Under the pieces are notes generated by a model. It was not told the DNA's origin, ran no database searches, and was given only the letters and a program-made list of their open reading frames with translations. From the NCBI GenBank assembly GCA_010672965.1, contig JAAHFN010000004.1, positions 1-64,000 of the forward strand: a stretch of 64,000 nt of DNA, given 5' to 3'. This stretch comes from Oscillatoria sp. SIO1A7 (GTDB lineage: Bacteria > Cyanobacteriota > Cyanobacteriia > Cyanobacteriales > Laspinemataceae). Shown here piece by piece: positions 1 to 64,000 of the stretch (positions are counted from its first letter, which is position 1; each line of letters opens with the position of its first letter). The translations under genes were made by a program, and so were the position numbers.

Positions 1-102
1 CTTCGACTCCGCTCAGCCCGAACGTATAGTCGCCGTTCGGGCTGAGCGGAGTCGAAGCCCAGCAGCCTGCGGATTGGTACATTATTGTCTCGAAAGTCCG
101 CT
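1..102. mobile_element. MITE family A, partial copy at window edge
   Basis: Positions 1-24 and 34-57 are perfect inverted arms (CTTCGACTCCGCTCAGCCCG and on) around a 9-base spacer. The same core sits inside the complete family A copies at 20136 and, in shorter form, at 11906 and 35351. After the palindrome comes GGTACATTATT, as near the end of the 20136 copy. The expected terminal GGGACTTG motif is here only a degraded version around 85-95. The left end lies outside the window. Confidence 0.65.
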
Positions 103-236
103 TCCTCGGCTTCCTCAGCTTCCTCAGCTTCCTCAGCTTCCTCAGCTTCCTCAGCTTCCTCCGCCTCCTCGGCTTCCTCCGCCTCCTATGCCTCCTCCGC
201 CTCCTCGGCTTCCTCCGCCTACTCTGCCTCCTCCGC
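101..236. repeat. 9-bp minisatellite (CTTCCTCAG-type)
   Basis: About fifteen imperfect copies of a nine-base unit (CTTCCTCAG, drifting to CCTCCGCCT). Being a multiple of three it leaves every frame open: one frame reads as Ser-Ala-Ser, another as Leu-Pro-Gln. I see no independent evidence that it is translated. It ends about 35 bases before the Uma2 gene at 270, so it may only affect expression or chromosome structure. Confidence 0.8.
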
Positions 237-269
237 TAAACTGGAAGAGCAACCTCGCGATCGCTCGCC

Positions 270-923
270 ATGACTGTCAAAACAGTTCCCAACAAGATAC
301 TGGCCAGACCAGAAGAAACAATCCAGCTATCGGGTATAAGTTGGCAGACCTATATAGCTTTGCTGACGGAACTTAGCGCCGAGCGCCGACTGCGCCTAAC
401 TTACAATCGCGGTATTCTTGAAATAATGGCTCCATCCCGCGATCGCGAACGTTACAAAGAAACCCTAGGTCGCTTCGTAGAAACCATAGCAGAAGAACTA
501 GAAATCGCGATCGAACCCCTTGGTTCGACGACCTTAAAATTACCGTCCCTTAGCGGAGCCGAACCGGACAAATGCTTTTACATCCAGAATCTGAATGCTG
601 TCAAGGGCAAAAAAAGACTGGATATGCAGCAAGACCCAGCACCAGATTTAGTCGTGGAAATCGATATTACCAGCGGCTCTGCTAGTCGCTTGCAAATCTA
701 TGCAGCTCTAAACGTGCCGGAAGTATGGCGCTATGATGGCAATTCCTTTAGAATCGATGTTTTAAAAAACCGACAATATGTCCCGAGCGACATTAGCTTA
801 GCTTTTCCTAAGATTTCTATGCTGGAAATCGGCGGGTTTCTAGCAAAAGTCGAGACTATGGATTATTTGGAGTTGGTGCGCGAATTTCGGAGCTGGGTCA
901 AAAGCCAGATTGGGCGCGGATAG
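270..923 (+). CDS. Uma2 family (DUF820) nuclease-fold protein
   Basis: A 217-residue protein of the Uma2/DUF820 family, very abundant in cyanobacteria and related by fold to PD-(D/E)XK endonucleases. The biological role of the family is unknown. Visible hallmarks are an N-terminal LSGISWQTYIALL segment, RLTYNRGILEIMAPS, the GSTTLKLP strand, EPDKCFYIQ and the acidic core PDLVVEIDITSGSA followed by VPEVWRYDG. Length is typical. The 3' end overlaps the convergent Uma2 gene by 26 bases, so the two transcripts are complementary at their ends. No partner gene is evident. Family assignment is firm, function is not. Confidence 0.9.
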   Translation: MTVKTVPNKILARPEETIQLSGISWQTYIALLTELSAERRLRLTYNRGILEIMAPSRDRERYKETLGRFVETIAEELEIAIEPLGSTTLKLPSLSGAEPDKCFYIQNLNAVKGKKRLDMQQDPAPDLVVEIDITSGSASRLQIYAALNVPEVWRYDGNSFRIDVLKNRQYVPSDISLAFPKISMLEIGGFLAKVETMDYLELVREFRSWVKSQIGRG

Positions 924-1500
924 CTTGGCGAAATTCAAGTACGGCATCGTAGCGATCGCTCATATTAACGCAGCGGGTCAATAACTCAATATCTAATTCT
1001 GGCAAAACCACGCTGCGGGAAATCTCTTCATACCCATTCCCTTGTAAATAATATAGAAAAAAGCGCTCTCCTTTCCAAAACCAGACTTCGGTAATCCCTA
1101 ACCCTTGGTAAACATCCAATAGCGCAATGCTGCCGCTAGTGACAATTACTTCTATGGCCAAGTCGGGAAATTCTTTATCCGTTTCAATGCAGTAACTTTC
1201 GTCTGGCTCCAATCCCCGTTGTTTGGCTTTTTTACGATAAGTGGTGGAACCGCAGGGATAAAGCCTGGTATTGGTTTCTATAGAATACAGTTCGATTAAG
1301 CGGGCAATGGTTTTTTTAATTAACTCATGCTGTCGAGATGGCAGACAAATCTCCAGGGTTCCTTTCAGATATCTCATTCGCAGTCCAGCCAAATCGTCCA
1401 GGGTCGCTCGCAGAGTTTCGTATTGTTCCCAAGTAATGGGCGATAAAGTTAGCTGCTGCTCCCCCGAGAGCCTAACTGGTTTTTCTAAAAGCGCATTCAT
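898..1500 (-). CDS. Uma2 family (DUF820) nuclease-fold protein
   Basis: A 200-residue second Uma2/DUF820 protein, convergent with the one at 270. Motifs run in the usual order: LSPITWEQYETL, RMRYLKGTLEICLPS, a GSTTYRKK strand, EPDESYCIE and PDLAIEVIVTSGS, then ITEVWFWKGERF. The two proteins are clearly different in sequence, so this is not a recent duplication. The start is preceded by AGGAGAAATTCC on the coding strand, a good ribosome binding site. Reaction and substrate are unknown for the family; DNA cleavage is inferred from the fold only. Confidence 0.9.
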   Translation of the reverse strand: MNALLEKPVRLSGEQQLTLSPITWEQYETLRATLDDLAGLRMRYLKGTLEICLPSRQHELIKKTIARLIELYSIETNTRLYPCGSTTYRKKAKQRGLEPDESYCIETDKEFPDLAIEVIVTSGSIALLDVYQGLGITEVWFWKGERFFLYYLQGNGYEEISRSVVLPELDIELLTRCVNMSDRYDAVLEFRQAIRAQSGF

Positions 1501-1570
1501 GGAATTTCTCCTTAACTGCGGATGGGTTTAGTATAGCAGAGAGTTCAAGAGGCACGCAGCATCAGATATC

Positions 1571-1789
1571 CTACCTAGGAAAATTAGCCCAAACATCCCG
1601 GCGAGCTTCGTCAATTTCCTCGGCAGAAGGTGCTTTTCCCAAGTCCGCACAAATGCCCCACAAAGATCGGCGCGGTGTTTTTGCCCCAACTAACTCCCGC
1701 TCAATTTCAGGAGCCATAAGCTCGATTAAGCGCACTTTCTCCACCAGGCTAAGCTGCTTGGCTAAACTCAAAACGGTTTCTAAAGTCAT
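1571..1789 (-). CDS. Small antitoxin-like protein without partner
   Basis: A 72-residue protein starting MTLETVLSLAKQLSLVEK and ending WANFPR. It resembles small cyanobacterial proteins often encoded just upstream of a PIN-domain toxin, carrying a conserved LWGIC motif; that link is from memory and not checked. Here the reading frame ends at 1571 and about 70 bases of non-coding DNA follow before the Uma2 gene, so no toxin is present. It may be an orphan antitoxin left after loss of the toxin gene. Function is inferred. Confidence 0.6.
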   Translation of the reverse strand: MTLETVLSLAKQLSLVEKVRLIELMAPEIERELVGAKTPRRSLWGICADLGKAPSAEEIDEARRDVWANFPR

Positions 1790-2028
1790 AGGTATTTTGA
1801 ATTGATTTATGGAAATGATTTCCTGTAGGAAATCGCAGTTAGTCTATTTTAGCAAATATTAGAAGTAATAATTTGGGCAAAAATATGAAATTTTCTCTTT
1901 GCCGGTTTCTGGGCGATCGCATTACCATTTTGCTATAATAGTCAACAAGCCAAACAACAACCAATATTTAGAACTTAAAACTCAAAATACCAATGCCCAA
2001 TTCCGCTCTTCCCAATTCCCAATTTAGT

Positions 2029-2166
2029 ATGCGTCTCGTCAGCTTGCGCCGCCAGCAAGTCGAAAAAGTTCAAGGAATTTTTAAAGATATTGCTCCTGGG
2101 GTTAGCCTCGCTGAGGAACTGATTCGAGAGCGACGCGAAGAAGCTCGTAGGGAGAGCGAATCATGA
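2029..2166 (+). pseudogene. Antitoxin C-terminal remnant (45 codons)
   Basis: An open frame reads MRLVSLRRQQVEKVQ and ends SLAEELIRERREEARRESES. The last part matches the common C-terminal tail of Phd/VapB-type antitoxins that precede PIN toxins; a DNA-binding N-terminal domain is missing. The stop TGA overlaps a following ATG in the ATGA arrangement typical of TA pairs, but the frame opened there closes after about a dozen codons. Another frame across 2190-2291 (LLAYLEKRLALDCEF and on) may be the toxin relic. I read this as a decayed TA pair. Confidence 0.45.
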
Positions 2167-2317
2167 TTAAAAGTCCTGCTGTCAAACCTTGCTTGCTTAT
2201 TTAGAGAAGCGACTCGCTCTCGATTGCGAATTTAAAAATTTAATCTACGCCGCATCCGGCACAACGGCTGTCAATAGTCTATGCTATATCTAGAATCCTT
2301 ACAAAGCTGCAAAACCA

Positions 2318-2563
2318 ATGAGCGTTGTCATTAGCGATCGAGACTTACAGGCGGCTCAGATATCTGAAGCTGAAATGCTGCGAGAAATCGCTGTCATGCT
2401 ATTTCAACAAGAACGATTTACGCTGGCGCAGGCGAGTCGTTTTGCCAGAATGAATCAGCTTGCATTTCAACGCTTGCTGGCCAGTCGCCAAATTCCTCTC
2501 CACTACGATATTGCCGAACTGAGAGAGGATTTTAAAAGTTTGCAAGAAAATAACTGGCGATGA
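2318..2563 (+). CDS. UPF0175 family antitoxin
   Basis: An 81-residue UPF0175 protein: SEAEMLREIAVMLFQQERFTLAQASRFARM contains the helix-turn-helix-like core (family pattern: E-x-x-x-A-x-x-L-F then LGKAA-like helix), and the C-terminus HYDIAELREDFKSL is typical. Members act as antitoxins or transcriptional regulators for PIN-domain toxins. The stop codon overlaps the ATG of a PIN gene at 2560 (ATGA), the classic translational coupling. That toxin is interrupted by a MITE, so this antitoxin has probably lost its target. The frame itself looks intact. Confidence 0.85.
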   Translation: MSVVISDRDLQAAQISEAEMLREIAVMLFQQERFTLAQASRFARMNQLAFQRLLASRQIPLHYDIAELREDFKSLQENNWR

Positions 2564-2780
2564 TTATTGTTAGCGATACCTCTGGGATTAGGGTATTCCA
2601 AAAAATAAATTACCCAATTCGTAGGACGGGCGGAGCGCCTGTCTCCAAGTCCAGGACAGGCGCTCCGCCCGTCCTACAGGAGAAATATTTATTTGGAAAT
2701 CCCTTAGCAACCTGGTGGCTATTGGTCGTTATTGCGTGCAGCTTCCTACAGAGTTAGTATTAGCAAAGCAACCAGGAAAT
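2560..2780 (+). pseudogene. PIN-domain toxin gene broken by a MITE
   Basis: The frame starts MIIVSDTSGI, the N-terminal strand with the first catalytic Asp of PIN toxins partnered with UPF0175. At codon 10 it runs into the palindromic element at 2591-2703. Removing 2591-2703 and one TTA target copy restores a continuous reading: SNLVAIGRYCVQL, the expected next segment. After about LPTELVLAK the PIN similarity fades, so the 3' part is also lost; the frame then merges with the small gene at 2787. No functional toxin can be made. Confidence 0.8.
2591..2703. mobile_element. MITE family B, copy 1 (TTA duplication)
   Basis: A 113-base element with imperfect terminal inverted repeats: GGGTATTCCAAAAAATAAAT at the left and ATTTATTTGGAAATCCC at the right. 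Inside is a long hairpin (GTAGGACGGGCGGAGCGCCT and its complement). TTA at 2588-2590 and 2704-2706 is the target duplication. No transposase is encoded, so it must have been moved by an enzyme elsewhere. A second full copy lies at 11248 and one end at 32218. Confidence 0.85.
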
Positions 2781-2786
2781 TATACT

Positions 2787-3137
2787 ATGATAAGCTTCGC
2801 CGACCTATTGCCGGAAATAAAAAAAAGACCGACGCTCTATTTAAGTCGCTACTCGATATTCGATTTTCAATCTTTTTATTACGGATACGACTTGGCTAGA
2901 AATCAAATAGGAGCTAACAAAACCGAAGGCGACAAGGAATTTGACGATTTTTTAATCTCTGTGAGAGAGCGATATAATATCGAAACCACGCAATCTTGGG
3001 CGAGTTTGATTCTCTTTCATTCGGCGGATGAGAGAGATGCCCTCGATCGCCTGTTTGACTTGTGGGAAAAATATCGGGCTGGTCGCCAGACTGGCGTTGA
3101 CTCAGAGAAAAAGCACCACCAACCCGCCGCCAGGTAA
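2787..3137 (+). CDS. Small protein of unknown function
   Basis: A 116-residue protein from ATG 2787: MISFADLLPEIKKRPTLYLSR with FYYGYDLARNQ and a DEFDDF-like stretch (KEFDDFL). It looks like a small family of soluble bacterial proteins of unknown role, often called immunity-like; I cannot name it firmly. I chose 2787 rather than the upstream in-frame ATG at 2715, because 2715-2786 is the leftover of the broken PIN toxin and CAGGAAA lies just before 2787. The C-terminal residues after TGVDSEKK are unlike the rest and may be a new tail. Confidence 0.55.
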   Translation: MISFADLLPEIKKRPTLYLSRYSIFDFQSFYYGYDLARNQIGANKTEGDKEFDDFLISVRERYNIETTQSWASLILFHSADERDALDRLFDLWEKYRAGRQTGVDSEKKHHQPAAR

Positions 3138-3240
3138 TGGTAGAAAAGCGATTATCAAGGGCACAGATGCAAGAGCGATCGCAGTTACCACAAGTCCCCA
3201 ATGCGGTAGTGCGATCGTCTAGACCAACATAGAATATTCC

Positions 3241-3630
3241 TTAACTAAGTGTTGGTAGTGCTGAATTGCCTGTAAGGTTAGCATCAACTGTAGCTAATGT
3301 TAACCCATAGTAAATGGCTGAAGCAGCAATAAATCTGTCTGCAGGGTCTTGATGGGGTAGTGAAATCTGGCGACTTAAAATAGCAATAGCATAATTAATT
3401 TGGGCTTCGCGAGTTTCCAGAATTTTTAAAGCTAAGTTAATCCATGCGATCGGATCGGGCTGTAAAGATATCCGTCCTTTTTCTGCAAGAATAAGCGTCT
3501 CCCAAATGCTAATTGGACTCAGCCAAAGCTCGGTATTAAGATCGGCGATCGCTGTTTTAAGTTTGTTTGACAGCTTTGGATTGTCCAGTAAATACCAAAG
3601 CCAAATATGGGTATCGAGCAAAAGCTTCAT
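3241..3630 (-). CDS. PIN-domain ribonuclease toxin, VapC family
   Basis: A 129-residue PIN-domain toxin. All four acidic positions are visible: Asp6 in LLLDTHIWLW, Glu44 in SIWETLILAE, Asp95/Asp98 in DPADRFIAA and Asp116 in TVDANL. VapC toxins are Mg-dependent RNases that usually cut tRNA or rRNA. The start chosen (3630) overlaps the antitoxin stop as ATGA; a longer frame from 3645 would add five codons and overlap further. With the gene at 3627-3857 it forms an intact TA pair, unlike the broken pair 1 kb upstream. Confidence 0.9.
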   Translation of the reverse strand: MKLLLDTHIWLWYLLDNPKLSNKLKTAIADLNTELWLSPISIWETLILAEKGRISLQPDPIAWINLALKILETREAQINYAIAILSRQISLPHQDPADRFIAASAIYYGLTLATVDANLTGNSALPTLS

Positions 3631-3857
3631 TCTAAAACCTCCCAAGGCTCGCGATCGCTAGCAACTAAATCTCCTAAGATTTCACCGCTTCCTTTCATCG
3701 CTCCAAAGGGGGCACGCGAACCTTGGGATTTGGCGGGATATATAACTACTAATGGTTTTCCTTCATGGATAACAGTTAGAGGGTTTTTAGTCCGTTCGAC
3801 TTCTATAAATAGAGTTTGGAGAGTTTGGGGCAATTCAGTTGTGGTAATTTCTGTCAT
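3627..3857 (-). CDS. Phd/YefM-type antitoxin
   Basis: A 76-residue protein, MTEITTTELPQTLQTLFIEV and KNPLTVIHEGKPLVVIYPAK, a Phd/YefM-like N-terminal fold, with a C-terminal toxin-binding tail ending EPWEVLE. Antitoxins of this type bind the cognate VapC and repress their own promoter. It precedes and overlaps vapC by four bases (ATGA), so the pair is co-translated. Nothing looks damaged. Confidence 0.85.
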   Translation of the reverse strand: MTEITTTELPQTLQTLFIEVERTKNPLTVIHEGKPLVVIYPAKSQGSRAPFGAMKGSGEILGDLVASDREPWEVLE

Positions 3858-3944
3858 TTTTGAATCCCAAAGTTTATAAGCATTTTGCCAGACAATGGGC
3901 GATAGGTCAATTATAGATTCTAGCTCGCAGTTACCACAAGTTTT

Positions 3945-4000
3945 AACCCTACACCCTAAACCCTAAACCCTACACCCTACCGCTACACCCTACACCCTAT
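3945..4000. repeat. CCCTAMA heptamer repeat array
   Basis: About eight copies of a seven-base unit alternating CCCTAAA and CCCTACA (with one CGCTACA). Unit length matches the short tandemly repeated repetitive sequences known from filamentous cyanobacteria. By chance the CCCTAAA unit equals the plant telomere repeat. The array abuts the hsdR stop codon, and the last CCCTA supplies the TAG. Confidence 0.8.
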
Positions 4001-7000
4001 CCTTTACGGTAGGTCGCGCCAAAAATTTTATCTGACAGCCATTCCTTAAAATACATATTGTCGCTGAACTGTTTTAAAAGGTCTAGATGCTCCTCCAAGA
4101 GTCCTTGCACCACTCGCTGCAGAGCCCTGTCATGTTCGATGCGAGCGTTCTGTTCGTCGGAATTCTTCATAGCATTTTGATAAGACTTATCGGCGCTGAC
4201 CTTAGCCGGTATTTCTTCAGTTATGGCTTTACAGGTTTTATCCTTGTCCTCCCATTCAATGTTGCCGAACAGTTCGTTAAATTCTCTAATAATTTTGCTG
4301 AGAGGGTCTAGCTCCGGCTCGGGCTGGCGATCGCCGCCGCTAGAGGGCATGGGGTCAACTTCTTGGTTATCTTCGGCCAAAGCAATCTTAAAAGTGGATT
4401 TCACCTCCACCCGGTAGCTATCTATATCAATAGCCTCCAAAATGCCTCGGGACAAATCCTCTTCCCTGGAGGCGGGCAGCTTGGGAATGAGAAAATTGAG
4501 AAATATCGAGAGCTTCTCCCATTCCGCATTGGAGAAAGGAAGAATAGATGATAAAAAGTTGTACGCCCTTGCGAAGGCTTTGGCCTTGCTCTTAAATTGC
4601 AGTTGGCTGCCTTCCTCTAGGTCGGCCTTGTAGGTAGCGACGCAAACATCCAGAATCGGATCGAGCCTGTCCCGCTCTGCATCGCCGAGGTATAGCCCGA
4701 CAAAGCGATCGATTTGCTCTTGGGCATAAATTCTATAGCCGTCTAAATCCGCTTTTAGGTCGTGCAGTTTGTTCGGGTCGGACTCGTCGCTGAGAATCGT
4801 AGCGCGATAGTAACGTTCAAAGGCTTTTTTTATTGTTTCCGTGCTGTTGTACAAATCCAGCACCAAGGTATCGTGCTTCTGGGGGTGAGCGCGGTTCAGC
4901 CGCGACAGGGTTTGCACCGCTTTGATGTCCGATAGCCTCTTATCCACATACATAGCGTAGAGCAGGGGTTCGTCATATCCGGTCTGGTATTTGCCAGCGA
5001 CGATTAGGAAGCGATACGGGTCTTCCTTGATTTTGTCTTCAATTTGGCTGCTGGGAAATCCGTTGATGGTTGCTTCGCTGACCTTCTTGCCGCCGTATTC
5101 GCGATCGCCGGAAAAAGCTACAATAGGCCGATAGGGACTGCCGCATTCCTTAAGATAATCTCTAAAAGCATAGAAATACTGGATGGCTTCCTTGACTCCT
5201 TTGGTAACCACCATAGCTCTAGCCTTGCCGCCGATTTTTTGCCTCGCGATCGCCATTGTCTGGAAGTTATCTACCATAATCTCGGCTTTCTTGCGGATGG
5301 CGCGATCGTGCCCTTCCACATATTGGCGCAACTTTTTCTGCGCCTTTTTCGTATCGAATAGAGGGTCGTCTTCCACCACCTTGGCTAGACGGTAATAGCT
5401 CTCTACCGGCGTATAATGCTCCAGCACGTCCAGGATAAAACCTTCCTGGATAGCCTGTTTCATAGTATAGGAATGGAAGGGACGGTGCTTGACCTTATCC
5501 CCCTCGGGGTCAGGCTCGCCGAAAATTTCCAAAGTCTTGTTTTTGGGCGTAGCGGTAAAGGCAAAATAACTGGCATTGGCCAGCATCTTCCGACCTTCGA
5601 TAATTTTGATTATTTTATCCTCGGTCGTCTCCTCTTCTATTTCTTCTTCTATCTCCTCTATTTTTTCTGGCTGCGAGCCAGCGGGGCTAACCTTATCTTG
5701 CTCCTGAGATTCTACAGCGGTTCTCGCTCCCTCCGCTCCCCTCGAAAGACCCAACACCTCATTCATGCTGGCTGCCGTCTTGCCCCCTTGGCTGGAGTGA
5801 GCTTCGTCGATGATAATGGCAAAATTCTGACCCTGCTTTTTGCCGATCGCATCCAAAATAAACGGAAACTTCTGCACCGTGGCGATAATAATCTTTTTGC
5901 CGCTTTGGAGAAACTGGCGCAGGTTTTCGGCCTTTGCAGCATGGCCGACCGTGGCCGAGACTTGGAGGAATTGCTTGATGGTTTTCTGGATTTGCTGGTC
6001 GAGAACGAGGCGATCGCTCACCACGATGATGGAATCGAAAAGAATTTTGCCCTCCCGTTCCAAGCCGACAAGCTGATGCGCCAACCAGGCAATCGAGTTG
6101 CTCTTGCCGCTGCCCGCCGAATGCTGAATCAAGTAGCGCTTGCCAACGCCATTTTTTTTTGCATCCCTTAGCAGCGCCCGCACTACTGCCAGTTGGTGGT
6201 AGCGCGGGAAAATTTGTTTTTTCTTTTTCTTGCCGGTCTTTTGGTCTTTTTCCTCGACTATTTGGGCGTAGTTTTCCAGGATATCGGCGAGCCCTTCTTT
6301 GCTGAGAATTTCTTTCCAGAGATAGTCCGTAGCGATGCCGCCAGAGTTGCGCGAGTTGGGCTCGTTGGGGGGATTGCCCGCGCCGTCGTTATGGCCTTTG
6401 TTGAAAGGTAGGAACCAAGAGTCTTGGCCTTGGAGGTGCGTCGTCATGCGCACTTCGGCATCGTCCAGGGCAAAATGCACGGCGCAGCGACCGAATTGGA
6501 ATAGGAGTTCTTTTGGGTCGCGATCGCTCTTGTACTGCTTGACCGCATCTCGCACATTCTGCTTGGTAAATTGATTTTTAAGCTCGAAAGTAGCCACGGG
6601 CAGGCCGTTGATAAATATAGCCAGATCTAGAGCCAGTTGTTTTCGAGCGGGGCTGTAGTGCAGTTGCCGCGTGACGCTGAAAATATTAGCAGCAAAAAGT
6701 TCGGCAGCTTTGCGGTTGCGTCGGCTTGGCGTACTGTAAAAAAGCTCGACCCTCGCCGATTCGTGTTTGATACCTTGGCGCAGGACGCTGACGATACCCC
6801 GCTTGGTAATTTCTCCTTGCAAGCGACCCAGGAACTTATTCTGTTTCGGACCCTCAAGCTCCAGGCCGAGGGCTTCTACTGTTTCGGGTTGGGTAGCTTT
6901 AAGGAAAGCTAGAAGCTTCGCAAAATCTAGGGCATATTCGCCCTTGAAGTCTTTCGGGTCTCCCTGCTGGTATCCGGCCTCCTTAATCAGGGAGTTGACG

Positions 7001-7044
7001 ATAATCAATTCAAGTCCCGTTTCGCTAGTATCGCTGGTTTTCAT
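3997..7044 (-). CDS. hsdR: Type I restriction enzyme, R (motor/nuclease) subunit
   Basis: A full-length 1015-residue HsdR. The N-terminal nuclease shows the PD-(D/E)XK pattern with Asp140 (ALDLAIF) and Glu154-x-Lys156 (FELKNQ). The SF2 translocase follows: Walker A GSGKS at 311-315, DEAH at 413-416, TATP in YFAFTATPK, and motif VI in QTLSRLNRAHP. An acidic linker (about 455-475) rich in Glu lies between motifs II and III. In complex with HsdM2-HsdS it cuts DNA unmethylated at the target. It is the last gene of hsdM-hsdS-hsdR; its start overlaps hsdS by 20 bases. No damage seen. Confidence 0.96.
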   Translation of the reverse strand: MKTSDTSETGLELIIVNSLIKEAGYQQGDPKDFKGEYALDFAKLLAFLKATQPETVEALGLELEGPKQNKFLGRLQGEITKRGIVSVLRQGIKHESARVELFYSTPSRRNRKAAELFAANIFSVTRQLHYSPARKQLALDLAIFINGLPVATFELKNQFTKQNVRDAVKQYKSDRDPKELLFQFGRCAVHFALDDAEVRMTTHLQGQDSWFLPFNKGHNDGAGNPPNEPNSRNSGGIATDYLWKEILSKEGLADILENYAQIVEEKDQKTGKKKKKQIFPRYHQLAVVRALLRDAKKNGVGKRYLIQHSAGSGKSNSIAWLAHQLVGLEREGKILFDSIIVVSDRLVLDQQIQKTIKQFLQVSATVGHAAKAENLRQFLQSGKKIIIATVQKFPFILDAIGKKQGQNFAIIIDEAHSSQGGKTAASMNEVLGLSRGAEGARTAVESQEQDKVSPAGSQPEKIEEIEEEIEEETTEDKIIKIIEGRKMLANASYFAFTATPKNKTLEIFGEPDPEGDKVKHRPFHSYTMKQAIQEGFILDVLEHYTPVESYYRLAKVVEDDPLFDTKKAQKKLRQYVEGHDRAIRKKAEIMVDNFQTMAIARQKIGGKARAMVVTKGVKEAIQYFYAFRDYLKECGSPYRPIVAFSGDREYGGKKVSEATINGFPSSQIEDKIKEDPYRFLIVAGKYQTGYDEPLLYAMYVDKRLSDIKAVQTLSRLNRAHPQKHDTLVLDLYNSTETIKKAFERYYRATILSDESDPNKLHDLKADLDGYRIYAQEQIDRFVGLYLGDAERDRLDPILDVCVATYKADLEEGSQLQFKSKAKAFARAYNFLSSILPFSNAEWEKLSIFLNFLIPKLPASREEDLSRGILEAIDIDSYRVEVKSTFKIALAEDNQEVDPMPSSGGDRQPEPELDPLSKIIREFNELFGNIEWEDKDKTCKAITEEIPAKVSADKSYQNAMKNSDEQNARIEHDRALQRVVQGLLEEHLDLLKQFSDNMYFKEWLSDKIFGATYRKG

Positions 7045-8413
7045 CTCCTATCTCCTCCTCATGGCTCGCGTTCTCCTCTGCGGTTTCCTCTTCTATATTT
7101 AGTAGTTCTTCTGCGGATATTTCTGGAATCTCTACGCCCCGCAGGTCAATTTTGCCGGTAACGGCGTCTGAGATAAGGCGCGATCGGTATTCCTGTATTA
7201 ATTCAATTTCGCGATCGGCTCTGGATATAGCGCTCTCAATATGGGCAAGACGCCTTGATATTTCAGCGTTTATCCTAGTCTGTTCATCTCTTGGTGGTAA
7301 GGTAACCCTTATTGTGTAAAAATCGTTAGTGTATAAGCGCCAAAACCCTTCAACTATACCTTTACACCTAGTTACAAGCTCTGCCCTTATTGCTGTCGAG
7401 CGGAGCAAGCGTTCGTAATAGAGCGGTTCTATGCCAGAAGCTGGACGCAGAACTGTATAGTCCGGGCTAATCACGCCATCACAAGGTGCAAGAGCAAAAA
7501 CACCGAGATGTGCTTTCAACCGATTAAGAACAATATCGCCAGTTTTACACAGCTTGCCACCAATGTAGTTTTCTGACATTAATCGACGCTCTTCTAATTG
7601 TGAACTGCGAACCAAACCTCCATGCTTTTGGCTCATAGAAAGGTGTTCTTCTTCACCTGTTTTCGACCTTGCATCAACTTCCCGAAAAAGGATCTTGATC
7701 CTCCTCACCTCCCAATGTTCGGGGATATCGCCAATCCACTCGACGCCGCTGGGCTTGAGCCGGACTTCGGGGTTGATGCCCCGGGTCACGGCCTGGTTGA
7801 TGATGCTCTGTTTCTGCTCCTTCAGCAGTTCTATCAGCCGCCGCTTGTTGCGGATGAATTTGTTAATTTGGGCTGTCTTCCAATCCAGAAAGCGGGTTAT
7901 TTGAGTCTGTTCTTCACGAGGCGGACAGATTACCTTTATGTCCAAAAAATTGTTTGGATATAAGCGCAGCCGAGAGGATCGGATACCAGTCGAGCGATAA
8001 ATGTATTCAGACCGATAACTTTCAACTCGCAACAAGCGATCTAGGTAGGAGCTGTCGTGGCTTTCACTATTTCTAGGGCGATAGACTCCGTAGGAAGGAC
8101 TGACTATGCCAGCGTGATTCGAGATGCCCATTGCTGCCATCCACGCCCACATCGTATTTATAACGAGATCGCCGGGTCGGCAAAGTTTGTCACCCACGTT
8201 CGATTCGGCCTTGAACATAGTCACGTTCTTGTGACTGCGAGGTGTTACTCCAGTAATGTGAGACACTGACAGCATTTCCTCCTCGCCGGTCTGCGATCGC
8301 TCGTCAACCTCCCTAAAAAAATACTTTGCTCGCTTCTCTAACCAATGCGCCGGAATCTCCCCCAACCACGGCACACCAGAATCCTTATATTCAGGATAAG
8401 GAGCCAACCTCAT
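7025..8413 (-). CDS. hsdS: Type I restriction enzyme, S (specificity) subunit
   Basis: A 462-residue HsdS with two target-recognition domains. TRD1 opens with DSGVPWLGEIPAHW and TRD2 with PSGVEWIGDIPEHWEV; each is followed by a related FREVDxRSxTGEEE stretch. The conserved helical spacers are FLDWKTAQINKFI...QKQSIINQAVTRG after TRD1 and the coiled-coil ending SDAVTGKIDLRG after TRD2. It sets the bipartite DNA target, which cannot be read from sequence. The C-terminus carries an extra acidic tail of about 35 residues. The start overlaps hsdM by four bases (ATGA). Confidence 0.95.
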   Translation of the reverse strand: MRLAPYPEYKDSGVPWLGEIPAHWLEKRAKYFFREVDERSQTGEEEMLSVSHITGVTPRSHKNVTMFKAESNVGDKLCRPGDLVINTMWAWMAAMGISNHAGIVSPSYGVYRPRNSESHDSSYLDRLLRVESYRSEYIYRSTGIRSSRLRLYPNNFLDIKVICPPREEQTQITRFLDWKTAQINKFIRNKRRLIELLKEQKQSIINQAVTRGINPEVRLKPSGVEWIGDIPEHWEVRRIKILFREVDARSKTGEEEHLSMSQKHGGLVRSSQLEERRLMSENYIGGKLCKTGDIVLNRLKAHLGVFALAPCDGVISPDYTVLRPASGIEPLYYERLLRSTAIRAELVTRCKGIVEGFWRLYTNDFYTIRVTLPPRDEQTRINAEISRRLAHIESAISRADREIELIQEYRSRLISDAVTGKIDLRGVEIPEISAEELLNIEEETAEENASHEEEIGDENQRY

Positions 8414-10545
8414 TGCTCTGCCTCCCCAACAATTTCTTCCAGCAGCCCTTCGGTTTCCCGCTCCAGAGCATAAATATCGGCCTTAATTTCCTCCAGAGTC
8501 CGCATCGGTGCCGGCTTATAAAAATGACGGGTAAAAGAAATCTCGTAACCGACCTGAGTTTTAGACTCGTCAATCCAGGCATCCGGCAGATATGGCAGAA
8601 CCTCGCCCTGGAAGAAAGCCTCGATACCGCCCTCTTCCAGCAGAGGCACTTGCTCGCTATCCCGCAAATTGGTATCCGGCTCGTACTCCACCGTGCAGAC
8701 CTTGCCTTTTACCTCCGCCTCAAACAGGCCGTACAGGGGATTCGGCTTCACCTTACCGGGCTTGTGAATTTTTTTGATAACCGGAGCCGCCGTCTCGTCC
8801 GCCTCGGCGAGCCGCCCTTGCAAAAGCTTTTTGCGCTTGTCAATCAGCTTAATCTCTTCTTTCTTGGCAACGAGCCCAAAAACATCCATCACCGCATTAA
8901 AATCCTTATGAACCCAGGGGCCTAGCTCCTCTGCCACCTGCCGCGCCAGCTTAACCAGGGACTCTTCCTTGGCGGCTTGGCATATCTCGTCGAACTGCCT
9001 CAACCGGCGCGAACTCAAATCCACAGCAAGGCGCAGGGGCCGCTCCACCGCCACTTTCCAATAGCCGAAAGCCTCGTTAGCAAAAAGCTTGGATTCTTCC
9101 GTCTCTTCGGGATGGAGCATCAGCCAGCAGATTTTCTCGATATGCTCCTGGGAGAGCTGGCAATTTTTCTTGCCCAGATTCTTGCGCAAGGGCTCGAACC
9201 AGGAGGAAGCATCGATAAGCTGTACCTTGCCTTTGCGCTCCTCGCTCTTGCGGTTAGCCAGCACCCAGATATAAGTAGCAATGCCAGTATTGTAAAAGAT
9301 ATTCTCTGGCAAAGCAACGATCGCCTCCAACCAATCATTCTCGATAATCCAGCGGCGAATATTGCTCTCCCCCTGGCCGGCATCCCCAGTAAACAGAGAA
9401 GAACCGTTGTGAACTTCGGCGATGCGGCTGCCGAGCTTTGTTTCCCACTTCATCTTCGAGAGCTTATTGACCAGAAACATTAGCTGCCCGTCGCTGGAGC
9501 GAGTAAGCATCTTGTATTCCGGGTCGCCGCCGTGCTGCAGCGCGAAACGGGAATCCCGAATATCCTTTTTGCCCCCCAAGCGCTCCAAATCAGTTTTCCA
9601 CGACTTGCCGTAGGGCGGATTGGAGAGCATGAAATCGAAATTCTGGGAAGGGAAACAATCGTTGGAGAGAGTGGAGCCGTACTGCAAGTTATCGGCCCCG
9701 CCTCCCGCCCCTTTCAGCAGCAAGTCCGCTTTCGCAATAGCATAGGTTTCCGGCTGCACCTCCTGGCCGTAGAGGTGAATCGAGACAATCTTTTCGTGGT
9801 CTTGCGCCAGCTCCATGAGGCGCTCCTCGGCCACGGTCAGCATACCCCCAGTGCCGCAAGCTCCGTCATATACGAGATAAGTGCCCGACTCGATTTGCTC
9901 GGCAATAGGCAAAAAGATTAAGTCCGCCATCAGCGTAACCACATCCCGAGGCGTGAAATGTTCCCCGGCTTCTTCGTTATTTTCTTCGCTAAAGCGGCGG
10001 ATTAGCTCCTCGAAAATAGTCCCCATAGCATGGTTGTCCAGAGCCGGAAGGATTTCTTTCCCCTCGCGATCGAGAACTGGCTCGGGGCTGAGATTAATTT
10101 TGGAGTCGAAAAACTTGTCGATGAGATGGCCGAGAATATCCGCCTCGATTAGAGTGGGAATCTGGTTGCGGAATTTGAACTTGTCGAGAATTTCCTGGAC
10201 GTTGGTAGAGAAGCCGTTCAAATAGTCTCTAAAGTCGGCCTCTAGCTGCTGCCGCTTGGCTCGGGATCTCAAATCCCGCAGGCTAAATTCCGAGATATTG
10301 TAAAACGGCACCCGAGCCGCCTCGCGAAGCCCTTCATCCTGGTTGGTCATGCCGGCCCTGTCGAACGCCTTCTTCCTTTTTCTTACCTCGTCCTTCCTCG
10401 GCTCCAGCACTGCTTCAAGGCGGCGCAAGACAACCATCGGCAGAATCACATCCCTATATTTGCTCCGCACATAGACATCTCGCAATACGTCGTCGGCGAT
10501 GCCCCAGATAAAATTAACGATCGCGCTATGGATTGTATGCTTCAT
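8410..10545 (-). CDS. hsdM: Type I restriction enzyme, M (adenine methylase) subunit
   Basis: A 711-residue N6-adenine methylase, first gene of the operon. Visible are the N-terminal HsdM bundle (about 1-150), GEHFTPRDVV at 194-203, SAM-binding DGACGTGG at 227-234 and catalytic NPPY at 309-312. After about 470 comes a long helical region that is probably the contact surface for HsdS; the C-terminus ISFTRHFYKP...LEEI is typical of the longer HsdM subgroup. It methylates the host target and is also part of the restriction complex. The frame is intact, so the system is probably active. Confidence 0.95.
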   Translation of the reverse strand: MKHTIHSAIVNFIWGIADDVLRDVYVRSKYRDVILPMVVLRRLEAVLEPRKDEVRKRKKAFDRAGMTNQDEGLREAARVPFYNISEFSLRDLRSRAKRQQLEADFRDYLNGFSTNVQEILDKFKFRNQIPTLIEADILGHLIDKFFDSKINLSPEPVLDREGKEILPALDNHAMGTIFEELIRRFSEENNEEAGEHFTPRDVVTLMADLIFLPIAEQIESGTYLVYDGACGTGGMLTVAEERLMELAQDHEKIVSIHLYGQEVQPETYAIAKADLLLKGAGGGADNLQYGSTLSNDCFPSQNFDFMLSNPPYGKSWKTDLERLGGKKDIRDSRFALQHGGDPEYKMLTRSSDGQLMFLVNKLSKMKWETKLGSRIAEVHNGSSLFTGDAGQGESNIRRWIIENDWLEAIVALPENIFYNTGIATYIWVLANRKSEERKGKVQLIDASSWFEPLRKNLGKKNCQLSQEHIEKICWLMLHPEETEESKLFANEAFGYWKVAVERPLRLAVDLSSRRLRQFDEICQAAKEESLVKLARQVAEELGPWVHKDFNAVMDVFGLVAKKEEIKLIDKRKKLLQGRLAEADETAAPVIKKIHKPGKVKPNPLYGLFEAEVKGKVCTVEYEPDTNLRDSEQVPLLEEGGIEAFFQGEVLPYLPDAWIDESKTQVGYEISFTRHFYKPAPMRTLEEIKADIYALERETEGLLEEIVGEAEQ

Positions 10546-10648
10546 TCTCGGTCCAGTATTCTAGCTAGCGCCTCGGGCATTGCGCCCAACACACAAGCTT
10601 TTTTATATAGCAGAAGCGGTCAGCTGTCAGCAGTCAGCTTTTAGTCAT

Positions 10649-10878
10649 AGGACTTACGCAAATTGTGGAGATGTGCCCTAAGTGTAGGGGTACTCCGGCC
10701 GTTGACCCCTACCAGATATATAGCGTTTCTCAAATAAGTGTAACTAACGAAAACGTAGGGGCGACAGCATCCCCAAGACTATCTCTTAGCTCCAAACGGG
10801 AATCTCTGTATTGGGATGCTTCGCCCCAGAAACCTCACATCAATTTGAGAACCGCTATAGAGCCCATGCGTAAGTCCT
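10649..10878. mobile_element. MITE family C with a nested family D element
   Basis: The outer element has perfect 12-base terminal inverted repeats, AGGACTTACGCA at 10649 and TGCGTAAGTCCT at 10867. Other copies (13264, 18050, 32723) are only about 86-90 bases. This one is 230 bases because a second element with its own ends occupies 10719-10859. The 10546-10930 gap otherwise holds no gene that I can see. Confidence 0.75.
10719..10859. mobile_element. MITE family D, copy nested in family C
   Basis: A 141-base element with inverted ends TATAGCGTTTCTCAAAT and ATTTGAGAACCGCTATA. It carries GGGGCGACAGCATCCCC and GGGATGCTTCGCCCC as an inner imperfect palindrome. A shortened second copy lies at about 12432-12523. 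It encodes nothing and lies inside the family C element, so it arrived later. Confidence 0.65.
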
Positions 10879-10930
10879 GAGTCATATCAAGTATGCTAGG
10901 ATCGGTGCTGCACGATCGCGAATGGTTTGA

Positions 10931-11161
10931 ATGCCTATGAATCGAGTTAACTATGCTGCCATGTCCGATCGCGAATTAAGACAATATTTTCTCAGACATC
11001 GCCAGGACAAACAAGCGCTTAGAGCCTATTTGGATAGACTGGCAGATCGCCCGCTTCATATTATAACCACTGTAGAATATCCCGAATTTGAGGTGAAAAT
11101 AGAAGCAGCAGTTATGGCGCAAATGCAAGAAGAGAATAAGAACGGCGAAACCACAATTTAA
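10931..11161 (+). CDS. Small DUF6887-like cyanobacterial protein
   Basis: A 76-residue protein with YAAMSDRELRQYFLRHRQDKQALRAYLDRL, resembling the small cyanobacterial DUF6887 group (family recalled by pattern, not checked). These are often followed by a DUF6888 partner and are suspected TA-like pairs; here the next 200 bases hold only a MITE, so no partner is present. The start could also be the ATG six bases downstream (10937). Highly charged, no membrane segment. Function unknown. Confidence 0.6.
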   Translation: MPMNRVNYAAMSDRELRQYFLRHRQDKQALRAYLDRLADRPLHIITTVEYPEFEVKIEAAVMAQMQEENKNGETTI

Positions 11162-11247
11162 TTCCTTCGGTATGCTGAAGCTATTTATAGGAAAAGAGCG
11201 ATCGCTGCCAGCACAATAATCGCCCACAGCAGACCAAGCGATCGTAA

Positions 11248-11361
11248 GGGTATTCCAAAAAATAAATTACCCAATTCGTAGGACGGGCGTCCCGCCTGTC
11301 CTGGACTTGGAGACAGGCGGGACGCCTGTCCTACAGGAGAAATACTTATTTATAAATCCCT
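11248..11361. mobile_element. MITE family B, copy 2 (TAA duplication)
   Basis: A 114-base element nearly identical in its left end to the copy at 2591 (GGGTATTCCAAAAAATAAAT), with the right end ATTTATAAATCCC-like. The inner hairpin arms are GTAGGACGGGCGTCCCGCCT and complement. TAA at 11245-11247 and 11362-11364 is the target duplication. The two copies differ in the hairpin by compensating changes (GGAGC/GTCCC), which suggests that pairing is maintained. Confidence 0.85.
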
Positions 11362-11376
11362 AACAAAATAGCAATT

Positions 11377-11577
11377 ATGACTGCAAACGACAAAGCAAAC
11401 CCAGGCCAGCTCTCTGAGGAAGAAATTGACAATATTGCGATCGAGCAAGCTGAAGACGATTCGGCATGGGAAGACCTAACAGGCGACAATATTGTAAAAT
11501 TGCTACAAACGGTAAAACCGAAGTCTAGCACCGGGAGGGTTCCCCCAATCCAAAATCCAAAATCCAAAATCGATTAG
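11377..11577 (+). CDS. Small acidic protein, unknown
   Basis: A 66-residue acidic reading frame (GQLSEEEIDNIAIEQAEDDSAWEDL). It starts 13 bases after the MITE duplication and ends 11 bases before the Uma2 start, inside AAAATCC heptamer repeats that encode PIQNPKSKI, so the C-terminus is recent repeat sequence. It may be a small regulatory partner or antitoxin-like protein for the downstream Uma2 gene, but I recognise no domain. Real coding status is moderately likely. Confidence 0.45.
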   Translation: MTANDKANPGQLSEEEIDNIAIEQAEDDSAWEDLTGDNIVKLLQTVKPKSSTGRVPPIQNPKSKID

Positions 11578-11588
11578 GAGGTCGCTCG

Positions 11589-12078
11589 ATGGCAATTGCC
11601 GCACCAAAACCAAAGTCCAGCCTGCAACCTGTCGGCGAGCAGCGGGTCGTGCTGCGGGATATCTCCTGGGAAGGATACCTGCAGATTCTCGCTGCCTTGC
11701 CCCAAAGTCGCGGGTCTCGCTTAACTTACGATGATGGAGTATTAGAAATTACCTCGCCTTTACAAGAACATGAATTTTACGTTCATTTAATTGGGTATTT
11801 CATTTGGACGCTGGTGGAACTGATGGGGCTGCGAATCAAAACTATGGGTTCGACAACCATGAACTATCCGCGCCTAAAAAAAAGTGCAGAACCGGATAAC
11901 GCTTAGGGACTTGCAAGTTAATAATGTACCAGTTCAAGGGCTTCGACAGGCTCAGCCCGAACGGTGGACTGGTACTTTATTTCTGCGCAAGTCCCTTACT
12001 ACATTCAAAGCCAACCGCTAGTAAAAGGGCGCGAAGTCGATTTTAGTCAAGACCCGCCCCCCGATTTGGTGGTTGAGG
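11589..12078 (+). pseudogene. Uma2 family gene split by a MITE and truncated
   Basis: The 5' part (11589-11905) is a good Uma2 N-terminal half: VVLRDISWEGYLQIL, RLTYDDGVLEITSPL, MGSTTMNYP, EPDNA. A TAG made by the element then stops it. The 3' part resumes after the element: YYIQSQPLVKG and PPPDLVVEV. Deleting 11906-11995 plus one TTA gives the seamless codons for DNAYYIQ. After VVEV the gene is lost a second time, into GGTGTCG heptamer repeats. It is therefore dead twice over. Confidence 0.88.
11906..11995. mobile_element. MITE family A, copy 2 (TTA duplication)
   Basis: A 90-base element, ends GGGACTTGCAAGTTAATAAT and its imperfect complement ending GCGCAAGTCCC. Next inward are GTACC/GGTAC, then the CTTCGACAGGCTCAGCCCGA core. 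TTA flanks both sides (11903-11905, 11996-11998). It lies inside the Uma2 gene, and the target site is reconstructible to the base. Confidence 0.88.
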
Positions 12079-12084
12079 TAGGAA

Positions 12085-12150
12085 GGAAGGGTGTAGGGTG
12101 TGGGGTGTCGGGTGTCGGGTGTCGGGTGTCGGGTGTCGGGTGTGGGGATA
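12085..12150. repeat. GGTGTCG heptamer repeat array
   Basis: Seven to eight copies of a seven-base unit (GGGTGTC / GGTGTCG, starting as GGTGTGG) directly at the broken 3' end of the Uma2 gene. Typical cyanobacterial short tandem repeats; no coding value. Confidence 0.75.
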
Positions 12151-12309
12151 AGCGATCGCAGTCTCTTGATAGGTTATCGTTTACCCGTCGAAAGTTAAAA
12201 ACATCGGATTGCCAGGAGACAGGGGCTCATAGTCTCGCCCTTGAAGTTGAGGGTAAATCATCCCCTGTATTTCGCCAGTTTCGTCTTTAGAGCGCTGTCG
12301 GACATCTCG

Positions 12310-12422
12310 CAAATTGGACTTTAGCATTTTACAAAATGTTTGTTGAAGCGCATGGGGGCGAAATTGGCGTCAAAAACAACCAACCGAAAGGAGCTATTTT
12401 TGAAATTACTTTGGTAGCTTAA
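12310..12422 (+). pseudogene. Remnant of a sensor histidine kinase C-terminus
   Basis: One frame reads [20 protein letters not shown] then KGAIFEITLVA and stop. This matches the last part of the HATPase_c domain of two-component kinases (G2 box LGLAFCKxxVEAHGG, then GxGxxFxFTLP). The G2 glycines are degraded and everything upstream is missing. It is a gene fragment of about 35 codons, not functional. Confidence 0.7.
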
Positions 12423-12431
12423 CGGAATATA

Positions 12432-12523
12432 TATGAGGTTATCTGGGGCGAAGCAACGAGCGCACGGGGGTTGTCGCCCCTACGAGATGTAAATTACACT
12501 TATTTGAGAAACGCTATATAAGG
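12432..12523. mobile_element. MITE family D, degraded copy
   Basis: The right end TTATTTGAGAAACGCTATATA and the inner GAGGTTATCTGGGGCGAAGCA match the inverted 10719-10859 element. The left terminus is degraded and the middle shorter. The rest of 12423-12694 shows nothing more than a weak AGGTGCTAGCTAAAGTAGCACCTT hairpin near 12590. Confidence 0.55.
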
Positions 12524-12694
12524 TGCGCTCCTAGCAGCCTAGATAATTTTTTCCTCTATTAGGCTGATTTTATTTTATGTAGATAAGGTGCTAGCTAAAG
12601 TAGCACCTTACGATCGGTGATTCTCAAGGGCACAGATGCTATGCGAAAAACGCGCATTGACCAAAGCGATCGCCTCTCAAACAAGCACCTCGCC

Positions 12695-13165
12695 CTAATT
12701 GGGAGAAAGCCACTTTTGACCGTTCAACCGCTGCAAGACACCAAACACCAAAAGTTTCAAAGTAATCTTGCGCTCGTCAATCAAGAAAGGTTCCAGAGTG
12801 CTGGGTTTAGCGCCAATGTCGGAGCAGGAAAATGCTCTCGGCCCAGCAATATCTGCTTTGGGGAAATAGATATTAAATTGGCGCTTTCCGGCAGGCCAGC
12901 GACCAATTACTTGCCAGCAGTCTGTATTAGAACCTAGACCGGAGACGAGTATCTTTTGCTTCTCCAAAACCACCTCTACATCCTCAAGACCTTGACTGGT
13001 CAGCGCAGACTTTAAGGCTGGCAGATAATCTTGGTGAATAAAATCCGCAAAGGGTTTATCTTCTACCTTTTCTGGTTTAGCTTTTTTGGGTGCAGCTGGC
13101 TTAGCTGCCTTTTTTTCTTCCTTTTCTGCTGGCGCAGAATCTTTGGTGGTGTTTTCTTCAGCCAT
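12695..13165 (-). CDS. DUF2996 family protein
   Basis: A 156-residue protein. The first 50 residues are low-complexity, Lys/Glu/Ala/Pro rich (EKEEKKAAKPAAPKKAK), then a folded DUF2996 domain from about 52: KPFADFIHQDYLPALKSAL, CWQVIGRWPAGKRQFNIYF, LKLLVFGVLQRLNGQKWL. The family is nearly restricted to cyanobacteria and plastid-bearing relatives; its role is unknown. The start is preceded by AGGAATTAATCGTTA on the coding strand. It stands alone. Confidence 0.88.
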   Translation of the reverse strand: MAEENTTKDSAPAEKEEKKAAKPAAPKKAKPEKVEDKPFADFIHQDYLPALKSALTSQGLEDVEVVLEKQKILVSGLGSNTDCWQVIGRWPAGKRQFNIYFPKADIAGPRAFSCSDIGAKPSTLEPFLIDERKITLKLLVFGVLQRLNGQKWLSPN

Positions 13166-13263
13166 TAACGATTAATTCCTTTCTATTCCTTATAATATGG
13201 CGGCTTTACGAGCCAGCTACTGGAAGGCTTTTATCGGCCAGCCTTCCATAGTCTTGCTTGGTC

Positions 13264-13353
13264 AGGAATTACGCATTACCCCTATATCTGGTAGGGCAAA
13301 TGGTGAAATCGCCCCTACACTTATTGTTGCATAAGACAATTTGCGTAAGTCCT
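13264..13353. mobile_element. MITE family C, copy 2
   Basis: About 90 bases. The right end TGCGTAAGTCCT is perfect; the left end AGGAATTACGCA has two changes. An inner GTAGGGCA...TCGCCCCTAC hairpin is present. It fills part of the 13166-13480 gap, which has no coding frame; an atypical GCGATCGC site is also there. Confidence 0.6.
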
Positions 13354-13480
13354 ATTGGTAATATACCAATTCTAAACTGTATGCGATCGCAACCCGAGCT
13401 ATAAAACCTAGCCAGAAACCCAAGTAGCACCTGAAGTTACCGAGTTGCTCGCGTTACGATCGCAATTTAGGATTGCTATA

Positions 13481-14368
13481 TTAAATTTCTGCGTAAGCTC
13501 GGTCGATTAAAGAACGAGCCAGAGTTTGGACTCCCGTGTGTTCGTAATAATTAGTAGTCACATCTAGGAAAGCCGCCAGATAATCTAACTTATCATCGGC
13601 AACGTCCACAAAATTCTTAAGATTCGAGACGACTCCCTCCCGAGTTATGCCGCGATCGGCAACAAAACTCCCCATCCAATCAGAAACAGAGGAGAAGCTT
13701 TCGCCGATGAAGCCCAACTTGCTAGAGGTATTGTCTCCCGGAATAAGGGGTTGCACTCCCTGGAAAGACTGGTTTTGTTCCAGGTCGCCGGCCGTCAGGT
13801 TCTCAACTTTATCTATGGCTGCCGCGATGAAATCAGGTCCGAGGGGAATCAGACCGTCATAACAAATTAGAGCTGCCAGACGGATGATGGACTCGCCGCC
13901 GTAGTCTGTCAGAGCGCCGATAAAGTCGCCAATGCTATCTCCAGGAATGCCGTTAATTTGGCAGAAAGCGACTAACTCGACCACTAACTTAATCACCAAA
14001 TCGATAGTTTGCGCTTTATCGGCTTTGGGGGTTAAGTTGCTTAAAAAGCCCAAAAAGCTAATATTCTCGCCGACTTTGTTAGCCAAAGCTGCTGCTCCCA
14101 AAGCACTGCTAGCACTATCAATAGTTTGGTACAGCCATAGGGCTCGCTGGTAACCTTCGGATTTATCGTTATACAGCTCGATTGCTCTTTCGCCGATTTG
14201 CTGGATTAGATCCTCGTCCTCCTCCCCAGTCACGAAGCGAATCGTGTTTTCAAAGCCTACGACGTTTTCCCATTCCCCGGGAACTACAAAATCTAAGGCG
14301 CGCAACGCCTTAATCGTCATATTGTCTTCCGGCAGTGAATCTACTATTTCAAAAATTGGCTTGCTCAT
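13481..14368 (-). CDS. Conserved cyanobacterial protein of unknown function
   Basis: A 295-residue, largely helical, acidic soluble protein (MSKPIFEIVDSLPEDNMTIKALRALDFVVPGEWENVVGF...). It has the look of a conserved cyanobacterial protein, but I cannot attach a family name. No signal peptide; hydrophobic stretches such as TIDLVIKLVVELVAF are amphipathic rather than membrane-spanning. The start codon is well separated from upstream genes. It reads in the same direction as the DUF2996 gene, but 315 bases and a MITE lie between them, so an operon is unlikely. The frame appears intact. Confidence 0.75.
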   Translation of the reverse strand: MSKPIFEIVDSLPEDNMTIKALRALDFVVPGEWENVVGFENTIRFVTGEEDEDLIQQIGERAIELYNDKSEGYQRALWLYQTIDSASSALGAAALANKVGENISFLGFLSNLTPKADKAQTIDLVIKLVVELVAFCQINGIPGDSIGDFIGALTDYGGESIIRLAALICYDGLIPLGPDFIAAAIDKVENLTAGDLEQNQSFQGVQPLIPGDNTSSKLGFIGESFSSVSDWMGSFVADRGITREGVVSNLKNFVDVADDKLDYLAAFLDVTTNYYEHTGVQTLARSLIDRAYAEI

Positions 14369-14505
14369 GGGCGTATTCCTTATTTTTGCTTGCCTTTACT
14401 ATTGCTTTCGATCTTGCCTTTGGGTTAATCGGCTCGATTGCAGTTGTTTTTTCTAGAGCGGTCTTTTCTAGATCTATTTTTTCTAGAGCGATTCTAGAGA
14501 TTATT

Positions 14506-15015
14506 TTATAGTCCTGCCAGACCGCTGAGGTTAAATTTTTGCAACCAAGCTTGGCGATCGCTAGCGCTAAGGGATGTAGGGGTCTTAGAAGTCACTGAAA
14601 CCTGATAGCGACCCACCAAAATCGAGGTCTTTTTCCCTTGAACCACCGCTGGATAGATGCCAATTTTTTGGGTTGCAGTCTTGAACTTTTCTGCCGCCTT
14701 GGGATTATTGGCCGTATCGTTAATTGCCAGGGTCGCCACTTCTGTGCCCCCTTTCTTTAACTTTGCTAGTGCCGAGCCGGTTTTCTCTTGGGTAAAGACT
14801 CGCTGATACTCGCCGCTGGCAGTGGGGAAGAACTGATTCAATTGCCCGCCCTTGGCGGGTTGCTGCCCAGTTGTCTGAGTGGGAGCGCCGCTAGTGCGCT
14901 CTTGGGCGCCATCCCAACGACTCGGTTCAGAGGTGCCTCCACCACAAGCGGTTACCAGCAAGGCAAGGACCAGTACAATCGATATTAAAAGCTGACGAGT
15001 ACGCAGTAAAATCAT
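14506..15015 (-). CDS. Predicted lipoprotein
   Basis: A 169-residue protein from ATG 15015. It starts MILLRTRQLLISIVLVLALL and has the lipobox LVTAC, so Cys at about 24 should be acylated and the protein anchored at the membrane. The mature part is Gly/Ser/Thr/Gln rich to about 60, then a small alpha/beta region (EYQRVFTQEKTGSALAKL, VGRYQVSVTSKTP). A longer in-frame extension upstream is made of repeat DNA (Gly-Arg-Val) and is rejected. I know of no function. Confidence 0.8.
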   Translation of the reverse strand: MILLRTRQLLISIVLVLALLVTACGGGTSEPSRWDGAQERTSGAPTQTTGQQPAKGGQLNQFFPTASGEYQRVFTQEKTGSALAKLKKGGTEVATLAINDTANNPKAAEKFKTATQKIGIYPAVVQGKKTSILVGRYQVSVTSKTPTSLSASDRQAWLQKFNLSGLAGL

Positions 15016-15059
15016 GGCTTCCTTTTCCAAAACAAAATTATATTGCCATTTTACTTTGT

Positions 15060-15240
15060 ATCCTAGCTCGGGCAGGGAGTGTGGACAAGGGGACTGGGAG
15101 TGTGGGGAGTGTGGGGAGAAAAGGGAGGAGAAGGGAGATTTTTTTCCGGTTCTTCCCACACCTGCGACACCTCCCGCACCTCTCACCCTTCCCACCCTTC
15201 CCACCCTTCCCACACTCCCCACACTCCCCGAAGGTCTCCC
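15060..15240. repeat. Low-complexity inverted G-rich/C-rich tract
   Basis: Between the lipoprotein and the PP2C gene. One half is GTGTGGGGAGTGTGGGGAGA-like, the other CCCTTCCCACCCTTCCCACA-like, so the strand can fold back on itself as a long imperfect hairpin. All frames across it are open but low in complexity. It may act as a transcription terminator for PP2C; similar tracts occur at 18840 and 33722. Confidence 0.65.
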
Positions 15241-15243
15241 TAT

Positions 15244-17286
15244 CTACTGGTTCGGCGTCGGCTTTGGGGTCGGCGCAGGGGTTTTTACTGCTTCCGACTC
15301 TTCCGACTCTTCCGACTCTTCCGACTCTTCCGACTCTTCCGACTCTTCCGACTCTTCCGACTCTTCCGAGAGTCGCTCTGGAGTTTCCGGTGCCGGAGTT
15401 TCCGGTGTTGGTTGTGGCGATGAGTCGTTCGATCGAGAAGGCCCTTCTTGAAGCCCCCAATAGGCCAGACCTGCGATTATTAAACCTAAGCTGGTAATTA
15501 TTGCCAATAAAATAGGCAATGGTATCGGCGAGGATTTCGGTTTGGGAGCTATCTTGGTCGGAGCCCCAGTATTAGATTCAGTAGGCATATCCGGCGATTT
15601 AGTATCTTCGTCCATGCCGGCCTCGCCATCGTCTAGGGGAGGGGGTACATCCTCCAGTTCCGCTAGCAGAGCCTCCGCAGAGACTGTAGCTTCCGGATTG
15701 GCCTTGACTCTACAGTCAACTAATGTTACCGTAACGTTGTCGTGGCCATTATGATAGTTACCGATATCAATTAGTAGGTTGACCGCTTTTTCTACAGATA
15801 ATTCACCTTTTAGAATCGGCATAATAGCGGCTTCCCAATTTTCCTCTACGCGATCGTTGTCGCTGAGACCGTCGGAACAGAGCAGGAATATCGAATCTTC
15901 GTCTATGATGAAGCGCTGAATCGTGGGGTGCAGATGGCTCGAAGGAGCCATTCCTAATGCTTGAACTAAAGAGCCCGATGCCGCCTGTTGCAGGGCATCT
16001 CGATAGAGGGCATAGCCGAGACGAACTTCCCGCGAAGCCAGATCGTCATCCAAGGTTACCTGCCGACAACCCGTGTTGGTAATCCAGTAGGCACGACTAT
16101 CACCGACATGGGTTAGATAAATTTCGTGGGCGTGGGCTAAGGATATGACTAGGGTGGTGCCCATGCGATCGCGCCCTTGGTTTTGCTCCGCGTCATTCTG
16201 CTGGCTAATCGCATCGTTGGCCGCAGCCGTTGCTCCCTCTAGATTAATCGATAGAGTTTCCGAATCGTCGTTGCCATCAAAGAGCTTGTATCGCTGCTGA
16301 ATGTAGTTTTTGACTGTTTCGATCGCTCGATTAGAAGCAATATTGCCCCCTTTGTGGCCGCCAATACCATCGCAGACAATCGCCAATGACTCTATACCCG
16401 GACCGCTACTGCTAGTGGTTTGGCTCGACGGATAGCAAGCATCTTCATTGCGAGTCCTACTCGGACCTTGGTCGGTAGCAGTACCTATATTATAGGTTCG
16501 GATTTGCTGCTCGCCACACAAGCGCCCTGCGCGATCTAGCAGAGCCACCAACTGATCGCTAGCGCGCACTTCACCCTCTGCAAGCTGCTGGCAAAGTTTT
16601 TTTAGGAATGGAACGATTAAGGGTTGGGCTTTGGGAATCAACTGAGACCAGACTTCCCCCAGTTGGGATAGCCTTGGGGGTTCCGATTCCATTTTTGGTT
16701 CTATTTTTAGTTCCAATACTCGCAAAATCGCTCCTTCTACCCGCAGCAATTCCAGGGCGAGCAAAGTGCTATGAGCCCCTTCATGGCGAAAGGGCAGCCA
16801 CAATTGGGCAATCTGCCAGAGCCAATTGAGCTGCCGCATTGCTGGGGCCTTTTCCCACTCATCGGTCAGAGCTGGCATCAATTGGCCGGCTTTCGGTGCT
16901 GGAGCTTCGGTCCAATCTGGGTAAATTGCCGCTTGTTCCAAAAGCCAGATTGTCGCCTCGGGCCCCAGTATCAACCGCCCATAGACTTGGGGAACGTGCA
17001 ATCGATAGGGAAATAATCTTAGATAGGAGATTATTTCCTCGGGAAGATCTTCCGTCATATCTGGCAAGAGTCCCGGTTTGGTATCTAGTAGAATCCGCTT
17101 CCCTTTTAGCAAGTAGCGATCGCCTAATATATCCCCCTGCTTCGATTTTTCTATTCCCGCACCCACTGCCCACAGGTAGCGTTTGGGCAACAGCGTGCGG
17201 CATTTGTGACAAAACTTGTTACTCTCGGGGTTCGGAGCTTGACAGGAGTAATTAGGGCAGTATATCGTAGCCGCAGGGTTTTGCAT
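15244..17286 (-). CDS. PP2C-type Ser/Thr phosphatase with zinc ribbon and membrane anchor
   Basis: A 680-residue multidomain protein. Residues 10-29 form a zinc ribbon (Cys10, 15, 26, 29). Residues 40-250 look like a degraded kinase-like or adaptor region, a common layout in cyanobacterial PP2C proteins. The PP2C domain is about 262-530, with RNEDA at 279-283, metal Asp306 in CDGIGGHKGG, VGDSRAY at 394-400, CSDGLSD at 470-476 and HDNVTV at 515-520. All key Asp are present, so it should be active. A single membrane helix lies at about 589-610. The tail has Ser-Glu-Glu repeats encoded by the 9-bp array at 15292-15370. Confidence 0.92.
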   Translation of the reverse strand: MQNPAATIYCPNYSCQAPNPESNKFCHKCRTLLPKRYLWAVGAGIEKSKQGDILGDRYLLKGKRILLDTKPGLLPDMTEDLPEEIISYLRLFPYRLHVPQVYGRLILGPEATIWLLEQAAIYPDWTEAPAPKAGQLMPALTDEWEKAPAMRQLNWLWQIAQLWLPFRHEGAHSTLLALELLRVEGAILRVLELKIEPKMESEPPRLSQLGEVWSQLIPKAQPLIVPFLKKLCQQLAEGEVRASDQLVALLDRAGRLCGEQQIRTYNIGTATDQGPSRTRNEDACYPSSQTTSSSGPGIESLAIVCDGIGGHKGGNIASNRAIETVKNYIQQRYKLFDGNDDSETLSINLEGATAAANDAISQQNDAEQNQGRDRMGTTLVISLAHAHEIYLTHVGDSRAYWITNTGCRQVTLDDDLASREVRLGYALYRDALQQAASGSLVQALGMAPSSHLHPTIQRFIIDEDSIFLLCSDGLSDNDRVEENWEAAIMPILKGELSVEKAVNLLIDIGNYHNGHDNVTVTLVDCRVKANPEATVSAEALLAELEDVPPPLDDGEAGMDEDTKSPDMPTESNTGAPTKIAPKPKSSPIPLPILLAIITSLGLIIAGLAYWGLQEGPSRSNDSSPQPTPETPAPETPERLSEESEESEESEESEESEESEESEESEAVKTPAPTPKPTPNQ
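15292..15370. repeat. 9-bp array coding for Ser-Glu-Glu repeats
   Basis: About eight near-perfect copies of CTTCCGACT, in frame in the PP2C gene, giving a (SEE)n tail. Near-identity of the copies suggests recent slippage; in-frame gain or loss would simply change tail length. Confidence 0.85.
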
Positions 17287-17519
17287 GGGGATTCCTCTTG
17301 CATCTCTAGCTGTCTTTTAGTCGTACCGCGCTGGCGTTCGCTTCCCGATCCAAGCTAGCGCCCGGAAACGGATAAAAAACACTATTTTATGGGGCATGGC
17401 GAATTGGGCATTAGGCCAGGGGGACCGTCATACAAGGTTAAATGGGACTGTGGGGACTGTGGGGAGCCCCGAAGGGGTGGCTACGCCGGAGGAGTATTTT
17501 ATTCACTCCTTCCCACACT

Positions 17520-17576
17520 CCCAATGCCCAATGCCCAATGCCCCATGCCCAATGCCCCATGCCCAATTCCCAAATT
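17520..17576. repeat. CCCAATG/CCCATG short repeats
   Basis: Seven-base CCCAATG units mixed with CCCCATG units, abutting the ndhM stop codon. The same words recur near 1990, 17985-18035 (inverted), 18165-18195 and 26985-27050. The remainder of 17287-17519 shows no gene. Confidence 0.75.
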
Positions 17577-17924
17577 CTATTTGGCCTCTTCTAGAACCAC
17601 TTGAGGAAGTCCCATGCTGTAGTTGGCGACGCGGCTGTTGAGGTTATAGCTGATGGTTCCTTCCTGGAGGAGCGATCGCACAAAATGCTCTAAATCCGAA
17701 CCTATGCGGCGCAGATTGTATTCGGTCAGATCCTCGCCACCAGAAGCGGCAACCAACTCATCAAATCTTTGATTGACTTGCTGGAGGGCAGCATCGTTCC
17801 AGTTTAGTTCATTATCTGGATCTACATCTAGGGTTAAGACATCCTCGCTAGGGACTATTTCATTATCTTTGACCTCGCCAGCAAAGATATGGATATGACG
17901 GGTTGTGGATTTTACGAGCAGCAT
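17577..17924 (-). CDS. ndhM: NAD(P)H-quinone oxidoreductase (NDH-1) subunit M
   Basis: A 115-residue NdhM, a cyanobacterial/plastid-specific subunit of the thylakoid NDH-1 complex used in respiration and cyclic electron flow. Recognised by VKSTTRHIHIFAGEV, DVDPDNELNWN, EDLTEYNLRRIGSDLEHFVRSLLQEG and YNLNSRVANYSMGLPQV, in order and at full length. Start is ATG 17924 (MLLVKSTTRH), matching known members; a longer in-frame extension upstream runs through repeat DNA and into leuD and is rejected. leuD lies upstream on the same strand, but a MITE and repeats separate them. Confidence 0.95.
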   Translation of the reverse strand: MLLVKSTTRHIHIFAGEVKDNEIVPSEDVLTLDVDPDNELNWNDAALQQVNQRFDELVAASGGEDLTEYNLRRIGSDLEHFVRSLLQEGTISYNLNSRVANYSMGLPQVVLEEAK

Positions 17925-18049
17925 AAAGAGGTTCAACTTGTCTTGAGGGTACTTGAATAAGTATAAATCGGGGATTGGGGATTGGGCATGGGGCATGGGG
18001 CATGTTCGCATTGGGCATGTTCGCATTGGGAGGAGTGAATAATTAATAC

Positions 18050-18135
18050 AGGACTTACACATAGGATCTAAATGTAGGGGTAGCACTGCGCAGCAACTCC
18101 TATATATAGACTTAAAACTGATGTGCGTAAGTCCT
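18050..18135. mobile_element. MITE family C, copy 3
   Basis: An 86-base element, ends AGGACTTACACA and TGCGTAAGTCCT, with inner TGTAGGGGTAG. It separates leuD from ndhM, together with GGGCATGGGG repeats. Confidence 0.7.
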
Positions 18136-18204
18136 ATAATAGTTAATAGCTCATCAGTCCCCTTGTCCCCCCATGCCCCATGCCCCATGCCCCATGCCCA
18201 AATT

Positions 18205-18750
18205 TTACTTGGCCGCAATCATTCCAGTTTGGCGAGCATAAGCAAAAATACCCCCAGCAGCAATGACCGGGCGGACTTCACCCAAGGGATTTAACTGATA
18301 GGTCTCGCCAAGAGTATGATTGGTAAGAATATTGTCGTCTAAGTCGAGAGAAACTTCTTGGCCGGTTTCAAAGCGATCGCACAACCTTTCGGGAGATTCA
18401 ATAGGATACAGTTCCCCAGTGGCAGAGCAATTGCGGAAAAAGATTCTGGCATAGGACAGAGCAACCACAGCCTCGACCCCTGACGCCCCCAAGGCGATCG
18501 GTGCGTGTTCCCGGGAGGAGCCACAGCCAAAATTTTCCCCAGCTATAATAATCGGGTAGGACGTTTTCATTTCCCCTGGCAGCACAAACTTTCCGTAGCG
18601 GTCTGGCAAACCCACTAAAGCATAACTGCCCAATTTTTCATACTCATCCGGCTTCGAGGGCACCAGGGTCAGATATTCAGCCGGAATGATTTGATCGGTA
18701 TCGATGTTGTCATCTAACACAAATATTTTTCCCGATATTACTTGGCTCAT
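18205..18750 (-). CDS. leuD: 3-isopropylmalate dehydratase small subunit
   Basis: A 181-residue LeuD, the swivelling domain of the 3-isopropylmalate/2-isopropylmalate isomerase of leucine synthesis; works with LeuC, not in this window. Markers: DDNIDTDQIIPAEYL near the N-terminus, the substrate loop AGENFGCGSSREHAPIAL, and ARIFFRNCSATGELYPIE. Length fits the shorter archaeal/cyanobacterial form. The start at 18750 is followed by a standard MSQVISGKIFVLDDN. Not linked to other leu genes. Confidence 0.95.
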   Translation of the reverse strand: MSQVISGKIFVLDDNIDTDQIIPAEYLTLVPSKPDEYEKLGSYALVGLPDRYGKFVLPGEMKTSYPIIIAGENFGCGSSREHAPIALGASGVEAVVALSYARIFFRNCSATGELYPIESPERLCDRFETGQEVSLDLDDNILTNHTLGETYQLNPLGEVRPVIAAGGIFAYARQTGMIAAK

Positions 18751-18839
18751 AAGTCAGTTGCCTGTTTTCCCTGAAATATTTTTTACTTCTGGTGCATTGA
18801 CCGTTTTGTTATCTTAACTTGGCATCGGGCATAGGAAGA

Positions 18840-19105
18840 GGCAGGGGAGACCGGAAGACCGGAAGACCGAGGGACCGAGGGACTGGGAGACTTGGGGACA
18901 AGAGGACTTGGGGACAAGAGGACTTGGGGACAAGAGGACTTGGGGACAAGAGGACTTGGAGATCTGGAGACAAGAGGCTTTCCCCGGGTCTCCCAGTCCC
19001 CCGGTCCCCGGGTCTCCCCGTCTCCCAGTCCCCCGGTCCCCGGGTCTCCCCGTCACCCGGTCCCCAAGTCCCCAAGTCCCCAAGTCTCCCCCGGTCTCCC
19101 ACGCC
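18840..19105. repeat. Tandem GGGGACAAGAGGACTT array facing a C-rich array
   Basis: The first part (about 18860-18970) has four near-perfect copies of a 16-base unit (GGGGACAAGAGGACTT). The second part (18975-19095) repeats CCCAGTCCCCCGGTCCCCGG and related words, on average complementary to the first. The whole can form a very long imperfect hairpin between leuD and the divergent gene at 19224. Frames across it are open but meaningless. Apart from this, 18751-19223 has no gene. Confidence 0.8.
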
Positions 19106-19223
19106 TGCCCCAAGAGCGATCGCAAAAAACCGATATTCTATACTCTTAAACGTAAGTATATATAGACGCCAGCCAGTGTTGACTCGTAATCAATTGCCAA
19201 ACCAAACGACAACGATCCATCCA

Positions 19224-20135
19224 ATGGATGATATTGCCAGACAAGCTCGCCAAGGTAGCGTGGCCGCGATCATTCAAATCCTGAATCAAAAACTGGCACC
19301 TGACGAGGTGAGAACCCGTGCGGTTTTCTCCGGTAATATATTGCAACTGCTGTGCGAGGCCGCAGAAGAAGAGAAACTGGAGCGAAATAAAATTATCGAT
19401 CGCGTTAGAGAGATTCTAGAGGCAATATCACCCCGGGGCATTAGGCGAGTCAACATCAACTGCCGCCTCGTTAGAGAACAGCAGTTGCTTTGGCTAGAAG
19501 AAATTAATCGAGATCCAGACAATCAACTGCTTTGGTCCGAGCAGATTGTCTTGGCCAAACCGAATATTATCAAGCGGCTGCTCGAAGATGCTAGAAATCG
19601 TCCCAAAGAACAAAGCAAGCAAGCTTTTGCCCCAGCAGAGATAGCCGCCGATCGCCAAGTGCGCCAGTCGAACCAATTATGGCACGGCTTTCTCTGGGGT
19701 GCTGCAGCAATGTTGGCGATCGTCGCCGCTTGGGGATTTTACCGGCAGAGCCTCGGGCCAATTGCCAGCGGAAAAGTCGTCGAACCTAAGCGATCGCTGC
19801 CAGCTTCCGCACCAGCAACAACACCGGCAGCAACTCCAGCAGCAACTCCGGCAACAAAAGCTCCTGAAGCCCCAGCACCAGACCAATCTACAGAAAACTT
19901 TGCTCGCGCCGTGCGACTGGCCCAACAAGCCGTGGAAGAGGGCAAACTGGCTAAAAATGCCGATGATTGGTTGGTTATCGCTGCCAATTGGGATCAGGCT
20001 TCCAAGCTCATGGCCTCGGTTTCGCAGGAGCATCCCGAATACGCTACGGCTCAGAATCGAGCAGCACTTTATCGCAGATACAGCCAGAATACTCAAGCAA
20101 AAGCGGAGAAATTGCGCAAAACTCAGAATAAATAA
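19224..20135 (+). CDS. Conserved membrane protein with Pro/Ala linker
   Basis: A 303-residue protein. The N-terminal cytoplasmic part (1-150), MDDIARQARQGSVAAIIQIL...RRVNINCRLVREQQLLWLEEI, looks like a conserved cyanobacterial domain without known function. A membrane helix follows (about 153-171, LWGAAAMLAIVAAWGFY), then a linker of APATTPAATPAATPA repeats, then a helical C-terminus (FARAVRLAQQAVEEGKLAKNADDWL) that resembles a TPR-like unit. Start ATG 19224; an in-frame extension upstream is repeat DNA. Its stop TAA coincides with the target duplication of the family A MITE at 20136. Confidence 0.8.
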   Translation: MDDIARQARQGSVAAIIQILNQKLAPDEVRTRAVFSGNILQLLCEAAEEEKLERNKIIDRVREILEAISPRGIRRVNINCRLVREQQLLWLEEINRDPDNQLLWSEQIVLAKPNIIKRLLEDARNRPKEQSKQAFAPAEIAADRQVRQSNQLWHGFLWGAAAMLAIVAAWGFYRQSLGPIASGKVVEPKRSLPASAPATTPAATPAATPATKAPEAPAPDQSTENFARAVRLAQQAVEEGKLAKNADDWLVIAANWDQASKLMASVSQEHPEYATAQNRAALYRRYSQNTQAKAEKLRKTQNK

Positions 20136-20264
20136 GGGGCTTGCGCAGAAATAAAGTACCAGTTATACAGTCGGATTCTGCGATCGCCGTTCGGGCTGAG
20201 CGGAGTCGAAGCCTGCCCTCCGGGCATAGCCCAAGAATCGGTACATTATTAACTTCCAAGTCCC
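20136..20264. mobile_element. MITE family A, copy 3 (TAA duplication on a stop codon)
   Basis: A 129-base copy, inverted relative to 11906: left end GGGGCTTGCGCAGAAATAAA, right end TTAACTTCCAAGTCCC. Target duplication TAA at 20133-20135 and 20265-20267; the left TAA is the stop codon of the upstream gene. The core CGTTCGGGCTGAGCGGAGTC is the same as at 34-57. It contributes the whole spacer between two convergent genes. Confidence 0.87.
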
Positions 20265-20279
20265 TAAGAACAGCCAACA

Positions 20280-21674
20280 TTACCCCAAATATAACCCTTT
20301 AATATAACTTTTCATCGCTGGCGATAGAATGTAAGCGGTTTCTTTTTTTTCAATAAAGCAACGTCGCCATAGAGATTGCAAGGCATTTAGTAAATCTGAA
20401 GCGGGCATACCTCCATTGCCGAGCAATTTTGCCCGCTTGACTGGCTGAGATTGTCCGGCCAAAAAGGAGATAACTTGTTTCTCTATTTCTGATAAACGCT
20501 CCCACTGCTGCTGCAAACTGTCTTTCACATCTTCTGGCAGCAATAGGTTATCTTCTGGGTTATCTTCCGGCAATAGATCGCTTAAGCAGATGCCCACTTC
20601 TTCAATCAAATTGGCGACGCTTTTTAACCAAAAGGGGTTTCCTTGGTATCGGTGCATTATCTCTTGCAAGTTATCGATTTGTGCCAAGCCACTATCTGCG
20701 AGTAATTCTCTGCCGGCTGCCCGGTCTAAACCAGCTAAATGCAAGGTGCGAATCTTGTTGTTTTTGCTTTGAGCTTGAGTAATTTCTCTGGGTTGCTCCC
20801 AACCTATTAAGAGAAGGCAACTTTGGTGGTATAATTTTAAGATTTGTTTGAAAAAAGAGCGATATCCTTCACAAGCAGGCTTAAACTTACCCGCTAATTC
20901 GCCGCTAGCAAAAATATTGTGAAGGTCATCCAATATTATTAAGCAACGGTGTTTTTGTAAAGAATTAGTTAGTGCTAAAGAGTTTTGGCTACTTGCAGAT
21001 CTGTCTGGCTTTTCTGGTGGCGATAAAATCTGAGTGATACGAGCCTGTAGTTCGGGAAAAGTAGGATATGCCTCTAGATTGCACCAAATAACATAGTCAA
21101 ACTCGTCTTTTATTTGTTCGACAAGTTGCACGGCTAAGCTGGTTTTGCCGATCCCGCTGATGCCAGCGATCGCTATCAGGCGAGAGCGTTCTTGGATAAT
21201 CCAGGTTTTGAGGGTTTCTAATTCGGAGGAGCGATCGTAGAAAGCACCCAATTCCGGCATCTCACTTAAATCTTGATGTAAATTCTGCTGCTCTTGAGGA
21301 TTAGACGTTTGCTCGTTTGCCCGGTTTGGATCTTGTAAATCGGAGGGGCTGTAGCGCGGTTCTCCACAAATATTGAAACTATCGCTAATATCGCGCACAA
21401 AGTTTAAAACATTAGAGTTTTGCAACCTTTCCATTGCCGAGCGAAAGTTCGTTTTACTGATTTCTTCGCCTAACTCTTCCGAAAGTAGCCGCCATAATTC
21501 CGACCCCGCATTCCTCGCGCCACTCTCCGAACAGTCGAAATCCTTAGCTATTTTCTTGTATGTTTGACGTTCTAGGGTCCCTAGCAGCACCGCCTTTTGT
21601 AGATCGTCCAGGTGCTGGCCAGTCTTGGTAAAGACTATCTCATCTGCTAGATTTAACATTTCCTTAAGACTCAT
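20280..21674 (-). CDS. NB-ARC (STAND) ATPase with vMAP-type N-terminal domain
   Basis: A 464-residue protein from ATG 21674 (a frame from 21734 would add 20 residues). Residues 1-85 (MSLKEMLNLADEIVFTKTG...YKKIAKDFDCSESGARN) match the HTH-like N-terminal domain of cyanobacterial vWA-MoxR-associated proteins. An NB-ARC ATPase follows, with Walker A in AGISGIGKTS, Walker B CLIILDDLHN and a winged helix near VISFLAGQSQPVKRAKLL. It ends there, without the WD40, TPR or pentapeptide sensor repeats many relatives carry. STAND proteins are signal switches, several in antiphage or cell-death roles. Divergent from the small genes at 21926 and 22689. Confidence 0.85.
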   Translation of the reverse strand: MSLKEMLNLADEIVFTKTGQHLDDLQKAVLLGTLERQTYKKIAKDFDCSESGARNAGSELWRLLSEELGEEISKTNFRSAMERLQNSNVLNFVRDISDSFNICGEPRYSPSDLQDPNRANEQTSNPQEQQNLHQDLSEMPELGAFYDRSSELETLKTWIIQERSRLIAIAGISGIGKTSLAVQLVEQIKDEFDYVIWCNLEAYPTFPELQARITQILSPPEKPDRSASSQNSLALTNSLQKHRCLIILDDLHNIFASGELAGKFKPACEGYRSFFKQILKLYHQSCLLLIGWEQPREITQAQSKNNKIRTLHLAGLDRAAGRELLADSGLAQIDNLQEIMHRYQGNPFWLKSVANLIEEVGICLSDLLPEDNPEDNLLLPEDVKDSLQQQWERLSEIEKQVISFLAGQSQPVKRAKLLGNGGMPASDLLNALQSLWRRCFIEKKETAYILSPAMKSYIKGLYLG

Positions 21675-21794
21675 GGGGCTAAGAAGACGCAACCTTTTTG
21701 TATATGGTATCGCATTTTTGACTTTTTGCCACATTTTAGTACAAAGTTAGACTTTTTATGGAAAAAGCAATTACAAGATTATACGTTTTTAGAC

Positions 21795-21823
21795 TTGACA
21801 AATTTTTCTTTATAAGCAATACT
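21795..21823 (+). promoter_or_regulatory. Possible sigma70-type promoter for the 21926 gene
   Basis: TTGACA at 21795-21800, a 17-base spacer, then AATACT at 21818-21823, in an AT-rich stretch. It would give a leader of about 95 bases before ATG 21926. Based on pattern only. Confidence 0.35.
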
Positions 21824-21925
21824 GAGGTAAGCATTAATCTGTCTTTCCACTCATTGGTAAGGGCGTGGAATAAATAACTCTTCAAGCAATGCCGAGCTAG
21901 TAATCCTCATCAAGGATAAAATGTA

Positions 21926-22543
21926 ATGAATTACGGTAATTCTCTACAATCTAAACTGCACCAAATGCTACCTCAAGACAGCAGCGCCGATCGAGATAGC
22001 AAGGTAAAAACGATTAAAACCCCCTCACTGAAAATTGTCAAAAACACGGTCGTCTTTGGTAATAGCGTCTATCAAATACGAAATATATGTACTGTCGAAC
22101 TGGCCGATCTCACAGAAACATATGCAATTAATCAAACTGTGCCGACGTGGTATTGGTCTCTTGTTGGGCTTGGATTTATTCTTCTTTTCTTCTATGGCAT
22201 TGGCATTGTTATTCTTATATTCGCAGGTTGGCTGTTTTGGCAGCATAGCAACTTGGACAAAAGTAGAACAGATGAGGAATATGGGCTAAGAATTGGAATG
22301 AGTTCAGGGGAAGCAGTAATATTAACGTCTAGCAAAAAAGAATTTGTTATTGATATTATTGTTACTTTATACGATATTATAAATAAGGATGACGCCCAGG
22401 CTTTAGAGGTTAATTTTGAAAGATTTAATATAGAGAAAATTGAAGATAAATCTATTAAAATAGAGAAATCTTATGGCTCATCTGTTGTCTCTGGAAAGGT
22501 TGGAGGCGATGTCGTCAATATGATAAGTAGGCAGGCAAAATAA
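21926..22543 (+). CDS. DUF6232-like membrane protein
   Basis: A 205-residue protein. Residues 35-70 (SLKIVKNTVVFGNSVYQIRNICTVEL) give the pattern of the DUF6232 family, followed by two closely spaced membrane helices (about 72-110, WYWSLVGLGFILLFFYGIGI...GWLFW). A cytoplasmic part then repeats the strand-rich pattern (GEAVILTSSKKEFVIDIIVTLYDII). The C-terminus SYGSSVVSGKVGGDVVNM has a Gly/Val motif also seen at the start of the next protein. The region is more AT-rich than its surroundings. Likely co-transcribed with 22689. Function unknown. Confidence 0.7.
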   Translation: MNYGNSLQSKLHQMLPQDSSADRDSKVKTIKTPSLKIVKNTVVFGNSVYQIRNICTVELADLTETYAINQTVPTWYWSLVGLGFILLFFYGIGIVILIFAGWLFWQHSNLDKSRTDEEYGLRIGMSSGEAVILTSSKKEFVIDIIVTLYDIINKDDAQALEVNFERFNIEKIEDKSIKIEKSYGSSVVSGKVGGDVVNMISRQAK

Positions 22544-22688
22544 ATTGTATATTATTACTGTCCACAGAGCATGGAGCTTTACCCTATACTGGACTTGGGA
22601 TTCGATAAGTAGGGAAATGCACAATTTATTTTGCACGGGTACTTATAGACTAAGGGCAATTTTTTTTACATGATAAGAGTAAGAGTAA

Positions 22689-23066
22689 ATGACAGAAGAT
22701 AAGTCAATTAAAGTAGGCAGCGTAGTAGGTGGTGTCATCAATGCAGGGGAGGTGGGTAGGGACATTATTGTGAGTAGCAGCAATAATGTCCCAGCAGAAG
22801 AAAAAACAAATCTTGCCGAGGCTGCCGCCGAGATTCAAGAGCTTTTAGATCAACTATCTCAAACCTACCCAACAACAACGGCTGCCGAGAAAGCAAGCGT
22901 TGCTGCAAAGGCTGTGGAAGAAATTGAGAAAAAGCCTGACACAAAGGGCAAAATCATCAAAGCTTTGAAGGCAGGCGGTAAGGCTGCCTTAATGGAGCTT
23001 ACAAATAATCCCGTTGTCAAAGTTTTGCTCCCAATGCTTGAGAGTCTTTTAGAAGATGCTAAGTAA
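22689..23066 (+). CDS. Small soluble protein with VGGVINAGEVG motif
   Basis: A 125-residue protein. It starts KSIKVGSVVGGVINAGEVGRDIIVSSS, a short beta-rich motif found next to many STAND or effector-associated proteins in cyanobacteria (from memory). The rest is helical: EEKTNLAEAAAEIQELLDQL, AEKASVAAKAVEEIEK, then a hydrophobic LKAGGKAALMELTNNPVVKVLLPML that could insert into a membrane. It follows the DUF6232 gene by 145 bases. It might be a partner or effector of the divergent NB-ARC protein; this is inference. Confidence 0.7.
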   Translation: MTEDKSIKVGSVVGGVINAGEVGRDIIVSSSNNVPAEEKTNLAEAAAEIQELLDQLSQTYPTTTAAEKASVAAKAVEEIEKKPDTKGKIIKALKAGGKAALMELTNNPVVKVLLPMLESLLEDAK

Positions 23067-23288
23067 GCAAGGCCGCGATCGCATTGCAACTCCCAAGCTC
23101 TGCGGCATTAGGAATACTCCAAATTATCTGACTGAGCATTTGGGTAAATAAGACAGAGTTATAGAGTCGGCGATCGCACCTTCTTTTGGTAAGTGCGATC
23201 GCCATCCGTCCAAGCATTTCTTTGGTATTTGGCGCGAATGCCAAGTGCGATCGCTAATGTTAATTTTTTGGTCTCGTCAGTTTAGCGG

Positions 23289-23500
23289 CTATGGTTCTTG
23301 AGAATTAATAACCAGAGGTTCGATCTGAACGAGTATTTGAGGAATTTCACGCTCGATTACGTCCCAAACAATATCCAGGTCAACTTGGTCGTACTCATCA
23401 ACAATTACCGAAGCGCATACCTGCCAAGCTTCGCCAAGGTATTTCTGGATGTTGCTCGCGAAATTGCATCGATAGGCGACTCTAATTGCTTGCTGCTATA
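23289..23500 (-). pseudogene. HepT-like (DUF86) toxin remnant with frameshift
   Basis: On the minus strand two frames together give the C-terminal half of HepT: REQHPEIPWRSLAGMR, then after a one-base shift VIVDEYDQVDLDIVWDVI and EIPQILVQIEPL before the stop at 23289. HepT proteins are HEPN RNases neutralised by a MNT nucleotidyltransferase. The Rx4-6H motif expected around GMRN-x-x-VH is destroyed at the shift, the N-terminal half is missing and no mntA is nearby. It is therefore dead. Confidence 0.72.
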
Positions 23501-25012
23501 TTATTTGCGACGCTTACGGCCACCTCTTCTAGTTAAACCAAATCCATACATATAAATTTTTGGCATATTAACGCGCCTATCCATGCTAATTTCAACGATT
23601 CCTAGTTGCAGCAAATACTCTAAAACTTCCGCAGGTTTTGAGCTTGGAGGCTGTTTTCCCGGTAGTTCGCTCCATTCTGTATTTTGCAGGGCTTCTAAAA
23701 ATGTTGCTTCGGCGATCGGGAGATTGAACCCTTTGAGACTGGTCTTAAGCGCTTCCAGCCAAGGATATGCCTCTTGGGCCAGCTCCTGAATGCGATCGTC
23801 AGAAGTCTTAATCAGCGCTTCTTGTAAATCCGAGGGTTCGAGGAGTTGGCTCCCGGCTAGAGCTGTGGGGTCAAAATGTTCTAATCTCCGCTCTGCTGCT
23901 AAAGAAAACAGCCTTAAAAAAGTCCGGGGAGTAATTCTGCTTTGAGTATCCTGGAGGTGGTTCGGTATCCAGCTATATACATATCCTTGTATGGGGCTAT
24001 TACCCATAAACTTACCAATCATTTTGTTTATCGCAGATTCCAGACGGGATTCATCCGCTGATGCCAGCCACCCTAGGGGCGAATCGCTATCGGAGATTAG
24101 ATTGGGAACCAGCTCTTCTAAATAATCCCTCATTTCCGCTCCAGAATTGGCCAAACGTTTGACCAGCAATCGATACAACCATGAAGCATCCCACTCCAGA
24201 CGAACCTCGTGAGCCCTGAGCTTAGAGGCATCGGGAAATCCTAAAAAATCCTCTCGAAACAGGTCTGTGCGTAAAAAAATCTTGGGTCGGATTCTTTCCC
24301 AGCGACGCCAGCTTAAGACCCAAAATGCCAGCAGTTCGCGAATGGGAGCTACTAGCTGGTGGTCAAGCGGTAATATTCGGTCTAGTTCGTCATAAGTAAC
24401 GAATAACCAGCGATCGCTCTCAACTAATTCTTCATCCAACCGATCCAGAGCATAGTTGAGCTTTTCCAGGTTTTGGCGAACCAGAGGCAACCACTCCGAT
24501 AGTAGGGGTAAGCGCTCCTCGACCAAAGCTTCTTGAACTTCCTCCGGTATCTTATCAAACCAGTATAAATTTAATTTTATGCTCTCTTCCCCAAGCAATG
24601 CCCCCAACATCAAACCAATCCAGAATGCCCGCCAATCGATTCCCTCGGCATCTTTCATCCGGTTTTCTACAGTATCTGGACTTGGCAAGTTTTTTCTTTG
24701 CTGTCCGGTTAGACCAAAACCCGCAATCCATATTGTTTCCTCCAAAGGGGGCAATCCCCGAATATTCATGTTTTTTACCAGGGTTTTACGCCCTGTTTGA
24801 TTGGCTAGCAACCGGAATAATTCTGTCTTGCCTACCCCGCGCCCTCCCAATACTAGCAGGCAGTCGCTTTCCAAGGCTATACGATAATCGGGTACGGGCA
24901 TATTTTTTTTCAAAAAAAGACTTTCATCATTGCCTTCATGCTCTGCATTAGAGCGTCCTGGTGCGATATTAGCGATCGATTCTAGCAGTGTTTTTTTGTC
25001 AAAATTGTTCAT
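23501..25012 (-). CDS. P-loop ATPase, third gene of HEPN/KGGVGR operon
   Basis: A 503-residue ATPase from ATG 25012, which overlaps the preceding stop as ATGA. Walker A is GGRGVGKT at 56-63, Walker B-like WLFVTYDELDRIL near 215. The region around 285 (RIRPKIFLRTDLFRED) may hold an arginine sensor. The C-terminal half is helical, with a winged-helix-like end (EVLEYLLQLGIVEISMD) and a basic tail RRGGRKRRK. It resembles P-loop ATPases found with ParA-like KGGVGR proteins in cyanobacteria. No nuclease motif seen. Probably acts with the two genes upstream; a role in conflict or stress signalling is inferred. Confidence 0.75.
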   Translation of the reverse strand: MNNFDKKTLLESIANIAPGRSNAEHEGNDESLFLKKNMPVPDYRIALESDCLLVLGGRGVGKTELFRLLANQTGRKTLVKNMNIRGLPPLEETIWIAGFGLTGQQRKNLPSPDTVENRMKDAEGIDWRAFWIGLMLGALLGEESIKLNLYWFDKIPEEVQEALVEERLPLLSEWLPLVRQNLEKLNYALDRLDEELVESDRWLFVTYDELDRILPLDHQLVAPIRELLAFWVLSWRRWERIRPKIFLRTDLFREDFLGFPDASKLRAHEVRLEWDASWLYRLLVKRLANSGAEMRDYLEELVPNLISDSDSPLGWLASADESRLESAINKMIGKFMGNSPIQGYVYSWIPNHLQDTQSRITPRTFLRLFSLAAERRLEHFDPTALAGSQLLEPSDLQEALIKTSDDRIQELAQEAYPWLEALKTSLKGFNLPIAEATFLEALQNTEWSELPGKQPPSSKPAEVLEYLLQLGIVEISMDRRVNMPKIYMYGFGLTRRGGRKRRK

Positions 25013-26400
25013 GGCTTCCCCTCGTTTTCCTCGTTCTCTTTTTTCAGATTGCGCCCAACAATCCGACAGAGTCGCGAGGCCAGCTCTTGATAAGGTGAGC
25101 CTGTCAAGATAGAAACCAGCCCCGAGACGCGACTCGCTTCCCCCAGACTTGAATCCAGAGGGAATAAAGCGATTTCTCGACGCAGCTCGCTCTGCCATTC
25201 CAGAACTACCGGCCAAAAAGGTGCCTCCCTATCGTTGGAGTTGGGAATTGCCCGATCTTGGCTGATATAATAATTTTCTTGGAAAACGCTATAAGCTTTC
25301 TCCCTAAACTCCTGCAATTCTGGCTCTCTTTCCCTAGTTCCCAATCCAGGAGCCATACTATGAATCAGCAATACGGGTAGAGGTTCGTCCGCCAGAGGTC
25401 TTGCGAGGCGACGGAACACCTGCGTTAGTCCCGCCCAGCTTTGTCTGGATTGGGTGCCGAATACTACTGCTGCGTGAGAGAGATTGGCGATCGCCAATCC
25501 CCCCAAATCGTGGAATCCGGCTCTAGCGTCTAGCAAGATAACATCCAGATTTCCCGCCGCGCTCGCCAGCTCCTTGAGCATCCCTCTGAGATTCTTGGCA
25601 AGTTCTTTATCGACCAAATTCTGGACATCCAGTCTGGCCAATTTTTCCAGGTATTTTTCATCTATATAACCCGCTGGCAGCAAACGCAATGGTTCCCCCT
25701 CTCCCCGCAGCGCTTGCTCTCCGAGCGATCGCAGGTGGGTGGCTAAGCGCCAATTTTTTTGGATTCTCTTTTCTAGCAAATAATCAATAACACCAGTATT
25801 GTCTCCAGTATCTGCCGGGAAGATTGCGGCTAGACCGGGAGCTTCCAGATCCAAATCGACCATCGCAACCCGGTGACCGTTACGAGCCAGAGTCAAAGCT
25901 GTCGCCACCAGAGCAGTCGTGCGACCAACGCCGCCTTTAAAGGAAAAAAAACTGACAACTGCTGCCTGATGTCCCGCGTACACAACCTCCTGCGGCCAAG
26001 GTGGATTCCCTGCATCCTCAGTTGTCCATGCGTGTTTGGCAACATGGCGTTCTAGTATGTACCAGCGAGGCGAAACAGTAGCATCATCCCACTCTGCCGG
26101 TACTCTTTCCTCTTTTATTACCTCAATCAATGCTTTATAACCATCTCCCTCCCCTTCTGGCAGCCAGATGTCTTCGCCGTAGTATGAACCGAGTTTTTCG
26201 GCCAGTTTTTGATGGCAATTCTCGATAGCCTCTTCTGCTAGCTTCACTTCCTCTTGAGGCTCGATAAAAACCCTAATTTTACCGTAAATGTCCCTTATGA
26301 TTGCGATCGCCTCTACATATTTTGTCAGATTATTTTCTATATCTGGTTCGCTAAATAACTCTCTTACCTTATCAAATGTTTCGCCGAAGGTAATGTCCAT
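25009..26400 (-). CDS. ParA/MinD-like ATPase with KGGVGR motif
   Basis: A 463-residue protein. Residues 1-145 are an unassigned helical N-terminal region (VRELFSEPDIENNLTKYVEAI...), then a deviant-Walker ATPase: FKGGVGRTT at 154-162 (ParA family normally KGGVGKT, so the catalytic second lysine is Arg), VDLDLEAPGL at 181-190 and ILLDARAGFHDLGG as Walker B. The signature lysine of KGG is kept. Substitution of the P-loop Lys suggests altered hydrolysis or a nucleotide sensor. Overlaps the next gene by four bases and follows the HEPN gene by three, so one operon. Confidence 0.85.
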   Translation of the reverse strand: MDITFGETFDKVRELFSEPDIENNLTKYVEAIAIIRDIYGKIRVFIEPQEEVKLAEEAIENCHQKLAEKLGSYYGEDIWLPEGEGDGYKALIEVIKEERVPAEWDDATVSPRWYILERHVAKHAWTTEDAGNPPWPQEVVYAGHQAAVVSFFSFKGGVGRTTALVATALTLARNGHRVAMVDLDLEAPGLAAIFPADTGDNTGVIDYLLEKRIQKNWRLATHLRSLGEQALRGEGEPLRLLPAGYIDEKYLEKLARLDVQNLVDKELAKNLRGMLKELASAAGNLDVILLDARAGFHDLGGLAIANLSHAAVVFGTQSRQSWAGLTQVFRRLARPLADEPLPVLLIHSMAPGLGTREREPELQEFREKAYSVFQENYYISQDRAIPNSNDREAPFWPVVLEWQSELRREIALFPLDSSLGEASRVSGLVSILTGSPYQELASRLCRIVGRNLKKENEENEGKP

Positions 26401-26403
26401 ACT

Positions 26404-26856
26404 CTAAAGTTCTCTACTGGAAATTCTGCCATCTAAAATCAGTCCGGGTAGAATCTCGCTATAGATTTCTGCCGCTCGCTCTACTGCTGCATCTGCTTCG
26501 CTTTTGCTCCAACGGCCAGACTTGGCATAGCGTTGCTCTGGATTCCAACGAGCCAAAGCAGTTCCACTTGTGCGCGACCCTGGAAATTGTCCGCCAAGCA
26601 CGGGATAAATTACCCGCAGCCTTTCCATTGCTTTCCCTTCCAGGTTCTTTAGATCGTGGCCGTATTTTTTGGCTGCCGAAGAGTCTCGATCTAGATATAT
26701 CTCCACTAAGACCTTGAAGGCACATTCCGCCACATAGCCTGCCAGATAAACCGCGTTGTCCCAGCGCTGCTCCGATAGCAAAATCTTGGCATCATGTAAG
26801 TGTCTTGCCCCTGCTTGAGCAAAAGATTCTTCCGATCTTTTCATAGTTATAGTCAT
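26404..26856 (-). CDS. HEPN-domain protein, first gene of operon
   Basis: A protein of 150 residues from 26856, or 146 from the in-frame ATG at 26844. The HEPN bundle is visible: ARHLHDAKILLSEQRWDNAVYLAGYVAECAFKVLV, then YGHDLKNLE and a C-terminal helix AAVERAAEIYSEIL. The Rx4-6H RNase motif is not evident (the His of GHDL has no Arg at the right spacing), so binding rather than cleavage is likely. The first ATG lies inside the end of the MITE at 26852, so 26844 is the likelier native start. Three bases separate it from the ParA-like gene. Confidence 0.8.
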   Translation of the reverse strand: MTITMKRSEESFAQAGARHLHDAKILLSEQRWDNAVYLAGYVAECAFKVLVEIYLDRDSSAAKKYGHDLKNLEGKAMERLRVIYPVLGGQFPGSRTSGTALARWNPEQRYAKSGRWSKSEADAAVERAAEIYSEILPGLILDGRISSREL

Positions 26857-26948
26857 TTCAATAAGTTTGATACAGTTACGATCGCCCTTATTGTAGGGGC
26901 GATTCGCGAATCGCCCCTACATCTTGTCTCATTTTTATTTGAAATGAC
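26852..26948. mobile_element. MITE family E upstream of the HEPN operon
   Basis: A 97-base element with 10-base inverted ends, GTCATTTCAA at 26852 and TTGAAATGAC at 26939. Its centre is a perfect hairpin TGTAGGGGCGATTCGCGAAT and on. Inserted directly at the 5' end of the operon at 23501-26856, it must separate the genes from their original promoter or supply a new one. Confidence 0.7.
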
Positions 26949-27063
26949 AATACTTTTTGTAGCAACAGCAGAGGCTCTGGCGCTTGCCCAATGCCCAATT
27001 CCCCGATACCAATGCCCAATGCCCAATGCCCAATGCCCAATTCCGCTCTTCCCTTAACAGATA

Positions 27064-27372
27064 TCAATCTTCCCAGCGATATCTAATTTCAAACCCTCGC
27101 AGGTTTTCTGGTTGCTCGTATTCTACTTCCACATTTTCTACTGCTGCCTCTGGCGGCCCACTGTTGCACCAGAACACCATCTTTTCAACAGCCTCTTTAG
27201 TCCCTTCAAAAACGGCCTCTACTCGCCCGTCTTTAAGATTGCGCGCCCAACCTTGCACCAGCAAAGTCTTAGCTTTCTGTTGGGTATAAAAGCGATAGGA
27301 AACCCCTTGCACTTTTCCAGAAATAAAAACATGGGCGCGAACTCTTTGAGGGGGCGGTGATGGTTTCTCCAT
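27064..27372 (-). CDS. acyP: Acylphosphatase
   Basis: A 102-residue acylphosphatase, hydrolysing acyl-phosphates such as carbamoyl phosphate in the cytoplasm. Signature GKVQGVSYRFYTQQKA contains the catalytic Arg; GWARNLKDGRVEAVFEG contains the catalytic Asn. Both catalytic residues are present. A ten-residue Pro-rich extension (EKPSPPPQRV) precedes the core, so a shorter start is possible but none is seen in frame nearby. Same strand as pcyA, 59 bases downstream of it. Confidence 0.95.
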   Translation of the reverse strand: MEKPSPPPQRVRAHVFISGKVQGVSYRFYTQQKAKTLLVQGWARNLKDGRVEAVFEGTKEAVEKMVFWCNSGPPEAAVENVEVEYEQPENLRGFEIRYRWED

Positions 27373-27431
27373 ATCACTACTAATTTTTCTGGACTTTTTC
27401 TGGACTAATTGCTAATATTGCTAATCGCTTG

Positions 27432-28202
27432 TTAAACAAAGGTTTCTGGTACGTCAAACAAAACAGTAGTCATATAATATTCTGCCCACTCCGCGCCAAA
27501 AGCTTTTTCTAGAACCCGACGGGTCTTATCATTTTTGCGTTGTTTGGAGCAATAGTTGCGTTGGCCTTCTATAATTTCGGAAAATTCTTCTGGGTTAGCA
27601 GGTTGGGTAGCGATCGCCTGCCTACAGTGAATTTTCAAATAAGACTCTACTCGGGAAAGGAATAATGCTTCTTCCTCTTCGCCATTAGGCCGCACGAACA
27701 GGCAAAATTCCGAAAAGATATTGCCCCAAGGTGGCAGTTCGCGAGGTTCCAAGAATTTGGCTGGCCCTAGTTTTTCCAAACTATCGCGATAGGCTTCTGG
27801 TAAAGTGCCGCTTGGACCGACAGGAGAAATGTCGGCGATCGCCGCACTAATCTGTCCTCTAGCTCCCACCAAATCGGTCCCAAACATCGGCAGGGGATAG
27901 ATAGGCTTCGGGAACATCACGCAATGCAAAATATCCAGACTTTTCCCAATTTTTGCCATTTCTATATGCAGCTTGCGAAATTGGGTAGTCTGGTAGCAGC
28001 GATTTTCAATTCTAAGTCTTTCTCCCTCCAAGCGACCTTCAACATACCCCAACTCCGCTGGTAGAGGGTAGGGTTCTAGGTCCAAATAACGCTGCCACAC
28101 TCCCTCAATCGTATCCGCCAGGTGACGGATGAGGTAGTGTTGTTGGGTACGCACTGAGGGAATTGAAGTCAAAGACACAGTTCCAAGCTCTCGCAAAATC
28201 AC
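27432..28202 (-). CDS. pcyA: Phycocyanobilin:ferredoxin oxidoreductase
   Basis: A 256-residue PcyA, which reduces biliverdin IX-alpha to phycocyanobilin using ferredoxin, giving the chromophore for phycobilisomes and phytochromes. Family motifs: ELGYVEGRLEGERLRIENRCYQTTQFRK, DILHCVMFPKPIY (His), AAIADISPVG (catalytic Asp), ELPPWGNIFSEFCLFVRP and KNDKTRRVLEKAFGAEWAE. Known members begin MSLTSIPS, so GTG 28178 (VSLTSIPS) is a likely alternative start; 28202 gives eight extra residues. Downstream of cphA on the same strand with 240 bases between. Confidence 0.96.
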   Translation of the reverse strand: MILRELGTVSLTSIPSVRTQQHYLIRHLADTIEGVWQRYLDLEPYPLPAELGYVEGRLEGERLRIENRCYQTTQFRKLHIEMAKIGKSLDILHCVMFPKPIYPLPMFGTDLVGARGQISAAIADISPVGPSGTLPEAYRDSLEKLGPAKFLEPRELPPWGNIFSEFCLFVRPNGEEEEALFLSRVESYLKIHCRQAIATQPANPEEFSEIIEGQRNYCSKQRKNDKTRRVLEKAFGAEWAEYYMTTVLFDVPETFV

Positions 28203-28446
28203 TTTGAGGACATTATCCGACCGTCAAAATTGCGGTCTCTACCATCATATACACCTTTGCGATCGCAAGGGAGCGTCTTTGCTCCTGAAATCGCATTAGT
28301 CGCAAAATCCACCTGCTCCAAGCAGAGGTAGATTTTGTATCCCAGATCGCATAACGGTCCAATGGGCTTGCTTAACCGCTTGCTTAACCTCATTACTTAT
28401 TGTCGGCCGAGGAATGCCTTGGGTTTATCTGGGGGCTTCTTCAAAT

Positions 28447-31107
28447 CTAGGCTTTTCCACTAGCGCCATTTTGGGGAATGAGTCCTTCCCCTACGGGCTT
28501 CCTGCTCTGGACCAGACTTAGCGATCGGCTGACGCTCTCGGGCAATATCACCACCAAGCTACCTCGCGGTGCCTCGTCTAGCGCTGTATCGATCGCCTTT
28601 GTCTCGTCAAGAATCGACTCGTACTTTTTCTTGCGATCGGCCTCTTCAATTCCCTTACAGATCAGATCTGCAGCATCTCCGCGACTACGGCCCCGAGTAT
28701 CGTCATCTTCCTTAACAATAATCCGGTCGAAGATTTGCGCCGACAATTTACCCAGAGTAATAAAATCTTCATCGCGGCGATCTCCTGGTCCGCCCACCAC
28801 GCCAATACTTTCTCCAGGCCAATTCCGCACAAAATCCCCCAGAGCTTTGTAGCCAGCAGGATTGTGGGCATAATCTATCAGAGCATGATACTCTCCCAAA
28901 TCGAACAGATTCATCCGCCCGGGGGTTTGCTCGCTCGATGCCTGAAACGAAGCCAAGCCAGCACGAATTTCCTCTATTTCCACCCCTTGGGCAAACGCAG
29001 CCAGACAAGCTGCCAAAGCATTAGCAATCATAAACGGCGCCCGCCCTCCCATTGTCAGGGGCACATTGACCGCCTCCTCAATCCGCAAAGTCCAATCGCC
29101 ATTAAGAATAGATATATAACCATCCTCATAGACCGCAGCCAAACCACCTTGGCGAGTGTGGCTCCAAACGACTTCGTTATCCGGGTTCATCGAAAAGTAA
29201 GCCACATTAGCCTTCACCCGTTCCGCCATTCCAGCCACTAGAGGATCCTCTGCATTCAGAATCGCATAGCCTTGCGATCGCACCGTTTCCGCCACTACAC
29301 TTTTCACCCTGGCCATTTGTTCGATAGTTTCGATATCGTCTAGTCCCAAGTGGTCTGCCGATACGTTCAAAACCACTCCGACATCGCAATAATCAAAAGC
29401 CAAACCCGAGCGAATGATTCCTCCCCTTGCGCTTTCTAGAACCGCCACTTCCACTGTTGGGTCTTTGAGAATTAGCCCCGCGCTCTGGGGACCTGTATTA
29501 TCCCCTTTCTCCACCAAATAATCGCCAATATAGGTGCCATCGGTGGTTGTAAATCCTACCGTGCGACCTGTCTGCTTCATAATGTGAGCCAGGAGCCTGG
29601 TAGTGGTAGTTTTTCCATTAGTGCCCGTTACGGCCAAAATGGGAATCCGGCTAGGCGTTCCCGGCGGAAACAGCATATCCAGCACTGCTGCCGCAACATT
29701 TCTAGGCAATCCCTCGCTCGGACAGACATGCATCCGAAATCCTGGCGCAGCGTTTACTTCTACAATTACGCCATCGACTTCTCGCAGGGGTTTCGATATA
29801 TCCGGCGTTACTATATCCAGACCGCATATATCCAAGCCGATAATTTTGGCCACTCTTTGAGCTAGCCAGATGTTTTCTGGATGGATTTCGTCGGTTTTAT
29901 CTACCGCAATCCCCCCCGTACTTAAATTGGCAGTTGCCCGCATATATGCGATTTCTCCCTTCCGCAATACCGTTTGCAGGCTATAGCCTTGACTTTCTAG
30001 GAGTTGTTCGCTTTTGCGATCTACCTTTATCTTGGTCAATACATTATCGTGACCTTCTCCTCGGCGCGGGTCTCTATTTGTTTCCTCTATCAATTCTTGA
30101 ATCGTAGCCGACCCATCTCCTATTACCCTCGCTGGCACCCGTTCGGCTACCGCAACAACTTGGCCGTTAACGACCAATACCCGATGGTCTCGCCCCGTAT
30201 AGTAATGTTCGACAATTACAGATCTAGTTTTGGAGGCAGCACTCGCGGCATCGTAGGCTTCTTCTGCTTCTTCCCACGATTTGATATCGATCGAGATTCC
30301 CCGCCCGTGGTTGCCATCAAGGGGTTTAATGACAATCGGATAGCCTCCCAAATCTTCTATAGCATCTTGCAGTTCGTCGAGGTATTTAATAACGGCCCCT
30401 CTAGGAACTGGCACCCCAGCATCAGCCAGAATTCTCTTGGTGCCTTCTTTATCGCAGGCTAGTTCGACTCCTAAAATACTGCTGTAATCGGTTAGCGTGG
30501 CCTGGATTCGCTTTTGATTTGCCCCTTGTCCTAGCTGGATTGTAGAACGAGCGCTTAAGTGGAACCAGGGTATATCCCGATAGTGGGCTTCTTTGACGAT
30601 AGTTTCTGTAGAAGGTCCCAAAGAAGCTTCCGCCCACAATTCTTTCAGGTCTTTGATATCTCTATCTATTTCTGATTGGGGATATTTTCCAGTATCCACT
30701 ATGCTTCGACACAAGCGTACTGCCGCTCTTGCTGAATAGCGGCCTGCTTGCTCGTCTATATGTTCTATCGCCACCTGGTACACCCCAGGACTTGCTGTTT
30801 GGCGGGTGCGACCAAAGCCCACCCTCATTCCCGCTAGCTCTTGGAGTTCGAGAGCGACATGTTCTACTACATGACCCATGTAGGTCCCCTCTCTAATTCG
30901 CTCTAGGAATCCACCTCGCACCCCCGGGGAACAGTAGTGTTCTACCAAACTCGGCAGCACTTCGGTTATTCCCTCGTAAAAACCAGGGATTTTGTTGGTT
31001 GGCTTCTCGGCCAAGTCTTCTAAGTCCAGACGCATAAGGACGAGTTTCTGGCGTCTGACGCTCCAGTAGTTTGGGCCGCGCAATGTTTGGATTTTAAGTA
31101 TTTTCAT
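28447..31107 (-). CDS. cphA: Cyanophycin synthetase
   Basis: An 886-residue CphA, which makes the nitrogen store cyanophycin (poly-Asp with Arg side chains) from Asp, Arg and ATP without a template. N-terminal domain 1-160 (KILKIQTLRGPNYWSVRR), ATP-grasp domain about 200-470 (PIVIKPLDGNHGRGISI; EVNAAPGFRMHVCPSEG), Mur-ligase-like domain from about 490 with P-loop GTNGKTTTTRLLA, ESARGGIIRSGLAF and DYAHNPAGYKAL. All typical motifs present; length normal. cphB lies 159 bases upstream on the same strand, as in most cyanobacteria. Confidence 0.98.
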   Translation of the reverse strand: MKILKIQTLRGPNYWSVRRQKLVLMRLDLEDLAEKPTNKIPGFYEGITEVLPSLVEHYCSPGVRGGFLERIREGTYMGHVVEHVALELQELAGMRVGFGRTRQTASPGVYQVAIEHIDEQAGRYSARAAVRLCRSIVDTGKYPQSEIDRDIKDLKELWAEASLGPSTETIVKEAHYRDIPWFHLSARSTIQLGQGANQKRIQATLTDYSSILGVELACDKEGTKRILADAGVPVPRGAVIKYLDELQDAIEDLGGYPIVIKPLDGNHGRGISIDIKSWEEAEEAYDAASAASKTRSVIVEHYYTGRDHRVLVVNGQVVAVAERVPARVIGDGSATIQELIEETNRDPRRGEGHDNVLTKIKVDRKSEQLLESQGYSLQTVLRKGEIAYMRATANLSTGGIAVDKTDEIHPENIWLAQRVAKIIGLDICGLDIVTPDISKPLREVDGVIVEVNAAPGFRMHVCPSEGLPRNVAAAVLDMLFPPGTPSRIPILAVTGTNGKTTTTRLLAHIMKQTGRTVGFTTTDGTYIGDYLVEKGDNTGPQSAGLILKDPTVEVAVLESARGGIIRSGLAFDYCDVGVVLNVSADHLGLDDIETIEQMARVKSVVAETVRSQGYAILNAEDPLVAGMAERVKANVAYFSMNPDNEVVWSHTRQGGLAAVYEDGYISILNGDWTLRIEEAVNVPLTMGGRAPFMIANALAACLAAFAQGVEIEEIRAGLASFQASSEQTPGRMNLFDLGEYHALIDYAHNPAGYKALGDFVRNWPGESIGVVGGPGDRRDEDFITLGKLSAQIFDRIIVKEDDDTRGRSRGDAADLICKGIEEADRKKKYESILDETKAIDTALDEAPRGSLVVILPESVSRSLSLVQSRKPVGEGLIPQNGASGKA

Positions 31108-31266
31108 AACTGTCCCGGAGGGTCATCCTTTCAACGGAAGCAATGCAGGCTAAAAATTTACTTTCAGGGTTCTTAGTCCCGGATAACTGTTCGTGGCGAA
31201 CATTTTTTCCTAATGACGGTGGTTCTCGTGCCTTATTAGGACCACTTTATTAACTGTTGGACCTAC

Positions 31267-32130
31267 TTACTTGCGTTCTCCATTTTCGGGATTAATGATA
31301 CTTCTATTGTTTAGGTCGTAGCGATCGCCATGACACAAGATATGGAGGCGCAAATTAAACAGGCTTAGGGGCTCGGAAGCTCCCACAAAGGCTTCGTTGG
31401 TATAGGACAACTCCCCGGTGTCTATAACAGTCACCGCTCCTTTGCCTATAACTTGGACAATGCCATCGCTTTCTACCATGGCACAGGTATCTTCATCTAT
31501 TCCCATGCCAATTCTGTCTGGATGGGAGGCGATCGCCGATAGCAAGCGCCCCATGCGATTTCTGTTATGAAAATGTTGATCCACAATCAACTCTGGCAGG
31601 ATACCCAAGCCCGTTGCCATATCCACCAAAGAGCGGTTGGGAGACTCGCCGCTGCCGCCACCGGCGATCATATGATGGCCCATTACTGCGGCTCCCGCAC
31701 TGGTTCCAGCCAGGACAATACTGCCCTCGCGTACTTTAAGCCGTAATTTTTCCATCATGGGAGTATCCGCTACCAAGGCACAGAGTCTGAGTTGGTCTCC
31801 ACCTGAAATAAACACCCCCGTGCAGTCTTCCAGGTACTCTTGCCATTTCGGGTCTTCCCCCTCAGAGCGATCGCGGATGTCAAACACTTTAATATCCTTG
31901 GCACCCATATCCTCAAAAATTCCGGTATATCTGCTGCTCACAGCCCTTGGCTCTCGCGAAGCGCAGGGAATTATTGCCATCCGGGCCCTATTACCTCCAG
32001 ACCGGACAAAAAACGCTTGCAGGATTTCGCGGCCGTGAACTTTATCTTCAGCTCCGCCAATCACCATTACAGTATTTTTTAGTGCTTGGGGCATCTTTTG
32101 TTTCAGGATTTTTGATTCTAACTGCTGCAT
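31267..32130 (-). CDS. cphB: Cyanophycinase
   Basis: A 287-residue CphB, a serine peptidase (S51) that cuts cyanophycin to beta-Asp-Arg dipeptides. Markers: VMVIGGAEDKVHGREIL, IIPCASREP, FISGGDQLRLC, catalytic Ser in LAGTSAGAAVMGHHMI, and VDQHFHNRNRMGRLLSAI. A start at an inner Met (MPQALKN) would fit other members better than 32130, which adds 12 residues. First gene of the cphB-cphA pair; the two should be co-regulated by nitrogen status, but I did not identify an NtcA site. Confidence 0.97.
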   Translation of the reverse strand: MQQLESKILKQKMPQALKNTVMVIGGAEDKVHGREILQAFFVRSGGNRARMAIIPCASREPRAVSSRYTGIFEDMGAKDIKVFDIRDRSEGEDPKWQEYLEDCTGVFISGGDQLRLCALVADTPMMEKLRLKVREGSIVLAGTSAGAAVMGHHMIAGGGSGESPNRSLVDMATGLGILPELIVDQHFHNRNRMGRLLSAIASHPDRIGMGIDEDTCAMVESDGIVQVIGKGAVTVIDTGELSYTNEAFVGASEPLSLFNLRLHILCHGDRYDLNNRSIINPENGERK

Positions 32131-32217
32131 CGACGGTATTGCTATTGGCTGTCATTTGCCTCGAACGCGCTTCAATGGCGCATTTCAAAAATTTATTTGA
32201 ACCCTTTCAAACCTTAA

Positions 32218-32244
32218 GGGATTTCCAAATAAATATTTCTCCTT
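32218..32244. mobile_element. MITE family B, truncated end
   Basis: GGGATTTCCAAATAAATATT and the next seven bases match the inverted right end of the 2591 element, preceded by TAA. Similarity then stops, so only a terminal fragment remains. Confidence 0.65.
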
Positions 32245-32722
32245 GACTTTAGGTAATGGACCCTCGTGTTGGTTACCCGCCACCCTCCTAGGGAATTTGG
32301 AGCAATCCATATTCTCGATAGAGCGCCATAGGAACAACTATACCTATAAGGCGCGGCGCGTTTTTAGGTCAAGAGAAAATAAATCTCGAAACAGGCCCAT
32401 GAGAGAATAAATCAGGGCTTATAGTTTCAAGCCATGCCGCGATCGCGCAATGATTGATAGTGAATAATCAATTTAAACAATTAAGGAGACCTTTAGCAAA
32501 TTTACATGATTGGCCCCCCAATACCCGCTTTTAGCTTTTCATAGGACTCAAGTTCTCTTATAGGCTCGGAGTCTAAATAATATAGTGTCTGGTCAGTTTC
32601 CGGTACGGCCTACCCGTTTGATGCAGAATCAGGTTTTACACGATCGCGCTCCAATTCCCATTCGCTTTCCTAAAATTTGCCGTAGCAACATTTGTATTGC
32701 GTCATTGTCGCCACAGCTAGAT

Positions 32723-32809
32723 AGGACCTTCCGCATTAACTCTAAATGTAAGGGCAAATGACGATTCGCCCCTACATTTAGCGTACATAAGGCAATTTCC
32801 GTAAGTCTT
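32723..32809. mobile_element. MITE family C, copy 4 (diverged)
   Basis: Left end AGGACCTTCCGCA, right end TTTCCGTAAGTCTTA, inner GTAAGGGCAA...TTCGCCCCTACATTTA. About 87 bases; both ends diverged from AGGACTTACGCA. Confidence 0.5.
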
Positions 32810-33010
32810 ATATTTCCTACTGTCTTTTAAGCTAGGCGCTAGCAATATGCATGTAATTGAGTAAAATTCCCCATTCCCAATTTCTCCTGAGCCTCTTGTT
32901 GGCGGAGCCTGCCCGCTCGCTAGGGCATAGGGCTGAGCCGGTCGTAGGCGTAGCCCGCCCTCCGGGGCGTAGGACCCCCATTACCCATTCCCACCTAACA
33001 TAAAAGTGCT

Positions 33011-33721
33011 ATGAGAATCGATCTGATTACCCTATTTCCCGATTTTTTCAAAACTCCACTCCAATCGGGACTCCTAGGCAAAGCCCTTGACAAAAAAATA
33101 GCCGAGGTTAACTTGGTTAATCCTCGCGACTTTGCGACCGACAAACACAGGCGAGTTGATGATGAGCCCTATGGTGGTGGTGTGGGCATGGTACTCAAGC
33201 CAGAGCCAATTTTTGCTGCTGTGGAGTCTTTGCCTGCTTTTGACAAACAGGAAGTAATTTTTCTAACTCCCCAAGGAGAGACTATGACTCAAGGGCTGTT
33301 CCGGGAGTTAGCAACCAATTTCGAGCGACTGGTGTTGATTTGCGGCCACTATGAAGGAGTTGACGAGCGGGTTATGCATATAGTCACCCGCGAGATTTCT
33401 TTGGGAGATTTTGTCCTGACCGGGGGCGAAATCCCAGCTTTGGCTTTAATCAATGGGGTGGTGCGCCTCCTCCCTGGAACTGTGGGCAAAGCCGATTCCC
33501 TTATAGCTGAGAGTTTTGAGAACGACCTGCTAGACTATCCTCACTATACAAGACCGGCAGAATTCCGAGGCTGGAGAGTACCAGATGTTTTGCTATCTGG
33601 CAATCACGGAGAAATTGCTCGATGGCGACAGGCACAGCAAATCCAAAGAACCCGCGATCGCCGCCCCGATCTGATTCGGAGGTGGGACTTGGGGGACAAG
33701 GGGACAAGGGGGGAGAGATAG
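33011..33721 (+). CDS. trmD: tRNA (guanine37-N1)-methyltransferase
   Basis: A 236-residue TrmD, which methylates G37 next to the anticodon to prevent frameshifting. SPOUT signature: DLITLFPDFF, DEPYGGGVGMVLKPEP, LICGHYEGVDERV, GDFVLTGGEIPAL, LLPGTVGKADSLIAESF and DYPHYTRPAEFRGW. The C-terminal helical domain ends RRPDLIRRWDLGDKGTRGER, the final residues coming from the GGGGACAAGG repeat, so the natural end may be slightly eroded. Not linked to rpsP, rimM or rplS as in many bacteria, which is usual for cyanobacteria. Confidence 0.97.
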   Translation: MRIDLITLFPDFFKTPLQSGLLGKALDKKIAEVNLVNPRDFATDKHRRVDDEPYGGGVGMVLKPEPIFAAVESLPAFDKQEVIFLTPQGETMTQGLFRELATNFERLVLICGHYEGVDERVMHIVTREISLGDFVLTGGEIPALALINGVVRLLPGTVGKADSLIAESFENDLLDYPHYTRPAEFRGWRVPDVLLSGNHGEIARWRQAQQIQRTRDRRPDLIRRWDLGDKGTRGER

Positions 33722-33890
33722 GGAAGGATAGGGAAGGGGGCAGGGGGCAAAGGGGCAAGGGAGCAGGGAGAGATGGGGAAGGATGGAGAGAGATCGGGAA
33801 GGATGGGGAGAGAATATCGCCCTCTGCCCCCTTGCCCCCCTTGCCCCCTGCTCCCTTGCCCCCTGCTCCCTTGCCCCCGAGTCTCTCCAT
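33722..33890. repeat. Large purine/pyrimidine inverted repeat between convergent genes
   Basis: First half GGGAAGGATAGGGAAGGGGG and similar G-rich words; second half CCCTTGCCCCCTGCTCCCTT. Complementary over more than 60 bases with short interruptions, so the transcript from either side folds into a very stable hairpin. Located exactly between the trmD stop and the DUF928 stop, it is a likely bidirectional terminator. Confidence 0.75.
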
Positions 33891-34637
33891 TTAATGCATC
33901 GCAGAGGCGGAATCGAGCGTTCCAATCATCGGAGCAGGAGCGATCGCGCCCAAGCCAACGGAACCCAGCAGGTTTGTCCAATTGTCTGCAATCTCGGGAT
34001 CTGTAGGTAGAGCTTCCCGTAGCAGTGCCATTGTTGCGATGGTATCGTACCATACTCCTGCAGCTCCTAATAAGGCAGCATCTTCCAAGGTTGCCCCCGG
34101 ATTTCCCCTTAGATCAGCAGTCCCATTCGCTTCAAGTCGTTTAATCCAACCATCCACTGAGGGATTTCTTGGGTGTAACTTCCCGTTGCATTTGAGGACA
34201 AAATGCCATTGATAGTTTTTCCCCTGCTCTAGAGCTTTCGCCTCTTCTGGAAGCTCAATGGCAATAATCCCCTCTTCCCCAGAAATGGGAATATTGCTTT
34301 TATAATGAACTTTGCTATTTTCATCTAAGAGAATAAAGAAAGCCTCTGGGGCACTTGTTTCTGGCATATACACCAAAATGGTGGGGCGCTCCGATATTGT
34401 CGTTCCGTAACGACTCTCTGGCATCAAAGGCTGTACCGAAGGCGTCATCAATTCAGCCACAGTTGACTCAGACAGGCATTGAGTGCCATTGCGGGACGCA
34501 CCCCCAGCAGTTTGCTTCGGTGCTTCATTCTCTGGTGGAGGAGTGAAGGTCACTGTTCCAGCCAGTGCTAGCGGATGTAAAAGCAAACTGCAAGCAAAAG
34601 TTATGGCTGCGATCGCCTTTGTTGTTTTCTGTTTCAT
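33891..34637 (-). CDS. DUF928 family secreted protein
   Basis: A 248-residue protein with a Sec signal peptide (KQKTTKAIAAITFACSLLLHPLALAG, cleavage about 26). The mature part shows the DUF928 pattern: TPSVQPLMPESRYGTTISERPTILVYMPE, AFFILLDENSKVHYKSNI, GIIAIELPEEAKALEQGKNYQWHFVLKC and GWIKRLE, with a helical end (DAALLGAAGVWYDTIATMALL). This family is common in cyanobacteria, often beside CHAT or CHASE2 proteins, not seen here. Role unknown; probably periplasmic. Confidence 0.88.
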   Translation of the reverse strand: MKQKTTKAIAAITFACSLLLHPLALAGTVTFTPPPENEAPKQTAGGASRNGTQCLSESTVAELMTPSVQPLMPESRYGTTISERPTILVYMPETSAPEAFFILLDENSKVHYKSNIPISGEEGIIAIELPEEAKALEQGKNYQWHFVLKCNGKLHPRNPSVDGWIKRLEANGTADLRGNPGATLEDAALLGAAGVWYDTIATMALLREALPTDPEIADNWTNLLGSVGLGAIAPAPMIGTLDSASAMH

Positions 34638-35743
34638 CGGTCTTTCCCGCTAGAGACTATCGCTTCCAATCCTTTGCTCGCCAATGGGCGAGCCAGTTAA
34701 AAGCAACGATCGCTGGAAAGCGGGGCGGGATTTACCGCTTCCCAAAGATTTACAGTTACCCTCTGGCACCAGATGTTGCCCAATCTAATTCCCTAGGATC
34801 TAGCCCAGATCGGAAACTAGGGAATTAGATTGCCTGCAAGTGGGTCGGCTCTGCCGAAATTTAATCCACTTCTAGATCGCATGAGTGCTTCCCCTGACTG
34901 ACCAAGAGCCCCCAGCGCCACCAAGCCTATATTTTTTTCCTGTTGGACATAAGCTCTATGGAGGTTTATTTTTCTAGCCCCCCACAAACCTTGGGGGATC
35001 GAGCCTCCTTTAAAGAGCTTCGCAGGTAACTGATGTTTATCCAGTATCTATTATAGCATTTATTAAAAAACTCTAAACTAACTTTTTTATTTTCTATTTT
35101 TTCCTCTGGATCCCTAAACGACCCCAACTATACTAATTGAGATATTTGGCCTGAATCACGGCCCCTGTATATTTACTTATTTTTTACCCGCAAACGAAAA
35201 TATTGGCCTTGCGACAGCAGCATCCTTGTTCCGTTACCATCTAGTACCATCTAGAGCATTTATGTAAAGTCAATGCGCCAACAAAACTATAAGAAAAAGC
35301 GAGCGATCGCTTCTGCTATTCCAGGAGGCGCGGGAGCCATAGCTTACTTAGGGACTTGCAAGTTAATAATGTACCGGCTTCGACAAGCTCAGCCCGAACG
35401 GTGACAGTCCAAGAACGTTCTTGGACTGGTACTTTATTTCTGCGCAAGTCCCTTATCGTTACTGTCAACAAAACTATAAGAAAAAGCGAGCGATCGCTAT
35501 AACAAAACATATCTGGCACATCTAGCACCTATGGCCAGACCATATGACAGGGTAACCGAGAATTAATTGAGCGTCGGAGGCCGTGGGAGGCAGTAGCCTT
35601 AATAGAGCTAATAGCAGTGAAAGCCCTAAATTGTTGGACTAATTCAAAAAGTTATATATTTTGAATTAGGTATGACCTTGGTTTATGGCCATTCTCGGGT
35701 AAATACGCTATCATTAAACTTAGGGCCAGCGGATTTAGATATT
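34638..35743. other. 1.1-kb intergenic region with hairpins and one MITE
   Basis: A perfect 16-base inverted repeat (CAATCTAATTCCCTAG at 34781, complement at 34817) lies near the left end, and CCCCACAAACCTTGGGG near 34980 makes another hairpin. The family A MITE at 35351 is in the middle. A sequence with AACAAAACTATAAGAAAAAG and GCGAGCGATCGCT occurs twice (35280 and 35467), on both sides of the MITE. No gene recognised. Confidence 0.6.
35351..35452. mobile_element. MITE family A, copy 4 (TTA duplication)
   Basis: A 102-base element with ends GGGACTTGCAAGTTAATAAT and GCGCAAGTCCC, TTA at 35348-35350 and 35453-35455. Inside are CTTCGACAAGCTCAGCCCGA and a hairpin AGTCCAAGAACGTTCTTGGA. Confidence 0.88.
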
Positions 35744-37330
35744 ATGCGTAAGTTTCAACTCTTAGCGACCACCCTGGTATTATTTGTCCTGTTCGAGGCC
35801 ATCAATATTAATCTCACCAGCAAAAATCCTGGGGAGTGGCTCAAAACAGAATCTTCAGTCGCATTAGCTAGAAGAGGCGGTGGAAGCCGAGGCGGCGGAC
35901 GAAGCCGAGGCGGCGGACGAAGCCGAGGCGGGTCCTTTAAAAGGTCTTCCCCATCCCGCTCTAATTCTCGCCCCAGTAGCTCTGGGCGCAGTCCTAGCCG
36001 CACAAATAGCAGCCCGTCGCGAAGCAATTCTTCCCCAAAACCCAGTCCTAGCCGCACAAATAGCAGCCCGTCGCGAAGCAATTCTTTCCCAAAACCCAGT
36101 CCTAGCCGCACAAATAGCAGCCCGTCGCGAAGCAATTCTTCCAACTCTTGTAATAACAAGAGTGGAAATAGTGGGAGTAATGACCCTTCCCAAACCAATT
36201 CCTCCTGTCAAAACCAAAATACTGGCAATGACAACTCGTCCCAACCAAAAAAATCCAGGGGCAATACTGGGGGACGGACTCGGGGAGGCTCTTGGCAACA
36301 GCAACCGCCTCCCCAGCCGATCGCGCCGATAACTCCACCCCAAAACCGTTCGCCCCAGAGGACTCCTGTAACTCCATCCTCGAACCCACCCCAGAGAACT
36401 ATAGTGGTGCCGGTGCCAGTGCCAGTGCCGGTTTCAAGGCCCGTTACTACGCCCAACCAGAGTCAGCCCCCCGCTCCGGTTCCGTCCGGATTGGCAGAGC
36501 CTGGATTAGTAGAGTCCGGATTGCCATCGGCTCCGATACCTCGGAACTCTGCTCCATCTGCTGTAGGAATATCCGAACCCGCGCAAGCAAATCCCTCGCC
36601 TAGCTATTCTTCTGGAGCAAGCAAATCGTCTGGGTCCGATCCTGGATTTCCTTGGGTAAAATTTCTGCTATTTCTTTTGGTTTCAGCAGGAATACTGGCG
36701 ATCGCCTGGTTCTTACTTTCTAGGAATAGGAACAAGCCAAGCACCTCTAAAGAACTGAGCAATAACATAGTCACCGTCAGCAAATTGCAGGTCGCCTTCC
36801 TGGCCAATGTCCCCGACCTCCAATCCCAACTCTCGGAGCTAACCATCAATGCAGATACAGAAACTCCAGAAGGGCTCGTAGAACTTTTGCAAGCGAGCGC
36901 CCTAGAAGTCCTTAGAAAAGACTCTTACTGGACTCATGTATCTGCCAGTTCCCAGACCGTTAAGACTCGCGAAGAAGCGGCGCGGGTTTTCGAGAAGATT
37001 TCCATCGCCGAGCGCAGCAATTTCAGTACAGAAACCCTATCCAATGTTAATGGCCGAGTTCGGGAGCAAGAAGCGATCGCTCCAGATACAGACGAGGAAC
37101 CCGGTTCCTATATTGTCGTAACTTTCTTAATTGGCAGCGAAGACGATAATCCTCTATTTGGCGAAATCTACGACCCAGAACAACTCAAGGAAGCATTGCA
37201 GCGGATCGCTGCCGTAACCCCAGAGTATCTGCTAATTTCTGAGTTGCTTTGGGTTCCACAAAAAGAAACCGACAGCCTCTCTTATGATGATATGTTATTA
37301 GCTTATGCAAATATGGTTCAAATTGCCTAA
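35744..37330 (+). CDS. DUF1517 family membrane protein with Ser/Arg repeats
   Basis: A 528-residue protein from ATG 35744 (MRKFQLLATTLVLFVLFEA, a signal or anchor helix). Then Gly/Arg repeats (GGGRSRGGG), a Ser/Pro/Asn/Arg region with three copies of an 18-residue unit (PSRTNSSPSRSNSSPKPS), Pro-rich linkers, a membrane helix (about 327-347, FPWVKFLLFLLVSAGILAIAWFL) and the cytoplasmic DUF1517 domain (VAFLANVPDLQSQLSELTINADTETPEGLVELLQASALEVL). DUF1517 is shared by cyanobacteria and chloroplasts and linked to thylakoids. An upstream in-frame ATG (35672) has no ribosome site. Confidence 0.88.
   Translation: MRKFQLLATTLVLFVLFEAININLTSKNPGEWLKTESSVALARRGGGSRGGGRSRGGGRSRGGSFKRSSPSRSNSRPSSSGRSPSRTNSSPSRSNSSPKPSPSRTNSSPSRSNSFPKPSPSRTNSSPSRSNSSNSCNNKSGNSGSNDPSQTNSSCQNQNTGNDNSSQPKKSRGNTGGRTRGGSWQQQPPPQPIAPITPPQNRSPQRTPVTPSSNPPQRTIVVPVPVPVPVSRPVTTPNQSQPPAPVPSGLAEPGLVESGLPSAPIPRNSAPSAVGISEPAQANPSPSYSSGASKSSGSDPGFPWVKFLLFLLVSAGILAIAWFLLSRNRNKPSTSKELSNNIVTVSKLQVAFLANVPDLQSQLSELTINADTETPEGLVELLQASALEVLRKDSYWTHVSASSQTVKTREEAARVFEKISIAERSNFSTETLSNVNGRVREQEAIAPDTDEEPGSYIVVTFLIGSEDDNPLFGEIYDPEQLKEALQRIAAVTPEYLLISELLWVPQKETDSLSYDDMLLAYANMVQIA
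35996..36140 (+). repeat. 54-bp tandem repeat inside the DUF1517 gene
   Basis: Three copies of a 54-base unit, (CCTAGCCGCACAAATAGCAG and on), the last one partial. Copies are almost identical; one TCC to TTC change gives Phe for Ser in the second. Being a multiple of three it keeps the frame. Confidence 0.88.
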
Positions 37331-37488
37331 ACGATCGAACTCGCATTGCCAAGCAACACCAGTAGCAAAAACCCCAGCATCACCGCCGTATTGCTTTTGG
37401 CAGAAATGAGCTGATATGCCTGAGATAGCAGACTAGATACAATAAAGGCTTCTATGGCAATGCCCGCAAATTTTAGTGCCGGATCCAT
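37327..37488 (-). CDS. Small hydrophobic protein (53 residues)
   Basis: A short frame MDPALKFAGIAIEAFIVSSLL...TAVMLGFLLLVLLGNASSIV with two hydrophobic stretches, the second a clear membrane helix. A strong ribosome site, AGGAGGTTTAAA, directly precedes the ATG. It overlaps the end of the DUF1517 gene tail to tail by three bases. The sequence looks conserved-protein-like, but I recognise no family. The rest of 37489-37869 holds only CATTCAAAATTCAAAATGCC-type repeats and no gene. Confidence 0.6.
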   Translation of the reverse strand: MDPALKFAGIAIEAFIVSSLLSQAYQLISAKSNTAVMLGFLLLVLLGNASSIV

Positions 37489-37869
37489 TTTAAACCTCCT
37501 ACCTTTTGCAACGCAAGTTTCACAGCCCGCGAGGGGTAATGCAGCTTCAAGCTACGCCTAGTGCCGCTGCGCGGAATTCAAAGTTCTCTCATTCAAAATT
37601 CAAAATGCCTTTGTACCCTGGCTCCCTGCCACAATTCTCGCGCTCGCTTATTACTTCTGCCGCGCTGCACTAGCTACTCCGCCTACTCAGGCATTGGCTT
37701 ATGAGATTTGCAAATATAGCACTACGAATTAACGATAATAATTCAAAACTGGCCAAAGCAATTTCTGCAATAGTCGTACAGAAAAGCTACGCTCCGCCCT
37801 CCGCGCATAAACTTACCGCTGACAACTGAGTGCTTACTCCTATGAAATCAATATACCTTATCCTTGTCA

Positions 37870-38676
37870 TTAGCCATAGGATTCCTCCGGCTCCATTCCG
37901 TCCGGCATTAAAACCGGCCGCTTAGAAATAGAGAAAGTCTCCAAAAAGGCAAAAGTCAAATAGACGGGATTCAAGAGCAGATACCTCTTCCACAAGCGCC
38001 GGGGTTCCTGGAGTAATCGGAAAAACCATTCTAGTCCCAGGTTCTGCATCCAAGGCGGGGCTTGGGCAACAGTACCAGCGTGAAAATCGAAGGCAGCGCC
38101 CACAGCCATTAGCGGCATGGGGAGGCGATCGCGGTACTCATAGGCCCAGACCTCTTGACGCGGACAGCCCAAGCCTACAAAAGCGATCGCTGCCCCGCTC
38201 TCCTTTATCCTTTTAATCGCTTCGTCTTTTTCCGAGCTAGAAAGCCGGCGGAACTTAGAAGGCTCGGCTCCCGCAACCTTCAACTTGGGAAATTTTACCT
38301 GCAAGTTTGACAGCAAGCTATCCAAAATTTCCTGTTTGCTGCCATAAAAATAGACCGGCAAACCTTCTTTCTCTGCTGCTGAGAGAACCTTCAAAGTCAG
38401 CGTTGGGCCATAAACGCGATCGGGCAGCTTAATCCCATGAATCCAATTCAGCGCCCACCTTACCGGCTGACCGTCTGGCGTTACCAAGTCCAACCCATTT
38501 AGGCGGCGTCGATGCACCGGATCGTAAAACCCAGTCATCACCCCATGAACCGCTAAAGCTGTCATTGCCAGGGACTCGCCTTTTTTTGCCGCTTCGACGA
38601 TTGCCTTCACCCCATATTCATAATCAATTGCAGATATTTTTACTCCCAAAATAGGGAATTGTCCCTCATTAATCAT
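37870..38676 (-). CDS. WecG/TagA/CpsF family glycosyltransferase
   Basis: A 268-residue GT26 enzyme. Such enzymes add a sugar (often N-acetylmannosamine or its uronate) to a lipid-linked precursor at the inner face of the membrane. Motifs: [99 protein letters not shown]. The last gene of the minus-strand EPS cluster. It could act at an early step of repeat-unit assembly; the acceptor is unknown. Confidence 0.93.
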
Positions 38677-38879
38677 TGGCAGCTAGCCTCCGCGATCTTA
38701 AATACATGATAGTGAATTACACACCTCAAAATATGGAAGGGGCAATTGCGGGGAGATTGCCCGTACAAATCACTATTCACCCATACACCCCATTCAGAAA
38801 AAATGCTGAAACACAACATACCCCACCTAAAATATTTTTAGTGAATAGTTATCACTTGTCAAGTATTAATCATAACTAA

Positions 38880-38968
38880 TACCATTTTGAAAAAATATAT
38901 CTACGTTGTGGAAGACTCACAACAGGAAGGATTTTATAGGGGTCAAAATCCAAAATTACAAAATGGTA
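38880..38968. mobile_element. MITE family F (TAA duplication)
   Basis: An 89-base element, ends TACCATTTTG and CAAAATGGTA, with TAA at 38877-38879 and 38969-38971 as direct repeats (not part of the palindrome). It sits between the GT26 and epimerase genes and fills a third of their spacer; the rest of 38677-38977 shows no gene. Confidence 0.7.
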
Positions 38969-38977
38969 TAACGCCGA

Positions 38978-40054
38978 CTAATTCCAACGCTTTTGCTTGG
39001 TATTAAAATCGTAAATTTCTTGGAATATCTCTCGGACGCTGGGATAGCTTAGTTTCCAACCCGGATAATGGGATTTGAACTTGCTCAAATCGCTGATATA
39101 CCAAATATGATCGCCCATGCGGTTTGTTTCCGTATAGCTGTAATCCATCTTCTTGCCGGTAATTTCCTCGCACATTTCGATCCCTTCTTGCATTGAAACA
39201 TTGCTTTCCCGTCCGCCACCGAGATTGTAAACTTCGGCAATGCGAGGATTTTCAAAAAAGGTATTCATGGCTGAGATTACATCATTGCAGTGAATCACAT
39301 CCCGCACTTGTTTCCCTTTATAGCCAAAAATAGTGTAGTGGGTGCCAGTCATGGCGCATTTCATCAGATAAGAGGGGAAGCCATGTAATTGAGCGCCCGA
39401 ATGTTGTGGCCCGCTGAGTACCCCACCTCGGAAAACAGCACTTTTAATATTGAAGTACCGCCCGTACTCTTGTACCAAGATATCCCCAGCTAATTTAGAC
39501 GCACCAAATAGCGAGTGCATGCTCTGGTCGATACTCATGGTCTCTGGGATGCCATTGGGGTAATAGGGGTGGCTTTGGTCAACTTCCCAGCGTTTTTCTA
39601 GTTCTACCAAGGGTAGAGTATTGGGGCGATCGCCATAGACCTTATTTGTGGAACAATGGGCAAACACTGCCTCCGGACAGTATTGTCGGGTTGCTTCTAA
39701 TAGCACCAGCGTCCCATTGGCATTAATCGTAAAATCTGTAAACGGTTCTTTAGCCGCCCAATCGTGGGATGGCTGAGCTGCAGTATGGACTATTAGCACA
39801 ATCTCCGAGCCATACTTCGAGAAAATCTCGTTAATGTCTTCAGCATTGCGGATATCCACATTGTAATGCTCGTACTTATCTGCCAATGCTGTCGCTATAC
39901 GTTCTCGATTCCAATCGGTAGAAGCTCCAGAGCCAAAGAAGTATTGGCGCATATCGTTATCAATGCCCAATACTTTGTACCCGGCTTTGCCATAAAATAG
40001 GGCAGCTTCCGAGCCAATCAAACCTCCAGAACCAGTTACAATAACTACGGACAC
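38978..40054 (-). CDS. SDR family sugar-nucleotide epimerase (CDP-paratose 2-epimerase-like)
   Basis: A 358-residue extended SDR. The NAD-binding [11 protein letters not shown] is at 8-18, followed by [13 protein letters not shown] with the catalytic Ser/Thr. The YxxxK position reads [12 protein letters not shown], so Phe replaces Tyr while Lys is kept. I recall this Phe in close relatives too, so it may be a family feature rather than damage. C-terminal motifs: [54 protein letters not shown]. Probably acts on an activated sugar for the EPS; the substrate is uncertain. Confidence 0.85.
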
Positions 40055-40195
40055 TTGTTCCTCCTCTGTATTTTCAACTAATTAATAGTGGTCTCCAGCA
40101 GCCTGAAGTCCTTCACTCGATTATATTCGCGATCGCCTGTGGAAGGTGCCGAAGGTGCCTTGCCCCTACAGATACTCGGCAGCCCCGCTCTGCCA

Positions 40196-41404
40196 TCATC
40201 CTTGCAAAACCTTACGGTAGGCCAACTCAGTTTTTAACGCCAGCTTTTCCCAGGTATAGCGTTCTAGCACTTTCTGCCGCCCAGCGTTACCCATTTTTTC
40301 TCGTAACGATGCTTGACTCATCAGCTCTATAATTTTCTCCGCAATTCGATTGGGCTCTTGTTTAACTACAAAACCATCCACCCCATCATCGATGACATCC
40401 CTAATTGCCGGGATATCTCCCCCAAGAACGGGTTTGCCCATAATCCAGGCTTCCGTATAAACTCCCCCAAAGCTTTCTTGCATTGACGGCACGCATAAAA
40501 CATCGCAGGCTGCTAGGGCGTTCGTTTTTTCTTCCAGACTCACCTTGCCTAATTCAACAACCCGAGATTCGTTGACTTTGGCAAAAATTTTTCTAGAAAA
40601 GTCTGTACGCGGTCCAATGAATACGAAGCGGAGGTCGGGAATTTTTTTCCAGACTTCCGCCGCAGCCAACCAGAGCGCCTCAACTCCTTTATATTTATAC
40701 TTCTGACCTAGAAATAAGGCTATTGGATTATTGCCTAGAGAATTTTGCTCTCTAAATTTCTCAGCATTAGAGGTTTCGGCTACCAGCGGACCAATACCAG
40801 TCACAAAAATTTTCTCTTCTTTAACTCCCAGCTCGATTAAGGTTTGCTTTTCTGTATTCGTCAGAACTATATCCGCGTCGGCTTCGCGGTACAGATTAAT
40901 ATAGTCTCTATAGTTCCATCCCACCCAACGGGGATGATGAAGTGGCTTAAATATAAAAGGAATATCTAATTTACGAGCTTGTTTCATCGAGGCATAGCTA
41001 AGACCTTCCCTTCCCATCCTCACATTTTCGATCAGATCCAAGTCAGACGGTGCGTATTGTTCTATTTTTGGAGCCAGCAGATCGGCAATCTTATCTATAG
41101 CTAGTTTTTTGATACCATAATATCCCAAGACATAGGGCAACAAAGACCATCTCTCTGCCTTAGTCAGGGTTATTTGTCTGACTGAAACTCCATCTATTTG
41201 ATACTCTTGTTCGCGCTCTGGAGCTTGCCAAGTAGTTCCCAGCAACCAATCCGTGCGATTTTCCGTCCATTGGGCGATCGCTTTCACCTGATGTCTTTTT
41301 GCTAAAATAGATGCAATTCGGTGAGTATGTAATTCAGCACCGCCGATCGCCGGTGGATAGGCAGTTATAGTATAGAGTATTTTTAGGAACGAATTGTTCG
41401 CCAT
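40196..41404 (-). CDS. GT4 family glycosyltransferase
   Basis: A 402-residue GT-B enzyme: N-terminal YTITAYPPAIGGAELHTHRIA (the Gly-Gly loop of GT4), C-terminal donor site ALFLGQKYKYKGVEAL, and the E-x7-E pattern in ESFGGVYTEAWIMGKPVLGGD. Retaining GT4 enzymes transfer sugars from nucleotide donors in the cytoplasm. The gene ends with the usual helix (VLERYTWEKLALKTELAYRK). Same strand as its neighbours, 86 bases downstream of the next GT4 gene. Donor and acceptor unknown. Confidence 0.93.
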   Translation of the reverse strand: MANNSFLKILYTITAYPPAIGGAELHTHRIASILAKRHQVKAIAQWTENRTDWLLGTTWQAPEREQEYQIDGVSVRQITLTKAERWSLLPYVLGYYGIKKLAIDKIADLLAPKIEQYAPSDLDLIENVRMGREGLSYASMKQARKLDIPFIFKPLHHPRWVGWNYRDYINLYREADADIVLTNTEKQTLIELGVKEEKIFVTGIGPLVAETSNAEKFREQNSLGNNPIALFLGQKYKYKGVEALWLAAAEVWKKIPDLRFVFIGPRTDFSRKIFAKVNESRVVELGKVSLEEKTNALAACDVLCVPSMQESFGGVYTEAWIMGKPVLGGDIPAIRDVIDDGVDGFVVKQEPNRIAEKIIELMSQASLREKMGNAGRQKVLERYTWEKLALKTELAYRKVLQG

Positions 41405-41490
41405 ACTTCCGCGCCATTAAGACTTTTAAATTGCAGTTAGTCCAGTATTGCACTTGCACTCAAAAGCCATAAAATTGCCAGCGGGTCTAT

Positions 41491-42666
41491 TTAATTAGAA
41501 CTAGAACTACAAGCTAGTTCGTAAATTTCCATCAATTGCCGATAATTCTGCGCTGCAGTATATTTGGCCTCAAACTCGGCTCGCACCTCTGGGCGCATCC
41601 GAGCTAGGTCTTCTGGGTGCGCTAGAGCCCACTCCACCTTAGCCGCCAGGTCATCTGGATCTCCGGGACGGAAGTGCAAACCCGTGCGATCGGGATCGAC
41701 CAAAGAAGATAAACTCCCCAGGTTACTAGCTACTACAGGCAACCCAACGGCATAAGCTTCCAACAAAACCATGGGAAAACCTTCATACCAAACAGAGCAA
41801 AAGACCAATATTTTGGCATTTTTCATCAGTTCCCGCACCCGCTCCTTCGGCTGCCGCCCCAGGCATTCTACTCTCGGAAGCTTGGATGCTGCGGCAGCCA
41901 CCTCCTCTTGCATTGGGCCGTCTCCTACTATTTTCAGACCCAGGCGATCGCCCAATTTTTCCCAAGCTGCCAGCAGTGTAGAGAGTCCTTTTTCCGGCGA
42001 GAGTCGTCCCACGAACAAAGCATATTGCCCACGCCCCTCTCCCACGCCAGTATCCGGCGAAAGGAAATTAGGTTTAACTAAGATTTTCTTTGCTGGCAAC
42101 CCTCCCTCGATAAACTTTTCCCGTGCAAACTCGGTCAGAGCAATATATCTATCCACGCGCTCCTGCCAAGTTCCCCTAGCACGGTGCAAGCTCTGCATTG
42201 CCGCCACTGCCGCAGTTCCCAATCGGCTGTCCCGATAGCAGCCGTGAACCACCCCCGGCCAAGGGAAGAACTTGCCCATACAGTCTTCGCAGGGCTTGCC
42301 ATCCCGGAAAAAGAAAGCACCAGCGCAAAAAAGACGGTAGTTGTGCAGGGTCTGCACTACTGGTACTCCTGCCTCCCTACAAGCGTCGTAAACCGCAGGG
42401 GACCACAGCGGGAAAAAATTATGGACGTGGACAATATCCGGGCGAAACCTAGCTATTTCTGCTCGCACCTGTTTTTTCGCAGAAGGAGAATAGATAGCAC
42501 CCACAGCCGCGATCGCTTGAGACAAGGTATCTGTTATGCGATCGTTATCTTCTTGCAATAAAGCAACATCATGGCCATTGGCCTCTAGCAGATCTCTCTC
42601 TGCCTCGACCACCACATCCTCCCCCCCAGCGATTTTATAAAGGTTATGCAGTTGCAGCACTCTCAC
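41491..42666 (-). CDS. GT4 family glycosyltransferase
   Basis: A 391-residue GT4 enzyme starting at GTG 42666 (VRVLQLHNLYKIAGGEDVVVEAE). The 12 in-frame codons before this (to 42702) lack any similarity to GT4 and are rejected. N-terminal motifs IVHVHNFFPLWSPAVYDACR and HNYRLFCAGAFFFRDGKPCEDC (Cys pair common in this subgroup), C-terminal YALFVGRLSPEKGLSTLL and YEGFPMVLLEAYAVGLPVVASN with E-x7-E. G+C is higher than in the neighbouring methyltransferases. Confidence 0.93.
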   Translation of the reverse strand: MRVLQLHNLYKIAGGEDVVVEAERDLLEANGHDVALLQEDNDRITDTLSQAIAAVGAIYSPSAKKQVRAEIARFRPDIVHVHNFFPLWSPAVYDACREAGVPVVQTLHNYRLFCAGAFFFRDGKPCEDCMGKFFPWPGVVHGCYRDSRLGTAAVAAMQSLHRARGTWQERVDRYIALTEFAREKFIEGGLPAKKILVKPNFLSPDTGVGEGRGQYALFVGRLSPEKGLSTLLAAWEKLGDRLGLKIVGDGPMQEEVAAAASKLPRVECLGRQPKERVRELMKNAKILVFCSVWYEGFPMVLLEAYAVGLPVVASNLGSLSSLVDPDRTGLHFRPGDPDDLAAKVEWALAHPEDLARMRPEVRAEFEAKYTAAQNYRQLMEIYELACSSSSN

Positions 42667-42892
42667 TATGCTAATTTCTCCAATAACAACTGTGACGACC
42701 AATTTCGAGCCAATTTTCTGCTACTGTAGCGCGGCAGAAATAATAAGCGATCGCCCGATCGAGCCCAAAGCCAGGGTTCAAAGGCATTTTTACTTTTGAA
42801 TGCATGACTTTTGACTTCCGCGCACCGGCACACGTTCGTTAGCCAGTTCCAGGTATTTGTCCAAGGTTTCAAAATTCCATACCTCACGGTCG

Positions 42893-43546
42893 CTAGCCTT
42901 CGTTCGCGTTTTTGACGGCAATCAGCGATTTCTCCCATCCCCAAAAATCTTCACTTTGTATTTTTGCCTCTGGGAATAGCTTTGACATTTCCTGCCTATT
43001 CAAAAGCCTTAATTCAGCTAAGACTCGATCGCAATATTCTTGGCTGGGACGAGTAATCAAGCCCCAAACTGTAAAATTACGCAGTAAGGGTCTCTGGACT
43101 TTTTTTGGCAACCAGTGGATAAATGGTGTTAGATAGTGAGGTTCTACTAGAAATATCTTACTGGGAGTTTGCACGATATAATTTTGCGCTATTCTTCTGA
43201 TTTCCTCAGCAAATTCAGTCTGCGATTCCCAGTTATATAGATGTTCTATTACCGAGTTGCTGAATGCAATATCGAACGCGCCATCATTAAAAGGTAATTT
43301 TTTACCATCAGCGACTACCCAATTTACATTTTCTGGCAAAGTATCCTTGCTAGGGTAGAGATTCACAATCGTAATTTTACCCAAAGGCATTCCTTCCAAT
43401 TTTGCTAGTTCCCAGAAAAAAAGATCGCCGCCCACATCAACAATATTTGTTGTTTCATCGATTGTGGGAAAAATTTCGTAAATTTTCCGCAACCTTTGGC
43501 GTCGAAAGTAGGTGAGAATGGGACGATATACGTCGTGAATGCTCAT
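42893..43546 (-). CDS. Class I SAM-dependent methyltransferase
   Basis: A 217-residue methyltransferase: motif I TNIVDVGGDLFFWELA, motif II ADGKKLPFNDGAFDIAFSNSVIEHL with the IEHL helix typical of Methyltransf_11, then EEIRRIAQNYIVQTPSKIFLVEPHYLTPFIHWLP, a pattern seen in EPS-linked enzymes. Likely methylates a sugar or lipid intermediate of the polymer. Between two GT4 genes on the same strand. The 42667-42892 spacer has no recognised gene. Confidence 0.9.
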   Translation of the reverse strand: MSIHDVYRPILTYFRRQRLRKIYEIFPTIDETTNIVDVGGDLFFWELAKLEGMPLGKITIVNLYPSKDTLPENVNWVVADGKKLPFNDGAFDIAFSNSVIEHLYNWESQTEFAEEIRRIAQNYIVQTPSKIFLVEPHYLTPFIHWLPKKVQRPLLRNFTVWGLITRPSQEYCDRVLAELRLLNRQEMSKLFPEAKIQSEDFWGWEKSLIAVKNANEG

Positions 43547-43668
43547 TCCAATTTATTCTCCATCTAAATAGCTAGCCTGTCTATTTCTCAAGTTTTTTTT
43601 GTCTTTGCCGTTTGGTTCGACTTCAAGCATTTTCTCCAGTTCCAGGGGACTTATAGAACCATATCGAG

Positions 43669-44796
43669 TTAGGAAACATAACGAATTGCCTCGAATAAAT
43701 GGTCTGCCACAAAGTCTATAGTGAGGTGAGAGATTGCATTTCTAGCCTCTCGGCGCATTTGCGCCAACACTTCTATGGGGGTAGAAAGCGCTCGGTCGAG
43801 AGCTGAATACATTTCTTCCGCATCGTCCGGGCGAAATGCCCATCCCGTTACACCGTCAACGACTAGCTCTTCTACCGACTGGCCATAGAGGCTTCCCAAA
43901 ACTGGCAATCCAGCCGCCATCGCCTCATTGGTCACCATACCCCACTCGTCAGCTAGGGTGGGGAATACTTTAATTCCCGCTTGGGCATAAATTTCTGGCA
44001 GTTTGGCGTAGGGCAAGCTGCCCAAGAAGCGCAGGGTCAAATTCTCGGGCAAGACTTGCCTCTCCAGAGTTTTCCGCAATGGCCCATCCCCTACTATCCA
44101 AAACTCCAGGTTCCTTTCTGGATGGGCTTTGACCCAGCGTACCAGAACTGACAGGAAAGGCTCTAGGCCCTTGCGCGGTACGAGCTGTCCCACAGACAGC
44201 AGACGGTAGGCCAAGTGAGGGTCTCTGTCCAAAGGAATAGAAGCAAAGAGGGAAATGTCTATTGTCTTCGTAACCAAAAAAATTTTTTCCTCAGCAATGC
44301 CAAGTTGCCGGACGTACCGAGCCCCGCTTTTACCATTTACCATGACGGCATCAGCCTGAGATACCAGCCAGGGTCGCAAACGCTCCCTCAGCCAACCCCG
44401 CCCCTGCTCGCTATGTTCGGATACCATAGCCCACAAAATTAGCTTGCTCTTGGGGGCAAGCTTGTGGTATGCTAAGGCTTGCAGGGTGCGCAAGCCCATT
44501 TCCCCGGAAATAATTACCTCTGGCCGTAGCTTCCTTAACAACCAAATCGTGTCGTAAGGAATGTGGACGTATAAAGGCTCGGAAAAGCCTTGAGGATGTC
44601 GCCAACTCCGCTTTAGGGTGATGTTCCGCTGCACGGTAACGTTCAATCCTTCCCAATCAGGGTCCCATTTACGGTTTGGTTCCATCGGGGTAGAGATTAG
44701 CATCTGGAAATCCATAACCCGGTCTGCCACTGCTTTGTACAGAGGCAACCTATGGGGGGCAATGAAGTTTGTTAAAAGTACAACTCGCTTAACCAT
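43669..44796 (-). CDS. GT4 family glycosyltransferase
   Basis: A 375-residue GT-B enzyme. N-terminal VVLLTNFIAPHRLPLYKAVADR marks the subgroup with an open acceptor domain (similar to rhamnosyl- or fucosyl-transferases). C-terminal LLSVGQLVPRKGLEPFLSVL, EFWIVGDGPLRKTLE and DEWGMVTNEAMAAGLPVLGS carry the donor site with E-x7-E. First gene of its minus-strand group before the 1-kb gap at 44797. Confidence 0.93.
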   Translation of the reverse strand: MVKRVVLLTNFIAPHRLPLYKAVADRVMDFQMLISTPMEPNRKWDPDWEGLNVTVQRNITLKRSWRHPQGFSEPLYVHIPYDTIWLLRKLRPEVIISGEMGLRTLQALAYHKLAPKSKLILWAMVSEHSEQGRGWLRERLRPWLVSQADAVMVNGKSGARYVRQLGIAEEKIFLVTKTIDISLFASIPLDRDPHLAYRLLSVGQLVPRKGLEPFLSVLVRWVKAHPERNLEFWIVGDGPLRKTLERQVLPENLTLRFLGSLPYAKLPEIYAQAGIKVFPTLADEWGMVTNEAMAAGLPVLGSLYGQSVEELVVDGVTGWAFRPDDAEEMYSALDRALSTPIEVLAQMRREARNAISHLTIDFVADHLFEAIRYVS

Positions 44797-45025
44797 TATG
44801 CTTTGCCATTATGCTTTGCTGTTGATTGTCGGCTTTGTTGGTTGAATTAACCCATGCTTATTGGTATAGCACTACGCATCTTTGGTTAGGGCAATCTCAT
44901 TGTTTGCTCTCTGGGGCGTTGGCGCAGCCTGCGCTCCGGCGCTTAGAGGCTCTAGCTGACTGCTGACGGCTGACTGCTTACTGCTATATTGAAAATTGCC
45001 AATGGGGGAAATGTCGGCAGGGACT

Positions 45026-45134
45026 ATCTCAATGTATACTTTGTAAAGTCGCCATACCTGGCGATAATAGAGTTTAAAACCGCCAGGTATGGCGGTGTTA
45101 CGAACGGGACTTATATAGTGGCATACATTGAGAT
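45026..45134. mobile_element. MITE family G
   Basis: A 109-base element with perfect 12-base inverted ends, ATCTCAATGTAT at 45026 and ATACATTGAGAT at 45123, and a second inner inverted pair GCCATACCTGGCG / CGCCAGGTATGGC. TGTCGGCAG occurs on both sides (45012 and 45142) but not adjacent to the ends, so a target duplication is not certain. Confidence 0.7.
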
Positions 45135-45639
45135 GCTCCCGTGTCGGCAGGCAATGAATGGCAGATAGCAACAGCATAAGGCGATCTTGTCCCTCACCCG
45201 CCTAATATTACCCATTGTCAACTAGCGACTCGTATTTGTAGTGGGTGCTGGGCGATTATGCTCTAGTATATGGTATAGAATTTATTTTGGGGTGCGATTG
45301 ATTTGTATTGTGTCAGAGAAAGAAAAAGACATTAGGGAGCAATCCGTACAAACAATACCTAACGCTTTTTTCTTACTATCGTCAGACAATATTATTTTAA
45401 ACGACGCAAAGTCGTCTCCCATTGTCTTGCCACTCGTGGAGCCGATGCGCTATTTAACTTGCAAGCCTTTACTAAATGGGTGCCAAGACCGGGGAAAATT
45501 ACTAAGACCTTAGTGGAGAAAAATAATCGGTATTTCTTTGAGGCGGATGGGGGTTGACTGCTTGGACTTGATGCAGCTATACTGATTCAAGTACCAAGGC
45601 AAACGCAAAAGGTTTGTAAGGACCTAGTATCTCCTGTAT

Positions 45640-45770
45640 CTCTGGTGGGATAATACGATACTATACCAAATAATTGAAAAAAGAGCCGTGAAACCCCCGA
45701 GCGAATGTTAACAATGGGCCGCATCGCCACCATCCAAGAAAACCAGAAACTGTAACCTCTAAATTTGCAA
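45640..45770 (+). repeat. Diverged direct repeat, left copy
   Basis: Shares with 47655-47800 the order TCTCCTG, GTGG, ATACGATA, CCAAATAATTG, GTGAAACCC, CGA and ATCGCCACCAT, on the same strand. The two copies bracket the AT-rich methyltransferase pair. Confidence 0.6.
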
Positions 45771-45839
45771 TCACGTTATCTTATAGCTTTTTAACAATTA
45801 TGAAAGAGCTATAATCTATATCAGTAAATCGGCAAAATT

Positions 45840-46673
45840 ATGAAAAGTATCCTAACATACGTCGTTAATAAGTTATCTTTTGCGAGTGTTTTGCTAGTGC
45901 CATTAAGGTTTTACAATGCAGCAAAAACATATACAAGCTTGCCATGGCAGATATTAAAGTGGACATTTACGTCAAAAGAATGGACTAACTATACTTATGA
46001 TTTGCAAGATTTAAATCAGGAACATTTAATATACTTTATATCTCAGATTACTAATACTGAAATTATCAAAGTAAGAGAATATATCGCAGAACTAGAGAAC
46101 GATGAGAAACTGAAAGAATACATCAGGGAAACGACCTTGAAGAGCGATAGGTCATTTCTTTCCGATACAGAAGCAAGATATGGTCGCCGGTTAGGCTGGT
46201 ATGCATTTACAAGAATAAAGAAGCCAAAGGTTATTGTAGAGACAGGGGTAGATAAAGGTTTAGGCTCTGTGGTATTAGCAGCAGCACTAATGAAAAACGC
46301 TTCCGAAGGATTTGAAGGTCATATATATGGCACGGATATTAACCCCAAGGCGGGATATCTGCTTGAGAAGGAACCCTATAACTCGTATGGAACAATAATT
46401 TATGGCGATTCAATAGAGACACTAAAGTCGTTTCCACATAAGATCGATATTATAATAACTGACAGCAATCACGATCCTAATTACGAGCTTAAAGAATATG
46501 AGACGATTAAAGACCGACTAAATCCAGGCTGTCTGGTAATATCAGATACAGCTCACCACAGTAATAAACTAATTGAATTTGCTGAAACAATGAATTGGAA
46601 CTTTTTATATTTTCAAGAAGCTCCAAAAGGGTGGTTTCAAGGGAGTGGAATAGGTGTTGCTTATAAAGGTTAG
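45840..46673 (+). CDS. Class I SAM-dependent methyltransferase
   Basis: A 277-residue enzyme. The N-terminal 130 residues are helical, then an SAM-binding domain: VIVETGVDKGLGSVVLAAAL, YGTDINPKAGYLLE, IIYGDSIETLKSFPHKIDIIITDSNHDPNYELKEYETI, similar to the Methyltransf_24 type found in cell-surface polysaccharide loci. Asp in DSNHD may bind metal. Clearly more AT-rich than flanking genes and on the opposite strand, so probably acquired separately. Target unknown. Confidence 0.85.
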   Translation: MKSILTYVVNKLSFASVLLVPLRFYNAAKTYTSLPWQILKWTFTSKEWTNYTYDLQDLNQEHLIYFISQITNTEIIKVREYIAELENDEKLKEYIRETTLKSDRSFLSDTEARYGRRLGWYAFTRIKKPKVIVETGVDKGLGSVVLAAALMKNASEGFEGHIYGTDINPKAGYLLEKEPYNSYGTIIYGDSIETLKSFPHKIDIIITDSNHDPNYELKEYETIKDRLNPGCLVISDTAHHSNKLIEFAETMNWNFLYFQEAPKGWFQGSGIGVAYKG

Positions 46674-46853
46674 CTGGAGACTGGGATCGTCTCAATGGAT
46701 GCCTATACTATTCTCATATCTGCAATAATGAGCTATGAGAATGGTCGATATAGGTTATCGCCATAATAAACTTAGAGCGATATTATTTTTTTAAAAAAAT
46801 AGCACCAAGCAAAAGGGATTTGCTGGAAACATCATCATTATGGAGGTTTGGCT

Positions 46854-47612
46854 ATGGTTTGTCCCTTATGTAAAAGTAAATCCATACATAGATTTGTTAC
46901 TAAATATGTGAAAGTAAGACAATGCTTGAATGACCAATGCAAGCATAAGTTTGCAGAATCGCCCTTTTTATCTGAAGGAGGAGTAATGAGTTACTCGGAA
47001 TCTGACAAATTCTCAGTGTTAAAGCAGAGAAATTTTCAGATGATAGACTACTTCTTACAACAAGGGTATCTTCGTGTTGGGAGTAAGGTTCTCGATCTAG
47101 GAAGTGGTGAGGGGCATATAGCAAGAGCTTTTGTCGAGCGCGATTTCGATGTTTCTTGTGTGGAGCCCAGCAATTCTGCCCGCAAAATACTAGATAGCTA
47201 TGGCTTAGTTAACTATCCAAAAATAACCGACATACCTTCTGAAGTAAAATACGATTTAATTTTGCTTGTTGAAGTAATTGAACATTTTAATTTTCCGATT
47301 GATGCGCTAAACGAAGCAAAGAGTCGCCTGACAGATGATGGGGTTATTTTTGTTACTACTCCTTGTGCAGAAAGCTTAAAATCTAGATTGAAGCCAGAAA
47401 AAGCGGCAGCATACATGGAGCAAACGCATCTTCATTTCTTTAGCTCGCGCTCCCTAGAATATTGTTTTCAATCCGCAGGTTTTTCCAAATTCCAACGCTA
47501 TTATCTAGACTGGATGATTCCTAATCGCTCTAAGGCTATGAAAACAATCGATAGGTTATTATACCCTCTTGACCTTAACAGTCATTTGACTTACTTTGCA
47601 TGCAATGGTTGA
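46854..47612 (+). CDS. SAM-dependent methyltransferase with N-terminal zinc ribbon
   Basis: A 252-residue protein. N-terminal Cys-rich ribbon (CPLCKSKS...CLNDQCKHKF), then a Methyltransf_23-type domain: VLDLGSGEGHIARAF, CVEPSNSARKIL, YDLILLVEVIEHF and LHFFSSRSLEYCFQSAGF. This is the architecture of C- or O-methyltransferases acting on sugar nucleotides. Start ATG 46854, preceded by GGAGG seven bases upstream; an in-frame TTG at 46848 is rejected. Paired with the gene at 45840 (180-base gap), both AT-rich. Confidence 0.88.
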   Translation: MVCPLCKSKSIHRFVTKYVKVRQCLNDQCKHKFAESPFLSEGGVMSYSESDKFSVLKQRNFQMIDYFLQQGYLRVGSKVLDLGSGEGHIARAFVERDFDVSCVEPSNSARKILDSYGLVNYPKITDIPSEVKYDLILLVEVIEHFNFPIDALNEAKSRLTDDGVIFVTTPCAESLKSRLKPEKAAAYMEQTHLHFFSSRSLEYCFQSAGFSKFQRYYLDWMIPNRSKAMKTIDRLLYPLDLNSHLTYFACNG

Positions 47613-47654
47613 GGTGGTATGTATCGATAAATGCAACTGCTTAGAAAAAAACGG

Positions 47655-47800
47655 CTCTCCTGGATATATCGTGGAATACGATAGTACGATCCCAAATAAT
47701 TGGGACGCGAGTCGTGAAACCCTCGAACTGACAAGTCAGCGCTTCGCTATCGCAGGTTAAAAATGCACCCTATCGCCACCATAGATCCGGAATAACCAAA
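47655..47800 (+). repeat. Diverged direct repeat, right copy
   Basis: Second copy of the sequence at 45640-45770, with an extra insertion (TGACAAGTCAGCGCTTCGCT) in the middle. The remainder of 47613-47842 shows no gene. Confidence 0.6.
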
Positions 47801-47842
47801 TTGGCGAAGGTATTGACTAAGGAAACCAATATTTGCTAGCTT

Positions 47843-48763
47843 TCAGCCTGCTAAAATTTGCACTATCTCTGGGTTCATTACCCCATCGGGCATGAAATCT
47901 AAAACAGAGGACGCCTTCAATATATCAGCTTGGGAATGTCGAATATCTGCAAGTCGAGGCGGGGCAAAGTTAATCGGCGCGTTCCACTGAGGGAAGGAAG
48001 CCTTCATAATATCCACGATTTCTAACAAAGAAATTCTTTTACCAGTACCTATATTGCAGATTAGGCAGGATCCGGCTTCCAAGGGAGCGAGGAGGGCTTT
48101 TGTAAAAGCGATCGCGACATCTTTGACGTAAATGAAGTCCCGAGTCTGTTTTCCATCTCCATAAATGGTAATCGGCTTACCTTGTTTCATTGCATTTGAA
48201 AAAATAGAGATTACCCCAGAGTATTCAGAATCTGGAGCTTGGCGAGGTCCAAATACATTAAACAAACGCAATCCCACAGAAGACAACCCTAACTTTTGAG
48301 AAAATAAACTGGCATATTGTTCGCTAACTAGCTTTTGCAAACCGTAGGGAGAAATCGGAGCGGTTGGATGCTCCTCTGATATGGGCAATTGACTTGGGTT
48401 ACCATACACTGCCGCCGAGCTAGTAAAGACTAATCGACTTATATTTAGGGCTTCACAGAGTTGAATCACCGCCAAGGTCGCCGAGAGATTATTATGATGT
48501 GCTTCTAACGGTTGCACCCAAGAAAAATTAACAGATGCAATAGCTGCTAGATGGGCAATTGCATCAATTTTTTCGGTAAAGTCTTCTGCCTTGCAAGCCA
48601 AGATGTCTTTTTGGATAAACTTGAGATTTGAATGTTCGGGTAAGTTACTTAACTTACCCGAACTCAGATTATCAACTACAGTCACTCTGTTTCCCGTATC
48701 TAGGAGCTGCTCTGTCAGATGAGAGCCAATAAAGCCAGCTCCGCCAGTCACTAGAATATGCAT
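47843..48763 (-). CDS. NAD-dependent sugar epimerase (UDP-glucose 4-epimerase-like)
   Basis: A 306-residue extended SDR: ILVTGGAGFIGSHLTEQLL NAD site, VVDNLSSGK, LVFTSSAAVYGNP with the catalytic Ser, SPYGLQKLVSEQYA with intact YxxxK, then GDGKQTRDFIYVKDVA and NIGTGKRISLLEI. Substrate is probably a UDP-sugar (glucose/galactose or the N-acetyl forms). Ten bases separate it from the GT4 gene upstream, so co-transcribed. Confidence 0.92.
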   Translation of the reverse strand: MHILVTGGAGFIGSHLTEQLLDTGNRVTVVDNLSSGKLSNLPEHSNLKFIQKDILACKAEDFTEKIDAIAHLAAIASVNFSWVQPLEAHHNNLSATLAVIQLCEALNISRLVFTSSAAVYGNPSQLPISEEHPTAPISPYGLQKLVSEQYASLFSQKLGLSSVGLRLFNVFGPRQAPDSEYSGVISIFSNAMKQGKPITIYGDGKQTRDFIYVKDVAIAFTKALLAPLEAGSCLICNIGTGKRISLLEIVDIMKASFPQWNAPINFAPPRLADIRHSQADILKASSVLDFMPDGVMNPEIVQILAG

Positions 48764-48773
48764 ATCTCTACCT

Positions 48774-50129
48774 CTAGTTATTTTGACGATTATCTAAAAT
48801 TTCAACGTACCACTCTAAATAATTATGAATCATCCGTTGAGAGTCAAATTTTTGCTGGGCTGCTTCAGCCGCGCGATCGCTCATTTCTTTTTGTTTATTT
48901 TCATCTTCTAGCAGTGTTTGAATCGATTCCGCTAACCCCGTAGCGTCACCAGGTGCCACTAGAAATCCTGTAATTCCATCATCTACCTGCTCTGGAATTC
49001 CGCCAACAGCCGTAGCCACTACAGGAGTTCCGCAGGCAAGAGCTTCCAATACAGTATTGGGAAACGTATCAGCTTTGGCTGCATGAACGTAAACATCTGC
49101 TGCTTGGTAATAGCGAGCCACGGCTTTTGGATCCTTCTCGAAAGGAAGAAACTGGATTTTTGCTCGACCAATTTGCTTCACTGGCCCAGCTTCGCCCAAG
49201 GCAATAAACAGCACATTCTGGCTCTCCAGGTTTTCAGCAATCCGAGCCACTGCAGCTTGCATAGTCTGGTAATCTTTAAAAGAATTCTTACGGATTCCAT
49301 TAGCAGTGAATAAGAGTGCCTTAGTATCTGTAGGAATTCCCAACTCTGCCCGAACGGCCTTTTTGTCAGCGGGCTGGAATACTGATAGATCAATGCCATT
49401 AGGGATAGTTCTATATTCTACCACCGCTGGAGCCAGCATAGATTGCTCGGCTTTCTGTCTCAACCAGCGCGAAGGAGTAGCGATATAGAGTTTGCTGTTG
49501 GCGTAGATATCTTTTTTTCTCTGCCAATTGTAAGCTGTAGCATCGCGGGCAATGGGCGGATGAATATTCAAGTCCGGGCATTGTCCGCACCCCGTTTTCC
49601 AGCGATCGCAGTCAAAAGAATGACCGCAATGGCCGCTCAGCAACCAGGCATCATGCATTGTAATTACTACCGGCACCTGCTGGCTTAGTCCAGAAAGAGC
49701 GCGTAGGTCAAAGTATCCGGCATGCAGATTATGCCCATGCAGAATATGCGGTCTTTGTGGAGATAGCTTAAGCAAATCCTCAGTACCCGGAAAATCAAAA
49801 AACTCATGCCCCAGGACAACTTCTAGCCAACGACGAGGCTGTCCCAGGTAAGTTATCAGGTTCTGGGTTCGCCAAGCACCTTTGACCCGATTAACCCAGG
49901 GCGACAATAAATTTGCCAGATAGTTGCACTGTTTTGCCCAAAGGTGGAGATACTCATCATTAGGTATAACCAAAACATTTGGGTCTTGGGATTTTTTTTT
50001 CCCTACAGCCAACCAAGCATTGTGGCCATATTGACGGTAACCATCATGTAACATCAAGGCCACCCTCTCAGCCCCACCACTAATTTCGGAGCCACTAATC
50101 TGCATTACATTAAGTTTTGGTTCTGTCAT
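48774..50129 (-). CDS. GT4 family glycosyltransferase
   Basis: A 451-residue GT-B enzyme. N-terminal ISGSEISGGAERVALMLHDGYRQYG, then a Cys-rich loop (GHCGHSFDCDRWKTGCGQCPDL) typical of cyanobacterial GT4 enzymes of this subgroup, and IVIPNGIDLSVFQP-like NGIDL. Donor site: ADTFPNTVLEALACGTPVVATAVGG with E-x7-E variant (Asp first). Four bases downstream of the deacetylase gene on the same strand. Confidence 0.93.
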   Translation of the reverse strand: MTEPKLNVMQISGSEISGGAERVALMLHDGYRQYGHNAWLAVGKKKSQDPNVLVIPNDEYLHLWAKQCNYLANLLSPWVNRVKGAWRTQNLITYLGQPRRWLEVVLGHEFFDFPGTEDLLKLSPQRPHILHGHNLHAGYFDLRALSGLSQQVPVVITMHDAWLLSGHCGHSFDCDRWKTGCGQCPDLNIHPPIARDATAYNWQRKKDIYANSKLYIATPSRWLRQKAEQSMLAPAVVEYRTIPNGIDLSVFQPADKKAVRAELGIPTDTKALLFTANGIRKNSFKDYQTMQAAVARIAENLESQNVLFIALGEAGPVKQIGRAKIQFLPFEKDPKAVARYYQAADVYVHAAKADTFPNTVLEALACGTPVVATAVGGIPEQVDDGITGFLVAPGDATGLAESIQTLLEDENKQKEMSDRAAEAAQQKFDSQRMIHNYLEWYVEILDNRQNN

Positions 50130-50133
50130 GCAA

Positions 50134-51174
50134 TTAACCCTTCAGACGAGATGCAAATTTTTCCCCAGACCAATTGCGTATGGTAAAACGGGGCAACTGA
50201 AAAAGGTCAGCACCTTGCCAGACTACATCGTTAACCGTAGAGCAGGCACTGGCAAATCCAACTTTCTTAACAGTAGCTGCTGTCTCTAGAGTGTAATGAG
50301 ACTCGTTTCCATAGGGATAAGCAAAGTTGCTAACTGGGTTCTCCAATCCCAATATAGAGTTTAAATACTCTTTACTCTGCCGAATCTCACTTTCTTGTCG
50401 AGCTTTGGATATAGCCGAGAGAACGGGATGCGTCATTGTATGAGCCCCTACTTCAATCAAACCTCCTTTGGCTAGTTCTTTCACTTCCCCGGGCGTAAGA
50501 CTTCGATGGCTTGACCGACCTATAGTATCTTTCTGTGCCCAAGCTGCTATTTTTTCTAACAGAGCTTGACGGTTCTCTGTAGGCAAAGGGCGCATTAATT
50601 GACAAAGCGATCGATAAATTTTATGCCGAGGTGTCGGATCGTCTTTAATCAGGACGTGCCAATTGCTATGGTTTTCATGTTCGGCCTCGCTGTAATGGGA
50701 AGAACTCCCTAGTTCCCAAGAGTAGCTGCTGCCGTTAATCTCTAAAGACAGCCTTTCCGGCAGTATTCCCGGTTGTAGCAATAGCCTTTCTAAGTCATCC
50801 CACCAAAACTCTTCGGTTTTACCAACGGCTCCAGCGGTCACGAATACCGTTGCGGGGATACCGTAACGTTCCAGTATGGGCTTTGCTTCGTGTAAGTTAT
50901 CTGCATAACCGTCATCAAAAGTAATCGCTACGGCTTGGTGCGGCACCCTACCCAGGGATAGTTGTTCTACCAATTCTCGCAAACTCAGCGGTTTATAAAA
51001 AGAACTAACAATCTGCAATTGCTCGGCAAAATTATCGGGGGAAACAGATAAAAGCTGGGGATCCGAGTCAAGCTCCGTAATGCGATGATACATTAGAATC
51101 AATGCGTGCGGCTGGCTTCTATGCCACAATTTTTTGCCCCATCGCTTTACTCGTCCCCAACCCTTTATTTTCAT
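50134..51174 (-). CDS. Polysaccharide deacetylase (CE4)
   Basis: A 346-residue carbohydrate esterase 4 protein. Motif 1 is VAITFDDGYADNL (general base and metal Asp), motif 2 GAHTMTHPVLS with the two metal His, and FAYPYGNESHYT matches the later groove motif. These remove N- or O-acetyl groups from sugar polymers. No signal peptide is visible at the N-terminus (MKIKGWGRVKRWGKKLWHRS, basic), so it may act inside the cell or be membrane-associated. In the EPS operon with tight spacing to 48774. Confidence 0.93.
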   Translation of the reverse strand: MKIKGWGRVKRWGKKLWHRSQPHALILMYHRITELDSDPQLLSVSPDNFAEQLQIVSSFYKPLSLRELVEQLSLGRVPHQAVAITFDDGYADNLHEAKPILERYGIPATVFVTAGAVGKTEEFWWDDLERLLLQPGILPERLSLEINGSSYSWELGSSSHYSEAEHENHSNWHVLIKDDPTPRHKIYRSLCQLMRPLPTENRQALLEKIAAWAQKDTIGRSSHRSLTPGEVKELAKGGLIEVGAHTMTHPVLSAISKARQESEIRQSKEYLNSILGLENPVSNFAYPYGNESHYTLETAATVKKVGFASACSTVNDVVWQGADLFQLPRFTIRNWSGEKFASRLKG

Positions 51175-51335
51175 TTCTATACCTACCTCTATCGCTTGTT
51201 GAAATTATTGAATTTGTCTTCATGCTTTGGCTTTGGCTTACTATAGGGGTTTAACCATTATTCCTTACCTTTTCACAAAATATGGTTGAATTGCCTTTAA
51301 AATCAATTCTGCACCCTACGCTAATGCTTGCAATT

Positions 51336-52637
51336 TTAACCTTTTGCAATATCTGAATTGATTATTTCCTCAAACGCTTCGAGCAGCCTTTCGTAAGAAT
51401 GGTTTTCTCTTAATCCTGCAAAGTCAGAATCTAATTTCCCGTCTTCCCCCTGACTCATGTACTCTATTGCCCGAATCAATTCTAACACATCTCCTTCAGC
51501 TATCGTCAAGCCTAAACGATATTTTTTCGTCCTTTCTGCCATGCAATATCCCTCGCTGACAATTACATGCTTCTGTAAAACCGCTGCTTTAGTCAGCATA
51601 TTACTACTATGGAGAACTTTTTCATAGGCCAGCATCAGGATATCGCAAGCACTCAGCAACCCATTTATTTTTACTCCATCAGGAATAAAATCATCTAGAT
51701 AAAATAGGCAGTTTGATGGCGATGACTCTATCGTATCCTTAAGAAACTTTTGTTCTTGCCGACTAAAATTTGATATCCAAAGTTTGCCAGCTAATATAAA
51801 AAAATATTCTTTCTCTTTTAGCTGTTCTGCTGCTGACAGCAGTGTCAAGATACCCTTCCGTTTATCTAAGCTACCGAACAAGCCAATAATTTTTCTCCCT
51901 TTCGCCTTCTCTTTCAACTCTTTAACTCGATAATCTTCCCAGTCTGGTTCTGCTTCGTTGGTTATATCGGGAAAGACCACAATAGGCTTTCTTGCTATCC
52001 GCTGTGATAATTTTTCCACCACCCCCTCATCCAGCAACGCTACCGACTGACATAGGGAAGAATTGAGTAGATTATCCGGTTGCCAACTGCCAGCAGGGAA
52101 AGACTGCTGGCAGTTGGCCAAACGCAAGTGTCTGGGATGAAGATACAGACCAGACCACTGATATGGAAAGATTTGGCTAATTTGACTTGGCGATATCCAC
52201 TTACTCAGATAATTATCTAGCATTGCCAAAAACACCAAGTCCGGCTTTTCTCCTAATTCTAACACTGCTCTGTCCAGAGCAACAGATGCATCGCGCCAAT
52301 ATTGCATGGTTTCCAAGGATAGGATATTCTTAAAATAAGAATCGATACCTAATTTAATCAAGTTTTTCTCCAGTTCTCGGATTAATTTATAAGACAGACG
52401 CAGTCCAAAATTCTTTTCTCTTGGCCTGACCAGCTTATAGATCCACAGATTGTTGCTCTCCTTATCTAGACGATCGCCTATATGAGAAGTAGCCCATTGA
52501 TGGAGGTCTTCTGGATCTGGACAAAAGGCGAGTACTCTGTATCCCAGTTCCAGTAAAGCTCGCGTGTAATTTTTGAAGAATGTTGGATGATGACCGATCC
52601 ATAATGTATCTATAATAGCTATCGTTTTCGCCTTCAT
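51336..52637 (-). CDS. Glycosyltransferase (GT-B fold)
   Basis: A 433-residue protein, IAIIDTLWIGHHPTFFKNYTRALLELGYRVLAFCPDPEDL at the start and KIIGLFGSLDKRKGILTLLSAAEQL in the donor half, a GT4-like layout. The usual E-x7-E is replaced by LAYEKVLHSSNMLTKAAVLQKHVIVSEG, as in some distant GT4 enzymes of EPS loci. Less certain than the neighbours, but fold and context fit. Upstream is the GT2 relic at 52808. Confidence 0.8.
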   Translation of the reverse strand: MKAKTIAIIDTLWIGHHPTFFKNYTRALLELGYRVLAFCPDPEDLHQWATSHIGDRLDKESNNLWIYKLVRPREKNFGLRLSYKLIRELEKNLIKLGIDSYFKNILSLETMQYWRDASVALDRAVLELGEKPDLVFLAMLDNYLSKWISPSQISQIFPYQWSGLYLHPRHLRLANCQQSFPAGSWQPDNLLNSSLCQSVALLDEGVVEKLSQRIARKPIVVFPDITNEAEPDWEDYRVKELKEKAKGRKIIGLFGSLDKRKGILTLLSAAEQLKEKEYFFILAGKLWISNFSRQEQKFLKDTIESSPSNCLFYLDDFIPDGVKINGLLSACDILMLAYEKVLHSSNMLTKAAVLQKHVIVSEGYCMAERTKKYRLGLTIAEGDVLELIRAIEYMSQGEDGKLDSDFAGLRENHSYERLLEAFEEIINSDIAKG

Positions 52638-52807
52638 TATTCTATAATGTGATGTTATATCGTATTGACACGAAATAAAACTGTCAATAGGATTGAGCTT
52701 GGGGATATCCCTACTGTCAGCGGTATCAGTCCGATGATACCAGTGCTTATACCAGAGCGAGGCTACACCCTACCGCCAAAGACAGCCCCTCAAAGCAACC
52801 TAATAAC

Positions 52808-53175
52808 CTAATATAAGGAAGCGACCAATAACGGCCATAACCGACCTCTATGGCGGCGTGCAAAAACCTTCCACTCTGTCATTGGCAAACTTTTAGGTTC
52901 GTTCACCAATTTCAATCGTTCCCATACGGTTAGCTTTGGATTGTCCAAAATGTTTCCCTCCAGAGAATTAACTCGACAGGTGCCAATGTAGCCGGGAGCC
53001 AGCTAAACTGTGCCTCCCTTTTGGCGCACCCGCAGGTCCATGTTGCCTCTGCTGTGGATGAAGTCTATGGTGCATTCCATTGGCTCCGCCATTATTATCT
53101 CTCGTTTTTTTTGCGAGTCGTTTCTATTTGCTGTTGTGACCCAATCCAGTGATTTACCCAGTTCGTATAGGCAGA
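52808..53175 (-). pseudogene. C-terminal fragment of a GT2 glycosyltransferase, with stop codon
   Basis: On the minus strand one frame reads MDLRVRQKGGTV, TAG at 53003-53005, then LAPGYIGTCRVNSLEG and LTVWERLKLVNEPKSLPMTEWKVFARRH before the stop at 52808. This is the characteristic end of cyanobacterial GT2 enzymes (PGYxGTC..., LKLxxxPKxLPxxEWxVFxRRH). The N-terminal GT-A domain is absent, the fragment starting next to the methyltransferase stop at 53177. It was not previously an independent gene. Confidence 0.6.
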
Positions 53176-53176
53176 G

Positions 53177-53803
53177 CTATCTTTTTTTGCCTTCCACAAT
53201 TACAGCTTCCACCGTGCGCTCGGGCAATTCTATGTTCTTGATGTCGGAAATTTCACTTGTAAACGGCTCTGTGCTTTGGCAGTCGAATCCAATTAACGAC
53301 ATTATTTCTAGCAACCTTTCCGTGTCGTACATACACTTGTGGGGAAATCTTATCAAAGGTGCTAGCCTTCTTTTGAGAGAACTATCTCCTTGCTCTTCAT
53401 ACAGTACGCCTAAATTTTTAACAAAATTCTCTGCTAACAATTCTCCCTTTACATAGCTATCGACAAATGCCCTTAGATCGGGAACGACTATTCTAATGAT
53501 TCCCTCTTTTTTTAGAACCCTATAACACTCAGATAAAAAAGCATCCCCCTGGTTCTTATCTAAGTGTTCCAGAGTATGAGAACTGTAAATTTCATCCACG
53601 CTTTCGTCGGACCACGGGAATTTTTTAGTCAGATCGTGAAGTAATATTTTTTCGTTCCAGTCTAAATTAAGCAACCTTAATTTCTTGTTTATCAATGGAA
53701 ATAAGGGGATTTTAGCCAGCCTAGCTCCCACTGAATAGTCCACATTTAGCCAACCATTAACAATCTGGTCGCCACATCCTAGATTTAGCTTTATTTTTTC
53801 CAT
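53177..53803 (-). CDS. SAM-dependent methyltransferase
   Basis: A 208-residue enzyme: KIKLNLGCGDQIVNGWLNVDYS (motif I with GCG), LHDLTKKFPWSDESVDEIYSSHTLEHLDKNQGDAFLSECYRVLKKEGIIRIVVPDL. This is the predicted SAM-dependent methyltransferase type common in EPS and O-antigen loci. The C-terminus ends normally (VEAVIVEGKKR). Followed directly by a GT2 relic, so a neighbouring gene was lost here. Confidence 0.9.
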   Translation of the reverse strand: MEKIKLNLGCGDQIVNGWLNVDYSVGARLAKIPLFPLINKKLRLLNLDWNEKILLHDLTKKFPWSDESVDEIYSSHTLEHLDKNQGDAFLSECYRVLKKEGIIRIVVPDLRAFVDSYVKGELLAENFVKNLGVLYEEQGDSSLKRRLAPLIRFPHKCMYDTERLLEIMSLIGFDCQSTEPFTSEISDIKNIELPERTVEAVIVEGKKR

Positions 53804-53887
53804 GTTTTTTTGCCAAATTACCGAGCTAAGATCGATTGTATAGCAGTAAGCTGTCAGTTATCAGGTCCGCTGGCGATCGCCTCTATA

Positions 53888-54011
53888 AGCTGTTACGCAT
53901 TTAAACCGGAGATCGCCCTATCGCGACGCAAAATCCCCGAACCAGCAACAGACGGGGCTTATAGGCCATTTACTGGCCCGTTACTCTACCCAATCTAAAT
54001 GCGCGACAGCT
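53888..54011. mobile_element. MITE family H, copy 1
   Basis: A 124-base element: AGCTGTTACGCATTTAAACC at the left, CAATCTAAATGCGCGACAGCT at the right (imperfect inverted ends), TA on both sides. The inner part contains AAATCCCCGAACC. Confidence 0.7.
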
Positions 54012-54085
54012 TATCGGGGTAGCTTGACCCAACCTTACGTCGCATCGGGGTAAAATGTGGTATCATCGTTCGGCTAGAGGTAGTA

Positions 54086-54209
54086 AGCCGTGACGCATTT
54101 AAATCGGGTATTCTCGATCGCATGGCGCGAAATCCCCGAACCTGTTTTCCTCGCGGGCACTTCCTCTATTTAATGGTCCAAATTATACCCAATCTAAATG
54201 CGCGACAGT
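54086..54209. mobile_element. MITE family H, copy 2, in tandem
   Basis: A second 124-base copy in the same orientation, 74 bases on: AGCCGTGACGCATTTAAATC at the left and CAATCTAAATGCGCGACAGT at the right, with AAATCCCCGAACC in the middle. The two copies fill most of the 53804-54336 gap, in which no gene is seen. Confidence 0.7.
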
Positions 54210-54336
54210 TAGTCTTTGTCTTATTATAACCTCAGCGAAGGCCGTGCGCATTCCCCTGTTCCAAAATAGATCGCCATTTCCCCGGACAATTTTCACTTCA
54301 GGGTGTGACTGACCCACCGCACCTGCATAATATCGG

Positions 54337-55290
54337 CTAGTCTGCAAGCCAGCTATTCACCTCAAAAGGCACCATGTCTTGTAATAATTTAATATCTTCT
54401 TTGAAATAACAATTATTTATAGCCAACTCTTCTTCGCGAGATAATGTATGCGTTTTAGGCTTATTGCTGTTAAAATCTCGAGCAAATTGAATCAGATAAG
54501 CGGAAGGGTTGTAAATGCGAGATACTAGAGGATCGTTCGTTGATAGTTTTCCCCGTTTCAACTGCTTCAACCAATTTGGTATTGATTTAGAATTCGGCAT
54601 TCTTAGATTTATTTCCACAAAATTTTCTTTGGAGTTAGCGTTACTCAGGCTCAGCCCAAAGCTTAAGTATTCTAACTCGCTGAAATCCCTTTTCAATGGA
54701 CTTGGATTGAAGCTATCGACACCGATAAAATCATACAATTTCTTGGTAAAGCCATTCAAATCACGCACAATATCACGCTCAAACTTTGCTATCAATAATT
54801 GCTTTAAATCAAACAAATTGAAGTATCGCTGTAGCTGTTGGGCATAATAACCGCGAGCAATGTAACCATAGCGCGGAATGATTGTACCTTGCTGGATCTC
54901 GTTTGCCTCTGTTTCTAAGGCCTCTTTAAACGATCGGCTCTCCTGAAGCCTAGCGAGATTATGGCGATATTGAGAAAAGGCACGCAGGGCTGGACTCCGC
55001 AGGGTCACAATCAGTTTTAAATCTGGACCCAGGTCGCGATATAGCCTCTCGGCCACTCCAGGCCAATAAAGGTATCCGGGGCATTTTTCACCGACAGCAG
55101 GCTGACCCGACCAACCAGAAAAATATTCTATCTCATATTTCTGAATACCAGCGGCCAATTGAGTGGTATCTAAAAAAAAACGGGTCTCCATCGGCTCGGA
55201 CATAAACACCTGGGGATGAGCCTCTAAAATGCGCAGTATCGTTGTCGTTGCACTTTTTTGAGCGCCAATACACATGAAATTAGGGAGCAT
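54337..55290 (-). CDS. PAPS-dependent sulfotransferase
   Basis: A 317-residue sulfotransferase. The 5'-phosphosulfate loop is FMCIGAQKSATTTILRIL near the N-terminus, the 3'-phosphate site LKLIVTLRSPALRAFSQYRHNL. Catalytic residue is probably Glu in VGEKCPGYLYWPG, as in the heparan-type (Sulfotransfer_1/3) enzymes. Moves sulfate from PAPS to a sugar hydroxyl. With the second sulfotransferase at 60430 it suggests a sulfated EPS. The long spacers on both sides hold no genes (55291-55690 is featureless). Confidence 0.92.
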   Translation of the reverse strand: MLPNFMCIGAQKSATTTILRILEAHPQVFMSEPMETRFFLDTTQLAAGIQKYEIEYFSGWSGQPAVGEKCPGYLYWPGVAERLYRDLGPDLKLIVTLRSPALRAFSQYRHNLARLQESRSFKEALETEANEIQQGTIIPRYGYIARGYYAQQLQRYFNLFDLKQLLIAKFERDIVRDLNGFTKKLYDFIGVDSFNPSPLKRDFSELEYLSFGLSLSNANSKENFVEINLRMPNSKSIPNWLKQLKRGKLSTNDPLVSRIYNPSAYLIQFARDFNSNKPKTHTLSREEELAINNCYFKEDIKLLQDMVPFEVNSWLAD

Positions 55291-55690
55291 AGCTATTGTA
55301 CCCTTTTATAGAACCTTACTTGAATCTTGTGGGCTATAATTTTTGCTAGTTCCAATAAAATTATTAGTTCCAATTACTTTCCCTTAAATATGCGAGCCTT
55401 CTTTAATTAATTGCTTATTACTTTCATCAAAACATACCACCGGAGATTCGTTATCGTCAAGTCTCATATATACCTAATACATCTTCTTCCTTTAGGCAAA
55501 CAAACTCAGAATTTGCTTGACTGAGGAAACTTCTGCGGGAGGCAGGAAGTACTGGCTCTGTTGCCCGGTTAAGGAGTTATTTTTTTTGAGGGCACAAATA
55601 GCAGACGGATTGCTTGAAAGCTATATTAGCATAGCATACATCAATTTGTCAAGCCTTAACAGGCTAATAGATAGGAGACCGATATCCTTG

Positions 55691-57037
55691 CTAGCCTCGG
55701 GACTTTAGCTTGCTCGAACCCGTTAATTTTGGTGCCGAACCCAGGCGATCGCTGCTCGATTTTAATTTGCTATCTTCTGCTGGTGGCTCGACGGGGGTCA
55801 AGCAAATGAGCATGAATAATAACCATCCTATACCGTAAGCAACAACTAACTCCGATTGTGTTTGGTTCATAATAACATAAAATGTCATAAAACCCAGGGG
55901 CCAAAGACCTTTAAGACTAGGGGTGTAGCGACTTCGGTTGATTGATTTTAAAATGGCATCAAAAAAAGCTAGACCAAACACAAAGCCGCCTAAAATGCCC
56001 AAGTCTAGCATGACTTCAAGAAAGCCATGGTGAGCGTGACCGGGCAACCAATGAATTGTCCTCCAGATTTCAGCCGACTGTTTGCCATCCCAACCCTGCC
56101 AGAAGCCATGATAGCCGTAGCCCAGCCAAGGACGTTCTCCAATTCTCTGGATCATAATTTCCCAGATAGGAAGGCGGCCATTCAAGGTAGGATCCTTGTC
56201 AATAGTGTCTAGGGCTGTATTCCAATTATCGCCCAGGAATATAGCGCCAACTCCTCCTAGCAATAACACCGACAGGTATAGAGGGATGCCAACAGCCATG
56301 TTCCAGCGAAACACTCGGGCAACGGGGGAAATAGCGACTATAAACAAAAAGCCTACCAGAGCCGTTTTTGAATTCGTTCCTACAATCAGTTGAAAAGAAA
56401 TTAAAAATATCCCCCAGGCTAGCCAGCGGTTTTTTGATGTCAAGGCTTCGAGCAGTAGAAATATACCGGCTATTGTGATAACGCGACCCAGGGCATTTTT
56501 GTTTGTGTAGATTCCCCGCCAGTAACCATTAATACCCGCCCATATTGCCTCTTGACCAGTATGGGTCCCCATAGTCGGCATTGCAAAGACATAGAAGATG
56601 CTCAGCACCGACGCTATGCTAAACATAATGGTAAGCAACCGCGTTTGCTCCTCAAAGTTGTAGCGCGTAGCGATGTAAATTCCCAATATGCTTGATTCTA
56701 CGACATACAGGGTCTGTGTTATAGTTTTACCGGGGTCTATCGACCAATATCGCGAAATCCAAAGTAGGGCTAAAAATGCGAGCAGAAACTTGCCGTTAGT
56801 AGCCAGTTGACGCAAAACCCGTTGCCAACGCAGAAGCATAAATCCGACGGCGCCAATTTCCAGCAATTTCCATAGATAAAATTTTATCCTAGCTACACCG
56901 TAACCGGCTTCCTCGTAAATATCGAAGAAAGCACCCGTGCACATCAACATTATAAAGAAAGCGAACCACGGTTCGATCGCCAGAACCAACCGAACTATCG
57001 AAACGAGCAACGAGTTTAACGAACTGGCCTTAGCCAT
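55691..57037 (-). CDS. O-antigen ligase/polymerase-like membrane protein (Wzy-like)
   Basis: A 448-residue membrane protein with about ten to eleven hydrophobic segments. The large loop before the last helices has RIGERPWLGYGYHGFWQGWDGKQSAEIWR and WLPGHAHHGFLEVMLDLGILG, the pattern of the Wzy_C/O-antigen ligase family (His in GHAHHGFLE). The C-terminus is a hydrophilic Ser/Lys tail. It should link repeat units to polymer at the outer face of the cytoplasmic membrane. The only polymerase in the window. Confidence 0.9.
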   Translation of the reverse strand: MAKASSLNSLLVSIVRLVLAIEPWFAFFIMLMCTGAFFDIYEEAGYGVARIKFYLWKLLEIGAVGFMLLRWQRVLRQLATNGKFLLAFLALLWISRYWSIDPGKTITQTLYVVESSILGIYIATRYNFEEQTRLLTIMFSIASVLSIFYVFAMPTMGTHTGQEAIWAGINGYWRGIYTNKNALGRVITIAGIFLLLEALTSKNRWLAWGIFLISFQLIVGTNSKTALVGFLFIVAISPVARVFRWNMAVGIPLYLSVLLLGGVGAIFLGDNWNTALDTIDKDPTLNGRLPIWEIMIQRIGERPWLGYGYHGFWQGWDGKQSAEIWRTIHWLPGHAHHGFLEVMLDLGILGGFVFGLAFFDAILKSINRSRYTPSLKGLWPLGFMTFYVIMNQTQSELVVAYGIGWLLFMLICLTPVEPPAEDSKLKSSSDRLGSAPKLTGSSKLKSRG

Positions 57038-57087
57038 GCCTATTTTCTCCTTTATTGCAATTTCTAAGCATGCTGTCGATTTGCTCG

Positions 57088-57627
57088 CTATGGAACATTC
57101 CGGATGGGCGCGCCAATTTTGAAGGCCACGCAGGGGGTGCCGCAGGCGATCGCTTCTACTACTGTATTGGGCAAATTATCTTGAACTGAAGGGGCCACAA
57201 AAAGATCCGCCGCTGCATATACAAGAGCCAGGGAAATGTCATCCCCCAGTCTCCCTAAATAGCGACAGTTAAAACCCAAGTCCGGGGGATTGCTCGGTCG
57301 AGAGGAAGCGAAAACAACAAGTTCTATTTTATCGTGCCATCCAGACTGGCTCAGGCTTTGTAAAGCTGGCTGAAGCAGATGAAATCCTTTGCAGCGATCG
57401 CTCGTTGCACTACTGGCCCCAAACAGTACCAGTTGCTTGTCCTGTGGCAATTTGAGTAATTTTCGAGTTAAATTTCCTTCTATCCCGATTACGTTATTGT
57501 CACCGCTGATTTTTTTTTGCACCAGCATATTAGAATCTACGCCAATTTCCTGCAAGCCGCGATGGAGCCTATAGGCGGCTCTACCTGCCCCAAATTCGTC
57601 TGACCGAGAAAGTAGCACCGGGTTCAT
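57088..57627 (-). pseudogene. GT4 glycosyltransferase with internal and C-terminal deletion
   Basis: A continuous frame of 179 codons, but about half the length of the family. Residues 1-52 are the normal N-terminus (LLSRSDEFGAGRAAYRLHRGLQEIGVDSNML), then it jumps directly to the donor half (KLPQDKQLVLFGASSATSDRCKGFHLLQPAL, DNLPNTVVEAIACGTPCVAFKIG). The acceptor domain of about 200 residues is missing, and the last 70-90 residues after KIG are replaced by APIRNVP and a stop. In-frame deletion between short related sequences is likely. Not expected to be active. Confidence 0.78.
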
Positions 57628-57740
57628 TATTTTCGTTCCTTACAGGGGTACTGGCTATGAATCAGAAACCCGGTTTTTTGGAAAAACTGGGGTTCTCCGA
57701 CCTTCCAGTTTAAGATTGCTATAGTCAATTACCAGCTTTT

Positions 57741-58673
57741 TTATCTTTTTAATGCGTTTTGGCGAAACTTAGTCCATCTTTGCCGCACGCTTTTATTAAA
57801 CATTACTCTTCTCATCAACAAGGCAACCTTTTGAGGCGATATTATTCCGTGCCATGCCGCATCAATAATTATTTTAGCGGCATATATTTTTTCTTTCTCT
57901 GTTGCAATCATCATGGGAATTACTGATTTAATCAAAAAACCCTTAAAAGCATTCGACGATATAGACTCCTCGTATTCGCTAATCCATTCTAATGCATCTT
58001 TATAATCGTATATTCTCGATATCCTGTCGCTTCTGTCTTCGTTATCGACAACAGTCAAAACTTTTTCCACAAATATAAATTGGGCTCCTGCTGCTTCTAG
58101 GCTCAAAGAGAAATCCCAATCTTGGTGTGTTTTGAGATCCGGGCGAAACCCCGTTTCCTTAACAAGTGCCCTAGACAGCATCATCGTGCTGGTTATTATG
58201 TCTCCCTCATGGACAAACAAATAGTCTGCTACGGCCTCCTTCTCATTCTTGCCCCTGCTGGGCTTGATATATACTCCTTCCCCATCTCCGATTTCAAACT
58301 TAGTATAGCTAACTATTCGCTCGGTATGGCGTTGGTTTTGAATTGCAGCCAGTTGCACTTCTATTTTGCCCTGCAACCAAACATCATCTGAATCTAAAAA
58401 GGCTACATACTCTCCTGTCGCCGCCTCTATTCCAGTATTGCGAGTTGCAGCACCTCCCTGATTGACCCCGTGGCGAATGTAGCGAATTCGGGAATCGCCA
58501 ATACCATTGATGACTTCTTGGGTATTGTCCCCAGACGCATCGTCAACCACGATAATCTCTAAATTTTCGTAGGACTGCTTTATGACGCTATCTATAGCGC
58601 GACGAACTAGGTTGGCTCGATTATAAGTTGGTATTATGACGCTGATCGGTGGCTTTCCCAGCAATGCAACCAT
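57741..58673 (-). CDS. GT2 family glycosyltransferase
   Basis: A 310-residue GT-A enzyme from ATG 58673 (MVALLGKPPISVIIPTYNRANLVRRAIDSV). NLEIIVVDDASGDNT, NQGGAATRNTGIEAATGEYVAFLDSDDVWL with the DxD, and LKTHQDWDFSLSLEAAG are all in place. Inverting GT2 enzymes act in the cytoplasm on lipid-linked intermediates. An in-frame extension to 58826 overlaps the upstream gene and lacks similarity. Ends with basic RQRWTKFRQNALKR. Confidence 0.93.
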   Translation of the reverse strand: MVALLGKPPISVIIPTYNRANLVRRAIDSVIKQSYENLEIIVVDDASGDNTQEVINGIGDSRIRYIRHGVNQGGAATRNTGIEAATGEYVAFLDSDDVWLQGKIEVQLAAIQNQRHTERIVSYTKFEIGDGEGVYIKPSRGKNEKEAVADYLFVHEGDIITSTMMLSRALVKETGFRPDLKTHQDWDFSLSLEAAGAQFIFVEKVLTVVDNEDRSDRISRIYDYKDALEWISEYEESISSNAFKGFLIKSVIPMMIATEKEKIYAAKIIIDAAWHGIISPQKVALLMRRVMFNKSVRQRWTKFRQNALKR

Positions 58674-58764
58674 CCCCAATATCCTCCTTGACAATATATC
58701 AAACCCATTTGCTCGAAGAACGCCGCACTCAATTATTGTGCCTCCGCTGCCCAGTTTAAAGAAG

Positions 58765-60009
58765 CTATGGGGAGATGAGTTGCTGGTATATTTCGACCAG
58801 GCGATCGTTGAGCTTATTAATATCATAGCATTCTTCTATATAAGCACGGCCAGCCCGACCCATCTCCGGCCAGCGTTCTGAGTGCCCTATCAAATACTCT
58901 AGCTTGTCTGCTAAAGCATCCACATCTCGTTCGGGAACCAGGAAACCGGAAACCCCATCTTGCACCAATTCCGGGATGCCGCTGTGTTGGGTGCTGACAA
59001 CCGGCAATCCCATAGCCATTGCTTCCATTAACGTTACGGGGATGCCCTCGCGATCGCCCGCACTGCTAGTTACGCTCGGAGCTAGGAGAATATCCGCCCA
59101 TTTTAGAAGAGCGAGTATTTCCTGCTGCTGTTGCCAACCTAGTAGCTTAACCTGCTTGCTAAGATTCAACTCCCTAATTAGTTGCTGTAAGTCCTCTCTC
59201 AAAAAACCATCCCCAGCAATTTTGTACTCTATATTTGGGTTGTCTCTAGCCAGCTTGGCAACTGCACGAATTCCGTACTCCAGACCTTTTTTTTCTACCA
59301 GGCGGGCAATCGACACCAGTCTGATGCTGCCGTTCGGGTCTGGTTGACGTGGCGTAAAGGAAAACTTCGTGCAATCGATTCCCATTCGATGCACCATAAT
59401 CTTTTTTTCTTCACAGCCTAACTCTATTAGCCTGCGCTTCCAATTTTCCCCAATCGGCTGGAATAGGTCGCCACGGGCAAAAAGTTTCTCGTATATACTT
59501 TCCCCATACCGATCGATGTAGGTAGAGATATCAAAGCCGTGAAACGCTGCTATCAACTTTCCCTGAAGAACCCCAATATCCCGTAAGATCGCGCCCCTAG
59601 TACCATTACGCCCATAGTGGCAATGAATAATGTCGTATGGCTGCTTGCCCAAAAAAGGTATAGCCGAATATAGTAATCTCAACAGCGCGGCTTGATCTCC
59701 ATAATCCGAGTATTTGTACTCAAATAAATTTAAAGCTCGCAGCAGCATCCTAGGGGCTTTGTGGAAGTTGGCGAGGAACAACCTAATTCCCTTCGGAATC
59801 CGCCGGGAGCGACCAGGTGGCATTTGAGTATAGTAGGTGCGACTCAGAAGCTGGTAGCTTTCTACTTCTGGATGGACTTTAGACATATCGCCGGGGCTAT
59901 CAGCGTAGATATCCACCTCTTGGCCGCGATCGAGCAACCCCACGATCTGATTTAATATAAACGTCTCCGACAAACTCGGAAACTCGTCTATCAGGAATGC
60001 TATCCTCAT
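58765..60009 (-). CDS. GT4 family glycosyltransferase
   Basis: A 414-residue GT-B enzyme from ATG 60009 (MRIAFLIDEFPSLSETFILNQIVGLLDRG), the colanic-acid WcaL-like subgroup in which FPxLSETFI is diagnostic. Further motifs: IIHCHYGRNGTRGAIL, RLVSIARLVEKKGLEYGIRAV, and GDREGIPVTLMEAMAMGLPVVSTQHSGIPE with E-x7-E. An upstream in-frame ATG at 60027 adds six residues and is less likely. The 60010-60429 gap upstream is AT-rich and shows no gene. Confidence 0.94.
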   Translation of the reverse strand: MRIAFLIDEFPSLSETFILNQIVGLLDRGQEVDIYADSPGDMSKVHPEVESYQLLSRTYYTQMPPGRSRRIPKGIRLFLANFHKAPRMLLRALNLFEYKYSDYGDQAALLRLLYSAIPFLGKQPYDIIHCHYGRNGTRGAILRDIGVLQGKLIAAFHGFDISTYIDRYGESIYEKLFARGDLFQPIGENWKRRLIELGCEEKKIMVHRMGIDCTKFSFTPRQPDPNGSIRLVSIARLVEKKGLEYGIRAVAKLARDNPNIEYKIAGDGFLREDLQQLIRELNLSKQVKLLGWQQQQEILALLKWADILLAPSVTSSAGDREGIPVTLMEAMAMGLPVVSTQHSGIPELVQDGVSGFLVPERDVDALADKLEYLIGHSERWPEMGRAGRAYIEECYDINKLNDRLVEIYQQLISP

Positions 60010-60429
60010 CAGCCTTGTCCCTCGCAATAGTTATTCTCAGTCCTGCTTTAGCCTGGTGCTTTAGTCTATTCTTATAACCAGATTTTTTTTATTCATTTGG
60101 TTCGGTTCGCGCTCCTCTATTACAGCTTTAAGCCTATCTGCTTTAAGCCGACCGGCTTGCAGTACGAGTATTGCCTAACAAGCTTTGGCTAAATTTTATT
60201 GTCCTAAGCTTATTAAATATTGTTATCAAAAGTTATTACAATAAAAATGTTTATTTTGCTTTAAATACTTTTCTTTTCTGTTACCCGTTCCCTGCTATAC
60301 ATACAAACAACATATCTTTTGCTAACAGCCCCTCGCTTCTTCGTACTGTCTAGCGAATTGGGCTATTGTTTTCTATTCTTGCTTCTTTTTATGCAAACAC
60401 GACTCAGCAGCAAATTGCACTACCTACAT

Positions 60430-61296
60430 CTAGCCACGATCCATATCTACAGGGTAATCTAGCTTACTCATTTTTTGCGCACATATATTTTCTATCTTGG
60501 CCAGATTCTCCGAACCAAAAAAATATCCCCAATTGACGTTTTTGTTCCCTCTCGGTTGGAACTGAATATCGACTTTCCCTGCAATATCGTTAACTTGAGG
60601 TAGGTTTAGGGATTGGGCAAGCCGTTCGATTGCGGCAACCTTATCCTGCACAAACACATCATAGCGGCTCAAAATCATCTGTTGCCGGTGGTTCAAGAAG
60701 ACATCAGCCATCAAATTCCAGCGCTCGGCGAGCATTTCGATATAGTTCTCGCCTTTGAGTCCCAGCCATCCACCATCCACAATCAACTCCCAAGCTGGTG
60801 TTATTTCTCCTCTATACTCGGGACTTAGGCTGGAAAGATTCCCCGGAATCTTGAGGCGATTGAGAATGCTGCGGATGTTATCTCGGGGATCCCGAATCAC
60901 AAAAACAAACTGAGAGCCAGGGAAATATTCTACCAACTCCTTATAAAATAGGGTCAAGTTGGGCTCTTTGACTATATCTCTGGAAAAATCTAGCTTATTG
61001 ACCCTAACGAACTCAGCAAAAGACAAGTCCCCTCTTTTTACCTTATGATAGGTTGGGTTATCAACTTCTTTTCTCAGATCGATGCTAACTGAAAGATCGG
61101 TCATCTCTGCTAACAAAGCTGCTATGGCCGAAGTTCCCGATTTTTGGTTTCCCAAAACTATAATCGGCCTTGGATTAACTCGCGCATTTATAGTATCCCA
61201 CTCTCTTTTAACTCGCTCTGATAATTTCCAAGCCTTGTATTTTAGTATCTTCAGCGGCATTGGAACTGCTTTTTTTAGCTCTTCCTTAATTGCCAT
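60430..61296 (-). CDS. PAPS-dependent sulfotransferase
   Basis: A 288-residue sulfotransferase of a different subgroup from 54337. 5'-phosphosulfate loop PIIVLGNQKSGTSAIAALLAEMT, 3'-phosphate site QFVFVIRDPRDNIRSILNRL, and RWNLMADVFLNH in the C-terminal half. The first 35 residues are basic and helical. It overlaps the flippase gene by 11 bases, so the two are translationally linked and probably serve the same polymer. Confidence 0.9.
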   Translation of the reverse strand: MAIKEELKKAVPMPLKILKYKAWKLSERVKREWDTINARVNPRPIIVLGNQKSGTSAIAALLAEMTDLSVSIDLRKEVDNPTYHKVKRGDLSFAEFVRVNKLDFSRDIVKEPNLTLFYKELVEYFPGSQFVFVIRDPRDNIRSILNRLKIPGNLSSLSPEYRGEITPAWELIVDGGWLGLKGENYIEMLAERWNLMADVFLNHRQQMILSRYDVFVQDKVAAIERLAQSLNLPQVNDIAGKVDIQFQPRGNKNVNWGYFFGSENLAKIENICAQKMSKLDYPVDMDRG

Positions 61297-62824
61297 TGTC
61301 AGCCTCCTTCTTGGCCTTGTTGGGTCGCAACTCTTTAGCTAGCATTACAAACTCTAATATTGTTTGCCTCCCGTTGGGTAAAATAAACCAAAACAATATA
61401 TAGAATACACCATATAAGAGCGCGTCTAAGAGTAGTAATGCTGCTGTATTTCTGTAGCCGACAAACAGGCTATTGCTTGCAAACAATGTTCCCCCGGCTA
61501 GAGCAGAGGCTAGAGCGGGTCTCCATACAACTGCCATCAGGTCCCCAACTTGCAACGGCGAAATCTTGAAACAGTAAACGATGCCCGGGTAACGCAGGCC
61601 GCATATAGTAATGCTCGCTGCTGCTGCTATGCCAATGGTGCCCCACTGAATGCCGATTAAGAAACCAAGTGCCGTTACCGATGATGTTACCATTGCCCAT
61701 CGCAACTGACGGTCTGCTGTACCCATAGAATTGTACACCCACCCAGTTGCCACATTAAACGTTCCGATGAAAGCCGCCGGAGCCAGCACCCTGAAAATCA
61801 AAATAGCCTCTGTCCATTGTTCTCCCAGCATAGTCAGCACCAGCTTATCGGCTGCCACGAACATAAAAACAACCAATGGCATACCCAAACTAACGATCGC
61901 GCCAATACCCTTTTTGTAATAGGAGCGGTACTTTTCTGGTTCTGCCTGTAGGCGGCTTAGGGCAGGAATGGCCACCTTTCCCACCGGCGTGTTTATTTGA
62001 CCCAAGGGCATTAACAGTAATTGGTAAGCCTTAGCGTAAACCCCTAGTTGCGCTGGTCCCAAGTACAACCCTATTAATACATTATCAAGGCTTCGGATCG
62101 AGTAATTCAGAATGCTAACACCTGTGAGGTTCCCTCCGAAGGCTAGCATATTGCCCGTGCCCGAGTAACGCTTTGGCAGCCCCGGTCGCCAGCCACACAT
62201 TACCCAAGCTCCTACCATATTTGCAAAAGAGAGAGCTATTTGCAGACCTACCAGCGCCCAATAGCCAGTCCCTAGCAACCCCAAGATGACACCTGTGGTT
62301 ATGGCAACCAACTGGGAAGTAATCTCTATGGCGGCCAGGGTTGCAAAGCGCATCTGCCTCCTTAGCAGGGCTTCGTGTTGGACTGTCAGACCGCCAAATA
62401 CAAACCCCGACGCTAAAACAATGGTAATCCAAGTCAAACGCGGCTCGTTGTAAAACCAAGCCACAACTGGTGCTAGTGCTGCGGTCAATAGCACGATAGT
62501 AATGCTGAAGACCACGTTTACCCAAAACAGATTGCTGACCTGACTCTGCGTTACCTCTGCTCTTTGCACTGTCGCGGTTGACAAACCCAGATCTTTAAAC
62601 AACGATATCAAACCAATAAAGACAGCGACCATGCCTATTAGTCCGTAGTCTTCGGGAGTCAGGAGGCGGGCTAGCACGGCAGTCGAGCCCAGTTGGAAGA
62701 CGAACTTCCAGATCTGGGCGGCCATTGTAATGGCGCCACCACGAACCGAACGACCCCGGAGGTCGGCATTCAGGCTATCGGTTCGCAAATACTGCTCGGG
62801 ATCTGAATTTGGAGGATTTGACAA
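61286..62824 (-). CDS. Polysaccharide flippase (Wzx-like, MOP superfamily)
   Basis: A 512-residue membrane protein with about 12-14 helices. N-terminal GGAITMAAQIWKFVFQLGSTAVLARLLTPEDYGLIGMVAVFIG and RRQMRFATLAAIEITSQLVAITTGVILGLLGTGYWALVGLQI are characteristic of the WzxC/colanic acid exporter group; NYSIRSLDNVLIGLYLGPAQLGVYAKAYQLLLMPLGQI fits as well. It moves the undecaprenyl-linked repeat unit across the cytoplasmic membrane. First gene on the minus strand of the cluster, divergent from the export gene at 63267. Confidence 0.94.
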   Translation of the reverse strand: MSNPPNSDPEQYLRTDSLNADLRGRSVRGGAITMAAQIWKFVFQLGSTAVLARLLTPEDYGLIGMVAVFIGLISLFKDLGLSTATVQRAEVTQSQVSNLFWVNVVFSITIVLLTAALAPVVAWFYNEPRLTWITIVLASGFVFGGLTVQHEALLRRQMRFATLAAIEITSQLVAITTGVILGLLGTGYWALVGLQIALSFANMVGAWVMCGWRPGLPKRYSGTGNMLAFGGNLTGVSILNYSIRSLDNVLIGLYLGPAQLGVYAKAYQLLLMPLGQINTPVGKVAIPALSRLQAEPEKYRSYYKKGIGAIVSLGMPLVVFMFVAADKLVLTMLGEQWTEAILIFRVLAPAAFIGTFNVATGWVYNSMGTADRQLRWAMVTSSVTALGFLIGIQWGTIGIAAAASITICGLRYPGIVYCFKISPLQVGDLMAVVWRPALASALAGGTLFASNSLFVGYRNTAALLLLDALLYGVFYILFWFILPNGRQTILEFVMLAKELRPNKAKKEADNGN

Positions 62825-63266
62825 TTGGACACCTATCCCAGCTTGCGATCGACAATTTAATTATTGCTCAAAAAATTGCTAGTGTGGGGTTAACCCCATC
62901 AATACCAGCCGCATCTAGCAAGGCCCATTTAAATTATGGAAGTAAACGAACGCTCGGGGGTTCGATTGCGATTGGCAAATTTAGAGGATGCCTCGATCGA
63001 ATCTAATAATATATAATAGAACAGACAGCATCCAGGGTAGTTGGCAGGCAGAATTGAGTGCCACTACTATTAAACTTATCATGCTATCTCCTCAAGGACG
63101 ATTCGCTCTCCCATATCTGATTCGGGTTCCCGGGTCTGTGCGACTGGACGCGCCCTCGCAACCGTGGCAACAACCTCTGCTAAGGGTTGCTGCCCATTGG
63201 CATTTCGGGATTGAGCGCCTCCAAGCTAACTTACAAAAAATGCCTCTATAGAGCTTTACAAGTTAT
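62825..63266. other. Divergent promoter region of the EPS cluster
   Basis: A 440-bp spacer between the divergent flippase and export genes. It must hold promoters for both directions. ATAATATATAATAGAACAGA near 63005 is AT-rich and promoter-like for the plus strand. Open frames here (for example 62988-63251) lack domain features and are not called. Confidence 0.5.
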
Positions 63267-64000
63267 ATGTCACCTCTAGATCCCACAAAAATCGCCAAAC
63301 CCCTTGCCGGTCTGGCTCTGGGTTCTTTCATTGCTCTGGCTTTGCCGTTGCCCTGGACCAATAAATATTTGTGGGCCCAAACACCTGCCCCAGACATACC
63401 AAACCCCAGCGGAGCGCCAATAGAAAATTACAGAATTAGACCGGGGGATAATATTCGCATCGATAACTTAGAGGGGAGGGAATTCAGTGGCGATTACCTA
63501 GTGCCGCCCGATGGCAGCTTATCCCTGCCCATGATTGGCAGCGTATCCGTGGTAGGGCTAACCATGCAGGAGGCAGCCGAGGTTATTGCCGCTAAATACC
63601 GTCGCTTCTTCAAATATCCCCAAGTTGGGGTCAGTTTGCTCAGGATTAGTCCGCTCAATATTACCATCGCCGGAGAGGTAATTAGTCCAGGTCCCCACAT
63701 CATACTCCTGCAAAACCTCAGAGAACATGCAGGAATAGAATTGCCAACGGTGACCCAAGCTCTGGAGCAATTTGGGGGAATTACTCTAGCGGGGGATCTC
63801 AGTCGCGTGCAGGTGCGCCGAAGGGAAAGCAATGGTGAGGAGCGGATCGTAGTCCTCGACCTATGGGAATTTGCGCGCACGGGAAATCCGCGTCAAAACA
63901 TCCCTTTGCAAGATGGAGATACAATCTTCGTACCTAAGACAGATGAAGTTAACTTGGCACAAATACGCCAATTGGCAGCGGTTAGCTTTGCTACAGATCT
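63267..64000 (+). CDS. Polysaccharide export protein (Wza-like), truncated by window
   Basis: The first 244 codons of an outer-membrane polysaccharide export protein; the gene continues past the window. A signal peptide is seen (PLAGLALGSFIALALPLPW, cleavage after WAQ). The Poly_export domain follows: NYRIRPGDNIRIDNL, YLVPPDGSLSLPMIGSVSVVGLTMQEAAEVIAAKYRRFF, then SLBB-type NITIAGEVISPGPHI and LQDGDTIFVPKTDEVNL. No lipobox Cys is visible, as is common in cyanobacteria. Exports the polymer made by the cluster. Confidence 0.93.
   Translation, partial: MSPLDPTKIAKPLAGLALGSFIALALPLPWTNKYLWAQTPAPDIPNPSGAPIENYRIRPGDNIRIDNLEGREFSGDYLVPPDGSLSLPMIGSVSVVGLTMQEAAEVIAAKYRRFFKYPQVGVSLLRISPLNITIAGEVISPGPHIILLQNLREHAGIELPTVTQALEQFGGITLAGDLSRVQVRRRESNGEERIVVLDLWEFARTGNPRQNIPLQDGDTIFVPKTDEVNLAQIRQLAAVSFATD

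Follow-up and report, generated by a model that had tools for sequence, protein, structure and literature searches.

The minus strand of the window, the whole 64,000-nucleotide stretch of Oscillatoria sp. SIO1A7 DNA analysed here, carries a compact operon of a HEPN gene (A), a ParA-like ATPase gene (B) and a second P-loop ATPase gene (C). The question is what this trio represents and what it may do. The initial annotation took it for a candidate undescribed conflict system. The three genes with their tight junctions, the KGGVGRTT motif at residues 155–162 of B and the basic tail at the end of C are all present as it described, and the features are listed in Table 1. A gap of 3 nt separates A from B, whereas the 4-nt sequence ATGA is shared by B and C. 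The length of C is counted from an ATG; the mechanical ORF extends upstream to a TTG.

Table 1. Features of the operon and its immediate surroundings in the window.
Feature	Coordinates	Strand	Remarks
Gene A, HEPN protein (150 aa), PDC-M28A	26404..26856	(-)	proposed ribonuclease effector
Gene B, KGGVGR-motif ParA/MinD-like ATPase (463 aa), PDC-M28B, NF047398	25009..26400	(-)	P-loop Lys replaced by Arg160
Gene C, Sll1717-family P-loop ATPase (503 aa), PDC-M28C, NF047389	23501..25012	(-)	
HepT-like gene remnant (C-terminal end only), downstream of C	23319..23408	(-)	PF01934; outside the module
NB-ARC/STAND gene (484-aa open frame), neighbour	20280..21734	(-)	no module membership claimed

The three proteins match the PDC-M28A, PDC-M28B and PDC-M28C models of PADLOC-DB one for one (1.4e-16, 1e-63 and 1.9e-74). 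The genes are adjacent and on the same strand in the order A-B-C, as in the PDC-M28 relatives; that this order defines PDC-M28 is an assumption and is not taken from the PADLOC rule file. PADLOC already lists this combination, and the operon is therefore not an undescribed system. By sequence, it is a new cyanobacterial member of the known, uncharacterised PDC-M28, for which no paper on a mechanism or a phage-defence experiment was found. Its character as a conflict system is upheld by the PDC-M28 matches and by copies that lie in BREX operons. The reading preferred here, with a probability of roughly 0.6, is that the operon is a three-part defence module in which C and a probably hydrolysis-dead B gate the HEPN ribonuclease A.

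A scan starting from C alone identified 33 loci, 31 of them cyanobacterial and two from Bacillota. B is upstream of C in all 33, and A was matched in 31, with 28 of these matches of near full length. Of the 29 measurable loci, 24 have an A-B gap of 0, 3 or 6 nt and 9 have a B-C overlap of 4 nt, the nearest possible start codon being assumed in both cases. Other cyanobacterial copies have B and C naturally fused: in a further set of 28 loci the two share one frame in 19, and A adjoins 18 of these 19. Among the 19 plasmid homologues of C examined, 13 are in A-B-C order, in Pseudomonadota, Actinomycetota and Cyanobacteriota; a Calothrix plasmid is counted both here and among the 33 loci, and two A matches in the plasmid set are weak (L128, 1.5e-4; L136, 9.7e-4). 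For an operon from Enterobacter, E. coli genomes gave no near match. The trio thus recurs in bacteria of several phyla with its gene order conserved, which supports the initial annotation on this point. Within the phylum of the window the distribution of M28C is patchy: counting weak and fused matches, 35 of 292 genomes have one.

There are exceptions to this arrangement. The other six plasmid homologues of C, all from Streptomyces or Kitasatospora, have no match to A or B beside them, which indicates that C can work without these partners. An intact-looking A is next to a B split over two frames in L072, and L154 has B and C with no matched A. These two loci are a misfit to a strict dependence between A and B, unless they reflect sequencing errors or missed homology.

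A second locus in the same genome as the window, L159, has an A-B dyad without C, and on 5 of the 13 A-B-C plasmids the annotated neighbour of A encodes a recombinase or an integrase. Both observations are consistent with a toxin-antitoxin (addiction) module, with A as the toxin and B, together with C, as the antitoxin, kept for the stability of mobile DNA and not for phage sensing. A precedent is the dyad of a MAE_18760-family HEPN and a ParA/Soj-like protein, proposed as such a pair with the HEPN as the toxic RNase in PMC3710099. This explanation is unlikely, however, as the presence of C as a further conserved ATPase, the B-C fusion and the position of the trio in BREX operons are more than a simple pair needs. 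In addition, PF05168 alone scored in a Pfam scan of the window's A, with no second family.

Three of the 13 A-B-C plasmid copies are embedded in type-2 BREX operons, where they occupy one of two positions. In Sphaerotilus and Thiodictyon the trio separates pglX from the BREX gene that comes next, and in Streptomyces NBC_01334 it is between pglW and pglX; pglZ and brxD are downstream of the trio in all three. In the portion of the survey PMC12839542 that was available, HEPN domains in BREX are described as typically standalone, and 'ParA' (as a whole word), 'MinD' and 'SIMIBI' are absent from that portion.

The defence-island setting claimed for the window itself is weak. The neighbouring HepT-like gene is indeed a remnant, scoring 24.9 bits against PF01934 (cut-off 23.5), but the supposedly broken STAND gene is a single open frame with an NB-ARC match of 48.7 bits. 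Together with the operon these genes span 20280–26856, flanked on one side by a leuD-like gene and on the other by acylphosphatase-, PcyA- and cyanophycin-like genes, as judged by eye from the translations.

Elsewhere, defence-type neighbours within about 4.5 kb were traced in 8 of 30 loci. Septu is present at L069, Hma at L073 and CBASS at L093, with NsnA-model proteins beside L082, L085 and L089; the neighbour of L096 is a type II methyltransferase and that of L086 is a B-C fusion. In the other 22 of the 30 no defence neighbour was traced, although not every PADLOC match was followed. A large protein of L098 matched mainly DinG-type helicase and exonuclease models. The neighbour set comprised 206 genes from the surroundings of 30 loci, which remained of the 33 after L077, L088 and L100 had been dropped as near-duplicates. 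It was scanned in lots of 105 and 101 genes, giving 93 and 143 PADLOC families, of which 25 are listed per lot; these outputs count families, not genes, and 20 proteins were scanned singly. As a control, 20 random 15-kb stretches were drawn from three genomes of the same phylum; 103 of their 189 called genes gave 63 PADLOC families, with PD-T4-6, mad3/mad6 and MkoA among the matches listed and Cas12f-type matches for the first gene. Several of the neighbour families listed are just as generic (PD-T4-6, Cas12f and TnsB) or were left untraced (PDC-S03). The enrichment near defence genes is suggestive and is not a statistic. Clustering of the neighbours found no gene family common to more than 5 of the 33 loci, and five Nostocales loci have the operon at the same chromosomal site, surrounded by genes of housekeeping appearance.

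B scores 184.1 bits against NF047398 (curated cut-off 90), a family that NCBIfam names after the KGGVGR motif. The substitution of Arg for the P-loop Lys, which had been regarded as a peculiar variant, is not a local oddity. It is a signature of the family, present in 73 of 73 motif-bearing relatives, a count that includes near-duplicates and comes from a profile itself built from Arg-bearing sequences; the motif is missing in 6 of the 79 matched ORFs. B is probably a nucleotide-binding, non-hydrolysing protein. The proposal of the initial annotation that the Arg variant could be a nucleotide- or phage-sensing switch controlling the HEPN partner is conjectural. A sequence search of solved structures with B returned only ParA/MinD/ArsA-type proteins. 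No relatives of B were found in phage records, and of 83 pattern matches in viral contigs none was confirmed. At other KGGVGR genes, TIR (one plasmid record) and MqsA (three) annotations were seen, which are not counted into the system.

C scores 110.3 bits against NF047389 (curated cut-off 75). It has a Walker A motif, GxxGxGKT, at residues 56–63, and the GxGKT, Asp208 and Asp211 are present in 23 of 23 selected sequences. Searching solved structures by sequence found no credible relative of C. The predicted model resembles the fold of ORC/Cdc6 and STAND/NLR ATPases, with matches to 2qen (Z 12.3, rmsd 5.9, 319 aligned), ORC (Z 12.0), RPP1 (Z 11.6) and CED-4 (Z 11.2). Foldseek gave CDC6 at 1.9e-4, with best TM-scores of only about 0.3; its third match is one of the chains in 9zll, a BrxC-BrxB-PglZ structure. 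The likeness of B to ParA/MinD and of C to ORC/Cdc6, the plasmid relatives and the shared Nostocales site would suit a housekeeping or segregation role, in which both ATPases act on a chromosome or plasmid. Such a role is very improbable given the patchy distribution, the copies inside BREX and the lack of a widely shared neighbour family.

For A, the score against PF05168 is 19 bits, under the cut-off of 22, so that the gathering score is not reached. The HEPN label is therefore weak by Pfam, yet the L159 homologue passes (24.5 bits) and the predicted fold agrees. No credible relative was found when solved structures were searched with the sequence of A. Its predicted model (pLDDT 76.9) resembles a four-helix HEPN fold of the AF0298/AbiV kind. 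The best structural match is 2hsb (AF0298, HEPN; Z 11.4, rmsd 3.5, 122 aligned), although Z below about 13 may mean no more than an arrangement common to helical bundles and the Foldseek E-values are all above 0.1. HEPN is in the title of five of the first eight matches, and another match, 2q00, is listed as HEPN-T in PMC3710099.

The canonical Rx4-6H is not found in the window's A. The pattern is nowhere in 29 of 42 selected A sequences and at scattered places in the other 13. The residues put forward for A as a ribonuclease effector are R18, D22, E44xxxK48, H67 and R109-Y110, R109 being assigned as the HEPN motif Arg from its position and not by superposition. E44, K48, R109 and Y110 are present in all 42 sequences. 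A His followed two to three positions on by a hydrophobic residue is found in 36, and the other six have a His at other spacing. A has the features of AF0298/AbiV-type HEPNs, with the Arg kept, an alternative His in the helix 2–3 insert and Ex3K; PMC3710099 describes an alternative-His site in AbiV and in HEPNs of the AF0298 type. Given the lack of a conserved Rx4-6H, A could also be a HEPN adaptor without catalytic activity, binding RNA or a nucleotide while the damage is done by C or host factors, and the C model is like the DNA-binding ORC/Cdc6 and TnsC proteins. C could, for instance, act on DNA through its winged-helix-like part. This is less probable still than the toxin-antitoxin explanation, since the four residues of A are invariant and a PDB title calls AbiV, which shares the alternative-His type, an RNase.

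In the preferred reading of a gated ribonuclease, C would be an ATP-driven switch and B its nucleotide-binding, probably non-hydrolysing partner. Together they would keep A inactive and sense an infection cue, and upon triggering would release or activate A. A would then cut RNA through the alternative HEPN site of R109, the helix 2–3 His and E44xxxK48, and growth or infection would stop. Within BREX the trio may be a backup effector. A more specific version, somewhat short of an even chance, is a hitherto unexplained type of bacterial alarm in which a small NLR/ORC-like ATPase forms one unit with an obligately degenerate ParA-like partner, the two being fused in many cyanobacteria, and gates an alternative-site HEPN RNase, whether alone, as cargo or as a BREX plug-in. 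Such a cassette could be cargo beside recombinases or a backup suicide effector in type-2 BREX.

PDC-M28 has been a catalogue name, its mechanism not found in the literature, and the data on the trio turn it into concrete predictions. These rest on the conservation of the trio, the fusion of B with C in nature, the absence of the P-loop Lys throughout the B family and the placement in BREX, and concern the binding partners, the residues that matter and a possible role as backup effector. They would also bear on the 2013 proposal that ParA-like ATPases can control HEPN toxins.

The system that the operon is most directly comparable with is PDC-M28, a phage-defence candidate in PADLOC-DB 2.0.0, with which it shares all three components and the order seen in relatives. 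It differs in that its C scores 249 bits, where the Sphaerotilus copy embedded in BREX reaches 549 and an Enterobacter plasmid copy 576, which places the window far from the centre of the PDC-M28 model. BREX type 2 is similar in that distant A-B-C copies lie between its pglW, pglX, pglZ and brxD genes, but no BREX-like gene was seen near the window operon when the ORFs at 18000–33000 were judged by eye. The MAE_18760 and ParA/Soj-like dyad of Anantharaman et al. (2013) likewise has a HEPN gene adjoining a ParA-like gene. By contrast, the window's A scores PF05168, a HEPN-T family in that paper, and lacks Rx4-6H, and the operon has an additional ATPase as third component. The Pfam scan of A gave no match of the MAE_18760 family, for which Pfam may lack an exact model. 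AbiV, by its PDB title the RNase of a two-component antiphage system and in that respect different from the trio, is like A in structure (Z 7.5, rmsd 3.6, 116 aligned) and, according to PMC3710099, in its alternative His in the helix 2–3 insert. The Sphaerotilus A also weakly matches HEPN_AbiV (16.3 bits against a cut-off of 27.1).

The initial annotation described three minus-strand genes in a tight array, and these are present in the window as described. They encode a 150 aa HEPN protein (A), a 463 aa KGGVGR ParA/MinD-like ATPase (B) and a 503 aa P-loop ATPase (C), with 3 nt between A and B and a 4 nt overlap of B and C. The system had also been put forward as a candidate undescribed one, which is not borne out, since A, B and C match the PADLOC-DB models PDC-M28A (1.4e-16), PDC-M28B (1e-63) and PDC-M28C (1.9e-74). 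In NCBIfam, B falls above the cut-off of NF047398 (KGGVGR-motif variant AAA ATPase) and C above that of NF047389 (P-loop ATPase, Sll1717 family); the match of A to PF05168 (HEPN) scores under the Pfam cut-off. The trio is therefore a catalogued candidate. PDC-x entries are referred to in PMC11811056 as unpublished candidates of Payne et al., whose preprint appears among the citations of PMC13092281. No paper on the A-B-C trio was found among the published main texts listed by full-text searches. The operon is a cyanobacterial member of a known candidate system, itself uncharacterised, and its proposed mechanism is testable.

Coordinates of the operon, its surroundings and related loci
Feature	Record	Coordinates	Strand
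Gene A	window	26404-26856	minus
Gene B	window	25009-26400	minus
Gene C	window	23501-25012	minus
ATTGGGC repeats	window	26990-27050	
Overlapping ORFs, repetitive translations	window	about 18810-19160	
Two small ORFs	window	21926-23066	plus
A-B dyad	L159, window genome (G000:C175)	5918-7728	
KGGTGR ATPase and partner	L160, window genome (G000:C129)	5355-7210	
Three-gene set and B-C fusion	L086	8181-16812	
Three-gene set and B-C fusion	G039:C152	76724-84911	
TIR-annotated protein	L122, Sinorhizobium chiapasense plasmid	3998-6202	

The window genome is taken as cyanobacterial on two grounds: its nearest A-B-C relatives with names belong to cyanobacteria, and translations of ORFs near the operon, read by eye, look like those of cyanophycin and PcyA genes. 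Short head-to-tail ATTGGGC repeats lie between the operon and an acylphosphatase-like gene, and overlapping ORFs with GDRGTGRPGD-like translations suggest a further repeat tract. Glycine-rich stretches resembling GKVGGDVVN / GEVGRDIIV occur in both small plus-strand ORFs, one DUF6232 and one without a family.

Gene order is conserved across genomes. Searching genome contigs with eight aligned C proteins as the query yielded 33 loci, of which 31 belong to cyanobacterial records and the other two to Tumebacillus and a Lachnospiraceae bin. B is upstream of C at all 33, being split or reduced to a remnant at L072, L076 and L096 and truncated by the contig end at L094. A is matched at 31, near full length at 28, partial at L074 and L095 and a chimeric remnant at L096; among the 33 loci there is no A match at L076 or L094. 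C is split at L095 and L099. Decayed copies, with A, B or C split or missing, occur at five of the 33 loci (L072, L076, L095, L096 and L099), as expected for a dispensable or costly module. An M28C match is present in 9 of 249 genomes of the Tumebacillus phylum, five of them strong with Tumebacillus counted in. The other four strong genomes comprise two with A-B-C (G343 and G484), one with A, C and a B without its P-loop part (G382), and one with B-C in which no A was matched (G508).

Within the phylum of the window, M28C is matched at E<=0.001 in 35 of 292 genomes, and for many of these matches one open frame, about 850-950 aa long, holds B as well as C. Such a frame matches both proteins at 19 of the 28 loci examined, with A adjoining at 18 (the exception is L048). 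In two genomes (at L086 and on G039:C152), a three-gene set lies about 3 kb from a distinct B-C fusion. A B-core tree of 69 rows, built after removal of five near-duplicate loci, puts the cyanobacterial A-B-C copies together with the Bacillota copies, and the plasmid/BREX copies and the cyanobacterial fusions in other parts; several of its deep nodes stay open and long branches join, therefore the tree serves as description only.

A plasmid search with the Sphaerotilus kind of C gave 20 records, of which 19 were examined, leaving out NZ_CP100190.1 (Burkholderia, like two others). The A-B-C order is found in 13. In the remaining six, all Streptomyces or Kitasatospora (L132, L133, L135, L137, L138 and L139), neither A nor B is matched near C within the stretch fetched, possibly a further use of C. 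In three of the 13, the trio sits within a type-2 BREX operon. In Sphaerotilus and Thiodictyon one flanking gene is pglX, and the other is a DUF6079 gene in the former and a 'phage resistance protein' gene in the latter; in Streptomyces NBC_01334 the trio separates pglW from pglX. These two insertion points argue for the trio as a separable module. All three operons have pglW, pglX, pglZ and brxD; Thiodictyon pglX is annotated in two pieces and Sphaerotilus pglW is short, therefore intactness of all three is not claimed. On five of the 13 plasmids (L123, L128, L131, L136 and L140), the annotated gene adjoining A in an incomplete gene table is a recombinase or integrase, as if the trio were mobile cargo.

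The reading of the operon as a conflict system is supported by context such as this BREX embedding. Defence-type neighbours were traced at 8 of the 30 genome-contig loci with scanned neighbours: Septu (L069), Hma (L073), CBASS (L093), NsnA-model proteins (L082, L085 and L089) and a DNA methyltransferase (L096); at L086 the neighbour is itself a B-C fusion of the same kind. The control covered 103 of 189 genes, therefore this part of the proposed defence association is suggestive only. In G382 (Bacillota), the trio directly adjoins type I methylase and specificity genes. Against a defence context count five Nostocales loci, which have one chromosomal site in common among genes that look like housekeeping genes, and the lack of B in the phage records and viral contigs searched.

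The predicted model of C (pLDDT 82.2, pTM 0.84) matches CDC6/ORC in Foldseek (1.9e-4 and 4.9e-4) and a chain, subunit unspecified, of the BrxC-BrxB-PglZ complex (1.3e-3), all with TM-scores near 0.3. The best rows of a second structure comparison are the archaeal ATPase 2qen (Z 12.3), ORC (12.0), the plant NLR RPP1 (11.6) and CED-4 (11.2), with matched residue ranges up to 493. GxGKT and D208/D211 are kept in all 23 selected C sequences, the last Thr being counted in the aligned window set only, with plasmid relatives outside the count. In B, Arg occupies the P-loop Lys position in all 73 motif-bearing ORFs; predicted-inactive ParA/MinD-like domains are also noted for other conflict systems in PMC7159879. 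C may be an ATP-dependent switch and B its non-hydrolysing partner, with A as a putative RNase effector and infection as the presumed trigger. On the L122 plasmid, a 734 aa TIR-domain-annotated protein matches the B profile (6.7e-30), a natural TIR-KGGVGR fusion that suggests effector exchange.

The A model (pLDDT 76.9, pTM 0.74) is predicted to be HEPN-like from its matches to AF0298 2hsb (Z 11.4, rmsd 3.5, 122 aligned) and AbiV 9bj6 (Z 7.5, rmsd 3.6, 116 aligned); HEPN titles occupy five of the best nine Foldseek rows, with all E-values >0.1. The canonical Rx4-6H is absent from the A of the window, and A could alternatively be an inactive HEPN adaptor. Across 42 selected A sequences, E44, K48, R109 and Y110 never vary; 41 of them keep R18 and 40 keep D22. 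Many HEPN families have an Ex3[KR] motif, according to PMC3710099. The same paper describes AF0298-type HEPNs and AbiV as keeping the Arg and typically losing the His, with another conserved His in an insert between helices 2 and 3. The A of the window resembles that situation, and an insert-His pattern is found in 36 of the 42 sequences.

The window genome (9.08 Mb in 182 contigs) has one M28C match and three KGGVGR proteins above the family cut-off. At L160, a KGGTGR ATPase overlaps a 204 aa partner without a Pfam match, so the ATPase family has other partners too. A simple toxin-antitoxin pair is also possible for A and B: at L159 they form a dyad without C, its B lacking the exact KGGxGR pattern, which resembles the HEPN-ParA toxin-antitoxin proposal of 2013.
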